DNA from: Desulfosediminicola ganghwensis | GTDB lineage: Bacteria > Desulfobacterota > Desulfobulbia > Desulfobulbales > Desulfocapsaceae | DNA length: 64,000 nucleotides | NCBI RefSeq assembly: GCF_005116675.2 | Contig: NZ_CP050699.1 | Location: 4,769,001-4,833,000 of the forward strand | Direction of reading: 5' to 3' | In this document: in pieces, positions 1-64,000 of the stretch | Numbering within the stretch: position 1 is the first letter of the stretch | Layout: each line of letters starts with the position of its first letter | Translations under genes and position numbers: made by a program | The notes under the pieces: model-generated | What the model was told of the DNA's origin: nothing | The model's database searches: none | What the model saw: the letters and a program-made list of their open reading frames with translations, nothing else

Positions 1-647
1 CGCTGCTGTTCGAGCGCGTGGGACGACACCTCCATAATCACATATTCGACACCGGCCTCAGTCATTTCAAAGAGTAATGCCTGAAGCTGCATAGCCTCAG
101 GTGTGGTGAAAGGGGATGGCAAAACAACCTGTTTGTCATCTACCAGATAGCGATAATTGATGGTGCCGATTACTCCGACGCTACAGCCGAGTCCTTTCAG
201 CACATCCTCAAGCAGGTAGGTGGTAGTGGTTTTGCCGTTCGTCCCGGTGATCCCGATCAGCTTCACTTTCTCAGCCGGCCGCCCGTAATAGTTCTCGGCA
301 ATCTGTGCATAGGCGTAACGGCAATCAGGAACTTCAACGACTATCCCCTGCCAACCGTCTGCTACGTTCCACTCGGAGCCCTCTTCTACCACTACTGCTG
401 CACAATTCTTTGCTGTTACCGCTGCAACAAATCTATGCCCGTCTGTGCGTGTACCGGGTAAAGCAATAAACAGATCATCCTGATCAATCTCCCTGGAATC
501 ACTGCTTACTTTACCTACCAGGCGCTGGGCACAACTCTCTTGTCCTGAATGGACTTCCTTGAAGTCTATTCCAGCAAACAACTCAAGCAGAGTTGCTGTA
601 CTTCCTGGGGGGAGCTTGTTCCCGGTTTTATTTTTCCGGTCGTCCAT
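1..647 (-). CDS. murE: UDP-N-acetylmuramoyl-tripeptide synthetase MurE, N-terminal part (gene runs off the left edge)
   Basis: MurE adds the third residue, usually meso-diaminopimelate, to UDP-MurNAc-L-Ala-D-Glu in the cytoplasm during peptidoglycan synthesis. The visible 215 codons hold the N-terminal UDP-binding region and the Mur-ligase P-loop (GITGTNGKTTT, about residues 130-140), then the conserved E-V-S-S-H-A-L motif near the edge. The ATG at 645-647 lies two bases beyond the stop of the ftsI-like gene, so the two are one transcription unit read leftward. The order mraZ-rsmH-ftsL-ftsI-murE is the classic dcw order. The amino acid specificity (DAP versus Lys) cannot be judged because the C-terminal specificity motif is outside the window. 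Confidence 0.93.
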   Translation of the reverse strand, partial: MDDRKNKTGNKLPPGSTATLLELFAGIDFKEVHSGQESCAQRLVGKVSSDSREIDQDDLFIALPGTRTDGHRFVAAVTAKNCAAVVVEEGSEWNVADGWQGIVVEVPDCRYAYAQIAENYYGRPAEKVKLIGITGTNGKTTTTYLLEDVLKGLGCSVGVIGTINYRYLVDDKQVVLPSPFTTPEAMQLQALLFEMTEAGVEYVIMEVSSHALEQQ

Positions 648-649
648 CT

Positions 650-2527
650 TTATTCCGACAGTTTTTGTTCTAGTGTTTCAAGTCGTACATCCTCCTGTCG
701 CTGCAGTTTCAGTACACACTCTTCTGCTTCTGAAAAGGGCGTGCCTGCTGCGGGGTCCTGCGCTACCACCTGCCCTGTTCCATGGACACGGATGACACAA
801 TCTTTTCCCTGCAACAGGCGTAAGCTTTTTCTGAGACTGAACCCTGTCAGCTCAGGCATTACACTTTGCGCCCTCTGTTCAACCTCTTCCCCCCCGAGAA
901 TCGGTCGAACCACCTCTCTCTCCTTGCGCAGTTGGACAGGGTAGTTTCCACCGGCATCAACTCCTCGCTCCGCCATATCCGCTACCGACTTACCCACCTG
1001 CTGCAACACTGCGACGCGGGGCAATAATTCGCTTATGGCCTGCTCAAGATCAAGCTTTTCGGCTTCTCCCTGCGCTTCGACCACATTTTCACCGCCCTGC
1101 ACCGTCACCAACACCACCAGGCTCGCCCTTTTTGCAGGAACTGCAGCAAGGTAGAGCTCATTGTCGAGATACTCAAACGTGCTATTCCTGTTGATGCTCA
1201 CCCTTTTGACATCACTCAGCAGAGCACCACCAAGTTCATTGGTTTTACTCAATGCTGTAACAGCTCCTGCGATCTCATCAGAGACCTTTGGCTCAATGGT
1301 ATTTCGTCCTTTCCCCGTGGACTCCTGTTGCTGATTCCTCAGCGACAGTTCCCTGCCGTCCTCAGCAGATACAATAGCTTCGACCAAATATGGCTGAACT
1401 GAAATTCCGCCGTTTAACAGAGTGCTCACACCACTCATCAGCTCAAGTGGTGATAGAAATTCAGGTACAGTTCCGAAGTTTCTTTCATCGGGGTTGGCGA
1501 CCTTGAAAATACCACCACTTCTGTTCAGCCTTTCACTGCTATTACCAAAATCCTCTGGATAACCTGCGCTAAATCCCAGCTTTTCCCAAAGTCTCAACTC
1601 AGCACCAAGGCTGGTACTATCCTTACTTATGCTCCAGGGCTTTAAACGGCCATACGACTCAAAACTCGCCTGGATGGCAGCACTCTCTTTGAGCAGCGCT
1701 TTAAACGTATCCGGCACCACCATTGGCCTGGTGAGCATACTCTCCAGTTGATGCTGGGAGTAGACCCGGTGCTTATTGGGATTGAAAGATGGCTCCTGGA
1801 CAGCAGCGACTATCGCTCCCGTCTCGGCATCCATCATGTATAACCCTATCTTTGCTTCCGGCCTCTCCCTGACTACCTGTACAGCAATGGTTTCGAATAA
1901 CTCCTGAATCTTCAGATCGACGGTCAGCAGCAGGTGTTGCCCCACTCCTCCTCTGAATCCATCGTCATTATCACGGGCCAGCATCTTCTGCACCAGCCGG
2001 TCGTAATAGTATTCGACACCGGAAAACCCAATGTCATCCTCTACATAACCGACAAGATGCGCAGTCACATCTTTGAGAGGATAATACCTGGAATGCTCTA
2101 CATGCAGATTTATTCCGGGCAACGCCAGCGCCTGAATTGCTTCTTCCTGCTGTTCACTGATGTCTCGCGCCAGCCAGGTACGCATGGTGTCGGTGCGCAG
2201 TTTTTCCCGCAACTCGTCACCATCCATCCCTAAAACAGGGGCCAGCTCCTCAACAGTTTTGTCAATGGACTCCAATTCACGCATACGGGCAAAGACAGAT
2301 ACCCTGGCCAATGAGACGGCAAGTTCCCTGTAGTTTCGATCGTAAATCGTCCCCCGGACACTCGTCTCAGCTACAGGTACACCAATCCCCCGTAGTTTCT
2401 TCATGAACAGAGAAACATCCATCGTTCGCAGACCGAATACTGAGCCGATCAGCGCCATCACTGCGAGAGTGACGACCAGTCTGCGCTTTTTCTTCTGCTT
2501 ACGCCGCAGACCGGGATTTGCTGCCAT
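650..2527 (-). CDS. ftsI: FtsI/PBP3-like division protein with PASTA domain and degenerate transpeptidase active site
   Basis: By position this is ftsI, the septal transpeptidase of the divisome. The 625-residue product has a basic N-terminus, one membrane anchor (about residues 17-35), the PBP dimerisation domain, a transpeptidase-like domain (about 210-520) and a C-terminal PASTA domain (about 565-615). The three catalytic motifs are altered. Where SxxK should be, the sequence reads VVPDTFKALL, with Asp in place of the nucleophilic Ser. The SxN position reads S-T-S, and I find no KTG triad near residue 455. The fold landmarks survive (LRLWEKLGF, the PLELMSGVSTLLNGG segment). It is therefore probably catalytically inactive and may be structural or regulatory. 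The reading frame is intact and typical of its neighbours, so I do not call a pseudogene. It is 2 bp from ftsL and 2 bp from murE. Confidence 0.85.
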   Translation of the reverse strand: MAANPGLRRKQKKKRRLVVTLAVMALIGSVFGLRTMDVSLFMKKLRGIGVPVAETSVRGTIYDRNYRELAVSLARVSVFARMRELESIDKTVEELAPVLGMDGDELREKLRTDTMRTWLARDISEQQEEAIQALALPGINLHVEHSRYYPLKDVTAHLVGYVEDDIGFSGVEYYYDRLVQKMLARDNDDGFRGGVGQHLLLTVDLKIQELFETIAVQVVRERPEAKIGLYMMDAETGAIVAAVQEPSFNPNKHRVYSQHQLESMLTRPMVVPDTFKALLKESAAIQASFESYGRLKPWSISKDSTSLGAELRLWEKLGFSAGYPEDFGNSSERLNRSGGIFKVANPDERNFGTVPEFLSPLELMSGVSTLLNGGISVQPYLVEAIVSAEDGRELSLRNQQQESTGKGRNTIEPKVSDEIAGAVTALSKTNELGGALLSDVKRVSINRNSTFEYLDNELYLAAVPAKRASLVVLVTVQGGENVVEAQGEAEKLDLEQAISELLPRVAVLQQVGKSVADMAERGVDAGGNYPVQLRKEREVVRPILGGEEVEQRAQSVMPELTGFSLRKSLRLLQGKDCVIRVHGTGQVVAQDPAAGTPFSEAEECVLKLQRQEDVRLETLEQKLSE

Positions 2528-2529
2528 GT

Positions 2530-2928
2530 TTACTGCAATGTCTCAAACCGACGCTTACTGCTGTTAAATACTAATATCTGATTTGCATCTGCTTTCTGCA
2601 AAGCGAGTTTTTCACCTGCCACACGCTCAATAGCGAGTGGAGTCATCATCGAAGCACGCATTGCCCGCAAGGTTATATTCTGGTCAATAAGTTCATGCCT
2701 GTGGTTTTCGAGTTCCGCTGTCGCGGTCGAAAGATGACCGCTATAGCCACCCATGGCAAGATTAACTGCGACGGTTGCCAGACAAATCACCAGGGCAAGA
2801 CGACCTGTGCCTTGAGTCGGCTTCAACCAGCCGAGCAACTCTGTCGTTTTTTTGCCGGAAAGAGTCTGGTGAATACCGATGTTCGCCACCGGGCGCGTAT
2901 ATGGTTGTGCTGAGTTATGAATAATCAT
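2530..2928 (-). CDS. ftsL: FtsL-like divisome protein
   Basis: This 132-residue protein has a cytoplasmic N-terminal tail of about 40 residues, a single membrane segment (about 43-62, LALVICLATVAVNLAMGGY) and a periplasmic heptad-rich part (TATAELENHRHELIDQN) followed by the short region that ends FtsL proteins. FtsL forms a trimer with FtsB and FtsQ and activates FtsW/FtsI in the septum. Sequence conservation in this family is poor, so the call rests on topology, size and location between rsmH and ftsI. The N-terminal tail is somewhat long. Confidence 0.8.
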   Translation of the reverse strand: MIIHNSAQPYTRPVANIGIHQTLSGKKTTELLGWLKPTQGTGRLALVICLATVAVNLAMGGYSGHLSTATAELENHRHELIDQNITLRAMRASMMTPLAIERVAGEKLALQKADANQILVFNSSKRRFETLQ

Positions 2929-2956
2929 CTCTTATCTCCTGAGTAAGCGGTTCTCT

Positions 2957-3859
2957 CTACCTTTTTTGAGCCACACGCAATCTTGCGCTGCGCGATCTTG
3001 GATTAACGTCTATTTCCTTTGGTGTCGCACTTATGGGCTTGGAGGTAAGTATTTCCAGATCCTTATTCTGCCGAAACTTCCGTTTCACCATCCGGTCTTC
3101 CAGAGAGTGAAACGAAATCACACAAAAACGAGCACCCGGTTTGAGATATGCCGGAGCCTCATCGAGAATTCTCGCAAGATTTTCAAGCTCGGTATTCACA
3201 GCAATCCGTAAAGCCTGAAACACTTTGGTTGCCACATGGATCTTCTGCGGGTGAAACCGTTTGGGTATCGCTCTGGCCACCACTGAGGCCAATTCTTTTG
3301 AAGTGGTAATTTTTTCCTTACGGCGATGACTGACCACTTCTGCAGCTATTCTTCTGGCCTGGCGCTCTTCCCCGTAGTAGAAAAATATGTCTGCAAGCTC
3401 ATCTGCGCTTGCCGTTGCCAGGATAGAAGCAGCCGTCACGTCACGCCTCTGATCCATTCGCATATCCAGCGGTTCATCACGCTGAAAACTGAATCCCCGC
3501 TCCCCCTTTTCGAGCTGGAGCGAAGAGAGACCGATATCTATCAAAAGCCCATCGAGTTCCTCAACTCCCGCTTCTTCAAGACCTGCTGCTATTTCGGCAA
3601 AATTCCTTCGTACTATGGTCAGCCTGTCTCCATATTCGGCGAGACGGACCCGACTTCGCTTGATTGCATTCTCATCCCACTCAAAACCGATTACCCTTCC
3701 CGTGGGAGAAGATGCGTCGAGAATCAACCGGGTATGCCCGCCAAGCCCCAGGGTACCGTCCATATAGGTCCCCTCAGGTCCTGGCTGCAGATAACCGAGC
3801 ACCTCATTAGGCAGAACCGATACATGTATCTGTTCAATATCCTGTTTTGACTCGACCAT
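2957..3859 (-). CDS. rsmH: 16S rRNA (cytosine(1402)-N(4))-methyltransferase RsmH
   Basis: RsmH (MraW) N4-methylates C1402 in the decoding centre of 16S rRNA using S-adenosylmethionine. The 300 residues carry the SAM motif MDGTLGLGGHT near residue 34, the family motif DGLLIDIGLSSLQL (about 104-117), RGFSFQRDEPLDMRMD and the C-terminal ISFHSLEDRMVK (about 249-260). Length is normal (about 300-315). Its ATG overlaps the mraZ stop by one base, indicating translational coupling. Confidence 0.97.
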   Translation of the reverse strand: MVESKQDIEQIHVSVLPNEVLGYLQPGPEGTYMDGTLGLGGHTRLILDASSPTGRVIGFEWDENAIKRSRVRLAEYGDRLTIVRRNFAEIAAGLEEAGVEELDGLLIDIGLSSLQLEKGERGFSFQRDEPLDMRMDQRRDVTAASILATASADELADIFFYYGEERQARRIAAEVVSHRRKEKITTSKELASVVARAIPKRFHPQKIHVATKVFQALRIAVNTELENLARILDEAPAYLKPGARFCVISFHSLEDRMVKRKFRQNKDLEILTSKPISATPKEIDVNPRSRSARLRVAQKR

Positions 3860-4314
3860 CAGAAAATCCCCATTTCAGCAAATTGTTCATCAAACTCAGC
3901 AAAATTCTCACTTGTTGCCTGGTTTTCTTCCTCCCAGGTCTCTTTATCCCATATCTCAACGTGATTGAGCATTCCTACCAGAACGACCTCACGCTGCAGG
4001 CTCGCTTCGCCACGAAGATGCGGTGGCACCAGCACTCTTCCCTGTTTGTCCAATCCGCACTCTGCTACACTACCAACAACATATCTCATGATGCGGGCGA
4101 GGCCTTTTTGCTTTCGGCCTTCAGTCATAAGTGTATTTTCAAAGGCTTCCCATTCAGGAACTGGGAACGCACGCAGATGTGTCTTGCCCCAGGGTGCTAT
4201 CATCAGCACGTCTGAGTCATACTGCTGGAGCACTTCACGAAAGCGGCTGGGGATGTTCAATCTTCCCTTGCCGTCCAGCGTGTGCTCCGATCTGCTGCGA
4301 AATCGATTCTTAAT
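3859..4314 (-). CDS. mraZ: Transcriptional regulator/cell-division protein MraZ, probably starting at an AUU codon
   Basis: MraZ is an AbrB-fold DNA-binding protein that binds repeats in its own promoter and controls the dcw operon. The shortest normal-start frame begins at a TTG (4258-4260) and lacks the conserved N-terminal strand. Reading upstream in frame restores the family motif FRSRSEHTLDGKGRLNIPSRF (as FRSRSEHTLDG and then GRLNIPSRF), and the only plausible initiator is ATT at 4312-4314 (minus sense), preceded by the Shine-Dalgarno-like GGGAG about six bases away. That gives 151 residues, the usual MraZ length. The two SpoVT/AbrB half domains are visible (GRLNIPSRF and GRVLVPPHLR). 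The C-terminus is acidic. The AUU start is inference, and an upstream sequencing error could mimic it. Confidence 0.85.
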   Translation of the reverse strand: MKNRFRSRSEHTLDGKGRLNIPSRFREVLQQYDSDVLMIAPWGKTHLRAFPVPEWEAFENTLMTEGRKQKGLARIMRYVVGSVAECGLDKQGRVLVPPHLRGEASLQREVVLVGMLNHVEIWDKETWEEENQATSENFAEFDEQFAEMGIF

Positions 4315-4339
4315 TTTTCTCTCCCAAAACCTCTTTGCT

Positions 4340-4371
4340 CCACTTTACACCCTTCGCACCCACTTTACACC
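4340..4371 (-). promoter_or_regulatory. MraZ-box direct repeats (operator)
   Basis: Two exact copies of CCACTTTACACC (plus strand) lie at 4340-4351 and 4360-4371, exactly 20 bp apart. Read toward mraZ each contains GTGTAAAGTGG, which resembles AAAGTG-type MraZ binding repeats described in other bacteria. They sit between the -10 element and the mraZ ribosome-binding site, so binding by MraZ would block transcription of the whole dcw operon. The resemblance is seen; function is inferred. Confidence 0.7.
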
Positions 4372-4382
4372 ACCTTGATTCA

Positions 4383-4410
4383 TTTATAACAGCAAGGCAA
4401 ACCATGTCAA
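4383..4410 (-). promoter_or_regulatory. Sigma-70 promoter of the dcw operon
   Basis: On the minus strand TTGACA (plus coordinates 4405-4410) is followed by a 16-bp spacer and TATAAA (4383-4388). The expected start point falls just upstream of or within the MraZ-box repeats, consistent with autoregulation. Confidence 0.65.
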
Positions 4411-4818
4411 GGAAAAATATCCGCAAGATCAGGCACCTAAGAAACCACACCTATACCATGATGTCACACAACATGTTGTGGGCCCATACTTCTCAGCCCA
4501 TATATGGCGTATCAAGGCACGATTCCCATCAATTATAAATAGTTTACTTGCGCCTCAGAGGCCCTGCAATTACAACAACTTCGCTCTACAACACATGATC
4601 ACGCCTTGTTACATGATATGGAGCAGGAATCAAATTGGTGGTACAAGGTGGGGTAACTACTTTCGGACTACTCTGAAGGTGGTACTTACGACCTGCCCTG
4701 CCTGTTTTTAAAGACTCTTTCCGACAACAGGCAATTACTTACGTCTGACTCCCTCATCCGGACAGATAACACTGACGATGCCGGCACCACTGTAAGGATT
4801 ATTTTTTTGTTACTAAAC
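4411..4818. other. Intergenic region between the dcw promoter and the panB terminator
   Basis: About 400 bases with several stops in all frames. I see no convincing gene, RNA or repeat. The region separates the divergent ends of two leftward transcription units and is slightly more AT-rich than the flanking genes. Confidence 0.5.
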
Positions 4819-4850
4819 AAAAAAAGCCGACCGGCATACCGGGCGGCTTA
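4819..4850 (-). terminator. Rho-independent terminator downstream of panB
   Basis: Read on the minus strand, AAGCCGCCCGG-loop-CCGGTCGGCTT is followed by a run of T residues. It lies about 30 bases beyond the panB stop codon. Confidence 0.8.
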
Positions 4851-4881
4851 AAAAACTTTGCCAGGTTCTGTCAAAACTGAT

Positions 4882-5718
4882 TCATTCCTCTTCCCGAAAT
4901 ATGGAGGAATAATCTGTTGCGCAACTGAAGCCCTGCTCGGCTGCTGGAAATGTACCGCTCTTCACCTCTGCGAGATACTCCTGCACCCCCTGCTTCATCA
5001 GCGGGGCAAGTTTTGCATACTGTTTGACAAACTTTGGGGTAAATTTTTCGAACATCCCCAACATGTCGTTTATAACCAGAACCTGGCCGTCACACCCTGC
5101 GCCGGCGCCGATACCGATAGTCGGGATTTTGAGATCTTTTGAAATCAGGGTGGCCAACTCCTCGGGAACGCACTCGAGGACAATAGCAAAGACACCTGCG
5201 TCCTGCAAAGCTCTGGCATCTGCAACCATCTTTTCAGCTGCAGGCAATTCCTTGCCCTGAACCTTGTAACCTCCAAGCTGTGAAGCGGTCTGTGGCGTGA
5301 GCCCCAGATGTCCCATCACCGAAATTCCGGAGCGGACCAGAGCCGATACAACTTCACAGACTTCCTGGCCTCCTTCGAGTTTCACTGCATCGCAGTCAGA
5401 TTCCTTGATGAATTTCAGACCGTTATTAATAGCGTCTCGGCTGCCTGTCTGATACGATCCGAAAGGCATATCGCCCACCACAAAGATATCGGCCGCCCCC
5501 CTGCGAACAGCGGATGCATGATGCACCATCTGCTCCATGGTAACCGGTACAGTTGAATCATAACCAAGCACTACCATACCAAGTGAATCTCCAACCAGGA
5601 GCATGTCAGTACCGCATTCGCTGAGCAGGCTGGACATGGATGCATCATAAGCGGTGAGCATGGAGATTTTTATGCCCGCCTCTTTCATGCCTTGAAAGTC
5701 TTGTATATTTTTTCGCAT
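4882..5718 (-). CDS. panB: 3-methyl-2-oxobutanoate hydroxymethyltransferase PanB
   Basis: PanB transfers a hydroxymethyl group from 5,10-methylenetetrahydrofolate to alpha-ketoisovalerate, giving ketopantoate for pantothenate and CoA synthesis. The 278 residues hold the family signatures: MLTAYDASMSSLL, the metal-binding VGDSLGM (about residues 42-48), GDMPFGSYQ, KLEGG (about 113-117), MGHLGLTPQ and the catalytic-glutamate motif IVLECVPEEL. Length is slightly longer than the usual 264. It is followed by its own terminator; no other pantothenate gene is adjacent here. Confidence 0.96.
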   Translation of the reverse strand: MRKNIQDFQGMKEAGIKISMLTAYDASMSSLLSECGTDMLLVGDSLGMVVLGYDSTVPVTMEQMVHHASAVRRGAADIFVVGDMPFGSYQTGSRDAINNGLKFIKESDCDAVKLEGGQEVCEVVSALVRSGISVMGHLGLTPQTASQLGGYKVQGKELPAAEKMVADARALQDAGVFAIVLECVPEELATLISKDLKIPTIGIGAGAGCDGQVLVINDMLGMFEKFTPKFVKQYAKLAPLMKQGVQEYLAEVKSGTFPAAEQGFSCATDYSSIFREEE

Positions 5719-5796
5719 ACTCTTTTTAAAAAATTATGATTCTATTTAATCTCACCACCAAAAGGTGTTGATAGCACATAATCAGTATATCTCAAT

Positions 5797-6858
5797 CTAC
5801 TGACTCTCGCCAAAAAGAGGCTGCTGCATAGCCCCCGTACGTGGCTGAGCCCTTTCAAAATGTTCATAAGCCATGACCGTTGCCACCCTGCCGCGTGGAG
5901 TTCGCTTTAAAAATCCGGACTGGATCAGAAAAGGTTCGTAGACATCTTCCAGGGTGTTCTTTTCTTCACACACCACGGTTGCCAGGGTCTCAAGACCGAT
6001 CGGCCCGCCTTGGAATTTATCGATGATGGTCAGCATAATACGACGATCCATCTCATCAAGCCCAAAGCGGTCAACCCCAAGCATATTCAGCGCAGCGTCA
6101 GCCACCTCACGGTCGACCACCTTGTGACCGCCAACCTCGGCAAAATCACGTACGCGCCTGAGCAGTCTATTGGCGATCCGGGGAGTCCCCCGCGATCTGC
6201 GGCCAAGCTCCAGCGCTCCGGATTCATTTATCACCATACCGAGAATCGTAGCTGAACGCTGAACTATAGCCACCAACTCTTCAGGAGTATAAAACTCCAG
6301 ACGCAGGATAACACCGAAGCGATCCCGCAGAGGCGGCGTAAGCAGACCTGTCCGGGTGGTTGCCCCGATAAGGGTGAAGCGTGGCAGATCCATCTTCAAG
6401 GAGCGGGCACCTGGCCCCTGGCCGATAATCAGATCCAGCTGAAAATCTTCCATGGCTGGATACAGCACCTCTTCCACCACGTGGTTGAGACGGTGTATCT
6501 CATCGATAAAGAGCACATCGCCTTCCTGCAGACTGGTGAGAATGGCTGCCAGATCACCCTGCTTCTCGATTACCGGGCCTGAAGTAACTTTAATTCCGGA
6601 CCCCATCTCATTGGCGATGATATACGAAAGAGTAGTTTTGCCAAGCCCCGGAAAACCGTGAAACAACACATGATCAAGCGGTTCCCGCCTGCCGAGAGCT
6701 GCCTTGATAAAAATATTGAGACTTTTCCTGGCCTGCTCCTGCCCGATATATTCCTGCAGTCTCTTAGGTCGCAGGGCGTTATCATTGCCGCCTTCACGAA
6801 TGATCGGTTCAGGATCAACAAGTCTGCCATCTGCCTGAATGTCTTCTTCGAAGTTCAT
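5797..6858 (-). CDS. ruvB: Holliday junction branch migration ATPase RuvB
   Basis: RuvB forms hexameric rings flanking the RuvA-bound Holliday junction and drives branch migration by ATP hydrolysis. The 353 residues show [11 protein letters not shown], Walker A FPGLGKTT (about 69-76), Walker [12 protein letters not shown], the sensor-1 [19 protein letters not shown] and the C-terminal winged-helix RTPRGRVAT. The ATG overlaps the end of ruvA by 4 bases, so the two are coupled. Confidence 0.98.
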
Positions 6859-7475
6859 GCCAATGCCTTCAATCCTTCCCTTATCATCTCTTCAACCGAT
6901 AAAGCGGCAAAATCCTCATCACCCAACCGCCGTTTCACCGAAGTGAGCGCATCCCGCGCCACCGGGTCATTATAGCCAAGATTACACAGCGCAGAGATGG
7001 CATCCATAACCACAGAACCACCGTTGATAACAGAAACCTGACCTTTTGCCGGCTGCGTCGCTGCCGAACTGAGATGGCCAAGTTTGTCTTTTAATTCGAC
7101 GCAAAGACGTTCGGCGGTTTTCTTCCCCACACCCTGCAACGTGGTCAACCGCTTTATATCCTTTTCCATGATCGCCTGACAGAGATCGCCGACCTGCATG
7201 CCGGAGAGCATGGCAAGCGCCACCTTGGGGCCAATACCGGACACAGTTTTCAGAATCAGAAAAAGCTCTTTTTCATCTTCTTTCGGGAAACCGAACAGGA
7301 TAAATGCATCCTCACGCACATGGGTGTGAATGTGCAGAAATACACTGCCGCCTTTCTCGGGCAAACGGGACACCCCATCGCTGGACAGAAAGACCTCGTA
7401 ACCGATGCCGCCCACATCTATTACGGCCCGATCGGAATACAATGCCTGAACTGTTCCTGTAAGTGTTGCAATCAT
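6855..7475 (-). CDS. ruvA: Holliday junction DNA helicase subunit RuvA
   Basis: RuvA tetramers bind four-way junctions and load RuvB. The 206-residue protein begins [12 protein letters not shown] (OB-fold), contains two helix-hairpin-helix motifs ([15 protein letters not shown] and [20 protein letters not shown]) and ends with the RuvB-binding domain III ([20 protein letters not shown]). It stands in the order ruvC-ruvA-ruvB, read leftward. Confidence 0.97.
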
Positions 7476-7506
7476 AGAGTTTTCTTTGGTGGAGCATCGG
7501 CTCCCG

Positions 7507-7980
7507 TTAAAAGCGAAACTGGTTGGAGTGACAGATAGCTACGGCGAGAGCATCGGCCGCGTCGGCGCTTGGTGAGGCAGAAAGCCCGAGCAGAACCCGA
7601 ACCATATGCTGCACCTGACTCTTGTCTGCCTGGCCGTAACCAGCGACCGCCTGCTTAACTGCCCGGGCGCTGTAATCATTCGAATCCAGGCCGTTCTGCA
7701 TTGCAGCGACCACCGCTGCCCCGCGGGCATGGCCAAGCTTTAAGGCGGAACTGGGGTTCGATGAGAGAAAAACATCTTCAACCGCAGCTACTACAGGGTT
7801 ATGAAGCTGAATAACCTCATTTATCCCCTCAAAGATCTCATTAAGCCGATACGCCAGGGATCTCTTGGTGTTGGTACGAATTGTTCCGCAGGCCACAAAC
7901 TGCAGTCTGCCCGGGGCGGCATCAACAACCCCGTAGCCTGTAATTCTGGAGCCGGGATCTATACCTAAAATACGTTCCAT
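7507..7980 (-). CDS. ruvC: Crossover junction endodeoxyribonuclease RuvC
   Basis: RuvC resolves Holliday junctions as a dimeric RNase H-fold nuclease. The first acidic residue is in ILGIDPGSRITGYG (Asp7), the second in AAVEDVF and the last pair in DAADALAVAICH. At 157 residues it is at the short end of the family because the C-terminal tail stops soon after the last catalytic motif. It is 31 bases upstream of ruvA. Confidence 0.96.
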   Translation of the reverse strand: MERILGIDPGSRITGYGVVDAAPGRLQFVACGTIRTNTKRSLAYRLNEIFEGINEVIQLHNPVVAAVEDVFLSSNPSSALKLGHARGAAVVAAMQNGLDSNDYSARAVKQAVAGYGQADKSQVQHMVRVLLGLSASPSADAADALAVAICHSNQFRF

Positions 7981-8063
7981 CTATTTATACCGACATGGGG
8001 CACAAAAGGCGCATTGCCTCCTGTGCCCCTGTCATAATCACTGTTCTGACCAAACATTCAGTA

Positions 8064-8813
8064 TCAGGACAGTTTCTCCATAAGAGAGTCATCGATATCG
8101 AAGTTAGCGTGTACATTCTGTACATCGTCGTGATCTTCGAGGCTATCGAGAAGCTTCATGAGTGACTTGGCAATATTTTCTTCGGTAACGTCAATAGTGT
8201 TCTTCGGAACCATGGAAACCTCTGCACTGAGCATGGCAACGCCAGCCTCTTCCATCGCCTCGCGAACGGCATCGAAATCCTCAGGCGCGGTGAGAACCTG
8301 GAACTGCTCGTCCTCTTCCACCACATCTTCAGCACCGGCATCAAGCGCAATGTCCATGAGTTCATCTTCGCTCATGGTTGCCTTGTCCACCTGGATCAAT
8401 CCTTTTTTATCAAACATCCACGCAACACAACCGGACTCGCCAAGATTACCATTGCTTTTGGAGAAGTAATGCCTGATATCAGCAACTGTACGGTTACGAT
8501 TGTCAGTCATGCACTCAACCAGAACAGCAACGCCACCAGGTCCGTATCCTTCGTAGAGGATCTCATCGTACACTTCACCCTCGAGCTCTCCGGTGCCCTT
8601 TTTGATTGCGCGGGTGATATTGTCTTTGGGCATATTTTCAGCTTTTGCAGATGCCACTGCACTTCTCAGCCTCGGGTTGCCATCTATATCACCACCGCCC
8701 ATACGCGCGGCAACAGTGATTTCCTTAATCAGACGGGTAAAGATCTTACCCCTCTTGGCATCAGCAGCACCCTTTTTATGCTTGATATTTGCCCATTTAG
8801 AATGTCCAGCCAT
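8064..8813 (-). CDS. yebC: YebC/PmpR (TACO1) family protein
   Basis: This family was long annotated as transcriptional regulators; members also act on ribosomes at polyproline stretches. The 249 residues are full length and typical: [21 protein letters not shown], then [29 protein letters not shown], a central [10 protein letters not shown] and an acidic C-terminal domain. Location directly upstream of ruvCAB is very common in bacteria and supports the assignment. Confidence 0.95.
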
Positions 8814-8904
8814 AGCTCTTCCTGTGATATATATTCTTGATTTTAAAAAGATAACCGGACATTTTCCGGCCTATCAATTTGTCTTCGATTCACACTCAAT
8901 TGAA

Positions 8905-9525
8905 TTATTTTTCGCCCGGTTTCGGCTTCTTTTTCTTAAAGCCCATGCCAAGCACGAAAACTTCCCTGCTCTCTACCCGGGAACTTTGGGGTTTGAGCAC
9001 CTTGACCATCTCAAACCGTTGTTTCAGCTCCTGGACAAAACCCGGGAAATCCTCGCCCTGAAAGACTTTGACGATATAATGCCCCTTTGGAAGCAAAAGC
9101 AAATCAGCAATCCGCAGGGTTTCCTGAACCAACGCCAGCGATTGTTGCGCGTCGGACCAGCGGTTCCCTGTTGTTTTTGGAGCGATATCAGAAATAAGCA
9201 CCCTGAAAGTAGGTCGAATGCGACGAACGTTTTTTACAAAATCCTCGTCACGGATATCCTGACATAGCCAATGGATCTGTGCGCTATCCGGCCGAGGTGC
9301 CTCTTCGACCTGTTGCAGATCAACGCCAACCACAACTCCCTTGGGACCTACTATTTCAGCGGCATATATCGACCAGCTACCAGGATAGCAACCGATATCG
9401 AGCACACTGTCTCCCCGACGCAGAAAATTATACTTTTTCTGAGCCTCTTCAAGCTTATAAACGGAGCGGGCCGGATATTTTTCTTTTTTTGCCTTTTGGG
9501 CATAATAATCTTTAACTTTACGCAC
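8905..9525 (-). CDS. rlmE: 23S rRNA 2'-O-methyltransferase RlmE (FtsJ/RrmJ)
   Basis: RlmE methylates the 2'-OH of U2552 in the ribosomal A-loop. The 206 residues contain YPARSVYKLEE, the SAM motif VLDIGCYPGSWS (about 42-53; most homologues have a LGAAPGGWS version), the catalytic region ISDIAPKTTGN with Asp, and IVKVFQGED with the catalytic Lys. The C-terminus is a short basic tail. About 300 bases to the right are without a recognised gene. Confidence 0.92.
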   Translation of the reverse strand: MRKVKDYYAQKAKKEKYPARSVYKLEEAQKKYNFLRRGDSVLDIGCYPGSWSIYAAEIVGPKGVVVGVDLQQVEEAPRPDSAQIHWLCQDIRDEDFVKNVRRIRPTFRVLISDIAPKTTGNRWSDAQQSLALVQETLRIADLLLLPKGHYIVKVFQGEDFPGFVQELKQRFEMVKVLKPQSSRVESREVFVLGMGFKKKKPKPGEK

Positions 9526-9821
9526 TTTTTAGTCCATTTGCTATGCTTTGACAAGGCGAAACGGGGCCTGTTTTCCTACCTGGAGAGGCGGTCAACCTGG
9601 CCCGGATTTCTCATTAGTTCAGGCGGTGTCCGATTCAAATCTATGGCTGTAAATACTAGCGAACTATTTTTGCAACCAGGACGCAGAAGAAAACGGCACC
9701 GCATGGGCTTGCCTCCAGTAATGCATTTTATCGATATCTCCGTACTTTTATCGATACTATCAATGCATTGAGAACATATAGTCTGCCATTGTTACGACAA
9801 TATGCTCATGAGCGATTCGGG

Positions 9822-11345
9822 CTAATCCTCTTTTACCCCATGCTCTTCAATATACAGTCGGGCCCAACTCACTGCTTGTTCTTTTGATTCAATCACTCCC
9901 TCGACCTGCAACATCTCCAACTCACCAAGAATCTCTTTAAAAACAGGCCCGGGAGTAAGGCCGAATTCATCTATCAGTTCCTTGCCGCCCAGAAGCGGTG
10001 GACCGGTGAGCGCGGGCAGAATATGCTCTCTGTAAATTTGTGTCAACTCACTATAGAGCTCTACCAGCTCTTTTTCCATACTTTGAGGCTTTAACTCCCC
10101 CTGACTTGCCAGACTATCTGACATGGCCAACAGGAAAAGCCCGGGCAAATCATCACCGGCACGTTTACACAGCTTCAGTGCAGCCCGACGGGTGAGTTTC
10201 TCACCTCTTCGGACATTGCAGAGATGAAAAGGATGCATGTGCATCGCTACCAGATGACCGGTGCGCTCACGATCTTCATTACTCCACCTGAGCCTTCTGG
10301 CAATAACCTCAAACTGAGCCCGGCCTATTTCATCATGGCCATAAAAGGTCACCCGGGAACCATTGCGGGCCTCGCCCATAGCAGCCGGTTTACCAATATC
10401 ATGCAGCAGCGCCGCCCATTTCAGACATCTGCGTGTATTGCCATCCTTAGTGTAGGCAATAACCTCATCCTTGCAATTTGGATATATTTTCCCAGGAACC
10501 GCCAGCAATTGCTCCATCTCGTGCAGCGTTTGGAAATTATGATGAAAAACATCCAGATGATGAAAATCGGGTTGCTCGACATCAATGCCTTCATACAACT
10601 CGGGCAGCAACTGACAGAGAATTTCCGACTCATCCATCTGCCACAGCACTTCAGCTGCATAATCTGTGGCCATAATTTTGTCCAGCTCATAGCGAATCCG
10701 CTCGGCCGCGATCCGACAGATTGCATCACTCTGTTCGCGAATTTCCTCGAGAGTATCCGGAGCGAGATCAAAACCCAGAGTGGCGACAAACCGGTAACCG
10801 CGCAGCATCCTGAGCGGATCTGCTTCGAAGGCGTTCGGACAGTGTCTCAGGCGACGGTTGAACAGATCCTCGACACCATTCAGGGGGTCTATAAGCAACG
10901 AGTCGGGCGTACGCGCACTTCTTCCCTTCACCGCATCAGCGAGGTTCACAGCGATAGCGTTGACGGTATAATCCCTTAACGCCAGATCCTCTTCTATGGT
11001 CGCGACGCCGCCCCGAAAAGATGACACATCGATGTCAAAGCCACGCCAGACAACCCGGGCAGCTTCTTCATCATCCGTACCCAGTTGCACATATGCACCC
11101 TCGCCCAGCAACCTGATCAGTTCCCGGCAGAGTAGCTCAGCTCCGTCAGGGACGGTTATATCAAAATCGTGACATTCAAGATCCAGCAACCAGTCACGAA
11201 CCGGCCCCCCCACGATATACATAGGCGTGCCACTCTTATCATAAAGCGACATGAGAGCCGTGATCACCTCTTGGGGTACACGACGCACAAGCCCTTCAAT
11301 ATCAATAATTCTCTGTTGCAGCCTGCTTTCTTTTTTCATCTTCAT
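9822..11345 (-). CDS. cca: CCA-adding tRNA nucleotidyltransferase / poly(A) polymerase family protein with HD domain
   Basis: Class II nucleotidyltransferases add CCA to tRNA 3' ends or poly(A) tails to RNA. The 507-residue product has a head domain with VGGPVRDWLLD and the metal-binding D-F-D (about 45-65), RDYTVNAIAV, the neck motif PLRMLRGYRF, and an HD phosphohydrolase domain (LLHDIGKPAAMG, about residue 315). The HD domain is typical of bacterial CCA enzymes with associated phosphatase activity. The nearby tRNA-Arg gene encodes its CCA, so at least part of the tRNA set would not need de novo addition. I cannot separate CCA-adding from A-adding specificity by eye. Confidence 0.85.
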   Translation of the reverse strand: MKMKKESRLQQRIIDIEGLVRRVPQEVITALMSLYDKSGTPMYIVGGPVRDWLLDLECHDFDITVPDGAELLCRELIRLLGEGAYVQLGTDDEEAARVVWRGFDIDVSSFRGGVATIEEDLALRDYTVNAIAVNLADAVKGRSARTPDSLLIDPLNGVEDLFNRRLRHCPNAFEADPLRMLRGYRFVATLGFDLAPDTLEEIREQSDAICRIAAERIRYELDKIMATDYAAEVLWQMDESEILCQLLPELYEGIDVEQPDFHHLDVFHHNFQTLHEMEQLLAVPGKIYPNCKDEVIAYTKDGNTRRCLKWAALLHDIGKPAAMGEARNGSRVTFYGHDEIGRAQFEVIARRLRWSNEDRERTGHLVAMHMHPFHLCNVRRGEKLTRRAALKLCKRAGDDLPGLFLLAMSDSLASQGELKPQSMEKELVELYSELTQIYREHILPALTGPPLLGGKELIDEFGLTPGPVFKEILGELEMLQVEGVIESKEQAVSWARLYIEEHGVKED

Positions 11346-11525
11346 CTACTATAGTGATGCTTTTCTCTGAACGACCGCTTAACGCTCCAGCATACCATAT
11401 TCATCAGGTTATGAACAGTCCTGCCATGTTGAGATAGATGACCAAGGAGCGATTTTTTTCATCACTTCCTGTCGCACCCCCAAAAAGTGACGTGATGGGA
11501 CATTATAAACAACAACCAAAAATCT

Positions 11526-12797
11526 ATGAACACACTGCAATGGCTGAGTTCAGCCCTTATCTCTTTGAAGCTTAACGAAGCCCTGGCAATATCCCTGGCC
11601 ACAGCAATCATGCTGGGCTGCGCATTGCTGGCTGCATTTGTCGCGACATGGTTGGTGAAAAAGACCATACTGGCAGCGGTTTCAAGGTGGATCAGCAATA
11701 AACGCTATCGCTGGTCTGACCCTCTGGCCAAGAATCGGCTGCTTGATAAATTCAGCTGGTTCGTACCTGTCGCCATTTTCTCGGTTGCAGTTGACGCTTT
11801 TCTCGATGCTTCAAGCCCCGCATATGCTCTGGCGCGACGTTTGATCATGAGCGGCTTCGTAATAATCGCGGTGATCTGCCTGATTTCAATTTTCTCCTGC
11901 ATAAATGATATTCATCGCATCCTGAGAAAGCACAAAGGCAGTACCCTGGGCGGCTACACGGATGCGGGCAAGATAATCACAGTCATTGTGGGGGCCATTT
12001 TCATCGTCTCAATCTTCACCGGCAAGTCTCCCTGGGGCATCATCTCTGTTCTTGGTGGCCTCACCGCCGTGACTATGCTGGTCTTCAAAGACACCATACT
12101 CGGCTTTGTTGCCTCTGTACAACTTACCTCGACAGACATGGTGCGAATAGGTGACTGGGTTGAAATGCAGCAGTATGGTGCCGACGGAGATGTGATAGAT
12201 ATGGGCATCAACTGTATCCGCGTCCAGAACTGGGACAAGACCGTGACGACCATCCCCACCTATGCGCTCGTCTCATCTTCCTTTAAAAACTGGCGTGGCA
12301 TGAGCGAATCGGGAGGCAGGAGGATCAAAAGAGCTCTCAACATTGATATCAGCTCCATTCACTTTATCGATGATGCTTCCCTGCAAAAATTACGTAAAGT
12401 TACACTTCTCTCAGACTATCTCACTGCTAAAGATACCGAAATCACAGAGTTCAACAACTGCTCTACCGATACCGAAGAGACGTCTCTCAACTCTCGCCGA
12501 CAAACCAATATCGGAGTATTTCGCGCCTATGTCATTGCCTATCTGCGCAACAATCCCAATATTCATAAAGATATGACGTTTCTAGTCCGCCAGCTCGCGC
12601 CCACCGATACGGGTTTACCACTTGAAATCTATGTATTCTCAAAGGACCAGGCCTGGGCCAGTTATGAGGCAATTCAGGCTGACATTTTCGACCATCTCCT
12701 GGCAGCAGTACCCGAATTTGGCCTGCGCATTTTCCAGGCCCCCAGCGGCCATGACCTGCGCTCCATAAACAGTCGTTCCAACGAGCTTGTCAACTAG
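11526..12797 (+). CDS. Mechanosensitive channel of the MscS family (YbdG/MscM-like)
   Basis: An inner-membrane channel predicted to open on hypo-osmotic shock. The 423 residues have hydrophobic segments near 20-45, 72-90, 100-122 and 145-165, and a pore-lining helix with the downstream beta domain (LGGLTAVTMLVFKDTILGFVASVQL, split here as LGGLTAVTMLVFKD and ILGFVASVQL; then RIGDWVEM). The sequence KNWRGMSESGGRRIKRAL and the C-terminal soluble domain are as in the YbdG group. It stands alone on the plus strand, transcribed away from the cca gene. Confidence 0.9.
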   Translation: MNTLQWLSSALISLKLNEALAISLATAIMLGCALLAAFVATWLVKKTILAAVSRWISNKRYRWSDPLAKNRLLDKFSWFVPVAIFSVAVDAFLDASSPAYALARRLIMSGFVIIAVICLISIFSCINDIHRILRKHKGSTLGGYTDAGKIITVIVGAIFIVSIFTGKSPWGIISVLGGLTAVTMLVFKDTILGFVASVQLTSTDMVRIGDWVEMQQYGADGDVIDMGINCIRVQNWDKTVTTIPTYALVSSSFKNWRGMSESGGRRIKRALNIDISSIHFIDDASLQKLRKVTLLSDYLTAKDTEITEFNNCSTDTEETSLNSRRQTNIGVFRAYVIAYLRNNPNIHKDMTFLVRQLAPTDTGLPLEIYVFSKDQAWASYEAIQADIFDHLLAAVPEFGLRIFQAPSGHDLRSINSRSNELVN

Positions 12798-12842
12798 GGT
12801 TTTCCAGCTAATCCAAGCAACCAGTTTCTTATTGTTATTACT

Positions 12843-13814
12843 ATGTCAAATGATGTACCCGGGGGCAACCTGCCCCAAACACCCTTTCTTTACCTGGCCC
12901 CGCTGAGGGGAATTACAGATGTGCTGTTCAGGAACGTCTTTTTTGATCACTTCAAGGGGATCGACTGCGCCATAGCACCTTTCATCAACCCTCAAAAAAA
13001 CCCGAGCAATAAAAAGAAACTGCTTGCGGACCTCTTCCCCGAAGATAACACCCGCATTGAGGTTATACCGCAGTTACTCAACAACAATGCGGGCGAATTT
13101 ATTGATCTCGTCCTGCGACTCGAGGATCTTGGATACACCAGGCTGAACTGGAACCTCGGTTGTCCCGCCCCGATGGTTGCCAACAAAGGGCGCGGTTCGG
13201 GCCTGCTCCCCTATCCTGAACAAATTCTTGAATTACTCGACGAGGTACTGCCCAGACTTGGCGCCACCCTCTCAATCAAAATGCGGCTGGGCTTCAAGGA
13301 AAAGGATGAAAGCATCACCCTGCTACCACGACTCAACGACTACCCGCTTGAAGAGATCATCATTCATCCGCGCCTGGGCAAGCAGATGTATAAAGGCAAA
13401 ACCGACCCGGACGGCTTCGCCGACTGCCTTGCGCTCACCCGACACCCGGTTGCCTACAATGGCGATATCAACTCGCTGGATGATTACCTGTACTTAGCCA
13501 ACAGGTTTCCGCAGATTTCCAAATGGATGATCGGTCGGGGGGTGCTGATGAATCCCCTGCTGGCCGAAGAACTGAAAGGGCTGCCACCCGCCGACCAGGA
13601 GAGAAAGAAAGAACGGATACGTGCTTTTCACGATGAACTTTGCGATGCGTACCGGCAGCAGCTCTCAGGCCCCGGCCATTTACTCGGTAAAATGAAGCAG
13701 CTTTGGCTCTATCTTTATCGCTCATTTCCCGGCAGGGAAAAAGCGCTTAAAAAAATCAAGAAAGCCCGCACCGAGGAGCAATTCCTGGATGCGGTGGAGA
13801 TGATGTTCGAATAA
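12843..13814 (+). CDS. tRNA-dihydrouridine synthase (DusC-like)
   Basis: Dus enzymes reduce uridines in tRNA D-loops with FMN and NADPH. The 323-residue protein has the N-terminal FMN-binding YLAPLRGITDVLFRN, the catalytic Cys in NWNLGCPAPMV (about residue 104), GSGLL, IKMRLGF, IIHPRLGKQMYKG with the FMN phosphate region, and YNGDI. It begins 45 bases after the channel gene and may be cotranscribed. Which U position is modified cannot be read from the sequence. Confidence 0.93.
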   Translation: MSNDVPGGNLPQTPFLYLAPLRGITDVLFRNVFFDHFKGIDCAIAPFINPQKNPSNKKKLLADLFPEDNTRIEVIPQLLNNNAGEFIDLVLRLEDLGYTRLNWNLGCPAPMVANKGRGSGLLPYPEQILELLDEVLPRLGATLSIKMRLGFKEKDESITLLPRLNDYPLEEIIIHPRLGKQMYKGKTDPDGFADCLALTRHPVAYNGDINSLDDYLYLANRFPQISKWMIGRGVLMNPLLAEELKGLPPADQERKKERIRAFHDELCDAYRQQLSGPGHLLGKMKQLWLYLYRSFPGREKALKKIKKARTEEQFLDAVEMMFE

Positions 13815-13900
13815 GGACTTGGCAGGAGACTGCTTTGGGGACCACCCTCGCTCATGGCTGAAGACTCACCCGAACTTCCCATGCGAAATCCGGGTTGAAG

Positions 13901-14704
13901 CTACTTGCGTCCTTCACTGGCTGAATTCCACGCTGCAAGCGCCGTCTTCACCGACCGGCGCATCTCCCGCATAAAACCGGAGCCGGTCTTTTTGAGATAG
14001 AAATGCTGGCCCGGGTTGATCGCGTCCCCCAGGTAACGCCCGGAAGCGAACTCCCTGGCGATACGCTCATCAAACATCTTCTCGAAACCACGCTCATCAA
14101 GTCGCTGATAGGTATCGGTAAAGACAACTGATTCTTTTGGAAACCTTGGTGTGAGTGGCTTGCCCAGCAACGCATCTTTGGGATAACCCAAACAGAGCAT
14201 GGTAATTGGGAAAACAAGGTCAGGCAGCTGAAACATCTTTCGATGGACCTCATAGTTTTCCATGATATCTCCTATATAGCAGGAACCAATCCCCAGAGAT
14301 TCGGCTGCCACCACCGTGTTCTGTGCAGCTATCAATGCATCACAGCAGGCCAGCATAAGATCGGATTCTTCAGGTTGCTTAAAACTTCTTCCCTGCTCCC
14401 GGCAAAGCTGCGGCACACCACTTAATCGGTAATAGTCATACCAACGCTGCATATCGGCAAGAAAAAGTAAAACAAAGGGAGCCTTGGCGATAAATGGCTG
14501 GTTATCGCAGGTTTTGACCAATTGCTCTTTTTTATCGTGATCAGTGACCTCGATAATGGAGTAGAGCATCATGTTGCCTGCTGTCGGAGCCCGCATAGCA
14601 CATTGAATAATCAGCTCCCTCTCCTCTTGAGGTATTAACCTGTCACTATACGCTCTCACTGAGCGGCGTTGCAAAATCGAATCGATTACGGGGTTCACAT
14701 CCAC
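13901..14704 (-). CDS. Nitroreductase family FMN oxidoreductase
   Basis: NADPH-dependent flavoenzyme of the NfsA/FRP fold. The start DSILQRRSVRAYSDR and MRAPTAGNMMLYSIIEV are the FMN-binding hallmarks, followed by LACCDALIAAQNTVVAAESLGIGSCYIGD, again as AAESLGIGSCYIGD, and CLGYPKD. At 267 residues it is slightly longer than typical. The physiological substrate is unknown. Confidence 0.88.
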   Translation of the reverse strand: MDVNPVIDSILQRRSVRAYSDRLIPQEERELIIQCAMRAPTAGNMMLYSIIEVTDHDKKEQLVKTCDNQPFIAKAPFVLLFLADMQRWYDYYRLSGVPQLCREQGRSFKQPEESDLMLACCDALIAAQNTVVAAESLGIGSCYIGDIMENYEVHRKMFQLPDLVFPITMLCLGYPKDALLGKPLTPRFPKESVVFTDTYQRLDERGFEKMFDERIAREFASGRYLGDAINPGQHFYLKKTGSGFMREMRRSVKTALAAWNSASEGRK

Positions 14705-14814
14705 CTCATTGCTGGTAATTCAACAAACTGTTTTTTGGGGGTTCCATATCATCTGGAAATATGCCATATATTGCACGACTATCGTCTAACCCTTCATCTC
14801 CCAGAGCATGCCCC

Positions 14815-15759
14815 ATGTCCACCTTACTACAAAACTTTTCTATAGTTCTGCCGGTCTTTCTGGTAATTGTCGTCGGCTACTGCTTAAAGCACACCAGACT
14901 GATTGATGCCAGTTTTCTTTTTCAGTTGAATAGACTGGTCTTTTATGTGGCACTGCCCACCATGCTGTTTCACAAAATCGCCTCGAACGACTTTCAGGCC
15001 AGCTTCAACCCCCGGCTGCTGTTCGGCGTGCTGGCCATTATCGTGACTTCAGCAATCCTCAGTTATGGCTACGGGCTGTTCAGAAAATATCCGCCTCAAA
15101 AACTCGGGGCCTTTTGCCAGGGAATCTTTCGGGGCAATGTCGCTTATTTTGGTTTGGCTATCATTTTCAATGCCTGGGGAGAAACCGGCTTTGCCACCGC
15201 AGGCATCATTATCGGGTTTCTGGTTCCACCCATGAATTTTCTGGCAGTCATGGCCATGCTGCTGCCGATGAGATCTTCCGATCACACCATGGGTTCGGCT
15301 TTCTGGATGTACCAATTTGCGTTCAACCCGCTCATCATCTCATCTTTTCTCGGCATCGCCTGGAGCTATTTCGATTTGCCACTGCCTGCAGTTATCGACA
15401 GTTCCATGGACATTATAGCCGGTATGGCACTGCCTCTGGCCTTGATCGCCATTGGCGGTTCTTTCTCACCACAGCGGCTGAAGGGAGACATCGTAACGGC
15501 AAGCCTGGCCACCATCATGAAAATAATTGTCATGCCGCTGGTGGCGATCCCCCTGCTTCTCGCACTTGGAGTCACCGGCCAGGATCTCGGAGTAGGCATC
15601 ATCCTGCTGGCCGCCCCCACCGCAACGGCCGCCTTTATCATGGCTCAACAGTTAAAGAGCGATGTGGAGTTAACCGGCACCATCATCATGCTCTCTTCGC
15701 TCTGCTCGGTGGCTACCTATACAGGACTGCTCTACCTGCTTTCAATACTAAATTTATAG
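14815..15759 (+). CDS. AEC-family (auxin efflux carrier) transporter
   Basis: Ten-helix inner-membrane transporter family, several members of which export or import organic acids. Starting at ATG 14815 (MSTLLQNFSIVLPVFLVIVVGY) gives 314 residues with hydrophobic segments spread over the whole length and the family motifs NRLVFYVALPTMLFHK (loop 1) and LAAPTATAAFIMAQQ near the C-terminus. An upstream in-frame ATG at 14761 would add 18 polar residues and seems less likely. A bidirectional terminator follows the stop. Confidence 0.85.
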   Translation: MSTLLQNFSIVLPVFLVIVVGYCLKHTRLIDASFLFQLNRLVFYVALPTMLFHKIASNDFQASFNPRLLFGVLAIIVTSAILSYGYGLFRKYPPQKLGAFCQGIFRGNVAYFGLAIIFNAWGETGFATAGIIIGFLVPPMNFLAVMAMLLPMRSSDHTMGSAFWMYQFAFNPLIISSFLGIAWSYFDLPLPAVIDSSMDIIAGMALPLALIAIGGSFSPQRLKGDIVTASLATIMKIIVMPLVAIPLLLALGVTGQDLGVGIILLAAPTATAAFIMAQQLKSDVELTGTIIMLSSLCSVATYTGLLYLLSILNL

Positions 15760-15777
15760 AACCAGTCGAAAAGGCAT

Positions 15778-15820
15778 AAAAAAACCGCTGACCAGGTCAC
15801 ACCTGATCAGCGGTTTACGG
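15778..15820. terminator. Bidirectional Rho-independent terminator
   Basis: The perfect-looking stem AAACCGCTGACCAGGT / ACCTGATCAGCGGTTT is flanked by A residues on the left, giving a T run for leftward transcripts, and lies between convergent genes (AEC transporter and PP-loop protein). Confidence 0.8.
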
Positions 15821-15881
15821 ATATTGTAGATATTGAAATTCCCTTGCTGCTTACCTTAAAAAATACTGAACCCAGAGTGTA

Positions 15882-16928
15882 CTAGAGCATCCAGGCACGG
15901 GAAATCTCATCGGCAATCGGCCCGATAGTTATCGTCTCCTTCTTTCCTGCCAGCCTGCAGGTAACATCCGCCTCAGGCGGTTTACCTTTGATCTTCTTAC
16001 CATAGCGAACCACCAGGCTTGCGGCAAGTTCCAGATCCTTCTGGAGATCTTCCGGACCTGCGTAAAAAGTATCGGCACGGCGCAGAAGAGCTATCGGCCC
16101 GGGCTGCTGCTCCATCCCCAACACGGCATCTCCCTCTTCGGCAAGCGACGACAGTCTGGTGTTATCTTTTTCGTCGCGGCCCAGCATCAGCCAACCACCA
16201 CCCGGCAACAGAAACTGTCTGCCAACCAGCAGCAGCAGGATGTCGGTAACCGTCATATCCGACGATTTTACGACAAAGCCGTCGTTATAGAAATTCTTGA
16301 TCCGCCTGCTGAGAATAGGGTCAGCCAGGGTGCAGCCTCCAGCCGGCGAGGGGAAGTCGGTGATGCCATACTCTTTGGCCAGCGCTATCTGACTTGATCG
16401 ACCTCTGCCACTGAAGTTCAGTAGTTTCTCGCGATCAACCCACCCCTCTTCCTCAGCGAGAGTAGGTGCCATCAGTTTGGCACAGAGCGGCCGCAACAAA
16501 ATGGAGCGACTTTCGGAGTCACGGCTTATCACATTCAGGGTATCCCTTCTCTGAGACATAGGCCGTTGCCCCAGGACCTCGCCGGTGATAAGAAACGACG
16601 CTCCCAGTTCGGCCATCATCTGCTTGGCCCTTGAGACCATGAAAATCTTGCAGTCCACACACGGATTGAAGTTCTTGCCGAAACCGTAGGCCGGTTGGCG
16701 CAACATCTCGAGGTATTCCTCACTGATGTCGACAACCATGGCGTTTATTCCATATTTATCCCGGACTTGTTCCTTATACCCTTCTATATCATCAAGAATG
16801 TCATAATTGAAAAAAGGTGAAACAAATTTTACCGCAGTGACCTCAACCCCTTGCGCCATAACAACTCGAGTTGCCAGAATAGAGTCCAAGCCGCCCGAAA
16901 ATAGAGACAGCGCTTTAACCTTCGTCAT
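15882..16928 (-). CDS. PP-loop ATPase, predicted tRNA thiolation-type enzyme
   Basis: The N-terminus has the PP-loop LFSGGLDSILATRV that binds ATP and adenylates its substrate, as in MnmA, ThiI and TtcA. A CxxC pair in NPCVDCKIFM (about residues 88-92) and another Cys in SPAGGCTL (about 196) suggest sulfur transfer. The C-terminal 120 residues form a domain similar to the RNA-binding region of NFACT/DUF814-type proteins (VGRQFLLPGGGWLMLGRDE). Neighbours give no pathway hint. I infer a role in tRNA sulfur modification but not the position. Confidence 0.7.
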   Translation of the reverse strand: MTKVKALSLFSGGLDSILATRVVMAQGVEVTAVKFVSPFFNYDILDDIEGYKEQVRDKYGINAMVVDISEEYLEMLRQPAYGFGKNFNPCVDCKIFMVSRAKQMMAELGASFLITGEVLGQRPMSQRRDTLNVISRDSESRSILLRPLCAKLMAPTLAEEEGWVDREKLLNFSGRGRSSQIALAKEYGITDFPSPAGGCTLADPILSRRIKNFYNDGFVVKSSDMTVTDILLLLVGRQFLLPGGGWLMLGRDEKDNTRLSSLAEEGDAVLGMEQQPGPIALLRRADTFYAGPEDLQKDLELAASLVVRYGKKIKGKPPEADVTCRLAGKKETITIGPIADEISRAWML

Positions 16929-17022
16929 AATTACCTATATAAAATTGCACAAGCATACAGCTACCATTCGAACAGCCAGCCTGTATTGCGTGAGTATCTA
17001 GCCTTTGGCTGTTAGTAACGGT

Positions 17023-18714
17023 TTACTGCTGAACTTCCTGCTCTCTTTCAAGCATTTCCCGAGCCCAGGCCTGGGTCTGCTCAGTTGCCGAATCACCAGC
17101 CAGCATGCGTGCCAACTCTTTAACCCGGTGATCGTGAGGGAGCTGTATTACCGAGGATTGCGTTCTGCCTTCTTCAACTTCTTTTGAAACCTGAAAATGC
17201 AGATCTCCACGGGCAGCGATCTGGGGCAGATGGGTAATACAAAACACTTGATGATGACTGGATAGCTGCTTGATCTTCCTGGCCACAGCCTCGGCTGCTT
17301 CACCACCGATACCGGCATCGACCTCATCAAAAATTACAGTATCCACCATATCCTTTTTGGCAAGCAGACACTTTACCGCCAGCATCAGGCGTGACAACTC
17401 ACCACCAGAGGCGACTTTAACCAGCTGGCGTGCCGGCTCACCGGGATTAGCGGAAAAGAAAAACTCGATTTTATCCCAGCCTGCTGCCCGTAAATTATCG
17501 GAAGTCTGTTCATGCCCCTGCCATCGAACCTCAAAGCCTGACTGGTTAAAGGCCAGCGACGAGAGCTCAACCCCCATTGCCTTCTCCATGGCCGCGGCAA
17601 CCTTTCTGCGTCTTTTCGAGAGGTCTGCTGCAAGTTTGGTGGCACGCTTCTCAAGTTTTTGAACCTGTGCCTCAAGCTCCGCTATCTCACGATCCATATT
17701 TTCAATTCTGGATAGCTCGTGCTGCGCCTTCTCGCCATATTCGATAACTTCTTCCAGGGTAGTGCCGTACTTTCGCTTCAGGCCATGGAGAATATCCAGC
17801 CTCTCGCTCACCTGTTCCAGACGAATCGGATTACTCTCCAGACCGTCACGGTAATGGCGCAGCTCCGTAGCATAATCCTCGGCCTGGAAGGTCAATCCGC
17901 CGATCTCCTCCGCCATCTTCTCGGCCTGGGGATCAAGTGCAACCAATTGCTCAAGGTTACGCCGCAGCTTAGACATCGAATCCAGAATCTCGTTTGAAAA
18001 AAGATAGTGACTCTCTTTACTGATCTTGATCAGTTCATTGGCGCTCTTAAGCCTCTTCTTTTCTGCGGAAAGCTCTTCGTCTTCACCAGGGACAACGGCC
18101 GCCTGCTCGATCTCCTCCAGCTGAAATTTGAGAAAATCCCTGCGCTGCTCTTTATCCTGCTCCTGCTGGTGTAAAGCGACCAGCTCCGCCAGACGCGTCT
18201 GCCACTGATCATATACTTTAGCCAACCCCTGACGATCCTCAATCAATTCGCCATACGTATCCAGAAAATCAAGGTGGTTGGCTGTCTGCATCAATTTCTG
18301 GTGATCATGCTGGCTGGCCACGCTCAACATATCTGCAGTAATGGCTGAGACCAGCTTAACCGTTGCCAACGAACCATTCACATACAGTTTTGAGCGGCCA
18401 CTCTGGTTGATCACCCGCTTGATCACTACGGTTGTATCCTCGCCGAAACCACTCTCATCAAGGCGCGAAAGCAGATCCCTGTGGCGTGGGTTCACTTCAA
18501 AGAGAGCCTCTATCACACAGCTGTCTGAACCGTTGCGAATCCAGTCAGCTGAAGCCCGTCCACCGGTCAGAAGGTGAATGGCTCTCAACATGATTGATTT
18601 ACCCGCACCTGTCTCACCTGTCATAACGACCAGACCACCACCGTCATGCTCCTCAAAGTTCAACTCAAGGGAGCTGATCAACGCCAGATTTTGAACCCGT
18701 AATTCGCAAAGCAT
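17023..18714 (-). CDS. recN: DNA repair protein RecN
   Basis: RecN is an SMC-like ATPase that acts in double-strand break repair. The 563 residues show the N-terminal Walker A MTGETGAGKSIM (about 32-43), long central coiled-coil segments (about 150-380) and the C-terminal ABC signature KVASGGELSRLMLAVK with Walker B VIFDEVDAGIGG and the His-loop CITHLPQIA. Length is normal. Confidence 0.96.
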   Translation of the reverse strand: MLCELRVQNLALISSLELNFEEHDGGGLVVMTGETGAGKSIMLRAIHLLTGGRASADWIRNGSDSCVIEALFEVNPRHRDLLSRLDESGFGEDTTVVIKRVINQSGRSKLYVNGSLATVKLVSAITADMLSVASQHDHQKLMQTANHLDFLDTYGELIEDRQGLAKVYDQWQTRLAELVALHQQEQDKEQRRDFLKFQLEEIEQAAVVPGEDEELSAEKKRLKSANELIKISKESHYLFSNEILDSMSKLRRNLEQLVALDPQAEKMAEEIGGLTFQAEDYATELRHYRDGLESNPIRLEQVSERLDILHGLKRKYGTTLEEVIEYGEKAQHELSRIENMDREIAELEAQVQKLEKRATKLAADLSKRRRKVAAAMEKAMGVELSSLAFNQSGFEVRWQGHEQTSDNLRAAGWDKIEFFFSANPGEPARQLVKVASGGELSRLMLAVKCLLAKKDMVDTVIFDEVDAGIGGEAAEAVARKIKQLSSHHQVFCITHLPQIAARGDLHFQVSKEVEEGRTQSSVIQLPHDHRVKELARMLAGDSATEQTQAWAREMLEREQEVQQ

Positions 18715-19360
18715 CTCAATTTCCTAAAAATATCTGTAATACTTAGTCTCCGGAATTCCCTTCCACACAGGTGTCTACTCCGGGCAATATCCAATATTTG
18801 CGAGCATGAATCTTGAACTACCCTACTTTTTTTCATCAGCATGCACGTAACCAACAATTCTTAACCCTAAATCATTACGAACATTGTTTTCATTCCACAA
18901 TGATATTTGAGAGCCGGATTTCTCGTTCGGTGAACTGTACGTGTCATATTTCTACACTGTTAACAAAGAGTACAGACCATATAGGGTGATCTTTATTAAC
19001 ATTTTTCCTGTAACAGGTACGCCCAATTATGGTACTACACCCCGACTTTGCAGGCACCTGTAGTCTCAAGCCAAAACTCTCAAGACGAAGCAACCTGAAC
19101 TGACAAGAAATTCAGGCGAAAGCCAGACAAAATCCGAACAGTTTCCTGCTGATCATACAGGACTCGCCCCGGAATTACCCACTGTTCATCCGCACAATCC
19201 GGGAAACCGATTGAAATTCACTAAATATCCGGCCTATCCGGCTTGACTCGCTTGGCAAAGGGCGGTAGGTTACAACCCTATAACAAGGGAGTGAAATCCT
19301 GGCAACCGGTTTTCAATATCATCAGAGTTCCCCAAGACCCATATCCCGTAACAACCCATC
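18715..19360. other. Long intergenic region upstream of the DtxR-type regulator
   Basis: About 645 bases with no convincing open frame. Near its right end (19200-19300) there are short imperfect stems around the segment ending AAGGGAGTGAAATCCTGG. I do not recognise a riboswitch family. It may hold a regulatory leader for the following gene. Confidence 0.4.
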
Positions 19361-19867
19361 ATGAAAAAGAAACCAACACTTAGCGCAAGCCTGGAAGATT
19401 ATATTGAAGCCATTTACCACATCGTTGACGAGAAGCTGGTCGCACGCAGTAAAGAAATTGCAGCACGCCTGGGTGTAAGTCGCGCATCTGTCACTGAGGC
19501 GCTTCGGGCACTCTCCAAAAAAGGTCTCATCAACTACGCCCCGTATGAAGCGATCACCATGACCGAAAAAGGGCGTAAGGTTGCCGAAGACGTAATTTTC
19601 CGGCATGTAACCCTGAAGCGTTTTTTCACGGAAGTTCTTGCTCTCGACGAACAAATAGCAGAGGAGGGCGCCTGCAAGATAGAACATGCCGCACCGCCCG
19701 AAATCATTTCACGAATGATCAGTTTTATCGATTTTATCCAGCGTTGCCCACGTGGCGGAGATGACCTCCTCAGAGGGTTCAGTGATTTCTGTCAACAGGG
19801 TATGACCAGGGTTGACTGTGAGAAATGCGTTTCACATTGTCTGGATAAGACCGACCCCAAAATCTAA
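19361..19867 (+). CDS. DtxR/MntR-family metal-dependent transcriptional regulator
   Basis: The N-terminal winged helix is visible: LSASLEDYIEAIYHIV, then KEIAARLGVSRASVTEALRALSKKGLINYAPYEAITMTEKG (residues about 28-68 are the HTH and wing; read in pieces such as AARLGVSRASVTEALRAL). The dimerisation/metal domain follows with FRHVTLKRFF and E-G-A-C-K-I-E-H, which carries Glu, Cys and His ligand candidates. At 168 residues there is no SH3-like third domain but a Cys-rich tail (CEKCVSHC). It probably responds to Fe or Mn. No transporter gene is next to it. Confidence 0.85.
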   Translation: MKKKPTLSASLEDYIEAIYHIVDEKLVARSKEIAARLGVSRASVTEALRALSKKGLINYAPYEAITMTEKGRKVAEDVIFRHVTLKRFFTEVLALDEQIAEEGACKIEHAAPPEIISRMISFIDFIQRCPRGGDDLLRGFSDFCQQGMTRVDCEKCVSHCLDKTDPKI

Positions 19868-19874
19868 AATCGTC

Positions 19875-20093
19875 TCATTTGGTGATAAGACCAGCCACTT
19901 CCCCATCTTCTGGAAAACGTTTCAACGCTTTCTTTGAAAAGACCAGGGTTCCGTCGACTGAAACTTCAAAAACCCCACCACCGGAGGCAAGAAGTTCAAC
20001 CTCCGCATCAAACTGTTTTGCCAATTCCGCCTTCAAACTTGAGGCACGTGGTTCGTAGTTTCACTTTGTGCAGTATTCAATCGTTATTTTCAT
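19875..20093 (-). CDS. SelW/Rdx-family selenoprotein with in-frame UGA (Sec)
   Basis: On the minus strand an ATG at 20091-20093 opens a 72-residue frame beginning MKITIEYCTK, then a TGA at 20061-20063, then NYEPRASSLKAELAKQF and ending before TGA at 19875-19877. Apart from the internal TGA the product is a classic SelW/Rdx thioredoxin-fold protein: C-x-x-[C/U] redox motif at residues 8-11, GGGVFEVSVDG and FSKKALKRFPE. The UGA sits exactly where the family has the second Cys or selenocysteine, so I read it as Sec. An imperfect stem (GCCUCA / UGAGGC-like with a bulge) begins about 17 bases after the UGA and could be a bacterial SECIS. Role: small redox protein. It is convergent with the DtxR-type gene. 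Confidence 0.82.
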
Positions 20094-20343
20094 AGCAATA
20101 CCTTGTTGTGGACAACGTGTGACCATCTCTGTAAAATTTTAAAGTCTGCGGGATAATCAAAAAAACCAATCACTCTTTTACACTTGCAGCTGAGTTTTCC
20201 CGGCGCAAATAAAATAATCTTTGTAGGCGACAGGATAAAGCACTTTTTTACACGTGCATTTTCAGCCAGTAGCAGTACAATAATCGGTTTTTTTGGGGAT
20301 GGGTATCCCCATAAACAAACTCTGTATAATCAAGGATCAGAAA

Positions 20344-21534
20344 ATGCCGGGCCGAATGCTTCAGGACGAGCTTTTTTCCACCCTGGAAATATTGAACGAT
20401 GAAGAGCTGAACAGGCTTTCACCGCTCGCAACACTTAGCTCATCCGCCTCACGCAGACAACAGGAAAGCAGAGAAGGATACCGCCAGCAATTTGCCCTTG
20501 ATGCCGACCGTATTCTGCACTCCAGGGCATACACCCGATACATCGATAAGACCCAGGTATTCTGTCTTGTTAAAAATGATCACATCACCCACCGGGTACT
20601 GCATGTACAGCTTGTTTCACGTATCGCCCGCACCATAGGCCGGTTTCTCCACCTGAACGAAGACCTCATCGAAGCAATCGCTCTCGGCCACGACATCGGC
20701 CATCCGCCTTTTGGCCACGATGGAGAATCTTTTTTAGCCGAGCTTTGTGATGAACATGGTCTCCCGCTTTTCCAGCATAACCTGCAGTCCGTTCGATTTC
20801 TCGATAAGTTAGAACGTAAAGGACGCGGCTGGAATCTTTCGGTGCAAACGCTCGACGGCATACTCTGCCATGACGGTGAAGTCCACTCCAGAGCGCTTAC
20901 ACCCCAACCGGACATTGACTTTGCCGGGTTTGATGAAAAGTACCGCACCAAGGAAGCCGATCCCAGCCAGGGCTTAACACCTGCGACCCTCGAGGGCTGC
21001 GTAGTTCGCCTTGCGGATACCATCGCCTACATTGGTCGTGATATCGAAGACGCCATTACCCTGGGCCTTATTACCAGAGAAGAGATACCGATTGAGTGCC
21101 GTGAAATTCTTGGCGAGACCAACGGCACCATCGTCTATAACCTGGTAACAGACCTTATTGCGAACAGCACTGTCCCGGCCCCTGGAACAATCGACCACTC
21201 AAAAGCCTGCGCCATAGGTTTCAGCCACGATGTGTCTGAACGCCTTCACCAACTCAAAGCCTTTAACTACGAGCGAATCTATCTTGCGCCATCCACCAAG
21301 CAAGACTATTCTCGTATAAGGGAATGTTATCGGGCCCTCTTCGCCCACTACTGCAAACAGGCAGAAAACAGATCCGCCAGTACTCTTCAAGTTGACCTCA
21401 TGAGCGATGCGGCACACTGCTACCAGCCTGGCCAGGCTGCAGCCATGGTGCGTGATTTCATAGCGGGAATGACGGATGATTATTTTTTACATCAAGCAGC
21501 TGAAATCGGCTGCAACATTCCGGTAAAACGATGA
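20344..21534 (+). CDS. dgt: Deoxyguanosinetriphosphate triphosphohydrolase-like protein (HD domain)
   Basis: HD-family dNTPase predicted to split dGTP to deoxyguanosine and tripolyphosphate. The catalytic HD motif is in ALGHDIGHPPFGHDGE (about residue 110) with an upstream R-x-x-Y-I-D-K-T-Q segment typical of dNTPases. The start at ATG 20344 has AAGGA seven bases upstream; an in-frame ATG at 20293 lacks a good ribosome-binding site. The stop overlaps the start of the ClC channel by four bases. Confidence 0.88.
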   Translation: MPGRMLQDELFSTLEILNDEELNRLSPLATLSSSASRRQQESREGYRQQFALDADRILHSRAYTRYIDKTQVFCLVKNDHITHRVLHVQLVSRIARTIGRFLHLNEDLIEAIALGHDIGHPPFGHDGESFLAELCDEHGLPLFQHNLQSVRFLDKLERKGRGWNLSVQTLDGILCHDGEVHSRALTPQPDIDFAGFDEKYRTKEADPSQGLTPATLEGCVVRLADTIAYIGRDIEDAITLGLITREEIPIECREILGETNGTIVYNLVTDLIANSTVPAPGTIDHSKACAIGFSHDVSERLHQLKAFNYERIYLAPSTKQDYSRIRECYRALFAHYCKQAENRSASTLQVDLMSDAAHCYQPGQAAAMVRDFIAGMTDDYFLHQAAEIGCNIPVKR

Positions 21535-23312
21535 TTTCACAACTCCGCAAACTGCTCCCCGGCGAAAATACCCGCATGCTGATTATCGCGACCTTCATTG
21601 GTCTGATGGCCGGTTTGCTGAACATTCTCTTTCGCACCGTGGTAGAACTGTTCGAAAGATTTTTCCTGCATGGTGGCAAGGAACTGCTCGGTATCGACCA
21701 GGGCGGCTGGAACCTGCTGTTACTGCCACTTATCCCCATGCTCGGCATGGTGTTGCTGATCCCCCTCTCGCTGCTCTTTCCCGGTGAGATCAATGGTTAC
21801 GGGCTCCCCAAATTCCTGCGTAAGGTGAACCTTGAAGGCGGTTATATCAAAGCCCGTACCATATTTCTAAAGATCATTTCCACCGCGCTCACCATCGGTA
21901 CCGGCAACTCTGCAGGCGTCGAAGGGCCTATCGCTCAGATCGGTGGAGCCATGGGTTCTCAGGTCGGCCAGTTTTTCGGGGTAAACAGTAACAGGATGAA
22001 GGTCTATATCGCTGCCGGCGCTGCAGGTGGCATTGCCGGGATGTTCAATGCCCCCATTGCAGGCGTATTTTTTGCCGCGGAAATCATCCTGCTTGGCACC
22101 TACGAGGTACGCTCATTCGCTGCCCTCATTACAGCTTCCGCCATTTCCACTGTTGTTACCCGTGCCTACTTTGGTGAGACCAGCGTATTTGTCATTCCAG
22201 ATTACGATGTGGTCAACCATTTCGTCGAGATACCACTTTATTGTCTGCTGGCCGTCATTATCGGACTCGCTGCCGTACTTCATCTGAAGATCTTCTATTT
22301 CATCCGGGACAAATACCAGGTATTGCCTATTCCGGCCCAGATCAAACCAATTACCGGAGCTTTCCTGGTTGGTGTGATCGCCATCTTCTTCCCACAGGTA
22401 ATGGCCGATGGGTACCAATTCATGGGGAATGTACTTTATGGTGAAGGAATCACCAAAGTGATGTTCGCGCTGATTTTCCTGAAAATGATAGCCACAGCAC
22501 TTACTCTTGGCTCCGGCGGTGCCGGTGGCGTTTTTGCCCCTGCTCTGTTTATCGGCAGTATGATCGGTGGCACCTTTGGCGCCATCGTCAACAGAATGAT
22601 TCCCGATATGACCGCCGACTCCGGTGCCTATGCCTCCGTCGGAATTGGTGCCTTCCTGGCAGCGTCCACCCATGCGCCGATGACCGCTATTTTTCTGCTC
22701 TTTGAGATGACCGGCAACTACCGCATTATCGTTCCCGCTATGCTGGTCTCCATCATCGGTACCATCGTGGCTAAGAAATTCTGTGAAGACTCCATAGATA
22801 CCGTGGACTTCACCAGGGAAGGCATTAATCTGCATGAAGGCCGTGAGGTTTCGATAATGAAAACCCTCAAGGTTGGTTCGGCAATTACCGAAGATGTTGA
22901 TTTCATCAGTGAGAAAGCCAACATTAACCAGATGCTGGAAATTTTCGCGCAGGCCAAGAGCGGTTTCTATTTCCCGGTGGTCAACGACCGTGGCCGCATG
23001 GTCGGTATTGTCTCCATGAGTGATATAAAAAATATCATCCACCGGGAAACCAGCGAACGAATCGCCCAGACAGTCGGTTCTATCTGCCAGCGCAGTGTAA
23101 TCACCCTTACCCCTGACGATTCGCTGTACAAGGCAATGCAGCTCTTCGATATCAAGGGGATCGAAGAAATTCCTGTGGTCGAGTCGCTTGATGACCGATG
23201 GGTCGTTGGTATGCTCAAGCGCAGGAGCGTCATTTCCGCCTATAACCGACAGGTACTCAAGAAAGGTATCAGCGAAAAGGTCGGGTCCATCAGAGTGGCT
23301 AACCCTGAATGA
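21531..23312 (+). CDS. ClC-family chloride channel/transporter with C-terminal CBS pair
   Basis: The membrane part (about residues 15-430) carries the ClC ion-binding motifs: NGYGLPKF in place of GSGIP, AGVEGPIAQIG with the gating Glu, and GAGGVFAPALFIG. The last 150 residues contain two CBS domains (ITEDVDFISEKANINQMLEIF and QRSVITLTPDDSLYKAMQLF), suggesting regulation by adenine nucleotides. Whether it is a channel or H+/Cl- exchanger is not certain from sequence. It is translationally coupled to the dGTPase gene and followed by a strong terminator. Confidence 0.92.
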   Translation: MISQLRKLLPGENTRMLIIATFIGLMAGLLNILFRTVVELFERFFLHGGKELLGIDQGGWNLLLLPLIPMLGMVLLIPLSLLFPGEINGYGLPKFLRKVNLEGGYIKARTIFLKIISTALTIGTGNSAGVEGPIAQIGGAMGSQVGQFFGVNSNRMKVYIAAGAAGGIAGMFNAPIAGVFFAAEIILLGTYEVRSFAALITASAISTVVTRAYFGETSVFVIPDYDVVNHFVEIPLYCLLAVIIGLAAVLHLKIFYFIRDKYQVLPIPAQIKPITGAFLVGVIAIFFPQVMADGYQFMGNVLYGEGITKVMFALIFLKMIATALTLGSGGAGGVFAPALFIGSMIGGTFGAIVNRMIPDMTADSGAYASVGIGAFLAASTHAPMTAIFLLFEMTGNYRIIVPAMLVSIIGTIVAKKFCEDSIDTVDFTREGINLHEGREVSIMKTLKVGSAITEDVDFISEKANINQMLEIFAQAKSGFYFPVVNDRGRMVGIVSMSDIKNIIHRETSERIAQTVGSICQRSVITLTPDDSLYKAMQLFDIKGIEEIPVVESLDDRWVVGMLKRRSVISAYNRQVLKKGISEKVGSIRVANPE

Positions 23313-23322
23313 AAATAGATGA

Positions 23323-23359
23323 AGCCTCAGGCATATTCCTCGGCCTGAGGCTACTTTTT
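23323..23359 (+). terminator. Rho-independent terminator after the ClC gene
   Basis: AGCCTCAGGC - nine-base loop - GCCTGAGGCT followed by ACTTTTT. Confidence 0.85.
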
Positions 23360-23391
23360 CATCATCCCCAATTCCCCATTAAACGACCGGA

Positions 23392-24177
23392 TCAATACGT
23401 AAACCTGTAGCGCACGCCTACACTCAAAAGGTGCTGCTCATTTTCTATTTCCAGATCCCCTGGGAAGAGTGAATTTTCCACTTCGATATCATCCGTTATC
23501 CTGTAGGTATATTCACCATAAATGTCCGTATACTCAGTAATGCTGTATGCGGCTCCTGCACGGAACTGAAACCCGAACTTGGTCTCGTCGTCATCAACGA
23601 TTGTCACCCCGGAAGGCTTGAATTCCACCTCGGCCATCACAAAGCCGAGGCCCACTCCAAGATAGGGTTGAAACGCTCCCTCCTTATTAAAATCGAAGTA
23701 GCCATTTAAAAATACCCCAAGGGTGGAGAGATCCCCCCTGCCATCAGCCACCAACTGACTCACCGACACACCACTCTGACTGGTGGAGCCTGTTAACAGC
23801 GCAGCATCCTGGCTGCCAATATCAGTTCCTCCAAGCAGAACACCGCTATGTTGATCAACGTCGGCGCTGGTATAGTTCAACTCCACTGCGAGCCGCCAGC
23901 CATCGACAAACATCTTGCCAATCTCACCGGAAAGTCCCCATCCATCGTCAAATTCGGTCTCCCAGTCATATGGAGTACCGGCCGATACCTGGGTGCCGGC
24001 CGGTATTGAAGACGAGCCGTTGCCGGTAACGAATGAGCCGGTTGTACCACCATTATCACTATCAGCCTGAAACAGATAACTTGCAGCCCCACCAATGTAC
24101 CAGCCATTATAGGCCGCCTGAGCTTTGGTGCAGAGAACAAGCAGACTTAAAATTGTAATGCCTATTCGCACACGCAT
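23392..24177 (-). CDS. Outer-membrane beta-barrel protein
   Basis: Starting at ATG 24175-24177 (GGAGGAGAACGTC directly upstream gives a strong ribosome-binding site) the product has 261 residues: a signal peptide (MRVRIGITILSLLVLCTKAQA) cut before AYNGWYIGG, then alternating aromatic/polar strands and a C-terminal strand HLLSVGVRYRFTY ending in Tyr, as required for BAM recognition. The size suits an eight-stranded OmpA/OmpW-like or Opa-type barrel. Function unknown. It indicates a diderm cell envelope. Confidence 0.8.
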   Translation of the reverse strand: MRVRIGITILSLLVLCTKAQAAYNGWYIGGAASYLFQADSDNGGTTGSFVTGNGSSSIPAGTQVSAGTPYDWETEFDDGWGLSGEIGKMFVDGWRLAVELNYTSADVDQHSGVLLGGTDIGSQDAALLTGSTSQSGVSVSQLVADGRGDLSTLGVFLNGYFDFNKEGAFQPYLGVGLGFVMAEVEFKPSGVTIVDDDETKFGFQFRAGAAYSITEYTDIYGEYTYRITDDIEVENSLFPGDLEIENEQHLLSVGVRYRFTY

Positions 24178-24472
24178 GACGTTCTCCTCCCCTCCAACCG
24201 AAAAGTACAAGTTTACAGGAAGACTTTGCCGCCGCCTCCCCCTCCACCTACCAGTCAGGTATATCATTTCTCTATCGGGTATTGCAAACCTCGATGAATC
24301 TTCAGTAATCAGGGAAGATAGAGCCCCAGCAGCTACAAAAAAGCCCCATGGCGGAATAATAATTTAGATAATTCTACCCCTCCACCTGACGAAGCAGTTG
24401 ACCCTTCCTGACTGTTGTGATATAAAACCCACCATATTACACAACTCACAACGGGCCCCGAGCCCGTCCTGT

Positions 24473-24549
24473 GCACCCGTAGCTCAGCTGGATAGAGCAC
24501 CAGGCTTCGAACCTGGGTGTCAGGGGTTCGAATCCCTTCGGGTGTACCA
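24473..24549 (+). tRNA. tRNA-Arg (anticodon TCG), CCA encoded
   Basis: A full cloverleaf: acceptor GCACCCG/CGGGTGT with a G-U first pair, D arm GCTCAGCTGGATAGAGC, anticodon stem CCAGG/CCTGG with loop CTTCGAA (anticodon TCG, reading CGA), variable loop GTGTC region, T arm AGGGG-TTCGAAT-CCCTT, discriminator A and encoded CCA. A small GC hairpin lies just upstream (24451-24466). Its 3' half is the integration site of the island. Confidence 0.97.
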
Positions 24550-24596
24550 GATATATCAAGGACTTAGCATCAACGTGCTAAGTCCTTTTTTGTTTT
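24502..24596 (+). repeat. Left attachment repeat (attL), tRNA 3' half plus terminator
   Basis: Direct repeat of 63194-63288, offset exactly 38692 bp. It covers the anticodon arm to the CCA end of tRNA-Arg and the following hairpin terminator. Confidence 0.95.
24558..24592 (+). terminator. Rho-independent terminator of tRNA-Arg
   Basis: AAGGACTTAGCA - TCAACG - TGCTAAGTCCTT followed by TTTT; a perfect 12-bp stem. It is duplicated in attR. Confidence 0.9.
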
Positions 24597-24674
24597 TACA
24601 GCTTTTTTAACAACCCAGTAACAACCTTTTCAAACTATTCCCCAATTGCCCTCAAGACTGATCATAGCGTCAGC

Positions 24675-25020
24675 ATGAGCGGCATGTGTCTCACCCTCTC
24701 TACCTGATATTTGCAAAATCTTATATCTGCAAGATGAGACGAGTATGTATTTAGGACCGCAACAGGAGCCAAGTTAAAATACATCTCGAACACTTTTGAC
24801 CGAGCGATCCAGAAGCTGTAGCTAAACGAGGGTATAGACAACTCCCCAATGAAGGTTATATTCCACACCCTCCGTCACACCTTCATAACAAAACTCGCGG
24901 ATGCTGGAACCCCTCAACATATTGAAGAAACTCTCTGGGCATAAATCTGATGCAATGGTCGCAAGATACTCACATGCGAGCGACCAGCAGGCTAGAGAAA
25001 GCGTTAAAGTCATCTTGTAG
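24675..25020 (+). pseudogene. Remnant of a second tyrosine integrase (C-terminal domain)
   Basis: Between 24738 and 24930 the plus strand reads DEYVFRTATGAKLKY, ISNTFDRAIQKL, a TAG stop, LNEGIDNSPMKVIF and HTLRHTFITKLADAGTPQHI, which is the typical run up to box II of phage integrases. After a frameshift near 24930 it continues KLSGHKSDAMVARYSHAS with the catalytic-Tyr motif and ends at 25020. The N-terminal part is missing and stops interrupt the reading upstream of 24738. It lies close to attL and is opposite in strand to the intact integrase. Confidence 0.85.
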
Positions 25021-25439
25021 GAATGAACTTGCTGGCTAATGTAGGTATTCATTTATCTACCCAGAACACAACGATACATTAGACTGGTGGCATGCTCATT
25101 TTGATATACCGACTAAAGAGGGAACCCATCTCGGTCTATGCACTACAGGGCTTATCAAGCGGCACCGACTCAATATGTGTTTGACATAATAGTACAATTA
25201 TTAATTCAATCTTATATTACCCTTCTCTATTGCGACTCCCGTACTCATAAGAAAAACCATCATTTTCCTGTAGTCACAAAAATTTCTTATTTATTTCAAG
25301 GTATAATACTCACGCCTTGAACCATGCGACACCATTCGGTTAGAATTAATTAAAATACCGTTATACAGGCACAGTTCAGCCAAATAGGTTTTCACACATA
25401 CATTGCCTATGTATCTTCACATTTAAAAATCTATGATAC
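25021..25439. other. AT-rich intergenic region
   Basis: About 420 bases with stops in all frames and no repeat or RNA that I recognise. It separates the decayed integrase from the first intact cargo gene. Confidence 0.4.
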
Positions 25440-26036
25440 ATGCAGCAGACGAATGAAATAACAAAAAAATATATTATTCTATTAACAATATTGGTACTGG
25501 TTGTATCTACAGCGAGTTGCCGCAAAGTATTCACTTCGACCCAAGCACAAACATTACACCACAATCACCCAAATGAGACAGGCACTCTGCTCATACGGAC
25601 ATACGTAAGTGGTGGTACGTATTGTTACTCTTACCGCCCTTTATGGTCCCCAAATGAAACCAACCTTTCAATACTACCTAAATCTACACATAATTTTTTT
25701 ATTTACGAAGGATTACCAAAGGGTAAGTATATTTTTCATGGCATAGAAATCAATGCTGAAACGACTTTATCCAAGAGTGCACATTCAAAGTCTAGAACTA
25801 TAAAACTCTCTTCCCCTTTTTCATTTACGATCAAACCTGGCAAAATCACGATATCTAAAATAGCACTTAAAATATACAATGTTGTAAATATCCCTTACCA
25901 AGTTGGTAACACCACAGAAAAAGGAACTCAACACATTAAACCTATATATATAAGTGACAAAAAATTTAAAAAAATTAGACAAGAGGCACGAACTATTCCG
26001 GGAAGCGAATATTATAGAATAAGAAAAAGAAAATAA
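25440..26036 (+). CDS. Hypothetical lipoprotein
   Basis: A 198-residue protein with a membrane-targeting segment (YIILLTILVLVVSTASC) ending in a plausible lipobox Cys at about residue 27. The rest is basic and Ser/Thr-rich with predicted beta character (GTLLIRTYVSGGTYCYS, GKYIFHGIEINAET) resembling small domains that present a polypeptide surface with loops, and a strongly basic C-terminus (YRIRKRK). No family recognised. The coding region is very AT-rich compared with the chromosome. No clear partner gene. Confidence 0.6.
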   Translation: MQQTNEITKKYIILLTILVLVVSTASCRKVFTSTQAQTLHHNHPNETGTLLIRTYVSGGTYCYSYRPLWSPNETNLSILPKSTHNFFIYEGLPKGKYIFHGIEINAETTLSKSAHSKSRTIKLSSPFSFTIKPGKITISKIALKIYNVVNIPYQVGNTTEKGTQHIKPIYISDKKFKKIRQEARTIPGSEYYRIRKRK

Positions 26037-26294
26037 ATCAAATGGCGAAATAATACAACACCATACCCCACCACCAACCCCACCCCTCATCACCTCAAAC
26101 CTAAAAGCCCTACATCCTACCCATTCTATAATCAATCACATTTAACTCACTCATATAGCAACGATAAAACGTAAAACCAAGATGGAAAAACTACTAAATT
26201 ACAGCATATTATATGTGACGGGAAAAAGAACTAATTTAGTTGTTTGGCTGAATTAATCTCAATTCCCCCCTTAAGTAGCTACCACCCAGCAGTA

Positions 26295-26324
26295 TTGACA
26301 AGCCACACTACCCCCTCATAAACT
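26295..26324 (+). promoter_or_regulatory. Likely promoter for the riboswitch-controlled gene
   Basis: TTGACA at 26295-26300 and TAAACT at 26319-26324 with an 18-bp spacer; transcription would start shortly before the aptamer. Confidence 0.5.
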
Positions 26325-26345
26325 AACCCTTATAGTCATCATGAA

Positions 26346-26423
26346 TACCTGACAAAGCCAAACCTGTCGCGAGATAGGGACGGAAAGTCATGGGCCTCAA
26401 GAGACAGCCGGGCTACCTGACAA
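26346..26423 (+). ncRNA. Cyclic-di-GMP-I (GEMM) riboswitch aptamer
   Basis: The segment shows the GEMM consensus in order: AAGCCAAACC, a short stem closed by a GCGA tetraloop (CCTGTC-GCGA-GATAGG), GGGACGGAAAGTCA with the joining bases that contact the ligand, GGGCCT, and GACAGCCGGGCTACC. The tetraloop and its receptor-like element are both present. The class is known to bind c-di-GMP. The gene it controls begins 60 bases downstream. Confidence 0.9.
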
Positions 26424-26443
26424 AAAAGTCGCTCGGCCTTTTT
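26407..26443 (+). terminator. Intrinsic terminator overlapping the riboswitch 3' strand
   Basis: GCCGGGC (26407-26413) can pair with GCTCGGC (26431-26437), followed by CTTTTT. The left arm is part of the aptamer's 3' half, so aptamer folding and the terminator exclude each other. This predicts that c-di-GMP binding prevents termination (an ON switch). Confidence 0.65.
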
Positions 26444-26482
26444 AGGTATTTAAGTAATTGAAAATATTAAAGGGTGTAAAAG

Positions 26483-28042
26483 ATGGAAAAGCTATTTTCG
26501 ATTCTACTGATGACAACTATCGTTGTCACCACGGCAATATTTCATGTTCATGCTCAAGATTACAAAACAACAAGAATCACAAACAGTGAATACTATAACG
26601 CTTATCCTCAAATAAATGATAACGGAGTCATAGTATGGGAGGGAACTGACAAAAGCAGTCCATATGAAAAGGATATATTCACTTATGACGGTTCGCTTAT
26701 AACTAAAATTACTAATATCAATTTCAATGATGAAAAACCGCTAATCAATAACAGCGGAGATATCGTGTGGCGAGCTAGCGAATTACCCCTTACAAGTTCA
26801 AATTTTTGCAATAGACATATTTTCCTCTACGACGGTTATACAATAATCCAGCTGGATTCAGATGACTACCTCAATTGGAACGAACACTACCGTATTAACG
26901 ATAGTGGGAATGTGACATGGTCTAGCATGATAGGCATTTATCGGATTCCTAACGAATGTAGTATCCAATCTGATTTCGCTCAAATATTCCTCTATAAAGA
27001 TTCTGAGACAAAGCAAGTCACACAAGAACCCTACCCATATGCCGGACATTTAAGGCCTGACATTAACAACCTCAATCAAATAGTATGGGATATGCCCACT
27101 AAAGGTGGATCTCTGTTTTATTTATTCGGTGACATATATATCTATAACAGTACGATAATCAGCCAGATCAGCAAGAACAGCTATAAGGATTGGCGAGCAG
27201 TAATAAATGACAAGGGACATGTAGCTTGGTCTGGTTATGATGGCAATGACTTTGAAATATATTTTTACGACGGCTCTTCTATCATTCAAGTTACGGATAA
27301 TGATTACGATGACCCTTGTTCTTTCTATGGTTACAATTTAAAAATTAATAATAGTGGTCAAATAGTCTGGTCAGCTTACAATGGCAGCGGGTGGGAAATT
27401 TTTTTCTATAGCGGCTCGTCTGTTATTCAAATTACAGATAACGATGATTATGATAAAGATCCACAAATAAACGATAAAGGCCATATCGTATGGTCAACGA
27501 CACTCGCTGACGCACCTAACAATAGTGAAATATTCCTTTATAACGGGTCAACGACGACCCAACTAACTGATAACGGGGGATCAAACCAATACCCACAAAT
27601 TAACAATAATGGTGAAATTGTATGGGTAGGTCCGGACGATGACGGACTTGGCGGCGAGATATTTCATGCCGTTCCAAGCCCAACAACAATCAATGTCGCG
27701 ATAGACATCAAGCCTGGTAGCGACCCCAATAGCATTAACATTAAAAATAAAATTACTATCCCTGTTGCAATTCTAAGCTCTGTTGAATTTGATGCAATCA
27801 CTATTGTCCCAGAAACGATAACGCTTAGCATTGAAGAGGTAACTTTAAAGGTGATAGAAAAAAAATCTAATTATCTCTGCAATAGTGATGATGCTAATGC
27901 AGATGGGCTTTTAGACTTGCTCTGTCAAGTGCAAACAACTGATGCAAATATTGATTCAGGTGAACTGATTGCTGTATTGGAGGCAGAAACCGAAGAAGGT
28001 CTACTTATCCATGGTGAAGACTTGGTTCGAATTGTTCCATAA
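26483..28042 (+). CDS. Secreted beta-propeller-like repeat protein under c-di-GMP control
   Basis: The 519-residue product starts with a signal peptide (MEKLFSILLMTTIVVTTAIF, cleavage near residue 24) and has about eight repeats of roughly 45-60 residues, each with a core such as YPQINDNGVIVWEG, AVINDKGHVAWSGYDG or YPQINNNGEIVWVG followed by E-I-F-x-Y-D/N-G-S and Q-[I/V]-T-D-N. That is the pattern of a bladed propeller. The last 115 residues form a different domain beginning VAIDIKPGSDPNSIN, a module often found at the end of secreted bacterial and archaeal proteins. Riboswitch control points to a surface or matrix role linked to biofilm or motility decisions. No membrane anchor is seen. Confidence 0.75.
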   Translation: MEKLFSILLMTTIVVTTAIFHVHAQDYKTTRITNSEYYNAYPQINDNGVIVWEGTDKSSPYEKDIFTYDGSLITKITNINFNDEKPLINNSGDIVWRASELPLTSSNFCNRHIFLYDGYTIIQLDSDDYLNWNEHYRINDSGNVTWSSMIGIYRIPNECSIQSDFAQIFLYKDSETKQVTQEPYPYAGHLRPDINNLNQIVWDMPTKGGSLFYLFGDIYIYNSTIISQISKNSYKDWRAVINDKGHVAWSGYDGNDFEIYFYDGSSIIQVTDNDYDDPCSFYGYNLKINNSGQIVWSAYNGSGWEIFFYSGSSVIQITDNDDYDKDPQINDKGHIVWSTTLADAPNNSEIFLYNGSTTTQLTDNGGSNQYPQINNNGEIVWVGPDDDGLGGEIFHAVPSPTTINVAIDIKPGSDPNSINIKNKITIPVAILSSVEFDAITIVPETITLSIEEVTLKVIEKKSNYLCNSDDANADGLLDLLCQVQTTDANIDSGELIAVLEAETEEGLLIHGEDLVRIVP

Positions 28043-28244
28043 AACTAATTCCGATTTCCCCTAACCCTCAAAAAAAGAACAAAAAAGACTCTTAAGCAGC
28101 TACAACACATGTGCTTTTATGTTTCTGGCGATGTGAGGATTATCTAAAATTTTATTTAGAAAATTAACTCGTTATAGCTACCTTAAAAGTTCATATTTAA
28201 TGACAATATATCTGTTTGCTCAGTTTTAATGGAGACCAAGTTCA

Positions 28245-28970
28245 TCAATTCACCTTATGCTTAAGCCAACACTGCTGAATTACATCTAATATAATACTAT
28301 TCCTTAGGGATCTTCTATTTGGGTGTTCAACTCTTATCGCCAGAATATCCGGAAAAAGTTCCAATTTAACTTCAGCAATCAAATTACTTGATTCCCTCAC
28401 CATAGCTCCGTCTTCAAGATATAATTTAGGAATAAACTCAGAAGAATTCCCAAAATGATGTTTTATATAACCATCTCTTTTCCCAGTTGTAAATATTATC
28501 AAATCTGGCGACAATATCTCCACCTCTTCCCTTATGACATTGAAGTAAGCCCTTTCCAATCTCCTTATATCCTCCTCAGGCTTTCCTCTCCCAAGATTAC
28601 CTATTTTAGAAATATTGTTCCAGATAAACTCAGGACGCTTCCCATCCAATATCAAATTCCTTTCAAAATATGCAAAATTTTTCCCATTCCAAAATGCTCT
28701 TTTGGATCTTTTTTTTCCATTTGGCGATATCTTACGCAGGTAGTCGTGATAACCAGACATTAGCTTGTCGATATCATGTTGAGTTTCATTGAAGCAGCCG
28801 TACCACCCGTCAGTTTCTTGGCCAAAAATTATCACCTTCACTTCAGAGTTTATATATTCTTCATTAACTTTTACAAGCAAGGGACTACAAGCTTCACTTT
28901 TTATACTTTTCACTTCTTTAGCAACGATAGGATAATTTTTTTGATAAAGCTCCCTCAACTGTTCATTCAT
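28245..28970 (-). CDS. Hypothetical protein, possibly of the uracil-DNA glycosylase fold
   Basis: The 241 residues contain VKVIIFGQETDGWYG (about 45-59), which resembles the water-activating loop VxILGQDPYHG of uracil-DNA glycosylases, and near the C-terminus RVEHPNRRSL (about 215-224), which resembles the HPSPLS loop. The catalytic Asp/His pattern is not exact, so a glycosylase function is uncertain. It begins with a strong GGGGGGAA ribosome-binding site and is separate from the downstream helicase gene by about 160 bases. Being on a mobile island, a defence role is possible but unproven. Confidence 0.5.
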   Translation of the reverse strand: MNEQLRELYQKNYPIVAKEVKSIKSEACSPLLVKVNEEYINSEVKVIIFGQETDGWYGCFNETQHDIDKLMSGYHDYLRKISPNGKKRSKRAFWNGKNFAYFERNLILDGKRPEFIWNNISKIGNLGRGKPEEDIRRLERAYFNVIREEVEILSPDLIIFTTGKRDGYIKHHFGNSSEFIPKLYLEDGAMVRESSNLIAEVKLELFPDILAIRVEHPNRRSLRNSIILDVIQQCWLKHKVN

Positions 28971-29131
28971 CTATTCCCCCCCGTATAGGATAATGTTAAA
29001 TAATTCAACTATAAATTCAATATTTCGAATAGAAAACATCGGCACGTGCCGCATATATCATTTATTCGTCTCTACATTTAATACAGAATTCGAAAGTCAA
29101 ATATCTTTAGCTTACTTCAAACTTTTCCTTT

Positions 29132-32077
29132 TTATTCGACTGATATTGAACCTTTTCCCTTACATCCCGTCTTACCATAGTTACTACACCCCCAAAATAA
29201 CCCGTAACGACCTTTCCGCTCAACAAGAATACCGTCTTTGCATGAGGAGACTGGACAAGCTTTAGCCGTATGACCACACTGAGGCCCAGTGCACCTGTAA
29301 ACCTGCCCATCTTTGAGCATTGGATATCGCTTACACGCAGGGCACTTCATAGGTGTACAATCGCACAGGGGGTAGTTGCTGCAGCCGAAGAAGAACTGTC
29401 CGTCGGGAAGGGTACGTCTTTCAATTGATCCTGTTTTGCACTGAGGACATGAGCCAAAATCAGGCAGAGTTTGTTCTGCTCCAGCCGTTCTCAGCGCATT
29501 AAAGTTATACTCTGGCTCTTCATCGGAGATTATCTCGATAATGAAATCAGAAGGATTGGTTGTATCATACAAAACGTAACTGTGATGCTTCGATCTCGTC
29601 AGGGCCACATAGAAAAGTCTGCGTTCTTCTGAGTGCGGTAACGGTTCTACTGGAGGAAGAACCAAGTTAAGAAGAGGATCATCAGTTATCTTCGATGGGA
29701 ATCCATACTTCCCATCATTTACATCCAAGACTATAACAAAATCCGCCTCTTTCCCCTTACTTCCATGTACAGTGTCGAACCTGAACTCAAAATCCGGGTA
29801 CCGATCTTTTAGTGAGGGGAAGCACTCAGGGATTGCAAAGGCGTAACGGCCCAGGAGCATAACTACCGCCTTACCAGGGTGCCTCTTCTGAATATCCGTT
29901 ACACACTCAAGAACCGCTGCATCTACATCCTGGTAATACTCCACCAGAGTTACAGCGCTGCCATCAACCTCTCTGAAAGAACGAACTTCCTTTTTTAGCT
30001 GGGCAGGATTCTGGGTTACGAAAGTTGTGGCGAACTCATTAATCTTGTCATTGAACCTGAAAGTCATATCCAAGGGTAATGTCTTCGTATACCCAAAGTG
30101 TGAGGCGAACTGGCCCGTGTAATTCACATCTGATCCAGAAAAGCGGTAAATACTTTGCCAATCATCACCTACACAAGTCAGAACAGTATCCTTCCCTTTA
30201 TCCACTATGGCTTTTACAAGTTCAGCACGTATAGCAGAAATATCCTGGAACTCATCGACAAGGACATGCTTAAACTGTGGGATGTATTTACCCTCTTGAA
30301 CCAGGATTGTGGCCTTCCTGATCATGTCGCTGAAATCGACTTCTCCTGCAGCCAGCAACTGCTTCTCATACTCATCGTAGATTGGCTCAAACACATCGAT
30401 GAAAGCATGACATCGTGGAGCCTCTTGGTGATCTGTAGCAATTTCTCGCAGCGAATCGATGTTATGCCCAGACTGTTTGAAAAGATCCAGAAAGGTTGCA
30501 ATCAGTTTGGTGAACCTATGAGCCTTCTTCTCTTCACCGATCTCGATTAACAGGCCCATCAGATCCGCAAAGGACATGGGGGTAAACCGCACTCCATGTT
30601 TTTCCAACTTGGACTGTAGCCGATCAGTCAGAACACCTTCTTTCATCTCATAGCTGAATGTCTCAACACACGTGGTTCCATTATCTTGGTGAAGATTCCG
30701 TTTCCACTCCATTCCTCCTAAGTACTTTTCTTGATTTACGAAAGTAGCTGTGTTGTGGTTACGATCTATGCCGTAGTGTTCGATATAGATGTCATAATCA
30801 GGGAGGTAAAAGTCTGGCTGATACTGTGAGTGTTCTTCTGTAGCAGTATCATGCTTGTATGCGGCTTCGTAGACATATTCAATGCCATTGACGAAGAGGT
30901 AGTCAGCTATGACCACCTCCTCAAAGCTTTTCAATGTCTCCTGCTTCAAGGACTTCTTACTGGTTCTCTTTTCTGAGAACTGAACTCTCGACTTCAAGGA
31001 TTCAACTTCACTCTCTTTCAGAGCCTTAAAGTAATCGCCCTGTTCTTCATGCTCAAACTCATCTTCATATTGAACCAAGTAAGTAATAAAGTAGTCGATT
31101 ACCCTCTGACTATACGAATCATCCTTTTTGGCGATATCTGCGATCATCTGGTTAACGAGTTTGAAGAAGTCGGCCCGGTCTTCCTGCAACTTACTTACAC
31201 GGGGTTTCCTCCCAGTGGCTTTGGCTATGATCTCAAGACCAAGTTTGTGAAAGGTATTCGTCGTGATCCCCTCCACATCTGGAAGTTTCTCGCCGATTCT
31301 CTCGTTGGTCTCTTCACTAGCTTTCTTTCCGTAAGCCAGGATAAGGATCTCTTTGGGGTGGGCAAGTTCTGCTTTGACTAGATATCCGGCCTTGGCGATG
31401 ATTACAGATGTCTTACCGGAGCCAGCACCAGCGAGAACCAGGTTATTATCCTCGTTGGTGACACAGGCTGCTCTCTGGCTTTCTGTGAGGGGATTGTTCT
31501 CTACTGTATCGAAGAACCGTTTGTAATCCGCCAGTTCTCGTCTGAAAAAATCTTGATTATGAGATTCTTTTAGATGCTGTATCGACGAAAAGCTTTTCAG
31601 GAACTGGAGGATTGTCGATCTGTTTTCATCAGAGGTAAATTTCTGGAGTATAGGGTTGTTCAAATGCTTTGCTGCAACTTTGCATCGATCTACCCAACCC
31701 TCAACCATGGAGTTCCGCAAATACCCTTGGTTCCAATAAGTTATCAGATCCTTCTCAGCCTCCAGAACCAATGGGTAATACAAGTCCAGCGCTTTTCTGT
31801 AGTATCTCTCAACAATTCCAGCAATCTCATCAGACTGTACGACTGAAGCACTTTTCTTGACCCCTGGTATAGAGAAATCCCCTCTTACAGTCGGAACGAG
31901 GATAGTATCCCAGAGGAATCCGCTTTTAACTTTCGGGTAGTCTGTTGCTTGATCAAAATCCAGAGTCCATTCGTCACCACCTACCAACAACTTGAGGGAG
32001 TCCTCGTTGTAATCGATCTGATGATTACGTATAAAATGGGTGATACGGTACAGGAGGCTTGTTGGGATCTGCTGCAT
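29132..32077 (-). CDS. UvrD/Rep-family DNA helicase (helicase IV-like) with nuclease-like insert and zinc fingers
   Basis: SF1A helicase of 981 residues. Walker A LAGAGSGKTSVI lies near residue 215, the DExx box appears as HVLVDEFQDISAIR (about 612-625), and motif VI as LFYVALTRSKHHSYVL (about 825). Between motifs Ia and II an insert (about 385-445) carries EVVIADYLFVNGIEYVYE and YQPDFYLPDYDIYIEHYGID, a PD-(D/E)XK-like E...PDF...EH pattern that also occurs in helicase IV proteins. The C-terminus has about three topoisomerase-I-type zinc ribbons (CPQC, CSNYPLC, CPAC, CSNYGKTGC). Together these suggest a DNA-processing or defence enzyme. The N-terminal 90 residues are unassigned. Confidence 0.88.
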   Translation of the reverse strand: MQQIPTSLLYRITHFIRNHQIDYNEDSLKLLVGGDEWTLDFDQATDYPKVKSGFLWDTILVPTVRGDFSIPGVKKSASVVQSDEIAGIVERYYRKALDLYYPLVLEAEKDLITYWNQGYLRNSMVEGWVDRCKVAAKHLNNPILQKFTSDENRSTILQFLKSFSSIQHLKESHNQDFFRRELADYKRFFDTVENNPLTESQRAACVTNEDNNLVLAGAGSGKTSVIIAKAGYLVKAELAHPKEILILAYGKKASEETNERIGEKLPDVEGITTNTFHKLGLEIIAKATGRKPRVSKLQEDRADFFKLVNQMIADIAKKDDSYSQRVIDYFITYLVQYEDEFEHEEQGDYFKALKESEVESLKSRVQFSEKRTSKKSLKQETLKSFEEVVIADYLFVNGIEYVYEAAYKHDTATEEHSQYQPDFYLPDYDIYIEHYGIDRNHNTATFVNQEKYLGGMEWKRNLHQDNGTTCVETFSYEMKEGVLTDRLQSKLEKHGVRFTPMSFADLMGLLIEIGEEKKAHRFTKLIATFLDLFKQSGHNIDSLREIATDHQEAPRCHAFIDVFEPIYDEYEKQLLAAGEVDFSDMIRKATILVQEGKYIPQFKHVLVDEFQDISAIRAELVKAIVDKGKDTVLTCVGDDWQSIYRFSGSDVNYTGQFASHFGYTKTLPLDMTFRFNDKINEFATTFVTQNPAQLKKEVRSFREVDGSAVTLVEYYQDVDAAVLECVTDIQKRHPGKAVVMLLGRYAFAIPECFPSLKDRYPDFEFRFDTVHGSKGKEADFVIVLDVNDGKYGFPSKITDDPLLNLVLPPVEPLPHSEERRLFYVALTRSKHHSYVLYDTTNPSDFIIEIISDEEPEYNFNALRTAGAEQTLPDFGSCPQCKTGSIERRTLPDGQFFFGCSNYPLCDCTPMKCPACKRYPMLKDGQVYRCTGPQCGHTAKACPVSSCKDGILVERKGRYGLFWGCSNYGKTGCKGKGSISVE

Positions 32078-32305
32078 AATGAACTGTCGCTAATTTTATT
32101 TTCCGGCTGGTTGTCATCCTTGGGTCGCAGGCAGCAATTGCCAATTCTCATACTGGCAACTGCCTATGACCTTGCCATATAATAACACCCAGCCCAAACA
32201 GTCAATTATACCTTTGATATCTTTAATATTTACCGAAAAAAAAGGGTCACACCCTAGTCTACGTGACCGGAATGCAACCCTTTCATCCCAAGAGGATATG
32301 TTTTC

Positions 32306-33187
32306 TCAGTGAGTTACAGTGCTAAACCCATCTACCACAAATTTAAAAGGTGCCGGCTGTATCTGTTTTTCAGCAACCGTGGGCAACCTCTCGTCTCCAG
32401 CAGGGCAGTGGGGTTGGCTTGGCCGAACATCTTGAAAAGATGCTACTTCCTCGAACAGCTTACCGGGAGTGGTTTTCAGCACCCTAAAAGGGTCTTTCAT
32501 AAACCGGACATTTTTCTTGCCAACCGCATCAACCAACCGACTGATTTCTCTATGCATGTCCTGATGTGCTTTGCGACGCAGGTATGCAGTTTTCAATATA
32601 TCTACACCTTGCTGTCCAACGATCGTATCAAACATCCAGCCAACAACAATATTACCTGAGAAGCGAAAGAAAAGATCCCCGGGTATCTCCACATGATCAA
32701 AGATCAAAAATTTGGAAATCCATGAACTCAATACACAATGATGTGCACAGTAGATACTGAGTAACGGATCGAGCAAAGCCACTTCTGGTGGTACTTTCTT
32801 ACCAGTGCTGCCAACTGATGGAGGAGAACTTGGAAGTGCAAAGCCCGTTCTGGTTAATGTCGTCAGTGTATCTGCAACAAAATAGTCAGGACATTTTTCC
32901 CAGTATGCATTCATCCTGAGTCCAATCTTGTCAATCATTTTGTTGTTGACGTCCCAAACAAATGGAACCCAAGCCTTCCCAGTCTCTTTAATTTGACCCG
33001 TAGAATCATCCCAATAGTTGATTTCATAGGTGTCAAGCAGCACCTTCAAGCGCATCAAATAATTGGTGTGGATTGTACCTCCAGATAACCATTTGGCCAC
33101 CTTAACTGCGTCCACGTCAAGAGAAGCAGCTATACTTTCAGCATCGTGGTCATGTGTGTTTACCAATGTTGCCAATACATCGTTCAT
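32306..33187 (-). CDS. Hypothetical protein with N-terminal helix-turn-helix-like region
   Basis: 293 residues. The first 55 residues (ESIAASLDVDAVKVAKWLSGG) look like an XRE-type helix-turn-helix. The remainder has no family I recognise; it contains an FRFSGNIVVGWMFDTIVGQQG stretch seen here as SGNIVVGWMFDTIVGQQG and several Pro-rich turns. A GAGGGAAATTAAC ribosome-binding site precedes the ATG. It lies upstream of the helicase gene on the same strand but about 230 bases apart. Confidence 0.6.
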   Translation of the reverse strand: MNDVLATLVNTHDHDAESIAASLDVDAVKVAKWLSGGTIHTNYLMRLKVLLDTYEINYWDDSTGQIKETGKAWVPFVWDVNNKMIDKIGLRMNAYWEKCPDYFVADTLTTLTRTGFALPSSPPSVGSTGKKVPPEVALLDPLLSIYCAHHCVLSSWISKFLIFDHVEIPGDLFFRFSGNIVVGWMFDTIVGQQGVDILKTAYLRRKAHQDMHREISRLVDAVGKKNVRFMKDPFRVLKTTPGKLFEEVASFQDVRPSQPHCPAGDERLPTVAEKQIQPAPFKFVVDGFSTVTH

Positions 33188-33313
33188 GTTAATTTCCCTC
33201 TTTTTAGGGTTTTAATTATCAGCAACATCATGACGTTATCAGCAGTAGGCGACATGACTTTGGTCTTGCCCCGTTTACGGCCAAATCACTAAATTTGCTT
33301 CTACAAAATCTAT

Positions 33314-33508
33314 TTATCGATAGCTGTATTTCTGCATCCCTGATCCAGAAGTATCGACAAACGTATCATGGCCTATACCATATAGTACCCACCCCTCATC
33401 CATCAACAGGCTGTATGGGGTGTCGCAATTTTTTTTTTGATTTTGAGAGTCCGGCGATTTCACCTCATGGAAGTACTGGTGCAGTACTCTATCCAAATCC
33501 GTCAGCAT
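33314..33508 (-). CDS. Small hypothetical protein behind a poly-G tract
   Basis: A 64-residue frame beginning MLTDLDRVLHQYFHEVKSPD, preceded by GGAGGG five bases before the ATG. No family recognised. Directly upstream of the ribosome-binding site is a run of ten G residues (minus strand), which could change spacing between promoter and gene. Confidence 0.4.
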   Translation of the reverse strand: MLTDLDRVLHQYFHEVKSPDSQNQKKNCDTPYSLLMDEGWVLYGIGHDTFVDTSGSGMQKYSYR

Positions 33509-33516
33509 ATAACCCT

Positions 33517-33526
33517 CCCCCCCCCC
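33517..33526. repeat. C10/G10 homopolymer tract
   Basis: Ten consecutive C residues on the plus strand in the 5' leader of the small minus-strand gene; a candidate slippage site. Confidence 0.8.
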
Positions 33527-33646
33527 GGGTACTAACTTCTCTCGTATATACGATCACCTCCTACCGTAGTGGATGACCAGCTCGCAAGCTCGCCAGGACG
33601 AGGATGTGGGATAAACCTACATCTCTCTCATTCACAGGAGGCCAAT

Positions 33647-33721
33647 ATGTGTCCGGTAACAATCACCCTCACCATCTGTGCCGAGATCCTCATCTACGGT
33701 AAATTCAGAACCAAGAAGTAA
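33647..33721 (+). CDS. Possible 24-residue peptide with strong ribosome-binding site
   Basis: ATG at 33647 is preceded by CAGGAGG five bases away. The peptide has a hydrophobic middle (VTITLTICAEILIY) and a basic tail (KFRTKK), a composition shared with small membrane peptides and type I toxins. No homologue recognised; could be chance. Confidence 0.3.
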   Translation: MCPVTITLTICAEILIYGKFRTKK

Positions 33722-34047
33722 ATGCACCACTCTATCCCAACGTTCATTTGCATCACTGGTCCGTCCTTCTGGATGGGCCTCTGTTTTTTTTCAAAACGAT
33801 ACACCTACACCATACACAGAAAGATAGACAAGTAGGGTCCAATACAGGCAACTACATAACACGATTACGAATGTGGGGAATGTAAAAAGTATCACCGGCA
33901 AAACCCTGCACATACTCATCACCACCTCAATTCAAACGCTTCTCCGTCCTAACCTAAACAAGCCTCAACCCTATCTGAAAACTTGATGTCAATCCAGACA
34001 AGAACATCTCTGCATCTATCACACATTATACAAGTATTAATAGTTAT
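33722..34047. other. Intergenic region
   Basis: About 325 bases, low-complexity in places, no gene, RNA or repeat supported. Confidence 0.4.
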
Positions 34048-34275
34048 TTAGACATAATTTAAGTGATTTGATGGGCGCTCCGCGCCCTGGATTGAAAAAT
34101 AGAAGTCCCAAGATTTTCCCCAGACTCTTCTCCTCAAGTCTAAGGGTGCTGGACAAGACCAAAATCTTTGAAGGCACCTAAAGACTAAAAGAAGAAAGCC
34201 TATCACAATAAAAGACCACATCAGAGCCATTTCATCTGAGCCTAGGAGGAACTTCGGAACGGCTTTTTGATCCAT
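34048..34275 (-). CDS. Possible small membrane protein
   Basis: A 75-residue frame with one strong hydrophobic segment (MALMWSFIVIGFLLLVFRCL) flanked by basic residues and a polar C-terminus. It is divergent from the following gene. No family recognised; the composition supports a membrane peptide but coding status is unproven. Confidence 0.35.
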   Translation of the reverse strand: MDQKAVPKFLLGSDEMALMWSFIVIGFLLLVFRCLQRFWSCPAPLDLRRRVWGKSWDFYFSIQGAERPSNHLNYV

Positions 34276-34413
34276 ACAGGTAACCCTATAACCAATAGCT
34301 GCGGAATCATCGGAGCCAAGTACATGAAGGCTTCCAATGCTCGTAGTCAGTTATTGGTTCAACATCAAACCGGCTATTTGCCACAACCCTCATCCATTTT
34401 AAACAGGAGACAT

Positions 34414-35184
34414 ATGTTTATTGACCCCAAAGAGAAAGTTGCAGGAGTTAGCCTTTTGGCTATCAGAGATTTCATCTGTAAATCAGAGGAAGTACATGAA
34501 TCAGAGCTACTCGATCACTTTGGAAAGCTGACCTCAGAACCAGAGGCGGTACTGAAACACCTTCTAGACACCAAATATCTGATCAAGAACACAGAGAAAG
34601 ATTGTGGTGCTGATTACCTGATCACCCAAGAAGGACAAAAGTTCTGTTCAGCTACCATACCTAATCTAATCCACCGCTCAAAAGCTCAGAAAGAGTTACA
34701 GGAATTGATTGAGCGAGTCATTGAAGTGAATTCAAACGAGAGCTACTTTTACCAAGTCGACTTAGTGGCCATCTTCGGGGATTACATCTCTGACAAAGAA
34801 GAAATCGAACCTATCGATGTATTCATCGAGGGTAAGCTCAAAGACTCTGTCTTGAAGAAGTATGGGCGTCGTGGAAACGCCGGACGTATCCTGGCCAAGA
34901 AACATAAAAGGAAAATCAATTCCTCCAAGGATGCAGCTGCATACCCTGTACTTCATGCCATACATAAACTGCAAAACCAATCAAAGTCGTTTCAGATCGT
35001 TAATTCTCTCCGGGAAGTTGCATTCGGTGGACCTGTTAGGGTTCGCATCTGTGATATCAATGATCCAGCCGAAGAAGTAAACATGGAAGAACCAATGCTC
35101 GTTGTGATCTATGACATTGGTGACCCGAGCCTCCATAAGGCTGGCATCCCTTATATCCCATTCCGTGACAGGGAAAACGACTAG
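34414..35184 (+). CDS. Winged-helix/nucleotidyltransferase-like hypothetical protein
   Basis: The ATG at 34414 follows AGGAGA and gives 256 residues; an in-frame ATG at 34267 adds 49 residues that overlap a divergent small frame and look non-coding. Residues 1-75 resemble a winged helix (LLDHFGKLTSEPEAVLKHLLDTKYLI). The middle has YQVDLVAIFGDYISDKEEIEPIDVFIEG (seen as VDLVAIFGDYISDKEE), comparable to the GSxxRGxxxxxSDIDL region of MNT-type nucleotidyltransferases but with weakened catalytic residues. Such proteins can be antitoxins or regulators. The partner, if any, is not obvious. Confidence 0.55.
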   Translation: MFIDPKEKVAGVSLLAIRDFICKSEEVHESELLDHFGKLTSEPEAVLKHLLDTKYLIKNTEKDCGADYLITQEGQKFCSATIPNLIHRSKAQKELQELIERVIEVNSNESYFYQVDLVAIFGDYISDKEEIEPIDVFIEGKLKDSVLKKYGRRGNAGRILAKKHKRKINSSKDAAAYPVLHAIHKLQNQSKSFQIVNSLREVAFGGPVRVRICDINDPAEEVNMEEPMLVVIYDIGDPSLHKAGIPYIPFRDREND

Positions 35185-35230
35185 TAAAGCCCCTCGACAA
35201 GCCCTCATTTCAGGAACAACCCTTCTATCC

Positions 35231-35329
35231 TTGGAACAAACCGGAACAACAGGACACTCCAACTATCACGGTTTTACAGCCAGATAACGCAACACCAACA
35301 CCGTTTGTTCCTGTGTTCCGTTGTTCCAA
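35231..35329. repeat. GGAACA-type inverted-repeat element, copy 1
   Basis: The left arm TTGGAACAAACCGGAACAAC faces a right arm TTGTTCCTGTGTTCCGTTG whose reverse complement matches it with small differences; a further GGAACA stands at 35213. The arms are about 26 bp and separated by about 47 bp. See the second copy at 37914. Confidence 0.75.
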
Positions 35330-35648
35330 CGATTTTCTAGTATTCTTTTGGTTCTTCCTCACTGACCTAAAGAGCCGATAGGTTACGCAAACCTTGGGAG
35401 AACGATGTAAGAAATTTGTGATACCTGCCTAATATAGAGACAGGAACAGTAGAAGTACTTTTCATTACACGAGGAATGCGTATGGGCTTTGGCCGGCCTA
35501 TACGCATTTCTTGTTTATAGCGTATGGAAGCCCTTTATTGCGTCTATACAAAACTCGCTGTATAGTCAAACATTATCAGTAAAATCATATTTATATGTTG
35601 TAGTTCGTCTTCAACTCTTTAGCCTAAGTTTTTCAACGAGGTAATATT
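35330..35648. other. Intergenic region with a hairpin
   Basis: AATGCGTATGGGC / GCCTATACGCATT (35475-35508) forms a strong stem followed by TCTTGTTT, probably a terminator for rightward transcripts. Otherwise no gene. The final 60 bases before 35649 are AT-rich and likely hold the promoter of the nuclease pair, with GAGGTAATATT as ribosome-binding site. Confidence 0.55.
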
Positions 35649-36023
35649 ATGAAATTAAAAAATCGCTTTGTAGGCTTACTTGTCATTGCTATCACACTCA
35701 TGGCGACAGTGGCTAGTGGTCAGATAATAAAAGCAAACGAGGCAAATGCTTACATCGGACAGAAAACCACTGTATGTGGTTTCGTTGCCTCAAGCAAATA
35801 CTCTGATAAGTCTACAGGGAGACCAACTTTTCTTAACTTTGATAAACCATTTCCTAGACATGATTTTACGATCGTCATCTGGGGCAATAATCGCCAATAC
35901 TTCGGAAGGCCAGAAAAACAATACAAAGGTAAAGATTTATGTGTTACCGGTCAGATAGAGAGCTTTAAAGGAAAAGCTCAAATCGTAGCTGAAAGACCTT
36001 CAGAAATTGCAGTAATTAATTGA
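35649..36023 (+). CDS. Secreted OB-fold protein
   Basis: 124 residues with a signal peptide (MKLKNRFVGLLVIAITLMAT, cleavage near VASGQ) and one OB-fold domain: AYIGQKTTVCGFVASSKYS, GRPTFLNFDKPFPRHDFTIVIW seen as PTFLNFDKPFPRHDF, and DLCVTGQIESFKGKAQIV. Small periplasmic OB-fold proteins of this type are often next to nucleases, as here: the SNase gene begins about 65 bases later. It probably binds nucleic acid or assists the nuclease. Confidence 0.75.
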   Translation: MKLKNRFVGLLVIAITLMATVASGQIIKANEANAYIGQKTTVCGFVASSKYSDKSTGRPTFLNFDKPFPRHDFTIVIWGNNRQYFGRPEKQYKGKDLCVTGQIESFKGKAQIVAERPSEIAVIN

Positions 36024-36087
36024 GGTCTTAATAATGGTTTCACCACTTGTCCTAGATCAATCTGATGATCCAGCTCAAGAGGTTTAT

Positions 36088-36861
36088 ATGGAAACGAATA
36101 CAGGTAACCCCACAGATCGTCCAAGCAAGCCAATTAAGATAGCTTTTTTATTTAATTACAGATGCTTGAGGGATCGTGAAGCCTTGCTATCTCTTCTACT
36201 GGTTTTCTCACTTCTATTCATATCATCAACATCTTTAGCCCAAGCGATCATCAAGGGTAAGGTTGTGAACGTTGCCGATGGTGATACCATCACAGTCCTC
36301 GACTCTTCATACAGACAACACAAGATACGTCTTTACGGAATAGATACACCAGAGAAAGGCCAGGCGTTCGGTAATTCAGCGAAGAAGTTCACTGCTGGTC
36401 TGGTCGCAGGAAAGCAGGTAGAGGTCAAAGCGTACGATGTTGACAGGTACGGCAGGACTGTCGGTGTGGTCATGGTGGCTGGGCTCAATGTCAACCGTGA
36501 GCTGATTAAGGCAGGATACGCATGGCAGTACCGGAAGTATTGTAAGGCTTCGTTCTGTGGTGATTGGCTTCAGCTCGAACGAGAGGCAAGAGTATCGATG
36601 AGAGGGCTCTGGGATTTCGCTGTAGACCCTGTGCCACCGTGGGAGTGGCGAAAGGCTAAAAGGAGCGGGAATACTTCAAGTAAAACATCCAACACATACA
36701 CTGCGCCTGCTTCAGAAGCCTACCACGGCAACGTGAAGAGCCATGTGTTCCATGCTCCTAGTTGTAGACACTACGAGTGTAAGAACTGCGTGCAGAGCTT
36801 TGGGAGTAGGCAGGAAGCTTTGGACTCTGGGTATAGGCCTTGTGGGATGTGTAGGCCTTGA
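36088..36861 (+). CDS. Thermonuclease-family (SNase) secreted nuclease with C-terminal Cys-rich domain
   Basis: Staphylococcal-nuclease fold: VVNVADGDTITVLD, the catalytic RLYGIDTPEKGQ (Arg and Glu) and DRYGRTVGVVM (second Arg). From ATG 36088 (GAGGTTTAT upstream) the protein has 257 residues with a hydrophobic export segment (LLSLLLVFSLLFISSTSLAQ). The last 50 residues (HVFHAPSCRHYECKNCV and YRPCGMC) form a Cys/His domain like the metal-binding end domain of many secreted nucleases. Ca-dependent cleavage of DNA and RNA outside the cytoplasm is expected. An earlier ATG at 36034 is possible. Confidence 0.88.
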   Translation: METNTGNPTDRPSKPIKIAFLFNYRCLRDREALLSLLLVFSLLFISSTSLAQAIIKGKVVNVADGDTITVLDSSYRQHKIRLYGIDTPEKGQAFGNSAKKFTAGLVAGKQVEVKAYDVDRYGRTVGVVMVAGLNVNRELIKAGYAWQYRKYCKASFCGDWLQLEREARVSMRGLWDFAVDPVPPWEWRKAKRSGNTSSKTSNTYTAPASEAYHGNVKSHVFHAPSCRHYECKNCVQSFGSRQEALDSGYRPCGMCRP

Positions 36862-37268
36862 TGAGAGTGGCTAAAGACAACCTGAAGTGTAAGATGGCCA
36901 GGAAGGGGAGCTATCTTAAAGAATTACGTGACGACTTACATCTGAAAGTTAAGTTCGAACGAGAACCTCGCAGTTAAAGATGCTTTGATAGACAAATAAA
37001 GTCGACGCCCTTGTAGTAACCAATCTGAGATTAGCGTAAGCCAATCTGAAAATGTTTTGACATCGTTTGAAGTCGATACAACGGTAAACACGCTACCTAA
37101 TAAAGGGTACATAAGGTTTGAACTCAAGTTCATACAACCTCTTACTTGTTTTGTTTGGCTAATGTTGCGGCTATTGCGCCCTATCACATTGATTACCCTT
37201 GACATTGCGTTATGGATAGTTCATGATGTTCTTGTCAGGGAACATACATTTGTCGTATCCAAGTTTAG
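36862..37268. other. Intergenic region after the SNase gene
   Basis: About 400 bases with no supported gene. It ends in a terminator hairpin. Confidence 0.4.
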
Positions 37269-37318
37269 AGCCACTTCTCAGCATTATGTGTTGTGTGAGT
37301 GGCTTTTTTTTGTTTTTC
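37269..37318 (+). terminator. Rho-independent terminator
   Basis: AGCCACT - loop - AGTGGCT followed by TTTTTTTT; downstream of the OB-fold/SNase unit. Confidence 0.7.
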
Positions 37319-37615
37319 TTGTAGCCGGACATCACGCAACACGCTCCTTTTCGAAACATACAGCATATGGCCCTTCCTGGCCGAAGGCATACACGATGTA
37401 GCGCATATGCCCAGTGTACCTAACAGAGTAATATAGTAAAAATATGTGAAAAATTCAATAAAATAATAGTGTCCTGAAACCATGGCTGAGTTCCACTGAG
37501 AGGCTGTATGAGCTGTTTGTGACAAAAAATCTGTGAGGCTATATTGATATGTGAGCTCCCCGCTTATGCCCCCGTGTACCCGCCTTCGGCTCCACTCACA
37601 GTCCCACACCCAGTC

Positions 37616-37647
37616 AAACAAAAGGGAGGTAACACTTCGCCTCCCTC
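37616..37647 (-). terminator. Terminator for the resolvase fragment
   Basis: On the minus strand GGGAGG - CGAAGTGTTA - CCTCCC followed by TTTTGTTT, about 25 bases past the resolvase stop. Confidence 0.7.
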
Positions 37648-37671
37648 AGTTCTATACTGCTAGCCCTAGGC

Positions 37672-37899
37672 TCACCGACTCAGTGCGGTATACAATGTCT
37701 GCCTTGACACTCCGTACTCTGCTGCGAGCACCTTCTTCTGCTCACCCTGAGCTATCCTCTCCTTGATTTCAGCCACCTGCTCATCCGTCAGCTTGGCCTT
37801 AGCGCCAAACCGAGTACCCTTTTTCTGGGCATTCCTGATGCCTTCTAGCTGCCTTTCCTTAATCAGTGCTCTCTCGAACTCAGCCACAGCTCCCGACAT
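37672..37899 (-). pseudogene. Truncated serine recombinase (resolvase/invertase), C-terminal half
   Basis: The 75 residues match the end of Tn3-type resolvases: MSGAVAEFERALIKERQ, then KKGTRFGAKAKLTDEQ and the helix-turn-helix EQKKVLAAEYGVSRQTLYTAL. The catalytic N-terminal domain with the active serine is missing; immediately upstream is a TAA stop and a GGAACA-type repeat, so the gene was cut at that point. A terminator remains. It is not functional as a recombinase. Confidence 0.88.
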
Positions 37900-37913
37900 C
37901 TGAACTAATTACT

Positions 37914-38009
37914 CTGGAACATCGGAACATTGGAACATTTTGACCTAGCTATATGATATAGACACATTATCGGCCACATAGGGTTGTAGCATTGTTCCAC
38001 ATGTTCCAG
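37914..38009. repeat. GGAACA-type inverted-repeat element, copy 2
   Basis: Left arm CTGGAACATCGGAACATTGG (with a further GGAACA overlapping) and right arm ATTGTTCCACATGTTCCAG; the reverse complement of the right arm begins CTGGAACATGTGGAACAATG. About 50 bp lie between. It adjoins the break in the resolvase gene. Confidence 0.75.
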
Positions 38010-38179
38010 ATCACAAGCAAACACTGTGCAATGTCAGTCTTCTCTCCTCCGTCAATACGCATATAGGTCATTAGAATCTTGACGTTTCTCCTGATTTAAT
38101 GCACGTTCTTCTCTTAGTCTTTCCGTATTGGCGACCTTACCCCAGGTATGAACCAAAGAATTAAAACGACAGAGAGAAG

Positions 38180-38923
38180 ATGATACAAGCAAGCAGATGC
38201 ATATTGGGAACAGTACTCGTAGCTGTTATGGCTACCAGTGCGTCAGCACATAACCAGTACATAGACTCATTTAATAAAGCGAAGAGATACCTCGAAAGAG
38301 AGGTATATACAGATTACCGCAAGACCATCTATTGTGATGCTGACTATGATGAGAAGAAAAACGCCATGCATCCAGCTGGTTTTATATCTGAAAAGTACGT
38401 CAAGAGATCCAAGAGAATCGAATGGGAGCATGTAGTCCCTGCTGAGAACTTCGGTCGTACCTTCGTTGAATGGAGGGACGGGGATAAAGAATGCGTGGAC
38501 AGTAAGGGGAAATCGTTTAAAGGGAGGAATTGTGCCAAGAAAGTGAATACTGAGTTCCGGTATATGGAATCAGACTTACACAACCTGTTCCCTGCTATTG
38601 GATCGGTAAACGCTCTACGCAGTAACTACAACTTCACCGTTCTTCCTGATGCTCAACCTACTTTTGGTTCATGTGATATGAGGATATCAGGAAGGAAAGC
38701 ACACCCACCAGAAATCGCACGCGGGCAGATCGCCAGGGCATATCTGTATATGGATTCTGCCTATTCACGGTACAACATGAGTAAGAGCCAGAAAAAGCTG
38801 ATGGTGGCATGGGATAAGACGTATCCGGTCACAGATTGGGAATGCACTCGTACTTCGAGGATCGTGCAGATCCAAGGGAATGATAACCCTTTTGTGTCTA
38901 AGCACTGTATGTCAGAACCTTAG
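38180..38923 (+). CDS. EndA/NucM-type secreted endonuclease I
   Basis: A 247-residue protein with a signal peptide (TVLVAVMATSASAHN) and the endonuclease I core: IEWEHVVPAENFG with the catalytic His (about residue 95), and MESDLHNLFPAIGSVNALRSNYNF with the Asn/Arg metal-site region, here read as ESDLHNLFPAIGSVN and RSNYNF. GAGAGAAG precedes the ATG. Periplasmic or extracellular DNA cleavage is expected. It is the second nuclease within 2.5 kb, after SNase. Confidence 0.93.
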   Translation: MIQASRCILGTVLVAVMATSASAHNQYIDSFNKAKRYLEREVYTDYRKTIYCDADYDEKKNAMHPAGFISEKYVKRSKRIEWEHVVPAENFGRTFVEWRDGDKECVDSKGKSFKGRNCAKKVNTEFRYMESDLHNLFPAIGSVNALRSNYNFTVLPDAQPTFGSCDMRISGRKAHPPEIARGQIARAYLYMDSAYSRYNMSKSQKKLMVAWDKTYPVTDWECTRTSRIVQIQGNDNPFVSKHCMSEP

Positions 38924-38969
38924 ATCGTAATCTGCACTCTACTCAAGTCCATCGATTCAGATAAGGCTT

Positions 38970-39048
38970 TGGCTACGGCTACACTTGCTACACTCCAATA
39001 CCTGTAAAATTCATGTGCAGCACCTGTAGCCAAAGTAGCCGTAGCCAC
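38970..39048. repeat. GGCTAC-type inverted-repeat element, copy 1
   Basis: Left arm TGGCTACGGCTACACTTGCT and right arm GTAGCCAAAGTAGCCGTAGC; the reverse complement of the right arm is TGGCTACGGCTACTTTGGCT (frame shifted to align), differing at three positions. About 30 bp lie between. Confidence 0.8.
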
Positions 39049-39314
39049 CAGAGTCTAAAGCCCCCTTTACGGCGAACATACTCCGTAGCTGTTGAATCTG
39101 ACCAGCCATAGATAATCAGGAAGAATCTTTACTTGTTCGACTTGCCGACCGCATCAGACTGCCGATGAGAACTGAACCGCTACGCGGAAAAACCGACCAA
39201 CCAGCCTCCCTTTTGTCCCACCTCTTCCAGCATGAAATTCATTTCTACCATTACTTCCTTGATTGATAAAATACTGTAGTAGCGTCCTTATCAACTCAAC
39301 CAAGGAGGTGCGTC

Positions 39315-40186
39315 ATGAGTAGTCCGATCCGAGACGAGTTCGTTGAACACATGAATTTTCACGGTCTCACCCATGAGACCCAGCGTGGGTACATCAGTGG
39401 GGTCAGATGCCTGGCAAAGCACTACAATCAGTCTCCGGAGAAGCTGAGCAATGATCAGGTGCGGGGCTATTTCCGCCATCTGCTGCTGGAGAAAAAACTG
39501 GCATGGAGTTCATGCAAGACCTATCTCTCAGGCATCACCTATTTCTACCGTCATATTTGCGACCGGGAGGTTGATGACCGCTTTGGCCTGCCGCCGAAAC
39601 CACGGAGCAAGAAACTACCGGCCGTACTGTCAATGGAAGAAGTAGGCCGTCTTCTGGGCTGCATTGATAACCTTAAACACCGGGTTCTGCTCAAGACCAT
39701 CTACAGCGCAGGGCTTAGAGTCGGGGAAGCTATTCGCCTCAAGCCGGAGCATATTGAAAGCGATCCGTCCAGGATGGTAATCAGGGTCCAACAGGGCAAG
39801 GGACGCAAGGATCGCTATACGGTTCTGTCCAGACAGTTGCTCCCTGAACTGCGGGCCTATTGGCAGGAGTACAAGCCCAAGCTGTGGTTGTTTCCCGGCC
39901 AGAAGCCCGGAACCCATATCAGAAGTGCTTCCGTCTCGATGATGCTCTACGCAGCTAAAAAAAAATCGGCTTAACCAGGGAATGCAGTCTCCATACTCTC
40001 AGACACAGCTTTGCCACCCACCTCCTCTATAAAGGCTACGACCTTTATACCATCAGCCAACTGCTCGGCCACAGCAACATAGAAACAACGACGATCTATC
40101 TGCATCTGGTTCCAGCCAGGTATGTCCAACTCAGGAGTCCGCTTGATCTGCTGGACGAGACAAAGGAGGGAGCAGATGAAAGATAA
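39315..40186 (+). CDS. Tyrosine recombinase of the IS91-like element, split by a -1 frameshift at A9
   Basis: The first frame (219 codons) covers the N-terminal SAM-like domain and the catalytic Arg region ([17 protein letters not shown]), then meets a run of nine A at 39956-39964 and stops at 39974. Reading back one base at that run continues [18 protein letters not shown], with the H-x-x-R motif, [16 protein letters not shown] with the catalytic Tyr, and ends at 40186, giving about 290 residues. The ribosome-binding site AAGGAGGTGCGTC is ideal. The A9 run is a classic slippage sequence, so the frameshift may be programmed, a mutation or an assembly error. The end overlaps the transposase start by 11 bases. 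Confidence 0.8.
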
Positions 40187-41360
40187 TGGCAACACACCGG
40201 AGATTTCCGATATCTTTCGCAGATATGGTAAGAAATACCGGGATATGCATGTGGTGGGATCGCAGCAATATAAGGTCATGAGACGCATCGAAATATGTCG
40301 GACCGCTGCCCTTGGAGGCCATGTCGAAGCCTGTAATCATTGCGGTTATAACCGCAACGCATATAACTCCTGCCGGGACAGACACTGTCCGAAATGCCAG
40401 ACCATGGTCAAGGAGAAATGGCTCAGTGACAGAAGGACAGAACTGCTGCCTTGCCCCTATTTTCACAACGTTTTCACTTTGCCGCATGAGCTCAATCCCC
40501 TGGTTATGGGCAATAAACACATTATGCTGACTCTGCTGTTTACCGCAGTCAAAGAAACATTGCAGGTCTTCGCCCGTGATCCGCAGTGGCGCCTTGGGGG
40601 CCAACTCGGCTTCATTTCCGTGCTTCACACATGGAATCAGAAACTCATGGACCACTACCACCTGCACTGCATCATCCCGGCAGGAGTTCTTTCATTTGAT
40701 CGTACAAGCTGGACCGGCACCAGAAGAAAATATTTATTCCGGGTTCAGTCATTGGCGAAGGAGTTCAAAAAACGCTATCTGGACAAGCTAGAAAGGGCAC
40801 ATAAGAAAAACCTCCTTTCTTTCCCTGGCAAGGTTGCAGGGCTGCAAGAGAAGAAACAGTTCCTGACGTTCATAGAAACGTTGCGTGGCAAGCAGTGGAT
40901 CACTTATGCCAAACAGCCCTTTGGTGGACCGGAACAGGTGCTCGAATATCTCGGTCGCTATACCCACCGGGTGGCAATAACCAACAACCGGATCATTGCT
41001 ATCGATGATGGCAAGGTTAGCTTCAGGTATCGGGACCGCAGCGACGACAATAAGGAAAAAGAACTTACCCTCAGTGCTGAAGAATTTATCAGGCGATTTC
41101 TCCTGCACGTGCTGCCGAGCGGCTTTACCAAAATCCGCTATTACGGCTTCCTGGCTCATGCTAACAAGAAAACCTGCATCGCTTTAATCCGCACCCTGAT
41201 CGGTTCAGACGTCAAATATACACAGAAAACAGTGGAGACCGTTCAGGAGATGATGCTGCGCTTGACCGGCATCGACATCTGCTGCTGCCCGCAGTGCGGC
41301 AAGGGAAAGCTGGTCTATCTCAGGCCGATTACCGACCTGGCTTATGATGATAGCTCCTGA
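40176..41360 (+). CDS. IS91-family transposase
   Basis: HUH-superfamily rolling-circle transposase of 394 residues. The N-terminal zinc-binding part shows [14 protein letters not shown] and RDRHCPKCQ, the HUH motif is in [11 protein letters not shown], and a Tyr-containing motif follows in [18 protein letters not shown]. The C-terminus carries another CPQCGKG zinc knuckle. The start at ATG 40176 lies in the end of the recombinase gene; an upstream in-frame ATG at 40122 is unlikely. It would move the element by single-strand transfer. Confidence 0.95.
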
Positions 41361-41650
41361 TCAGGTTTCTGTATCAGGATTTATCTAATTTCCAGATATA
41401 CCGATGTTGGATTCAACAGGATAGCTGCGTCTTGCACAGGTGAAGATTGCGAGCAAATACGTGGGTGCCATGAAAAAATATACATTTTGTCGCATAGCCA
41501 GCGTCATCAAAGACCAGTTTCGCCGGTTATGCTCGAAAGACCCGCTTCTCAATATTGCACCACGACCGATAAACAGTAATCAGGAACCGCAATTAATCCC
41601 CATAGCATAACGTTTCCGGCCACAACTCCCCCGCAGTTCAGTTCTCAAGG

Positions 41651-42120
41651 TTTATCAATAATTGCAGCATGTTTTGTTGTGAATTCAAGGACTGCCAGAG
41701 CGCAACTATTGATAAACCTATTCTGTAAATCTTCAGTCCCGCCTTGCATGATTGTGTCGTGGTATCGAACAGCATGCCTAACAACATTCATTGGTACCCA
41801 AAGGGGATACGCCAAAATCATCACTGGTTCGCAGATACAGTAGATATCTTCAGTTTGACCCTTGTTGCACACCTAAGAGATGTTCTTTGGTAATCTCTCA
41901 TTTGCAGTTACTCCAGCTCTGTGAAATTCCAAAGAAGAGAGTGGTTCTACAACTTAGGAAGCATGTACATCCAAGATTTAGACAGGGTAAGCAAAGCTTC
42001 GTTGTCGCAATTTTAATTGCGGTGCTTACCACCGCATGGGAGACGGAGTTGCCCAGAACGCAGTATTTACCAAATCATCCAGTAATCCTTTGTTATGGAA
42101 AAAGCTGAAGGTTAAACTGA
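41651..42120. other. Remnant region between IS91-like element and biosynthetic cluster
   Basis: An interrupted frame of 75 codons on the minus strand (41645-41872, start MCNKGQTEDIYC) ends right at the presumed IS border and could be the tail of a gene cut by the insertion. I recognise no family. The rest shows no gene. Confidence 0.35.
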
Positions 42121-42411
42121 AAGCATTGGGCTCATCCGGCAAACGAGTACCTGACTTTTAGACTCAGGAGTTCACATGCTTATAACCCTTATAAATAGTG
42201 GAACATTATTCCACTGAAGACAGCGTGAATTTACTGATGGATTTAGCCAGTTGCACTTTTTCCATTTCTCAGAAGAAAAAGCGTTGAGAGCCTGAAAAAA
42301 CAACGGGACAAGCAGCATTATTAAGTTGCTCCTTCAAGCGATGTTTTTTCGCTTTTTGCATAAATTCAAATAGTTGCCATAGGTACTCGTTTGCCGGATG
42401 AACCAAGCTTT
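42121..42411. repeat. Inverted-repeat-bounded 291-bp element (MITE-like)
   Basis: The 21-bp sequence TCATCCGGCAAACGAGTACC+T at 42133-42153 is repeated exactly in reverse complement at 42381-42401, and the repeats extend outward imperfectly (AAAGCATTGGG against AAAGCTTGGT). The 227-bp interior has no gene. No clear target duplication. It lies between the IS91-like element and the last gene of the cluster. Confidence 0.75.
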
Positions 42412-42423
42412 GGGGCTGGTTGT

Positions 42424-43386
42424 TTATTTACAGGTTTGGTAGCGAGTAATGTGCTGCTTCGAGTTGTAACAACAACGAGAGCAATAATCTGGTAATCCTT
42501 TGTCACTGTTTGCGCTTTGAATCACTCCTTTGACAAAAGTATGTCTGGATTTACCGAATGCGATATCAAGGATTGATTGCTCCTTGATATCGCCAAGCAC
42601 TGAACCATCACAAGCAATAACTACTCCATCGAAGCGAATGGGCAGGTCACTGTGCACGCGAAAGCATTCAAACGGATTCAGAATATAGAGAGTTGATATT
42701 TCATAGTAGGATTTGAGCTCATCGAGATTCATTTCTGGCTCAAAGATGGTGTCTGGAAATCGTTGACGGATCATGCCCAGTTGAGACCACAGTTGCACTA
42801 TATTGATGCTCCCAAGCCGGGCATTGCCAGACACGAACTTCATATGCTGAAAGCGCATCTTGGCGCCCAAGGAGTCTCCAAAAGAAGCATACTGAATTAA
42901 GTTGTTGTAGTTTTGAGGTGTTATTACCATGTTAATAATAACTTCAGTGTCGCTCAACTCCCGAAAAAACTTTATCCCTGCAACGGCTTTGGTAAAAGCC
43001 CCCCGTTTTTTTGTCAGGGTGTCATGAATATTCTCGTCGCCATGAATAGAAACTACCAGCCCTATCAAATGTTTCAAAGATTTTGCTTTGTCCTTTAAAG
43101 TTGTTCCGTTTGTGATCAAGCGGGTTGGCATATCCAGGTGCCGGAGTTTGTTTATTAACTGATCAAACCCTCGGTAGATTGTTGGCTCGCCAGAGCCTGC
43201 CAGCTTGACAACCGGTTTGGGACTCAGGGTGGCCAAATCTTCCACCAAACGCAAAAAATGCTCCAAAGGGATCTCTGCCCCTTTGCTTATAGTCCCCTCA
43301 ATGCCATGAAATGGGCAAAACAAACAGTTTCCGTTGCACCGGCTTGTCAGGTCGAGACCAATACTGCGTAATTTTAGCGTGTTCAT
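42424..43386 (-). CDS. Radical SAM protein of the biosynthetic cluster
   Basis: The Cx3CxxC-type motif is in DLTSRCNGNCLFCPFHG (Cys at about residues 17, 21, 24), binding a 4Fe-4S cluster for S-adenosylmethionine cleavage. GSGEPTIY is the SAM-binding GxEP loop. The last 80 residues have extra cysteines (CFRVHSDLPIRF, CDGSVLGD, CSRCCYN) arranged like a SPASM or twitch auxiliary cluster domain. At 320 residues it resembles enzymes of peptide or small-molecule modification. It begins 3 bases after the phosphoribosyltransferase-domain gene, so it is the last gene of the leftward operon. Confidence 0.88.
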   Translation of the reverse strand: MNTLKLRSIGLDLTSRCNGNCLFCPFHGIEGTISKGAEIPLEHFLRLVEDLATLSPKPVVKLAGSGEPTIYRGFDQLINKLRHLDMPTRLITNGTTLKDKAKSLKHLIGLVVSIHGDENIHDTLTKKRGAFTKAVAGIKFFRELSDTEVIINMVITPQNYNNLIQYASFGDSLGAKMRFQHMKFVSGNARLGSINIVQLWSQLGMIRQRFPDTIFEPEMNLDELKSYYEISTLYILNPFECFRVHSDLPIRFDGVVIACDGSVLGDIKEQSILDIAFGKSRHTFVKGVIQSANSDKGLPDYCSRCCYNSKQHITRYQTCK

Positions 43387-43389
43387 GGT

Positions 43390-45006
43390 CTAAGCATTAT
43401 ACAGGATGAGTTCGTTCAACAGGTTGTGGTAAGTCTCAACACGCTCATTTATATGTGTAGGATCAACTGCGAAATGAGAGAGTCGTGATGATATGACCAT
43501 ATAGTGATGGAGTTTCCAGGCACAATAAAATATATCAAGGGCCAATCGGTACTCTTGCGGAATAATACGGTTCAAGCGTTGTTCGAGAACGCTGTAAAGG
43601 CGTGATTTTTCGGCCCCAAGTTCAGGAAATTCAAGGGCTGCTCCGGCTAGCAGCAATAAGGCGTCTCCTCTGGGGGCATCAGTGTAGTCTTGGCAATGGA
43701 AGGCATCAAGTTTGTAGAACCCAGTATTGCTCCAACGCCAATTTTCAGCTTCAAGTTTCCAATCAATGTCTGATAGGGTGATATCCGCCATATCAATGGA
43801 TCTAGCAATGGCATTGAGTTTTTTGGCGCTATTAACTAAACTAAGTGATCCAGTAATATGGCAAGCAGCATCGAGCAGTCTTGAGCAATCGATCAAATAA
43901 TCATTAACTCTAGCCAAAGCTGGCTGTCGGAATTCGTTACTGGCAACGATGTAGTCCATAAGCAATTGCTGTTGGGGTTTGTTAAATCCGGTTAAAGGCT
44001 CTGGGCAATATCGTTGAAGCAATACCCCCCGCCCAGCTGCGACTAAAGGTGGCATAAACCCAGCCAAAGCCTTGTGGTAATGGATGGTGTCATCTCCATA
44101 GCGACCGTAACCAACAAACTTTCCAACCAATCCCCCCTCGAAATGCATTTTTGGTGATTGGTACCAGTGCAGGGTACTTTGTTTGGATAATCTAGGTGAA
44201 TCAACATGACCTGACCAATGAGTTTTGTTACAAATATTGACTTTGGTTGGCCCTAGCTTAACAAAGCTGTTTTGTAATTCTACCATTCGACGCAATGCTT
44301 CGTGACTCTCGACATGCACATTAGAACACCCTGGCAACGGGTTCATTGGGCGATGATGAATTATTGTAATATGTGCCTGTGGTGCTCTTTTGTTAAGCCA
44401 GGAACTGGTGCTTCGAAATGTAGCACCAGAACCTGGCCCCTCGTCCACCAACAGCAAATGTTGTATTCGTCGCAACTTGATTAATTCACAGTCTTGCACG
44501 TCAGACGAACTCCAGCTGGCATTACCAGTAGGTGGCCGGACTGTTAGGTAGGAACTGGCAGTTGCTGCAGCAACTGCTGGAGCCAAAATGCTACCAGCAC
44601 TACGAATGCCAACAACTAAGGTGTTTTCAGGTTCTACCTCAAGCGCGCTTGCTGTATTGAAATAATCTTCAGGTAGCACACCAAAATGCACCAAGCATTC
44701 AGGTATTTTAACCTGAGTCGGGTTATACTTGATGAACTCCAGCAATGGCTTGATGGGCAACTCTTCAAAAGTAGGCTCAACTGAACTGCCAAACAGCGTC
44801 GCAGCATATCTGGTGACTTGGGTGCGCCAATCGACAAGAGACAGTGGTTCTGTGGTTAGACATGCCGAATCAGCCAAAGCTTGTTCAAGTCCACAGGCCA
44901 CTCTATAAACTTCTTCATGATCCTGTCTCTGCCAGGCTGACCGGTAGTTTTCGAGGGCTTGACCTGCGTTCTCGAAAACATACAAAGATTCATTAAAAAG
45001 ATTCAT
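43390..45006 (-). CDS. Phosphoribosyltransferase-domain protein
   Basis: A protein of 538 residues (ATG 45006; a TTG at 45021 is an alternative and both overlap the decarboxylase gene). The centre has a type I phosphoribosyltransferase fold: NTLVVGIRSAGSILAPAVAA (loop I, about 130-150) and HLLLVDEGPGSGATFRSTS (PRPP-binding loop, about 185-205; the usual D-D is D-E). The C-terminal 270 residues are unassigned and mostly helical. This may use PRPP to make a nucleotide or a phosphoribosylated intermediate. Its place in the cluster suggests the sugar-phosphate or base-transfer step. Confidence 0.75.
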   Translation of the reverse strand: MNLFNESLYVFENAGQALENYRSAWQRQDHEEVYRVACGLEQALADSACLTTEPLSLVDWRTQVTRYAATLFGSSVEPTFEELPIKPLLEFIKYNPTQVKIPECLVHFGVLPEDYFNTASALEVEPENTLVVGIRSAGSILAPAVAAATASSYLTVRPPTGNASWSSSDVQDCELIKLRRIQHLLLVDEGPGSGATFRSTSSWLNKRAPQAHITIIHHRPMNPLPGCSNVHVESHEALRRMVELQNSFVKLGPTKVNICNKTHWSGHVDSPRLSKQSTLHWYQSPKMHFEGGLVGKFVGYGRYGDDTIHYHKALAGFMPPLVAAGRGVLLQRYCPEPLTGFNKPQQQLLMDYIVASNEFRQPALARVNDYLIDCSRLLDAACHITGSLSLVNSAKKLNAIARSIDMADITLSDIDWKLEAENWRWSNTGFYKLDAFHCQDYTDAPRGDALLLLAGAALEFPELGAEKSRLYSVLEQRLNRIIPQEYRLALDIFYCAWKLHHYMVISSRLSHFAVDPTHINERVETYHNLLNELILYNA

Positions 45007-46603
45007 TTGTATTTTCTGCAAGTGGATGATGCACCTTTAACTTTACAGGTCCTATGCCAATACCAGTTACCACATCGTGCACCTTACAGATGTATTCAAT
45101 GAACTCGTCAACATCCTCAGTAGTTATATTTGGGGTACATATATAGGTTTTTAGTGCTGATGTCTTTACGGCGACAGTTCCAGTGGACATTGCTGGTAGA
45201 ATGTCAATCAGATAGTGATTTTCTTCGCAACAGCGGCTTAAAATAGCGCGGGTCGCTTGCTCGTTCAATTCATTAGAGCCTAAATCAGTTGTAAAGACCG
45301 AAGCAAAACCAGGAGTGTCTGAATTGTGAACGACGAAGCGGTTGACCGATGCTAGTCTTTTGCGCATGTAAAGTGCGGTTTCAGTGATCTTGGCTAAAAT
45401 AGAGCGAAATCCTACAGTGCCCAGTTCATATAGAGCAACCGCTCCGCCAATAGCTGCTTGACCCGGTCGACTGTTTTCGATAGTGTATGTGTAAGCTGAA
45501 TATTCGTTGGAAGGAATGGGCTCAGATTTCATTCCAAAATCAACTCTATCTTTAATCATAAAAATTGAGGATGCATAGGGACAGAAACCGGTTTTGTGAA
45601 AATCAGCTCCGAAAGAATCAGCTGCGTCGATGGTTGCGATTTGAGAAGAGATCCGTTTGAGCCGTTCAGCTACCTCCTCAGTTAGCGCCATAGGGTTGAT
45701 TTCCCAATCGTAAGAGGCGAAAAATAACCAGGGCCATCCAACAACTGCGTCGATATGGATATGCGGTTTATAATTGAGTTCGTGGCGTTTAACAAAGTCA
45801 TCGCGTACTTCGACCAATTGCCCAATAGGATCCACATCGAGATCAATTGTGCTACCGCCCGTTAGAATTATTGTAGCTACGCGTTGTCCTGCTTTGTGCA
45901 CCCGTTCAAGCTCAATATCAAGAGTCTCGGGTTCCAGATAACCACAAGGACCAACAGGAACACGAATGCAGCGTTTGCGGCCTATACCTGAGAGCTCTGT
46001 GTCAACAATGTGGCATGGATGTCCCTTGGTTGTCGAGAGTACTACAAGATCCGACGGCACTCCGTTATCTTGGGCTTCGGGTGCTGCTTTGCGAACACCT
46101 GCACGAATGCCATAGAGGTTAGTTCCCTTGCCGCCGAATACGAATGCACCACCAGCTCTTTCTACATCCCAACCAGCAAGGGTTGCAAGAGTCCTAATGA
46201 CATCAAGTTCAGCTTGAGCAGCATTCCCAGAAGCAATGTCCCATGCTAAGTTGGGATTGTACAGTGAACTTAACGCCTGTGCCGCGACTACAGTTAGTAG
46301 TGGCGGAGGGGTTACATTAAGCATAACTCTAGGGGAATGCCACCTAACAGCACCTCCAAAATAAGATGCGGTCCGTTCAATCACCGCTTCTTTGCTCGAA
46401 ATCTGCTCTTGTAAAAGGTTTTCCCCTTCGTATTGTGGTCGTCCCCCTTTTAGTGTGGCTCTATCCGCATCTATTGTCGGTTGTATAGTCCGATGAATCC
46501 TTTGCATTTGCTCAACAAGAGAATCGATTTCGTCTGAATTTTCATTCAGAAACAAAGAGGAAAGTTCTGGATAATTTGGCGAAGGTGGTCTGTTTTGATT
46601 CAA
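44993..46603 (-). CDS. PLP-dependent group II decarboxylase-like enzyme
   Basis: Fold-type I PLP enzyme of the glutamate/tyrosine/aromatic amino acid decarboxylase superfamily, 536 residues. Seen: a G-G-T-like phosphate loop (FVFGGKGTNLYGIRAG, about 160-175), HIHIDAVVGWPWL (Asp contacting the pyridine nitrogen), and DSFGADFHKTGFCPYASS with the PLP-binding Lys (about 345). It starts at TTG 46603 with AGGAG six bases upstream. Such enzymes make amines or act in other PLP chemistry. The substrate cannot be inferred. The gene end overlaps the next gene's start. Confidence 0.88.
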   Translation of the reverse strand: MNQNRPPSPNYPELSSLFLNENSDEIDSLVEQMQRIHRTIQPTIDADRATLKGGRPQYEGENLLQEQISSKEAVIERTASYFGGAVRWHSPRVMLNVTPPPLLTVVAAQALSSLYNPNLAWDIASGNAAQAELDVIRTLATLAGWDVERAGGAFVFGGKGTNLYGIRAGVRKAAPEAQDNGVPSDLVVLSTTKGHPCHIVDTELSGIGRKRCIRVPVGPCGYLEPETLDIELERVHKAGQRVATIILTGGSTIDLDVDPIGQLVEVRDDFVKRHELNYKPHIHIDAVVGWPWLFFASYDWEINPMALTEEVAERLKRISSQIATIDAADSFGADFHKTGFCPYASSIFMIKDRVDFGMKSEPIPSNEYSAYTYTIENSRPGQAAIGGAVALYELGTVGFRSILAKITETALYMRKRLASVNRFVVHNSDTPGFASVFTTDLGSNELNEQATRAILSRCCEENHYLIDILPAMSTGTVAVKTSALKTYICTPNITTEDVDEFIEYICKVHDVVTGIGIGPVKLKVHHPLAENTNESF

Positions 46604-46615
46604 GCGTGGCTCCTG

Positions 46616-47566
46616 TTAGGTGATCGAATTTTTATTTATATTTTTGAAAATATAACTGAGTCTATCGAGGGCTTCGTTTACTGAAGTTGTGCAAAAAGCT
46701 AATTTAGTCCAATAATTCTTGTGCGACAGTAAGGATTCGATGAGGTTTATAGCCTGGTACAGTCCTTTGGCTTTAAAAAAATCACTTCTATACTCTTCGG
46801 GTAGACCGTACCCATCAAGGATAGCTGATTGTAGACACTCCGTTTGGCTTGAAGAAAAACCAATGTAACAGGCGATGTTCTCTAAAACTAACTCTTGGTG
46901 TCTTAATCCTGGCCTAATGTTTTCGAAATCTAAGACTGCTCTTACTGTTGTTGATGACGTGACAATGTTCTTATCTTGGTAATCTCCGTGTAATATTCCA
47001 TAATCCAACCCTTCCATGTCAGAGTTCTCGATTATGGTCCTAGCCTCACGCAATGTCCTGGCCAGAGCTGTTTCTCGAGGTATTTCAAAGAGAGTTTCAT
47101 TAACTAGTGCCAATAATCTATCACTTAGGGCCTCAGCTGTTTCCGCTGACAATTTGCTTGGTTTTCGTAAGGTATTTAAACCTTTGTGTATCTTCTTCAA
47201 CTCTCTCCCAAGTTCATAGACGAGTTGCTTTGACGCAACGCCCTTCAAGTAAGCTGAATGTCGTAAGTCTTTACCACCAACCAGTGAAGTCAAAAGCCAA
47301 GGCACACTAGATTCACAGCCAGCAGCTAAAACAAGGGGGACAGCTGCGCCATGCGAAGATGCCAAATTAAAGCCAGACATTTCAATGTCTCGCCTGTCCA
47401 TAACCTCTCCCAGGATGTAGAGCTTCAGAATGTGGTCTTCGCCAAGCCTATACACCAAATTTAAGGTGCCAGCTGTAATTAGCGTACAAGTGCGAGAGTC
47501 AATAGAGCGAGCATACAAAACGCTATTTAGCACTTTATTTGCTCTTTCAATTTCAACTCTTTTCAT
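46616..47566 (-). CDS. Aminoglycoside phosphotransferase/choline kinase-like enzyme
   Basis: 316 residues from ATG 47566; a longer reading into the UbiA gene adds 53 unlikely residues. The protein-kinase-like fold shows the nucleotide-binding N-lobe and the catalytic loop YGILHGDYQDKNIVTS (His-Gly-Asp-x-x-x-x-Asn), then AVLDFENIRPG with the metal-binding Asp. Small-molecule kinases of this kind phosphorylate sugars, choline, amino alcohols or cyclitols. It begins five bases after the UbiA-family gene and ends 12 bases before the decarboxylase gene. Confidence 0.88.
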   Translation of the reverse strand: MKRVEIERANKVLNSVLYARSIDSRTCTLITAGTLNLVYRLGEDHILKLYILGEVMDRRDIEMSGFNLASSHGAAVPLVLAAGCESSVPWLLTSLVGGKDLRHSAYLKGVASKQLVYELGRELKKIHKGLNTLRKPSKLSAETAEALSDRLLALVNETLFEIPRETALARTLREARTIIENSDMEGLDYGILHGDYQDKNIVTSSTTVRAVLDFENIRPGLRHQELVLENIACYIGFSSSQTECLQSAILDGYGLPEEYRSDFFKAKGLYQAINLIESLLSHKNYWTKLAFCTTSVNEALDRLSYIFKNINKNSIT

Positions 47567-47571
47567 CACCG

Positions 47572-48477
47572 TCAAATAGTCCTCAACTTGCTGAAAGATA
47601 GCAAGAAAACGCCGTAAACTAACATTGCAACCCCCGTTAATTCGATATAACCAATAACTATAGCTGTAGCAAGATGAATAGCAGCAACTCTGCAGTACCA
47701 GATGTAACTGAACTCTGCTCGCCACTGCTTGTGATAATTGTTTAGTTTCAGCAATATCAATGCCAAAACTAAGAACGTCGCCACAATATCCAAGCCGTAA
47801 GAAATCCCGATACTGATAATATAAAGTGCTGTGGATAGCACTAGCAGCAGATTGGCATGATTTACAGCCACAGTTGATCCTATCCGAACTGCGTATGTGC
47901 GTATGTTACTAAGTTTGTCCTGTTTCTCATCTTTGGTTGTATGTCCAATCTCAGCCGAGAGGCCATACAATGCCACTGAGAACCAAGTTAACCATGGTAT
48001 AAACCCAGAATCAATGACAAGGAGCAGTGGGTAACCAGCGACCAAAAGAAAGGAAGCAACAGCAGGACCCAATATACTCTCTTTGAATCTGAAGCCACCT
48101 ACGGACTGATTATAGAGAAACCACATCGTAGAATAGACAATATGAAAAGGCAAGAATGTGAGGTCCACAATCACAATTACCACAACAGACAGCATAGACA
48201 GACATAAAGTCCAAAGCCAAGCAAATACAGGAGCAATATGACCAGCTGTCAATGGATTCTTTTCAGAGACATCACTATAACGATCGCAGAGATTATTATG
48301 GATATAACCAGCTATGCTTATCAAAACGTAGGCAACCAGCAGTTGGAGGTTTCTTGATCCAAACTGTTGGCTGGCTATAAGGATCAGTGAAGCAAATAGT
48401 AGTTGGTAAAGGTAAACACGGGCACCGTTATGCAGCCTCATTAGATGTAGCCAGTTATTGTCCCTTAACATGTTCAT
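47572..48477 (-). CDS. UbiA-family prenyltransferase
   Basis: An integral membrane protein of 301 residues with 8-9 hydrophobic segments. Both Asp-rich motifs are present: IHNNLCDRYSDVSEKNPLT (first NxxxDxxxD) and GHTTKDEKQDKLSNIRT (second DxxxD). UbiA enzymes transfer a prenyl chain to an aromatic or other acceptor, or link a phosphoribosyl group to polyprenyl phosphate. ATG overlaps the upstream radical SAM gene by 4 bases. The acceptor here is unknown, but the decarboxylase and kinase genes beside it suggest an amine or sugar-phosphate intermediate. Confidence 0.88.
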   Translation of the reverse strand: MNMLRDNNWLHLMRLHNGARVYLYQLLFASLILIASQQFGSRNLQLLVAYVLISIAGYIHNNLCDRYSDVSEKNPLTAGHIAPVFAWLWTLCLSMLSVVVIVIVDLTFLPFHIVYSTMWFLYNQSVGGFRFKESILGPAVASFLLVAGYPLLLVIDSGFIPWLTWFSVALYGLSAEIGHTTKDEKQDKLSNIRTYAVRIGSTVAVNHANLLLVLSTALYIISIGISYGLDIVATFLVLALILLKLNNYHKQWRAEFSYIWYCRVAAIHLATAIVIGYIELTGVAMLVYGVFLLSFSKLRTI

Positions 48478-49583
48478 GATTGTAGGCGTTCATCGAGAAA
48501 AGGGCAGGTTGGATCCATCACAAGTGGGTTGCCATACCTCTCGTATGACATAAGTCGACACCCTCCTTTGCAGACAGATAAGAAGTCGCAGTTCGCGCAA
48601 AGCTCTGGTGTTTTCTCGAAAATATCTAACACAGGTTGGTGGCCTATGGCTGTTGCTAAGGGAGTCTTTAATAGGTTACCCATGTCGAAATAGGGTAATG
48701 AGGATGCGTTGCAGCAACCCGTATAATGACCTTTCGGATTGACAACCCCTCTTCCCGGATCTTTTAGCTGTTGACATTTCTTTTCTTCAAGAAACATATT
48801 CGGGTGTTGACCAAATTGCTCGCTAATGTCATCGTAACGTCCTTGGTGCATAAGGAAAACCTTTTGGGTTTGAAGAAGATTGAATAATACCAGGGTATTT
48901 GTTGGTGTTGAGCGCTGCATTGTCAACGCTTTTTCCAGTAATGCGACGAATTTTTCGTGAAAGATCTTGATACCATTAGTCTTGGCCCTGCTGATCTCAC
49001 GAACAGGGGTAAAACGAATTAGATTGATACCCAACCTTTCTACAAATTCTATCGCTGGAATGACGTCTTCGAGGGTCTGTTCCATGATTACGAAGTTGAT
49101 ATGAACTGGTATGCGATTGATAGCCAAACCAAGATTTTTTTCTATTTTAGAAAAACTGGCACCTCGCCGTACATTTTCAAACACTTTAGGGGTAACACCA
49201 TCCAGGGATAGCCAGGCGGTCACACCATAGTGCTCCAACATTGAGATTTTACGATCACTCAAAGCAGTTCCATTAGTAGTCACGACCAACTTGTTGTTTT
49301 CTACTGCCTCGAATAACGCACTTGGTGTATCAAACCCCTTAGTTAGTTGCTTGAATAGCTTTTGATCTTTTGGGTATTTCGATCGAACCATAGCAAGGAG
49401 CTCTTCAATCCCTTGATAAAGCAAAGGTTCCCCCCCTGCCAAAACTATCTTTGTTTCCTGAGGGTAGAACGCTTTCAAGATATTTTTCCAGTTTTCTACA
49501 TCTAGGTCTCTGCTTCGGTCATTAATTCGTATACAATGAATACAATTCAAATCACATTTGTTTGTCAGGTCAAAAGTTGTCAA
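48474..49583 (-). CDS. Radical SAM/SPASM-domain protein, first gene of the cluster
   Basis: The Cx3CxxC motif is in TNKCDLNCIHCIRI (about residues 10-17), with LAGGEPLLY as the SAM-binding loop. A C-terminal SPASM region has ELCANCDFLSVCKGGCRLM and a last Cys in DPTCPF, the usual set for two auxiliary 4Fe-4S clusters. The start is TTG 49583 with AGGTG upstream; an upstream in-frame stop excludes a longer reading. SPASM proteins typically modify peptides (as in PqqE, anaerobic sulfatase maturation) but some act on small molecules. No obvious precursor gene is adjacent apart from a 15-residue frame upstream. Confidence 0.87.
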   Translation of the reverse strand: MTTFDLTNKCDLNCIHCIRINDRSRDLDVENWKNILKAFYPQETKIVLAGGEPLLYQGIEELLAMVRSKYPKDQKLFKQLTKGFDTPSALFEAVENNKLVVTTNGTALSDRKISMLEHYGVTAWLSLDGVTPKVFENVRRGASFSKIEKNLGLAINRIPVHINFVIMEQTLEDVIPAIEFVERLGINLIRFTPVREISRAKTNGIKIFHEKFVALLEKALTMQRSTPTNTLVLFNLLQTQKVFLMHQGRYDDISEQFGQHPNMFLEEKKCQQLKDPGRGVVNPKGHYTGCCNASSLPYFDMGNLLKTPLATAIGHQPVLDIFEKTPELCANCDFLSVCKGGCRLMSYERYGNPLVMDPTCPFLDERLQS

Positions 49584-49650
49584 AGTTCACACCTAAGGCT
49601 ATAATCAGCGATGCTGACAATCGTCGTGGATAATGGGCTATTCTTGAAGG

Positions 49651-49698
49651 CTATGGGTAAAAGTTATTCATTATCTTCTTTCTTAAATCATTTCTCAT
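49651..49698 (-). CDS. Possible short peptide upstream of the radical SAM gene
   Basis: Fifteen residues (MRNDLRKKIMNNFYP) ending 67 bases before the radical SAM start. It would suit a leaderless precursor or leader peptide, but an AGGGGG ribosome-binding site is too far (about 13 bases) and such frames occur by chance. Confidence 0.15.
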   Translation of the reverse strand: MRNDLRKKIMNNFYP

Positions 49699-50827
49699 AA
49701 TCACATCCATTCCCCCTATGCATATTCAAATCAAGAAAGATAATTGATTTAAATAGTTATTCTACACTTATTATTTAAAAAAACATTTCTGTTGATTGGA
49801 CAGACCTTCCCCTGTGACATTATAAATCCAAACACCTTGACCTACAGCGATACATTTTACTGCGCTGGTAGAGGTTAGAAATGACAAGGTTAATCGCTTC
49901 AGAAACACTGTAACTTAGGACTGCTACTGTTTCTTGAAAATCGTTTTGTTTTCAGAGCCTAACATTAAACTGCCTGCCTGGACCATGACCTTATCCATGA
50001 ACAGCTTTACCTGAGTTGTGTGGGGCAGAGTTGAGGTGTTTCCTGATTACCCAGAACTTGGGCTACCGCCGTTTCAGACAGGGCAACCAATGAAAGGTTG
50101 CTCCATTTCTGACGATGCCGATGCACGATAATACTTTCTTATATGCCATCTCCGTTCCCACCCTCGACCACTTCCGGGAACAGCCGACTCCCCTTGCTCT
50201 CCAGTTTCGGCAAAACCCACTCTCCCTGGTCGATCTTCTCTTTGCCCTGTAAGGCACAGGATTTTCTGCAGGCGACAGGCACCAGGTCTGGACAATGCAC
50301 CTGGTGCCGCCTTTCACCGAGAAGGAAGATGTTATCACTAGGCTTGATCCAATTGCCGCAGATGTCACACTTGTCGATTATCACTACCTTCTAAATCATC
50401 CTGGTTCTCCTTTCCGTGCAGATATCCCCGGGTCGAGTTGTAGTTGATCTTCGCCAGCACGGCCTATAGAAAGTCTGAAATCTCCTCATCCTTAGGGAAA
50501 AAGCCATTACACTCGATGAGGTCAGGGATGCCTCGCCTGCCTTCTTGAATGTTGCTATGAACGTTGCCTCGGTCACTGAGGTTGCACTAACTCCTTGTGC
50601 TGCCGTAATTCTCCCCAATCAGTAGTGACAGTATCTGCAAGATACTGTCGTGTTATCAATCACGACGCCTGACATCTCGGTTCAAACTGGCGAGTAACGA
50701 TTATTTGGTATTTTCTCCGCGTTCGATAGAAGAAATCTGCTCTAGCATGCTAACCCTGTTTCTGCATATCCTAACAAAATTCCGTCTTGTTAATATGACC
50801 TACATGTTGTAAACATCATTGACATAG
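49699..50827. other. Degenerate region with small interrupted frames
   Basis: Low gene density. On the minus strand 50391-50620 reads NLSDRGNVHSNIQEGRRG, then IPDLIECNGFFPKDEEISDF, a stop, and AVLAKINYNSTRGYLHGKEN, which looks like decayed coding sequence. 50139-50384 (GTG start) has a CDICG ... H-x-x-x-C zinc-finger-like beginning and is described next. Otherwise no gene. Confidence 0.4.
50139..50384 (-). CDS. Small hypothetical protein with possible zinc-finger start
   Basis: 81 residues from GTG 50384: DKCDICGNWIKP then HQVHCPD and a basic/acidic tail. The CxxC...HxxxC arrangement could bind zinc. No family recognised and the ribosome-binding site is poor; it may belong to decayed sequence. 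Confidence 0.3.
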   Translation of the reverse strand: MIIDKCDICGNWIKPSDNIFLLGERRHQVHCPDLVPVACRKSCALQGKEKIDQGEWVLPKLESKGSRLFPEVVEGGNGDGI

Positions 50828-51055
50828 CTAAATCAAGAACTGGTTTATGAAGTATTCTTTACCGAGGGAGTTGATTTATACGGTGGGACTCGACACAGTT
50901 CAGCTATAGTTCTTAGGGAGCATTTTACACCTGAGCAAATCAAGCAGGGGACTATGCATAAAATCAATAAAGCTTTTGAAAGGTATTATCGAGTTGGTTC
51001 AGATGATATTCGTGTGATTTACCAAAAAAATTCTGAAAGGAAAATATCCTTTTAA
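50828..51055 (+). pseudogene. C-terminal remnant of a tyrosine recombinase
   Basis: The frame reads LVYEVFFTEGVDLYGGTRH, SSAIVLREHFTPEQIKQG and MHKINKAFERYYRVGSDDI, then IRVIYQKN. The TRHSSA stretch and the later RYY correspond to box II His/Arg and the nucleophile region of phage-type integrases. A stop lies directly upstream and the N-terminal domain is absent. It lies just before the KAP-type gene. Confidence 0.7.
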
Positions 51056-51109
51056 AAAACAACCACAGATAATAAATAACCTAAATACTATAACATCTAT
51101 CCCCTCACC

Positions 51110-53008
51110 ATGGATGCAGAAAAAATCAAGCTGGAACTAGACTACTTTATAGATAATCCACTCCCAGAAGTACTGATTCTAAAAGGAAAATGGGGCTCTG
51201 GAAAAACAAGGCTGTGGCAAGATTACTTCTTGACGAGTAAAAATATAATCAACGAAGAATACAAAACTTATAGCTACTCTTCCTGTTTTGGCTGCAATTC
51301 TCTTAATGAGTTAAAAAAGCAGATTTCAGAAAACAGAACTCAAATCAAAAACAAACCGCCCATCCATTATACATTAAAGGAAATCTTCGAAGTCATATTT
51401 TCAAAGCAAAAGGACAAAAAGTCTAAACTAAAATCATTATTCAGCAAATTATACAGTCACCTACCCCAAGAAGGTAAAATAAGTTTTATTGCCGGATCAT
51501 TGTTCGGACTTATCTCATTTTTATTCAATTTCATCTTCACCAAACTCGCCGAAATATTTTCTATTTCTGATGGAATACTTCTTAATCTTGGAACGATTTA
51601 TAACCGAATATCATTTGCCCTTATTAAAAAGAGTATAGTGTGTATCGATGATCTAGAGCGGAAGGGAAAGGGTCTAGAGATAGATGATATTATGGGACTT
51701 GTTGCATTTCTTAAAGAACAACGACTCTGCAAAGTAATTATCATTCTAAATGAAAATGCTTTTAGTGACTTAGGCCCAGAACTTAAGCAGATCATAAAGT
51801 ATAAAGAAAAGGTTTCTGACAGCGAAATAGAATTCACACCAAGCATTGATGAGTTAATCGAAATAGCAAAACCTATAGGTAAAAATGAACCCCATTCGAT
51901 TATTGAATATTGCACGAAACTTGACATCAGAAACATACGAATAATCCTGAAAATCAATAAATTTATTGATAGACTCCACAGCATCCATCCCGAATACGAA
52001 ATGGAATCAGACACGAGAGCCTATCTATACAACAAAATTGTATTCTATTTCTTTCATCATTATTCCAAGGAACCAGACAACACAGCAATAAGCTCAACAA
52101 TCAAAATCGAAGATATTCCCGACCTACTTAATGGTAATTTTTATACACAACTCGCTTCATCCTCAGATGAAAGATTTTCCGAAGATAAAGAAATCGTAGA
52201 CTCTAAGGTTCAAATATTACTTGAGTATGGAGGATTAGAAGTAGACTCTTTTGATGAAATATTGACCACCTATCTCAAATCTGGTGAATTCAATACGGAA
52301 AAGCTAGCTTTAACAATAAAAGAAATATCAAATAGACTGACACGATATCGTGAACAAGGTAGTCTCGATGATATCAGGAATCTCTGGTTGCGAAATTTAT
52401 CAGATGACACAACCCAACTAAGAGATTTGATATTTCAAAGAGCTTATTCAGGAATTCAGTACTGGTCCGGTAATGATTTGCGTAGCATGATATTTTATCT
52501 TGATGATATCATTCAAGATGAGGATGGAACAAAAGAAATAATAGATTTGTTTATTGAAAAACAAGGATTAATAGAGGAAGTTTTTGATCTCAGTGATCCC
52601 GACCCAATTTACACTTCTCCCCCAACCAACGAATATTTCCTCCAAAAGTGCAATGAATTTCAAGAGATGAAAAAGAGAAACTTACTGGAGGAAGAAATCT
52701 TAGACGATGTGTTTCAAAATTCTCGAATTGATCCAGAGCAAAAACAAGTATTGGAAAATTCAGAATCAGCAGTATTCCTTGAGTATATGGAAAAAATCGA
52801 TGACCGAAAACTTCATAGCAAAATGCAGCGAACTATTCAACTCATCTCAACAAGTCGCCCTCTCTTAGAAAAAATGGAGGAAGCCCTCTCAACTATAGGT
52901 TCTGGATCAAACTACCAGAAAATGAAGGTTGTTAAACATCTTGAGACAATTCAAAGTCACTTAAAACGAATAAAAGAAACTGAGGGAACAAACCGGGAAC
53001 AAAAATAA
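51110..53008 (+). CDS. KAP-family P-loop NTPase, predicted phage-defence protein
   Basis: A 632-residue protein with Walker A GKWGSGKT (26-33) and Walker B IVCIDDLE (175-182), with a hydrophobic segment inserted between them (about 124-143; ISFIAGSLFGLISFLFNFIF). This arrangement of membrane segments inside the P-loop domain is the mark of KAP NTPases such as Kidins220 and PifA, the latter an exclusion protein against phage. The C-terminal two-thirds is unassigned and rich in Glu/Lys. It is AT-rich compared with the chromosome. A single-gene defence role is inferred from family and location. Confidence 0.75.
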   Translation: MDAEKIKLELDYFIDNPLPEVLILKGKWGSGKTRLWQDYFLTSKNIINEEYKTYSYSSCFGCNSLNELKKQISENRTQIKNKPPIHYTLKEIFEVIFSKQKDKKSKLKSLFSKLYSHLPQEGKISFIAGSLFGLISFLFNFIFTKLAEIFSISDGILLNLGTIYNRISFALIKKSIVCIDDLERKGKGLEIDDIMGLVAFLKEQRLCKVIIILNENAFSDLGPELKQIIKYKEKVSDSEIEFTPSIDELIEIAKPIGKNEPHSIIEYCTKLDIRNIRIILKINKFIDRLHSIHPEYEMESDTRAYLYNKIVFYFFHHYSKEPDNTAISSTIKIEDIPDLLNGNFYTQLASSSDERFSEDKEIVDSKVQILLEYGGLEVDSFDEILTTYLKSGEFNTEKLALTIKEISNRLTRYREQGSLDDIRNLWLRNLSDDTTQLRDLIFQRAYSGIQYWSGNDLRSMIFYLDDIIQDEDGTKEIIDLFIEKQGLIEEVFDLSDPDPIYTSPPTNEYFLQKCNEFQEMKKRNLLEEEILDDVFQNSRIDPEQKQVLENSESAVFLEYMEKIDDRKLHSKMQRTIQLISTSRPLLEKMEEALSTIGSGSNYQKMKVVKHLETIQSHLKRIKETEGTNREQK

Positions 53009-53051
53009 CCGAAATCAAAAACTGTAAAAGTGCTTAATTTCGGATACTTAG

Positions 53052-53080
53052 GCGGTAAAAGCGGTGGGAGTCGAACCAGA
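53052..53080 (-). other. tRNA/tmRNA 3'-end-like fragment, possible relic attachment site
   Basis: On the minus strand GGTTCGACTCCCACCGCTTTTACC resembles the T-arm and acceptor strand of a tRNA or tmRNA (TTCGACTCCC then 7 bases then ACC, here written in two pieces). The 5' half of such an RNA is absent. It could be an old att site from a nested element. Confidence 0.35.
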
Positions 53081-53361
53081 GTCTCTCTTTTGAATAATAG
53101 ATGAAACTGGGCGCATGGTGTAAGATACAAATTGACTATTTTTTTTGAGATTATCCCAGATTATATCGGCCTCGGATTTCATCCTCAGACCAATACACAG
53201 TTACTCCGTCAAGCACCGTGAGCGGTGCTTGATAATACTTTCAAATCAGTCATGACATGTCGGTTAAGATTGTCAGCATAAACCACATCATCGGTCAATC
53301 ATGCCCATGCATGAGATGTCTACTGTTCAGGTCAGTGAGATCCGTGTCAGATTTTATGCCA

Positions 53362-53454
53362 GTGGCTACGGCTACAACGGCTACACTTGCGACAGTTTTT
53401 TTGAATAAACCAAAAATCACTGTAGCCGGAGTAGCCAAATTAGCCGTAGCCACC
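53362..53454. repeat. GGCTAC-type inverted-repeat element, copy 2
   Basis: Left arm GTGGCTACGGCTACAACGGC and right arm GTAGCCGGAGTAGCCAAATT with further AGCCGTAGCCAC. The reverse complement of the right part begins GTGGCTACGGCTAATTTGGC. About 36 arms bases match with 8-9 differences. Confidence 0.8.
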
Positions 53455-53959
53455 TGACTTTTGGGCCCTATATTCAAAATATCCCACTTGCAGCCTCACC
53501 TAGATGGGAGGCATGAATCTGGCAGGGTTCAATAGTGGATCAACAGTAGATATCTCAACTCCTCGAAATGAAAACGATTCTTGAGATTTGATTTACCAAT
53601 CTTCAGATATGAAGAACCAAAAGAAAATAAATCTGTCCCCATTTTCTCCCGTACCATCTCAATTTCACTGTTCGTCAAAACGGTTGCGGCAAAGTGCATC
53701 CTAGCCGATGTCAATTAATATTTTGACATCTATTTTCCTGTTTTGTAGCTTAAATTTCGATATTTACGGTAAACTGCCCCAGATGAGCAAAAGTCTTTAG
53801 TGTTGTCGAGCTTGTTTTGCAGGGAAAATGCTATCGAGCAGGGTGGCGATCGGGGGGGATAGGGGTTGGTTATCCTCGACTTTCTCGACTCGCACGTTTT
53901 TTGATCACCTCGCTGAAAACCGAATTCTTATCACCAACAAATAGTAATCAGGTGACGGT
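53455..53959. other. Intergenic region before the RecD-like gene
   Basis: About 500 bases. A short minus-strand frame (53529-53714) begins MTSARMHFAATVLTNS but has no clear support. The 60 bases before 53960 lack an obvious strong ribosome-binding site (GGTGACGGT is nearest). Nothing else seen. Confidence 0.35.
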
Positions 53960-56900
53960 ATGGCAAAGGACTTTGAAGACCTAAAAAAATGGGTATTAAG
54001 TCTTGATGTGCAGGATGTATTCGATCTCTCAAAAAACCAGGGCCTCTCTGGCAAGAGCAAAAATATCGCCTACAACAGTGCGAAGAGGCTCCAGTCTGGC
54101 AATGTACCCTCCTACAAGCAGATAAAAGCGCTACATCGCATCTGTGCTGGCTTGCACAGTAAGTCCCTGGCAGAAAGGAATAGCCATGACGGCGATCTTG
54201 CCGCTCATGCACACACCGAAGCACCGGACATCGACATCAAACACCTCTGCCTGCGCATGGCCTGGCATGACAACCGTTGGAACGGGACCATATGCAAAGA
54301 AGCCGCCAAGAACGACTACTGTGTTGGTGAATATTCCCTCCTTTCGGATCGAATTCGGCGTCGCCGCGATCTGGAGATTGAAACACAACCTGGTTGCGCT
54401 GGCTGTAAGGCAGACACCTCTGAGCTTGGCCAGTACCAGCCGCCATGCTTTTGGTCCATAAACGCCTTTGGTCCAGAGCCACTGACCTTTAAGCACGATA
54501 ATCCGGTCGCTGCGGATTTCCCTTTTATCGATGAGTCGCTACCACCATATTCTGTAATTTCATGGCCATTTAAGTTGTCCTTCGTTAAGAACGAGGAAGA
54601 GAAAAAAAAATACGCTGGTAACTACTATCCAAAGAAAATCTTCGAAAACAGAATCCGTCTGTTTCAACGCAATGTCCGCCCTGCGGAAAGTGTTGTCTTC
54701 ACGTACTGCAATTATAGCAATCCTGTCTCCGGCGAGGAGATGAAATATCTCGTGACCGGCTGTGCGTTGCTCGTTGAGCAGGGCGAGCCACAGTATTTTG
54801 ACATCAGTGCGGAGACGCTCGCGAACAAGGCAGCACAACTGAAGCAGCCAAATTTTCCATCGATGAACTGGGCGCTACGGTATACACTTGATGTGGAGGA
54901 TACAGGGGTTCGCATTCCCTACCATGAGTATCTGGATTTACTCGCAAGAGAAGGAGGCGTTGGAGAGGAGCTTCTGAATGAGATCGCGGTAACGATTGAC
55001 GAGCCGGAGCTACGCGATGGCTTTACCTATGTTGCAAAGCATATTGATGATGATCAGGCTATCTACCTTTTGACCAAGATCCGGCGCAGCCTCCTCAAGG
55101 TTAAAGAGCATGAAGTTATAGATACCTCACAAATACATGCACAGCTCGGCAGAATCGAAGAGCTAATCGCTCACACTTGGGATAAACGAGGTTATCAACC
55201 GGGGCTTAAGAACCTGTTGCTAGCAATACCCGGCGTACGAGAAAACTACGAAATAAGGGTATCCGAGCTTGTCGAGAGCATTGACCGCTCAGCCGAGGAA
55301 GACGTGAAAGACCTGATGGCTGCATTTGCCGGAGAGCAGAGCGCTCTTGGCGATCAGTTCGGTGACCTTCTGTCTGAGGTGCAGGATTTCATGTACGAGC
55401 AAGATCTCACCGCAAAGAACATTGCGCGCCTGGCCAGTCTAAATTTGACGGTCCATCAGTTTGCTCGAATTAGTGGTAAGGAGGGCATTCGGCATTCACT
55501 AAGAGAGATCTGCGAGAACCCCTACCTGCTTTTTGAGAACTACCAACCTGGGCAAGAGCTTGAGGCCTCACTGTCAGGCGAGAAAATCGACGGCCCCATC
55601 GATCTGTTAAAGATCGATCTGGCGCTTCTGCCGCTTGTGAAGTATCAGCATCGCGTTAAGGAGCTCCATGATCTAAGGGCAACAGATCACCGGCGTCTGC
55701 GAGCCGTGGTGATCGAGATCTTGAGAAATAGGGAATATAGCGGGGATTGCTTCCTTGATGTAGACGAAATCATCGAAGAGGCTGAGTCCTATTCCCTCTT
55801 TTACAAGGCAGATACGCCGTACTCTGTGGACCGGCATCTCAAGGAACCGAAGGAGGAGGCAGAAAAGCACTTTCAGGAAAAGCTGGTTATGCGTCGTGTC
55901 GATGGCCGCACGTTCTACTACCTGAAGGAATTGTACGACGATGAGTTGTTCGTCCGGCAATTCATCCTCGATCTTATCGAACGATCTGATCACGCTAAGT
56001 CCGCCAAGGCACTTGAGGCGGATATTCCATCTGCCATCACGGCACTTGGCAAAAAAATCGGCCCCAGGTTTGATGCCGCACTGTTTCAGGCGGAACGGGA
56101 GCATCTTTACAGCCTTGTCGCATCCAAGTCGTTTTTCGTCATCACCGGATTACCTGGCGCGGGAAAGTCTTATGAACTCCTTAAACTCATCGAGTTTTTC
56201 CGCTCCCAGCGCGAGACGCATCGTGTCCTGTCGTTCACTGGAAAGGCAGTGATTAGACTAAAGAATAACGAAGAAGCAATTGCGTCAGTTGATGCAAAGA
56301 CCATCGACAAGTTTCTGACAGAAGCAGAGAGTACCAAGGCGCAAGCGGCTACGAGCGTGATTCATAACCTCATTATTGATGAGGCGTCCATGGTAGACCT
56401 TCCGAAGCTTGCGGCACTGCTGCGTAATATCGAAAAAAAACATCTCAATCGGCTGATTTTGGTTGGCGATCCGAACCAGCTCCCTCCTATCGGTTTTGGA
56501 AAGCCGTTTTCTGACATTGTCGAAATGATGACTGAGGACCCGGAGGCACTAGGGGATTACGGTGTAAAGCTTGAAGTCAATTGCCGGGCGGAGATGAACG
56601 ATGAGTTTATCGGGTTCTCGAAAATATTTTCTAATGAAAGCAAGTTCGCAGAAGGCTATCTCGCTCAGACTGCACACGAGGACCATATCTGCGGCGGGAA
56701 TGTCGAGCTGGTGTTCTGGTCCTCACGAAAAGAGCTGCGAAAAAAGCTTGATGACAAGGTTGCAGAGCTCCTGCGCAAAGAAGGATTTAACCGAGCGGAG
56801 CTGCCACGATTCTTGGGCATTGACAGCGCAACGACCAAACCCAGCGACCTAGAGCGTTTTCAAGTACTTACGCCGTACCGGAACGGTTATTTCGGATCAT

Positions 56901-57820
56901 CAGGCGTCAACCTGTTTTTCCAGGATGAGCTTAGACCGAAGGCTGAACTGTCTGAGAAGATAGGAGAAAAAGTCTTCAAGCTTTACGATAAGGTGATGCA
57001 TACCCAGAACGAGTACAGGGGGGACGAACTGGTCGTGTCTAATGGCTCTTTGGGGTCGATACTCAAAGGCGGCCGTGTGTTCTTTCTTGAGCGTGATATG
57101 CCATTGAAGATCAGCTCTCTTCGCACGTCAAATGCACTTGAGCTGGCGTATGCGATCACTGTCCATAAATCCCAAGGCAGCGGATTTAACCATGTCTTCA
57201 TCGTGTTGCCGGAAAAGGCAATATACTCCCATCGGGAGCTGCTCTACACTGCTTTAACCCGAGCTAGAAACCAGGTCACTTTGCTGATCCAGCAGGGCGG
57301 GGAGATACCCAATGTCCCATCCTTTTTGAATAAAATTAGGTCTCGAAGTGCAGTCATCGGCAGAAGGACCAGTCTATTCTCTGAGGGTGGCGAGCGGTAC
57401 GCTTACATGCCCGATGAGGGCGTTATCGTTAAGAGTCGGGTTGAATACATCATCTATCGCAAACTTCTCGATGCTCGTGAGAAACATGGGACCTTTTCGT
57501 TTAACTACGAGAACACCTATGATGTCAAAGGGCAGCCCTTTGATATTCATCCGGATTTCGAGATTCGATTTTCTGACGAGCGCGTCGTCTACTGGGAGCA
57601 TTTGGGCCTAGTGACTAGCAAGTCATACATGAGCGATTGGGATAAGCGCCGAAAAATCTACGAGAACCAACAGGATTTTGACAAGGTACTGACTACAGAT
57701 GAACTGCGCGGTATTAGTGACGAGAAAATCGAGGAGATCATTGAAAAGATGGTCATGAACGACCTGGTCTCAGAAGATGACTCCGATCGCTATTCGAAAA
57801 TGCATTTTTCCCTCAGATAG
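53960..57820 (+). CDS. Large RecD-like SF1B helicase with C-terminal PD-(D/E)XK-like domain
   Basis: A 1286-residue protein. The N-terminal 160 residues include a region LCLRMAWHDNRWNGTICKEA (about 95-114) followed by cysteines (YC, GCAGC), a Trp-rich Cys motif I have seen described in large defence-type helicases but cannot name. SF1B core: Walker A ITGLPGAGKSYEL (about 728-740), Walker B NLIIDEASMVDL (about 802-813), VGDPNQLPP and a C-terminal UvrD-type motif AITVHKSQGSGF with LYTALTRAR. After it, SRVEYIIYRKLL...HPDFEIRF...VVYWEHLGL (about 1140-1215) resembles a PD-(D/E)XK nuclease. The fusion suggests DNA end processing, perhaps anti-phage. Confidence 0.85.
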   Translation: MAKDFEDLKKWVLSLDVQDVFDLSKNQGLSGKSKNIAYNSAKRLQSGNVPSYKQIKALHRICAGLHSKSLAERNSHDGDLAAHAHTEAPDIDIKHLCLRMAWHDNRWNGTICKEAAKNDYCVGEYSLLSDRIRRRRDLEIETQPGCAGCKADTSELGQYQPPCFWSINAFGPEPLTFKHDNPVAADFPFIDESLPPYSVISWPFKLSFVKNEEEKKKYAGNYYPKKIFENRIRLFQRNVRPAESVVFTYCNYSNPVSGEEMKYLVTGCALLVEQGEPQYFDISAETLANKAAQLKQPNFPSMNWALRYTLDVEDTGVRIPYHEYLDLLAREGGVGEELLNEIAVTIDEPELRDGFTYVAKHIDDDQAIYLLTKIRRSLLKVKEHEVIDTSQIHAQLGRIEELIAHTWDKRGYQPGLKNLLLAIPGVRENYEIRVSELVESIDRSAEEDVKDLMAAFAGEQSALGDQFGDLLSEVQDFMYEQDLTAKNIARLASLNLTVHQFARISGKEGIRHSLREICENPYLLFENYQPGQELEASLSGEKIDGPIDLLKIDLALLPLVKYQHRVKELHDLRATDHRRLRAVVIEILRNREYSGDCFLDVDEIIEEAESYSLFYKADTPYSVDRHLKEPKEEAEKHFQEKLVMRRVDGRTFYYLKELYDDELFVRQFILDLIERSDHAKSAKALEADIPSAITALGKKIGPRFDAALFQAEREHLYSLVASKSFFVITGLPGAGKSYELLKLIEFFRSQRETHRVLSFTGKAVIRLKNNEEAIASVDAKTIDKFLTEAESTKAQAATSVIHNLIIDEASMVDLPKLAALLRNIEKKHLNRLILVGDPNQLPPIGFGKPFSDIVEMMTEDPEALGDYGVKLEVNCRAEMNDEFIGFSKIFSNESKFAEGYLAQTAHEDHICGGNVELVFWSSRKELRKKLDDKVAELLRKEGFNRAELPRFLGIDSATTKPSDLERFQVLTPYRNGYFGSSGVNLFFQDELRPKAELSEKIGEKVFKLYDKVMHTQNEYRGDELVVSNGSLGSILKGGRVFFLERDMPLKISSLRTSNALELAYAITVHKSQGSGFNHVFIVLPEKAIYSHRELLYTALTRARNQVTLLIQQGGEIPNVPSFLNKIRSRSAVIGRRTSLFSEGGERYAYMPDEGVIVKSRVEYIIYRKLLDAREKHGTFSFNYENTYDVKGQPFDIHPDFEIRFSDERVVYWEHLGLVTSKSYMSDWDKRRKIYENQQDFDKVLTTDELRGISDEKIEEIIEKMVMNDLVSEDDSDRYSKMHFSLR

Positions 57821-58233
57821 CCGCTGCGCCTTAGCCCCAACCAGATGGAGGCGAAAGGAGTATTACTAAGCAAGAGGCTCCCGGTAACGGTAATTCTGGA
57901 GGAAGCCGCCCTGAAAGTTCAGGGTAATGCAAAAGTGCGAGAAGACGAACAAAAATAGGGTATAAAGAGTACGCATTGGGATGAGGCTATACGAGAAGGT
58001 AAGGTCCTCTATTAAAACAGAAAATGTGTTCGTAAACCCGGCATTAAATATCCACTGGCAACTAACCGATTGTACTAAAGTAAATAGATACTAATACTGA
58101 TAAGGCTAGTGCGGTATGCGAATTCGACAGGTTGACCTTATTCCTGATCAGGTTAAGGGTTGTTGTTCAGGGAAGCCTTACCATTTTCAGTCGTAGGTGG
58201 TCGCCGACTGCACCTCTGGATAATCATGAGCGT
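57821..58233. other. Intergenic region after the RecD-like gene
   Basis: About 400 bases. A 37-codon frame (57845-57958, MEAKGVLLSKRLPVTVILEE) has no ribosome-binding site and no known family. No RNA or other gene seen. Confidence 0.35.
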
Positions 58234-58314
58234 TGGCTACGGCTAATTTGGCTACTCCTGCGACACATGTTTTTTATCTTTCCCTGCCGTAGCCGGAGTA
58301 GCCAGTGTAGCCAC
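58234..58314. repeat. GGCTAC-type inverted-repeat element, copy 3
   Basis: Left arm TGGCTACGGCTAATTTGGCT then ACTCC, and right arm GTAGCCGGAGTAGCCAGTGT ending AGCCAC. The reverse complement of the right arm reads GTGGCTACACTGGCTACTCC and matches the left with several differences. It lies between convergent genes, directly beside the end of the primase/DUF3987 gene. Confidence 0.8.
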
Positions 58315-58326
58315 TACCTCGAACGA

Positions 58327-60945
58327 TTATTGGACCGTTACATCAGAAGAGGTATTGAACAGTTTTGGGTTCAACTCAACCATCTTCTTTCTCCCGTCCA
58401 TTATCAACTGTAAGCGATCCAGCTTGATCAGAGCTTTGACCACCGGTTCGTGTTTGTCCTTCTTACGCAAAGACTTAGGTCCATTTTGTTGGATCTCACG
58501 AACAGGGATTTTTGTAGTTCCCTTCTCCTGATAGTACTTCAGGAGCCATTCATCCAGCATGACTACAGACTTCTGATCACCTGTAAGTGCAATCTTCTCG
58601 ATAAAGCGATCAGCCTCGTTCAAATACCAGAGCATAAGTTTTCCTGCCGATTTAAGCTGGTGAGCATCGATTTCCTTATCGAATCCATTACCGGAGACAA
58701 CATGAAAAAGAGCAGCAAGACGGGCTACATTTTCAGCTGCCTTACTTGCCACATCTTTCATGTTGCTATACATGCCGGTACCGCCAAGCTGCATTTCCAC
58801 ATAGTCGTGAAACTCTACCCAAACCTGGAATGCCTCCTCACTGAGGCACAGCATAGTAGGAGCCAAACCTTTACCTGATTCATGCATGGCTGGCGATTGT
58901 TTCAAAATCTCAAGAATTCTATGCTGAAAGGATTTTAGTGATGGTGTACCTTTTGGAGCCTGCTTGAAAGGGCGATTCCCCTGGGTCGATTCAGGCCAAG
59001 ATACGAGAAATCTCGCGAGAAAGCCCAATCCCCTTGCCATGTTGTCAGACTTACTAAAAAAGGCACGTAGGGGTGCTTCCTGTGTCTGCAAGCCTACAGT
59101 CAGCCGTGCATCTCTCACTGTAAAAGAGCCTGACGTCTTGCGGCCAACAGAGTACTCCTCACCACTCCACAGGCAGTTCAGCATCGCCATATAGTTCATC
59201 TGCGACTCCGACTTCATCCCGTGACCACCAAAGACAACGGCTGCCTCACTCGACATAATTCCAGCAGACGGATAATCATGAGCCAATGAATAAATGAGAT
59301 TTTCCGGAGTTTCATCACCCCTTACCATCTGTGCCACTACTGGCTCTGCAGGCTTGGCTTTTTCCAATTCACGCAAGTCAGCCTCTTCATCCACAGTACT
59401 CTCACCTGCATTAGCCAAAGATTCTATTTTTTCAACGAGACTTCTGTGCTTCGCCCCCCATGTGATTTTGTCTGCACTGTATTCGGCCAACTTTTCCGAG
59501 TAAAATTTCTGCTGTTCCTGATGAAACAGCTTGAATGGTTCCGTGAAGAGCTTATCACAGGCAGATTTACGCTCACCTGACTCGGCGATAGTCAACATAT
59601 TCAAGCTTGTTGGGCCGGTAAGCCCCTCTGCCCGTTTAACATCTACATGTGCTTGCACTGCAAGAGACGTTGTACTAAGGGCAGATGCCGCAACCAGTGG
59701 TAAAGGAGCCTGTACAAAGCTCTGCACCTCCTTTACCGCATCCTTTACGATATCTGGAAGAACCTCAATCGGATACAGTTCAGCTTCACGCTCGCCGATA
59801 ATTGGCAGAGGTTCAGGCCAGTCTTCTGGATTAACCCTGATCTGCCCAGGCACATGGTTTTTCGGCATCGTTAAGCTGATTTCTTTTGCCGCTGCGGAGT
59901 AATCCCCGTTATGCTTGAGGTGGGTGTAGACACTAAAAGCAGAATGGGGGCCAGGCGGAATTCCGGCATTGGTACTGAATACATACAACATCCCATCTTT
60001 CCAGCTGGCGGAAACACCAGACTCTTTACCTGGACGAGTCAAGTAGATCTCCTCGCGTGGACCTTTTCCAGCAAATTTCCAGCCAGAACCAAACAGCAAG
60101 TCTTGCCATACTTCAGGTGTTACTTGTTCATTATAAATATCACCAGGTCTATTTTTACCGGTACCACCAGGCTTACTTTTAGAATGACATTCGACTTTTT
60201 CAGTAAAGGAGTGAGCTAGCGAAAGCAAAGTGCTCCTTTCTTTTGACGTCAGGGTAGGCATGCTATCGAAATCAGCTTTGATAAATGAATAGTTGGGAGA
60301 AGGGTATGTAAGAAAGTATCCACCTTCTCCTCTAGTCTCTATCCATGTTTTGTTATCAAGAGACACAGCAAGCTTTTGACTACCTTCAACTGGATTTATA
60401 CAGCGATATGGGATGTGATAACCACTTGACGGGGTCTGAAGATAAATCAGCTTTGACGCCAAACCTTCATCCATTATGTTCAGGGCTTTCATGAATGGCT
60501 CAAAAAGATCTGGCTTATCAAAATCCAAGCACTCCAGATTTCCTGAGATCTCACCACAGACTAGCGCCATGCATTCCGCTGTTTCAAAGATAGCACCAGC
60601 AAGCTCCAAAGACATTTTCTCTGACTGATACTTCTTCCATGACTTAAGAGCTGGCGACTTATCAGTTTTCGCGGGGATAACAGAAATACCCTGAATGAGA
60701 CGTTTTTGTGCATAATTACTCATAGAGACAATTGTTGAATCTTCATCATTTGACACAGGAATCTGAGTAGGCTGTGCTGACACCTGCATAGGTGTTGCGC
60801 TTACAGCCTGAATTGGTGTACTTTGTGAGGACATAAGATTTGAAGTCCGCAGCCTTTTTTCAGAGCTGCTTGTTACGGAACCAGAGGTCTCGACCACCTC
60901 TGGTTCCTTTTTGTTTTTGTGATCAGACATATAAATGTCTTCCAT
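58327..60945 (-). CDS. Bifunctional primase-polymerase / DUF3987-domain replication protein
   Basis: An 872-residue protein from ATG 60945, which overlaps the stop of the upstream HTH gene by one base. After a disordered Ser/Thr-rich tail, residues about 75-250 form a bifunctional DNA primase/polymerase domain: KRLIQGISVIPAKTDKSP, CLDFDKPDLFEPF with metal-binding acidic residues and GYHIPYRC. The second part (about 390-870) is the DUF3987 family often fused to such primases in integrative elements. It is thought to support replication or mobilisation of the island. GGGAGGGAATTGTTA precedes the start. Confidence 0.88.
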   Translation of the reverse strand: MEDIYMSDHKNKKEPEVVETSGSVTSSSEKRLRTSNLMSSQSTPIQAVSATPMQVSAQPTQIPVSNDEDSTIVSMSNYAQKRLIQGISVIPAKTDKSPALKSWKKYQSEKMSLELAGAIFETAECMALVCGEISGNLECLDFDKPDLFEPFMKALNIMDEGLASKLIYLQTPSSGYHIPYRCINPVEGSQKLAVSLDNKTWIETRGEGGYFLTYPSPNYSFIKADFDSMPTLTSKERSTLLSLAHSFTEKVECHSKSKPGGTGKNRPGDIYNEQVTPEVWQDLLFGSGWKFAGKGPREEIYLTRPGKESGVSASWKDGMLYVFSTNAGIPPGPHSAFSVYTHLKHNGDYSAAAKEISLTMPKNHVPGQIRVNPEDWPEPLPIIGEREAELYPIEVLPDIVKDAVKEVQSFVQAPLPLVAASALSTTSLAVQAHVDVKRAEGLTGPTSLNMLTIAESGERKSACDKLFTEPFKLFHQEQQKFYSEKLAEYSADKITWGAKHRSLVEKIESLANAGESTVDEEADLRELEKAKPAEPVVAQMVRGDETPENLIYSLAHDYPSAGIMSSEAAVVFGGHGMKSESQMNYMAMLNCLWSGEEYSVGRKTSGSFTVRDARLTVGLQTQEAPLRAFFSKSDNMARGLGFLARFLVSWPESTQGNRPFKQAPKGTPSLKSFQHRILEILKQSPAMHESGKGLAPTMLCLSEEAFQVWVEFHDYVEMQLGGTGMYSNMKDVASKAAENVARLAALFHVVSGNGFDKEIDAHQLKSAGKLMLWYLNEADRFIEKIALTGDQKSVVMLDEWLLKYYQEKGTTKIPVREIQQNGPKSLRKKDKHEPVVKALIKLDRLQLIMDGRKKMVELNPKLFNTSSDVTVQ

Positions 60946-61199
60946 TAACAATTCCCTCCCTGATAATTCTCAAGCAGCCAATCGATCAGGTTATCAACCG
61001 GATATCCTACCTGCTTACCAAGCTGGAACTTGCCGTCTGGGCCAGTACCCTGGCTGTCCCTGTTTCTGAGGGTGTTGGCAGCGATCATACCGCCGGTGAA
61101 CTTCGGTACCTCTTTGCGTGCAATGAAAGTGGTAGGCCAGCTTTCACCTGCCTCTCTGAGGATCGTTTCCAAGAAATCTTTGTTCTGTTTAAGTCTCAT
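60945..61199 (-). CDS. AlpA/MerR-type helix-turn-helix protein, probable excisionase or regulator
   Basis: From ATG 61199 with GGAG five bases upstream the product has 84 residues. The stretch RKEVPKFTGGMIAANTLRNR followed by DSQGTGPDGKFQLGKQVGYP matches the wHTH of AlpA-like proteins and excisionases (R-x-E-V-P ... T-G-G ... T-L-x-N-R-D). A longer reading to 61310 lacks a clear start signal. It is co-transcribed with the primase gene and near the integrase, so it likely controls excision or early gene expression. Confidence 0.8.
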   Translation of the reverse strand: MRLKQNKDFLETILREAGESWPTTFIARKEVPKFTGGMIAANTLRNRDSQGTGPDGKFQLGKQVGYPVDNLIDWLLENYQGGNC

Positions 61200-61310
61200 A
61201 ATTGCTCCACATAAAATTAGGAAAGAGTGTGCATTGCCAGCACAAATCAGAAAGTGTAGGAGGCACTGTGCCTCCGAATCGTGCTGTCTAATCTCTACGA
61301 TTTTGATCAC

Positions 61311-61671
61311 AAAGAAAACAGTCTGACATGGTGTCGCTCAAAAAATTACTCAAGGTGCTTTTGATCGGGCCAGGAAGACTTTATCGGTATACCCTGGGCA
61401 CACCGGTAGCAGCATAACCTCCAAGTCGGCTTGTAGTGAGATATCTCGGAATTAAGTGACGAAATCCTGATTGAAAAATACAGAGTGTGAGGCAACTACA
61501 GACGGCTTCTGAATGGGAGGGATCAAGAGTTGTATAGATGTTTCAGAGTCAAGAAGGGAAGATACTCAGATCTAAACCAAGGAGGATGGAGGGAATAGTT
61601 GATTGGTGAACAACTGGTTACACACCTATTCCTGTGCAAAGGTTGCCCACAAGTTGCCCAAATCATCTCCA
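61311..61671. other. Intergenic region between HTH gene and integrase terminator
   Basis: About 360 bases with no gene or RNA recognised. The promoter for the leftward HTH-primase unit probably lies here. Confidence 0.4.
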
Positions 61672-61713
61672 AAACAAAAACGGGGACTCAGCCAAATCAG
61701 CTAGGTCCCCGTT
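61672..61713 (-). terminator. Rho-independent terminator of the integrase gene
   Basis: On the minus strand ACGGGGACCTAGCTGA - loop - GCTGAGTCCCCGT followed by TTTTGTTT, about 65 bases past the integrase stop. Confidence 0.8.
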
Positions 61714-61778
61714 ATATCTGGTACGTCCGAGAGGATTAGATCTTTTAAAGGTCTGGGCAACCACCCTGCTTCACAAGG

Positions 61779-63035
61779 TCAAGCAATAGCCCTTAAAGGT
61801 ATTATCTCCCCTTGACCATCATCGTGATTTTTACAAAGTGTTTCTGTCATTGCTTTCTTGATAGTCTCACTGTTGAGCTTCGAATACCTCATTGACATCT
61901 GCAATGTCTTGTGCCCCAAAACCTCAGCAATGAGTCTAATATCATAGCCTTCAATCGCTAACCAGCTGGCTGTCGTGTGCCTGAGTGAGTGAAATGTCAG
62001 TTTCTGCCTTCGATCTGTTACACCTTCGTTGAACCCCAGGCTATCAATTACCCTTGGAAAGGTATTAGGTATTTTCCCCATGACATTGCCGTTTTTATCA
62101 GGAAATATCAATTCTCCTTTTTTCCCTCTCCTCATCTCGATAAAAACCTCCCGAACTGCAGGAACAATTTGTACGGTTCGAGCCTCTCCATTTTTGGGTT
62201 TAGCAATGTATATTGTTTCATTTTCAATGCTAATATCTTGCCACCTGAGAGCAGCTATCTCACCGAACCTCATACCAGTATTTAATGAAATTAAGGCGAT
62301 CCGGTATACATGGATTGATCTAGCTTTCAGAGCAACTAGCAACTGATTCGCCTGGATAGGCGAATAATAGGCTTCCCTTGCATTACTGATTTTCTGGCCT
62401 TCCAAAAAAAATTCTGTTGGGGATGACCCAAAGTATAACTCGTGTCTCCTTGCGTAAGTATAGACAGGACGAACTATCTCTTTAATTGTTTTTATCGTCT
62501 TCTCTGCCCGCCCCTCCTGCCTCATCCGTTTCTCAATCCGCTGCAGGTCCAGCAATTTGATTTCGTCCAAGCGTTTCGAGCCAAGATCACCTTTCAACCA
62601 TCTGTTATAAAACAGAATAGTATTTCTTTTATACTCATTATCTGGCTTATAAAAGAGACTTTCATCGAAGACACGACTAAACACAATTCGATTCAACCTC
62701 TCTTCCTCTGCCTTTGCTTTCCGCTCAGCCTCAGACTCCTCTGTCAATCTTCTTTCCCGCTGAATCAAATACTCTTTGTAAGAGCAGGGAGCCTGCCTCA
62801 GCTTTCTGTTTGTCTTAAAAGTTTGGGCCAAGTGCTCGATCTCACTTTTTCCACCTTTGAAATCTGACTCCCACCCAAAATAATCTGTAACGGTTTTTTT
62901 GGTCATTGGGTGTTTGAACACAAGCCTGTAATATCTTTTAAGTCGACGACTTCTACTGGCTCCAATCTTCTCAGTATCATGTTCGTAATAAGAGAGACCG
63001 AGTTTACTGCTATTGTCTTTGATCCACTTGGGCAT
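61779..63035 (-). CDS. int: Tyrosine-type site-specific integrase of the island
   Basis: A 418-residue phage-type integrase. The catalytic residues are visible: Arg in NTGMRFGEIAALRWQD (about residue 257), Lys in IAKPKNGEA, H-x-x-R in LTFHSLRHTTASW (about 348), and the C-terminal VLGHKTLQMSMRYSKL with the nucleophilic Tyr. The N-terminal part has an arm-binding/SAM-like domain. It lies just inside the right attachment repeat (stop codons are 160 bases from it on the 5' side), as expected for an enzyme that integrated the island into tRNA-Arg. A terminator follows. Confidence 0.96.
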   Translation of the reverse strand: MPKWIKDNSSKLGLSYYEHDTEKIGASRSRRLKRYYRLVFKHPMTKKTVTDYFGWESDFKGGKSEIEHLAQTFKTNRKLRQAPCSYKEYLIQRERRLTEESEAERKAKAEEERLNRIVFSRVFDESLFYKPDNEYKRNTILFYNRWLKGDLGSKRLDEIKLLDLQRIEKRMRQEGRAEKTIKTIKEIVRPVYTYARRHELYFGSSPTEFFLEGQKISNAREAYYSPIQANQLLVALKARSIHVYRIALISLNTGMRFGEIAALRWQDISIENETIYIAKPKNGEARTVQIVPAVREVFIEMRRGKKGELIFPDKNGNVMGKIPNTFPRVIDSLGFNEGVTDRRQKLTFHSLRHTTASWLAIEGYDIRLIAEVLGHKTLQMSMRYSKLNSETIKKAMTETLCKNHDDGQGEIIPLRAIA

Positions 63036-63193
63036 AGGAAATCACCTTGGCACATCTTCCGTCTTACTTTAACAACCATTTAACAACCAAATTCGGTATT
63101 AAGACGTACTCCAAGTGACAGAAAACATCAACCAACTACATGCTATTACATAATAAAAGACATTTAGGGACTCTGAGGGACTCTCATCGCACT

Positions 63194-63288
63194 AGGCTTC
63201 GAACCTGGGTGTCAGGGGTTCGAATCCCTTCGGGTGTACCATATATATCAAGGACTTAGCATCAACGTGCTAAGTCCTTTTTTGTTTT
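63194..63288 (+). repeat. Right attachment repeat (attR), tRNA-Arg 3' half
   Basis: Copy of 24502-24596 with one mismatch. It starts inside the anticodon stem, so it does not make a tRNA by itself. The terminator hairpin is retained. Confidence 0.95.
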
Positions 63289-63520
63289 GTGGGTGATCAG
63301 GATCACTACAGAGCCGCTACTTCGCACTCGCACTCTCCCTCGCTCTCTTCCTTGCCCTACTTTACCACTCATCTCCTCCCTTCAGCTGATTCCAGGTTTG
63401 TTGTTTCTGATTTTTCGCCATATAATTGACCTATTCTTTAATGCACGACTGGAGTCAGCGATGCACTCGGTTACGACCTTACCGAGCCACAACCATTTCA
63501 ACCAAAACCTGTAAAGCGCT

Positions 63521-63658
63521 ATGAGCAAAGAACTGCCATCCAACCAGGGTCACAAGAAAGACAGGTCACGCCTCTCAGGCTTTATAGGCTATGCAATTGT
63601 TGTTTTCGTAGCTCTTTTAGTCAGTCTCGTTGTCATATACCTGAGAAGCAGTGCCTGA
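63521..63658 (+). CDS. Possible small membrane protein
   Basis: A 45-residue frame (MSKELPSNQGHKKDRS then LSGFIGYAIVVFVALLVSL) with one hydrophobic segment and basic flanks, ending with a TGA at 63658. It lies in chromosomal sequence to the right of attR. No strong ribosome-binding site is seen. Confidence 0.4.
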   Translation: MSKELPSNQGHKKDRSRLSGFIGYAIVVFVALLVSLVVIYLRSSA

Positions 63659-64000
63659 TTGCTGACAGGGAAAGAAACAGCTTCCCTTCTGATTTAATTT
63701 CCTGGGCTTCTCCGCCACCACTTCCCTGACCGTGTCATATCTTCCCTGCAACCTCTAACAGGCTGTTTATTTATCATACTTTCGTACTTGCTCCGGTCAA
63801 TACCCAGCCATTATACCTGGCCACACCATCTTTTGGCTAACGTACATATTATCCTGAGAGAGCCTTGTATGGACATACCAGGGCACATTGGTTATTTTGG
63901 CAGACAATGACAGTGAGCAGGTCATATTGAGCGAGAATATTTTAACGTGATTTCTCGCGTCATTTTTTGTGGAAACTCATTCAAAGCAAATTGCAACTAT
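63659..64000. other. Chromosomal sequence at the right edge
   Basis: About 340 bases with no gene I can support. Confidence 0.4.

Follow-up and report, generated by a model that had tools for sequence, protein, structure and literature searches.

Part of the chemistry that the operon described here suggests has precedents. In psilocybin-type pathways, decarboxylation gives an amine, and an APH-like kinase then O-phosphorylates it. In the hopanoid system (HpnH) and in the radical SAM/UbiA logic of archaeal lipids, radical SAM enzymes alter the head groups of isoprenoid lipids. UbiA relatives act on quinone rings, haem, and chlorophyll precursors. Psilocybin, HpnH, and archaeal-lipid systems serve as analogies only: the enzyme families are partly different, and there is no gene correspondence with the operon.

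We analysed a window of 64,000 nucleotides from Desulfosediminicola ganghwensis that carries six minus-strand enzyme genes, here called A to F. We tentatively favour the view that they form an operon, intact and gained by horizontal transfer, whose product is a small metabolite other than a ribosomal peptide, one that combines an amine head group with an isoprenoid. The preliminary description knew of no described pathway with this gene set, and neither the NCBIfam families surveyed nor the literature, as far as titles and abstract openings tell, contradicts it. By the same titles and abstract openings, no paper describes the six-gene set; a study of annotation networks (PMC5445326) mentions radical SAM, UbiA, and phosphoribosyltransferase together, and searches that combined more of the family terms found no paper. 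Among the papers listed, those that name both radical SAM and UbiA concern archaeal lipids, vitamin K2, annotation networks, and Rhodobacter. The NCBIfam survey covered the best 25 of 48 families for F, the best 25 of 66 for A, and all for B to E; within it, only the generic SPASM-domain model (gene A) passes its cut-off.

The operon and its island

Gene content, gene order, catalytic motifs, and island borders are read directly from the sequence (Table 1). Six complete open reading frames, present in the ORF listing and read again in the sequence, fill positions 42424-49583. They are packed as one operon, apparently intact, much as first described: all are co-directional, and their junctions range from a 29-nt overlap to a 12-nt gap. 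A and B overlap by 4 nt (ATGA). B and C share a 4-nt TTGA overlap if C starts at TTG 47575, or are 5 nt apart if it starts at ATG 47566; the longest ORF starts at 47725, and the 154-nt overlap that it implies most likely reflects no more than the choice of the first start codon. The C/D gap is 12 nt, the D/E overlap 29 nt (TTG 45021) or 14 nt (ATG 45006, the start point of homologues), and the E/F gap 3 nt. AGGTG precedes the TTG start of gene A, and an in-frame stop lies just upstream. The possible sigma-70-like promoter is a weak candidate, since such sites number 13 in the region, below the shuffled mean of 18.0.

Table 1. Positions of the operon genes and island features in the window
Feature	Position	Strand	Match or remark
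Gene A, radical SAM with C-terminal SPASM-type cysteine set	48474..49583	-	operon's first gene, TTG start
Gene B, UbiA-family membrane prenyltransferase	47572..48477	-	PF01040 60.6 bits, cut-off 34.2
Gene C, APH/choline-kinase-family small-molecule kinase	46616..47566 (start may be 47575; ORF listing 47725)	-	PF01636 73.2 bits
Gene D, group II PLP-dependent decarboxylase	44993..46603	-	PF00282 32.4 bits, cut-off 27
Gene E, PRTase fold + choline-kinase/APH fold protein	43390..45021 (likely start ATG 45006)	-	
Gene F, radical SAM with shorter SPASM-type C-terminal region	42424..43386	-	
Possible sigma-70-like promoter of the operon	49670..49698	-	9/12 consensus matches
tRNA-Arg and left attachment repeat	24473..24596 (tRNA 24473-24549; repeat 24502-24596)	+	
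Right attachment repeat, 95 nt	63194..63288	+	1 mismatch vs left copy
Island tyrosine integrase	61779..63035	-	PF00589 99.4 bits
Short tyrosine recombinase gene; IS91-type Y2 transposase	39315-39974; 40122-41360	+	3' side of operon

The sequence confirms that the operon sits on an inserted mobile island of 39 kb, as the preliminary description had supposed. A direct repeat of the tRNA-Arg 3' end brackets positions 24502-63288, and the integrase lies beside the right copy. In 2-kb windows, GC content runs at 0.47-0.53 up to 24 kb and at 0.38-0.48 between 24 and 54 kb, but is 0.50 and 0.49 at 54-58 kb. Attachment repeats, integrase, and composition shift together mark an integrative island at a tRNA gene. 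Third-position GC is 0.36-0.48 in the six operon genes, against 0.52-0.63 in six hand-picked flanking chromosomal genes. A 24-nt inverted-repeat element, probably of transposon kind, adjoins gene F. It is not a multi-copy MITE: the genome has one further copy of the 24-nt arm and none of the whole element.

Six enzymes and their relatives

All six enzymes retain catalytic motifs of their own families. The family names first proposed hold: radical SAM (two genes), UbiA, APH, and Pyridoxal_deC all exceed their Pfam cut-offs. Gene A carries CxxxCxxC at residue 10 and CxxCx5Cx3C at residue 329. It matches Radical_SAM with 70 bits; its Pfam SPASM match (17.6 bits) falls below the 21.5 cut-off, and the NCBIfam SPASM-domain model TIGR04085 scores 35.7 bits against a cut-off of 27. 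Gene F has CxxxCxxC at residue 17 and further cysteines at C241, C259, C302, and C305, with 63.5 bits for Radical_SAM and 27.9 bits for SPASM (cut-off 21.5).

Gene B has two Asp-rich motifs, NNxxDxxxD and DxxxD...TxAxxxG, present as NNLCDRYSD and DEKQDKLSNIRTYAVRIG. It is not a decaprenyl-phosphate phosphoribosyltransferase (DPPR synthase), with 18.3 bits against the NF008977 cut-off of 234. Searches of 395 and 398 genomes (E <= 1e-3) found matches to B in 10 other genomes and in 25 genomes, respectively, at 21-35% local identity. Wider DNA was taken for 18 of these 35 genomes, and 17 UbiA loci were scanned for a radical SAM neighbour. The two genes directly adjoin each other at only two of these loci, in genomes (G036 and G389) from one genus of the same phylum. 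There, UbiA overlaps the radical SAM gene by 4 nt or lies within 15 nt of it, and the genes are similar to B and F; unlike the operon, these loci have no relative of the decarboxylase, kinase, or PRTase nearby, and their neighbours, by the annotator's reading, are further radical SAM-like genes together with large genes resembling those of membrane proteins. We counted this recurring adjacency in favour of a pathway. The radical SAM gene of L157 has no Pfam SPASM match, unlike gene F.

Gene C carries the motifs HGDxxxxN and DFE and belongs to the same family as LicA, the choline and ethanolamine kinases, and APH enzymes. In gene D, the catalytic Lys337 lies in DFHK, and K337, H195, and D285 are invariant across 10 sequences. 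All five NCBIfam equivalogs matched by D score far below their cut-offs (DABA decarboxylase, for example, 48.5 against 900), and its closest relatives detected are about 24-35% identical. Among the fetched loci, its best phmmer relatives are group II decarboxylases of E. albertii, Plesiomonas, and Polymorphobacter, and of Brevibacillus, Melissococcus, and Enterobacter plasmids; these share the catalytic Lys, His, and Asp and are 24-28% identical to D over the 10-sequence alignment. Their settings differ from the operon: in nine neighbourhoods read, GadC stood nearby in three, an aminotransferase in three, and neither in three, and the other five operon genes in none.

Gene E was first described as a phosphoribosyltransferase-domain protein. 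That name stands for the N-terminal half and is incomplete for the protein as a whole, because E is, by its motifs and modelled fold, an undescribed fusion of a PRTase-like and a choline-kinase-like domain, a divergent member of a family that lacks a model. The N-terminal half joins the PRPP loop VDEGPGSGAT to a predicted PRTase fold, the two features of a type I phosphoribosyltransferase; its Pfam PRTase match (12.7 bits) is below the cut-off of 26.3. In Foldseek, the model of E itself matched APRT and XGPRT with a probability of 0.97-1.00 at E values of only 7.6e-3 or weaker. The overall best match was a kinase (3dxq, E 2.2e-3, probability 1.00), and nothing matched this model at E <= 0.001. 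The model of a relative from Sinorhizobium kostiense (L045) matched the LicA choline kinase 4r77 at 5.4e-8 and had 54 matches at E <= 0.001; both models thus place a choline kinase/APH fold in the C-terminal half. No PRTase is among the best 50 matches listed for the relative, kinases only; evidence for the PRTase half therefore comes from the loop and from the weaker model of E itself.

The kinase half has no match in Pfam or NCBIfam. D415 is invariant in 55 of 55 sequences and D434 in 54; the catalytic loop lacks the HxDxxxxN usual in LicA, choline/ethanolamine kinases, and APH enzymes, and some residues depart from the family consensus, for example N422 where 51 of 55 have E. Sequence homology between gene C and this half was considered and rejected, with none detected by profile comparison. 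The operon would thus hold two separate choline-kinase/APH-type modules, C by Pfam and the C-terminal half of E by fold, beside an amino-acid decarboxylase, an arrangement we counted for a pathway.

Gene E agrees with 54 relatives in its two-domain length and has the PRPP loop and 27 invariant columns in common with them, at 18-25% identity; its loop is one residue shorter than in the five relatives first aligned. Fusions of this kind occur in S. kostiense, Methylobacterium, Myxococcus, and Deltaproteobacteria, in about twenty named genera in all, and members tested match no Pfam or NCBIfam model. The relatives examined belong to glycan-type clusters, alongside glycosyltransferases, a glycosidase-like protein, PIG-L, and methyltransferases (names by the annotator's reading), and their loci hold none of the other five operon genes. 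The substrate of E may therefore be a sugar and not an amine. Gene E also brings to light an unmodelled family of PRTase and choline-kinase-fold fusions, whose reaction, once worked out, would be informative about the operon as well as about a glycan-type cluster that is widespread.

Whole-genome searches used A, B, D, and E as queries and covered fewer than 1,994 distinct genomes, as genomes recur between searches. Gene E was matched in its own and four distant genomes among 395 of its phylum (E <= 1e-3). Gene D had matches in 37 of 257 genomes of the class, including its own (E <= 1e-3; best other 2.5e-10), none of them close, and two matches in 369 genomes of another class (E <= 1e-10; 35% and 34% local identity), neither in a similar cluster. 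Gene A had one weak match besides its own in 168 genomes (E <= 1e-8). Viral contigs, searched with A, B, D, F, and a profile of E, gave a single match, a short radical SAM one to F; phages (B, D, and E) gave two distant matches, both for D. Plasmids gave no match to B or C; the records matched numbered 5 for E, 95 for D, 5 for A, and 23 for F, with surroundings examined for 3, 10, 0, and 4, respectively. On genome contigs, E alone as query found nothing; a six-row E profile identified 70 relatives among 113 pattern matches, none with any of the other five genes beside it, in a scan that relied on one 10-residue pattern and so missed relatives lacking it. Across the genomes, plasmids, phages, and viral contigs searched, no close homologue or orthologue of any of the six genes appeared, which leaves co-conservation neither supported nor disproved.

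A possible pathway and its rivals

The operon is a sharply delimited and self-contained candidate for an orphan pathway: seven kilobases of the 39-kb island that encode six enzymes, all with their active-site motifs intact. Its substrates, order of steps, product, and role are given here as the enzyme families make them most likely. D would form an amine or amino alcohol by decarboxylating an amino acid. This would be phosphorylated, in the manner of choline or ethanolamine kinases, by C and probably also by the kinase half of E, and the PRTase half of E would add 5-phosphoribose from PRPP. At the membrane, B would attach an isoprenoid chain, so that the amine or ribosyl head group becomes tethered to a lipid; that the prenyl group goes to an amine is a guess, because UbiA members also accept the other substrates named above. 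A and F, with their extra cysteine clusters, could bring about changes at C-H bonds: oxidation, epimerisation, or formation of a C-C bond. A bolder version, which we consider a long shot, has a lipid-linked product of a new class: an amine phosphorylated and phosphoribosylated by a bifunctional E, prenylated, and cross-linked or oxidised by the two radical SAM enzymes, perhaps a signal or an antiphage or antibacterial agent encoded on the island alongside candidate defence genes.

The six enzymes might instead have been collected by chance on a mobile island, or be a decaying remnant, with no joint pathway. An IS91-type transposase lies just 3' of the operon, wherever the neighbourhood of a relative of D, E, B, or F was read, the context was unrelated, and the set is absent from the 162 fetched loci outside this genome: three of the six genes never occur together there, and the sole pair is UbiA with radical SAM, in two genomes of one genus. 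With no second genome found to carry the set, linkage by selection is unproven. All six reading frames are open, however, with their motifs intact, and junctions that overlap, as at ATGA, usually signal translational coupling inside an established operon; we judge chance assembly unlikely.

A modified quinone or tetrapyrrole-like cofactor would have the UbiA protein prenylate an aromatic ring and the radical SAM enzymes catalyse steps like those of PqqE, NirJ, or Ahb. This fits the known action of UbiA relatives on quinone rings and haem, and A and F are weakly similar to the NCBIfam models of PqqE, NirJ, and AhbC/D. All these scores are far below cut-off, and we know of no such pathway to which a PRTase and kinase protein or a group II decarboxylase belongs, so that we consider this cofactor route rather improbable.

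The preliminary description also allowed a modified peptide, which the evidence disfavours. Radical SAM/SPASM enzymes would then mature a ribosomal peptide (RiPP), with the other four genes making or attaching a decoration. The SPASM-type cysteine set of gene A is consistent with this, its weak family matches include the peptide maturases WgkB and DynA, and immediately 3' of gene F, at 42318, there is a 48-aa ORF preceded by a ribosome site; short ORFs upstream of gene A, although lacking a clear site, might also qualify as precursors. Yet the 48-aa ORF, the only short one with a clear ribosome site outside the six genes at 41361-51109, falls inside the inverted-repeat element. No short ORF with a clear site lies between A and the next gene or within the operon. 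No PqqD/RRE family match was found in the six proteins (Pfam, E up to 0.1), and gene A has no space for an N-terminal RRE, because the protein starts almost at the cysteine motif. A RiPP product is therefore very doubtful.

A viperin-like defence operon, in which the kinase and PRTase supply nucleotide substrates for a modified nucleotide, is very unlikely: A and F match pVip profiles weakly and candidate defence genes share the island, but viperin membership is rejected at 36.7 (A) and 37.5 (F) bits against the NF038283 cut-off of 180, MoaA-type models outscore it, B, C, D, and E have no PADLOC match at E <= 0.01, and to our knowledge viperin systems have no place for a UbiA protein or a PLP decarboxylase. 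The candidate defence genes on the island near the operon match PDC-S68 (1615.6 bits) and, weakly, PDC-S49 (27.1 bits), and a UvrD helicase on the island matches GajB profiles (best 133.3 bits).

Six packed genes and their predicted families

Six genes, A to F in transcription order, form a compact minus-strand unit, with neighbouring genes overlapping by up to 29 nt or separated by at most 12 nt. The longer overlap that the ORF list gives for B and C most likely reflects a wrongly chosen start codon. The TTG starts of A and D are preceded by ribosome-site-like sequence, and the nearest long genes flanking the unit on either side lie on the plus strand. Upstream, at 50063-50384, two short minus-strand ORFs overlap each other; the 81-aa member of the pair has no Pfam match. 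Within the unit and next to it, a clear ribosome site precedes just one short ORF, which lies 3' of gene F.

Features of the six-gene unit (from the ORF list and sequence) and of the surrounding island
Feature	Coordinates	Strand	Remarks
Gene A	49583-48474	minus	radical SAM
Gene B	48477-47572	minus	UbiA
Gene C	47566-46616	minus	APH-type kinase
Gene D	46603-44993	minus	PLP decarboxylase
Gene E	45021 (or 45006)-43390	minus	PRTase plus kinase-fold protein
Gene F	43386-42424	minus	radical SAM
tRNA-Arg	24473-24549
Left attachment repeat	24502-24596		95 nt
Right attachment repeat	63194-63288		95 nt, one mismatch to left copy
Integrase gene	61779-63035		start 158 bp from right repeat copy
Candidate defence gene PDC-S68	53960-57820		PADLOC, 1615.6 bits
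Candidate defence gene	51110-53008		weak PDC-S49 match, 27.1 bits; PHROG 4740, 145.7 bits
DUF3987 protein	58327-60951		N-terminal PrimPol match; near integrase end of island

Five of the proteins exceed Pfam cut-offs: A and F (Radical_SAM), B (UbiA), C (APH), and D (Pyridoxal_deC). Gene E scores 12.7 bits against the Pfam phosphoribosyltransferase (PRTase) model, whose cut-off is 26.3. Catalytic motifs are present throughout: A and F have radical SAM and SPASM-type cysteines, B carries both Asp motifs, C has HGDxxxxN and DFE, D has Lys337, and E has the PRPP loop. Among the NCBIfam families considered (the best 25 for A, of 66, and for F, of 48, and every one for B-E), only a generic SPASM-domain model, for A, passed its cut-off. 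Known identities fit poorly: the viperin, MoaA, PqqE, NirJ, and RiPP maturase models scored far below their NCBIfam cut-offs.

Inverted repeats of 24 nt (42129-42152 and 42381-42404, spacing 228 nt) lie directly 3' of gene F and enclose that short ORF, which encodes 48 aa; the 24-mer has one further occurrence in the genome.

The family of gene E

Distant relatives of E were detected by tblastn in rhizobia and in four other genomes of its own phylum, with similarity spanning the entire protein rather than the PRTase portion alone. Scanning a genome collection of 84,980 species with a profile returned 70 relatives. Relatives of 500-700 aa numbered 65, and 54 of these were selected for a 55-row alignment, with one further row omitted. 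The alignment has 27 invariant columns, a figure biased toward conserved members since all aligned relatives were found via one conserved pattern. These columns include the PRPP loop (D188-G194) and, in the C-terminal half, D415, K432, and H437; all rows but one of the 55 also have D434.

For the window protein, the structure model (pLDDT 75.6) has as its matches a choline/ethanolamine kinase at E 2.2e-3 and numerous PRTases at E 7.6e-3 or weaker, with no fold match reaching E 0.001. Far better is the model of a relative from Sinorhizobium kostiense, L045 (pLDDT 93.1; best match E 5.4e-8; 54 matches with E <= 0.001). The 50 PDB matches listed for L045 comprise choline, ethanolamine, and homoserine kinases, aminoglycoside or spectinomycin phosphotransferases, and one chain titled only ytaA. 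Because no PRTase is among these 50, the evidence for the PRTase half of the family is the window protein's own model and the PRPP loop. On this evidence, the family reads as a fusion of a PRTase with a choline-kinase fold.

L045 has no match in Pfam (E <= 1e-3) or NCBIfam (E <= 1e-10), and the window protein has none in PHROG. The two-domain family, lacking Pfam or NCBIfam matches for the members tested, spans window positions 43390-45021, L045:9650-11404, and about 70 further loci. The fusion occurs in glycan-type clusters of rhizobia, Methylobacterium, Sphingomonas, Myxococcota, and Deltaproteobacteria.

At 76 loci of E relatives, including a few duplicates of the same place, clustered ORFs comprise glycosyltransferases, a glycosidase-like protein (42 loci), and methyltransferase-like (24), nucleotidyltransferase-like (16), and PIG-L-type proteins (15), all named by reading sequences rather than from database matches. 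Since no relatives of the remaining five genes occur at these loci (E <= 1e-3), the window protein is a divergent family member in a different genomic context.

The gene set and a possible pathway

At E <= 1e-5, 95 plasmid records contain a relative of D, each below 60% identity. Nine annotated neighbourhoods place them beside GadC (three), an aminotransferase (three), or neither (three); a tenth region is without annotation. F relatives are found in 23 plasmid records, with recombinases, transposases, or unrelated genes alongside in the four regions read. Gene B has remote relatives only. In two genomes from a single genus in the same phylum, a UbiA gene adjoins an F-like radical SAM gene; a simple motif scan of 17 UbiA loci, taken from 35 genomes with matches, showed this pairing at these two alone. 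These pairs lie at L157:7194-9080 and L159:7290-9262, with large membrane-protein-like and further radical SAM-like genes downstream.

Across 162 fetched loci outside the source genome (several being overlapping copies of one place; 15 own-genome loci were left out), none united relatives of three or more members of the set, and two were found together in just four records, all from the two UbiA and radical SAM genomes. Among the papers listed by text searches, no title or abstract opening described the six-gene set. Every negative search was either a sample or a scan seeded with a pattern, and the whole-genome searches covered A, B, D, and E. Because no close orthologue was found for any of A-F, missing synteny does not distinguish a rare pathway from genes brought together by chance, a reading that we regard as improbable.

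A shared pathway can be sketched from family knowledge. Decarboxylase D, beside choline-kinase-type enzymes, would make an amine or amino alcohol for subsequent phosphorylation. The PRPP-using domain of E, fused to a kinase-fold domain, suggests that a single enzyme carries out both phosphorylation and phosphoribosylation. Members of the UbiA family are membrane proteins that transfer an isoprenoid chain onto a head group, or phosphoribose onto polyprenyl phosphate; as a candidate for the latter activity, B stays below the cut-off of the NCBIfam decaprenyl-phosphate phosphoribosyltransferase model. The radical SAM enzymes A and F would then perform the radical steps. The overall scheme of decarboxylation, phosphorylation, phosphoribosylation, UbiA transfer, and radical steps is tentative, possible rather than probable.

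The integrative island

The preliminary description had placed the cluster on a mobile island, and 95-nt direct repeats bracket an integrative island of 38.7 kb at tRNA-Arg: the 3' 48 bases of the tRNA and 47 bases downstream recur at the right end. In 2-kb windows, GC is 0.47-0.53 before 24 kb, 0.38-0.48 over 24-54 kb, and 0.50 and 0.49 at 54-58 kb. The tRNA end of the site was found in three other genomes of the genus; the 600 bp right of the island were not found in those three, and hence no empty site was identified. Cargo includes an IS91-type transposase and a UvrD helicase, and the DUF3987/PrimPol protein is perhaps the island's replication protein. Both candidate defence genes adjoin the operon.
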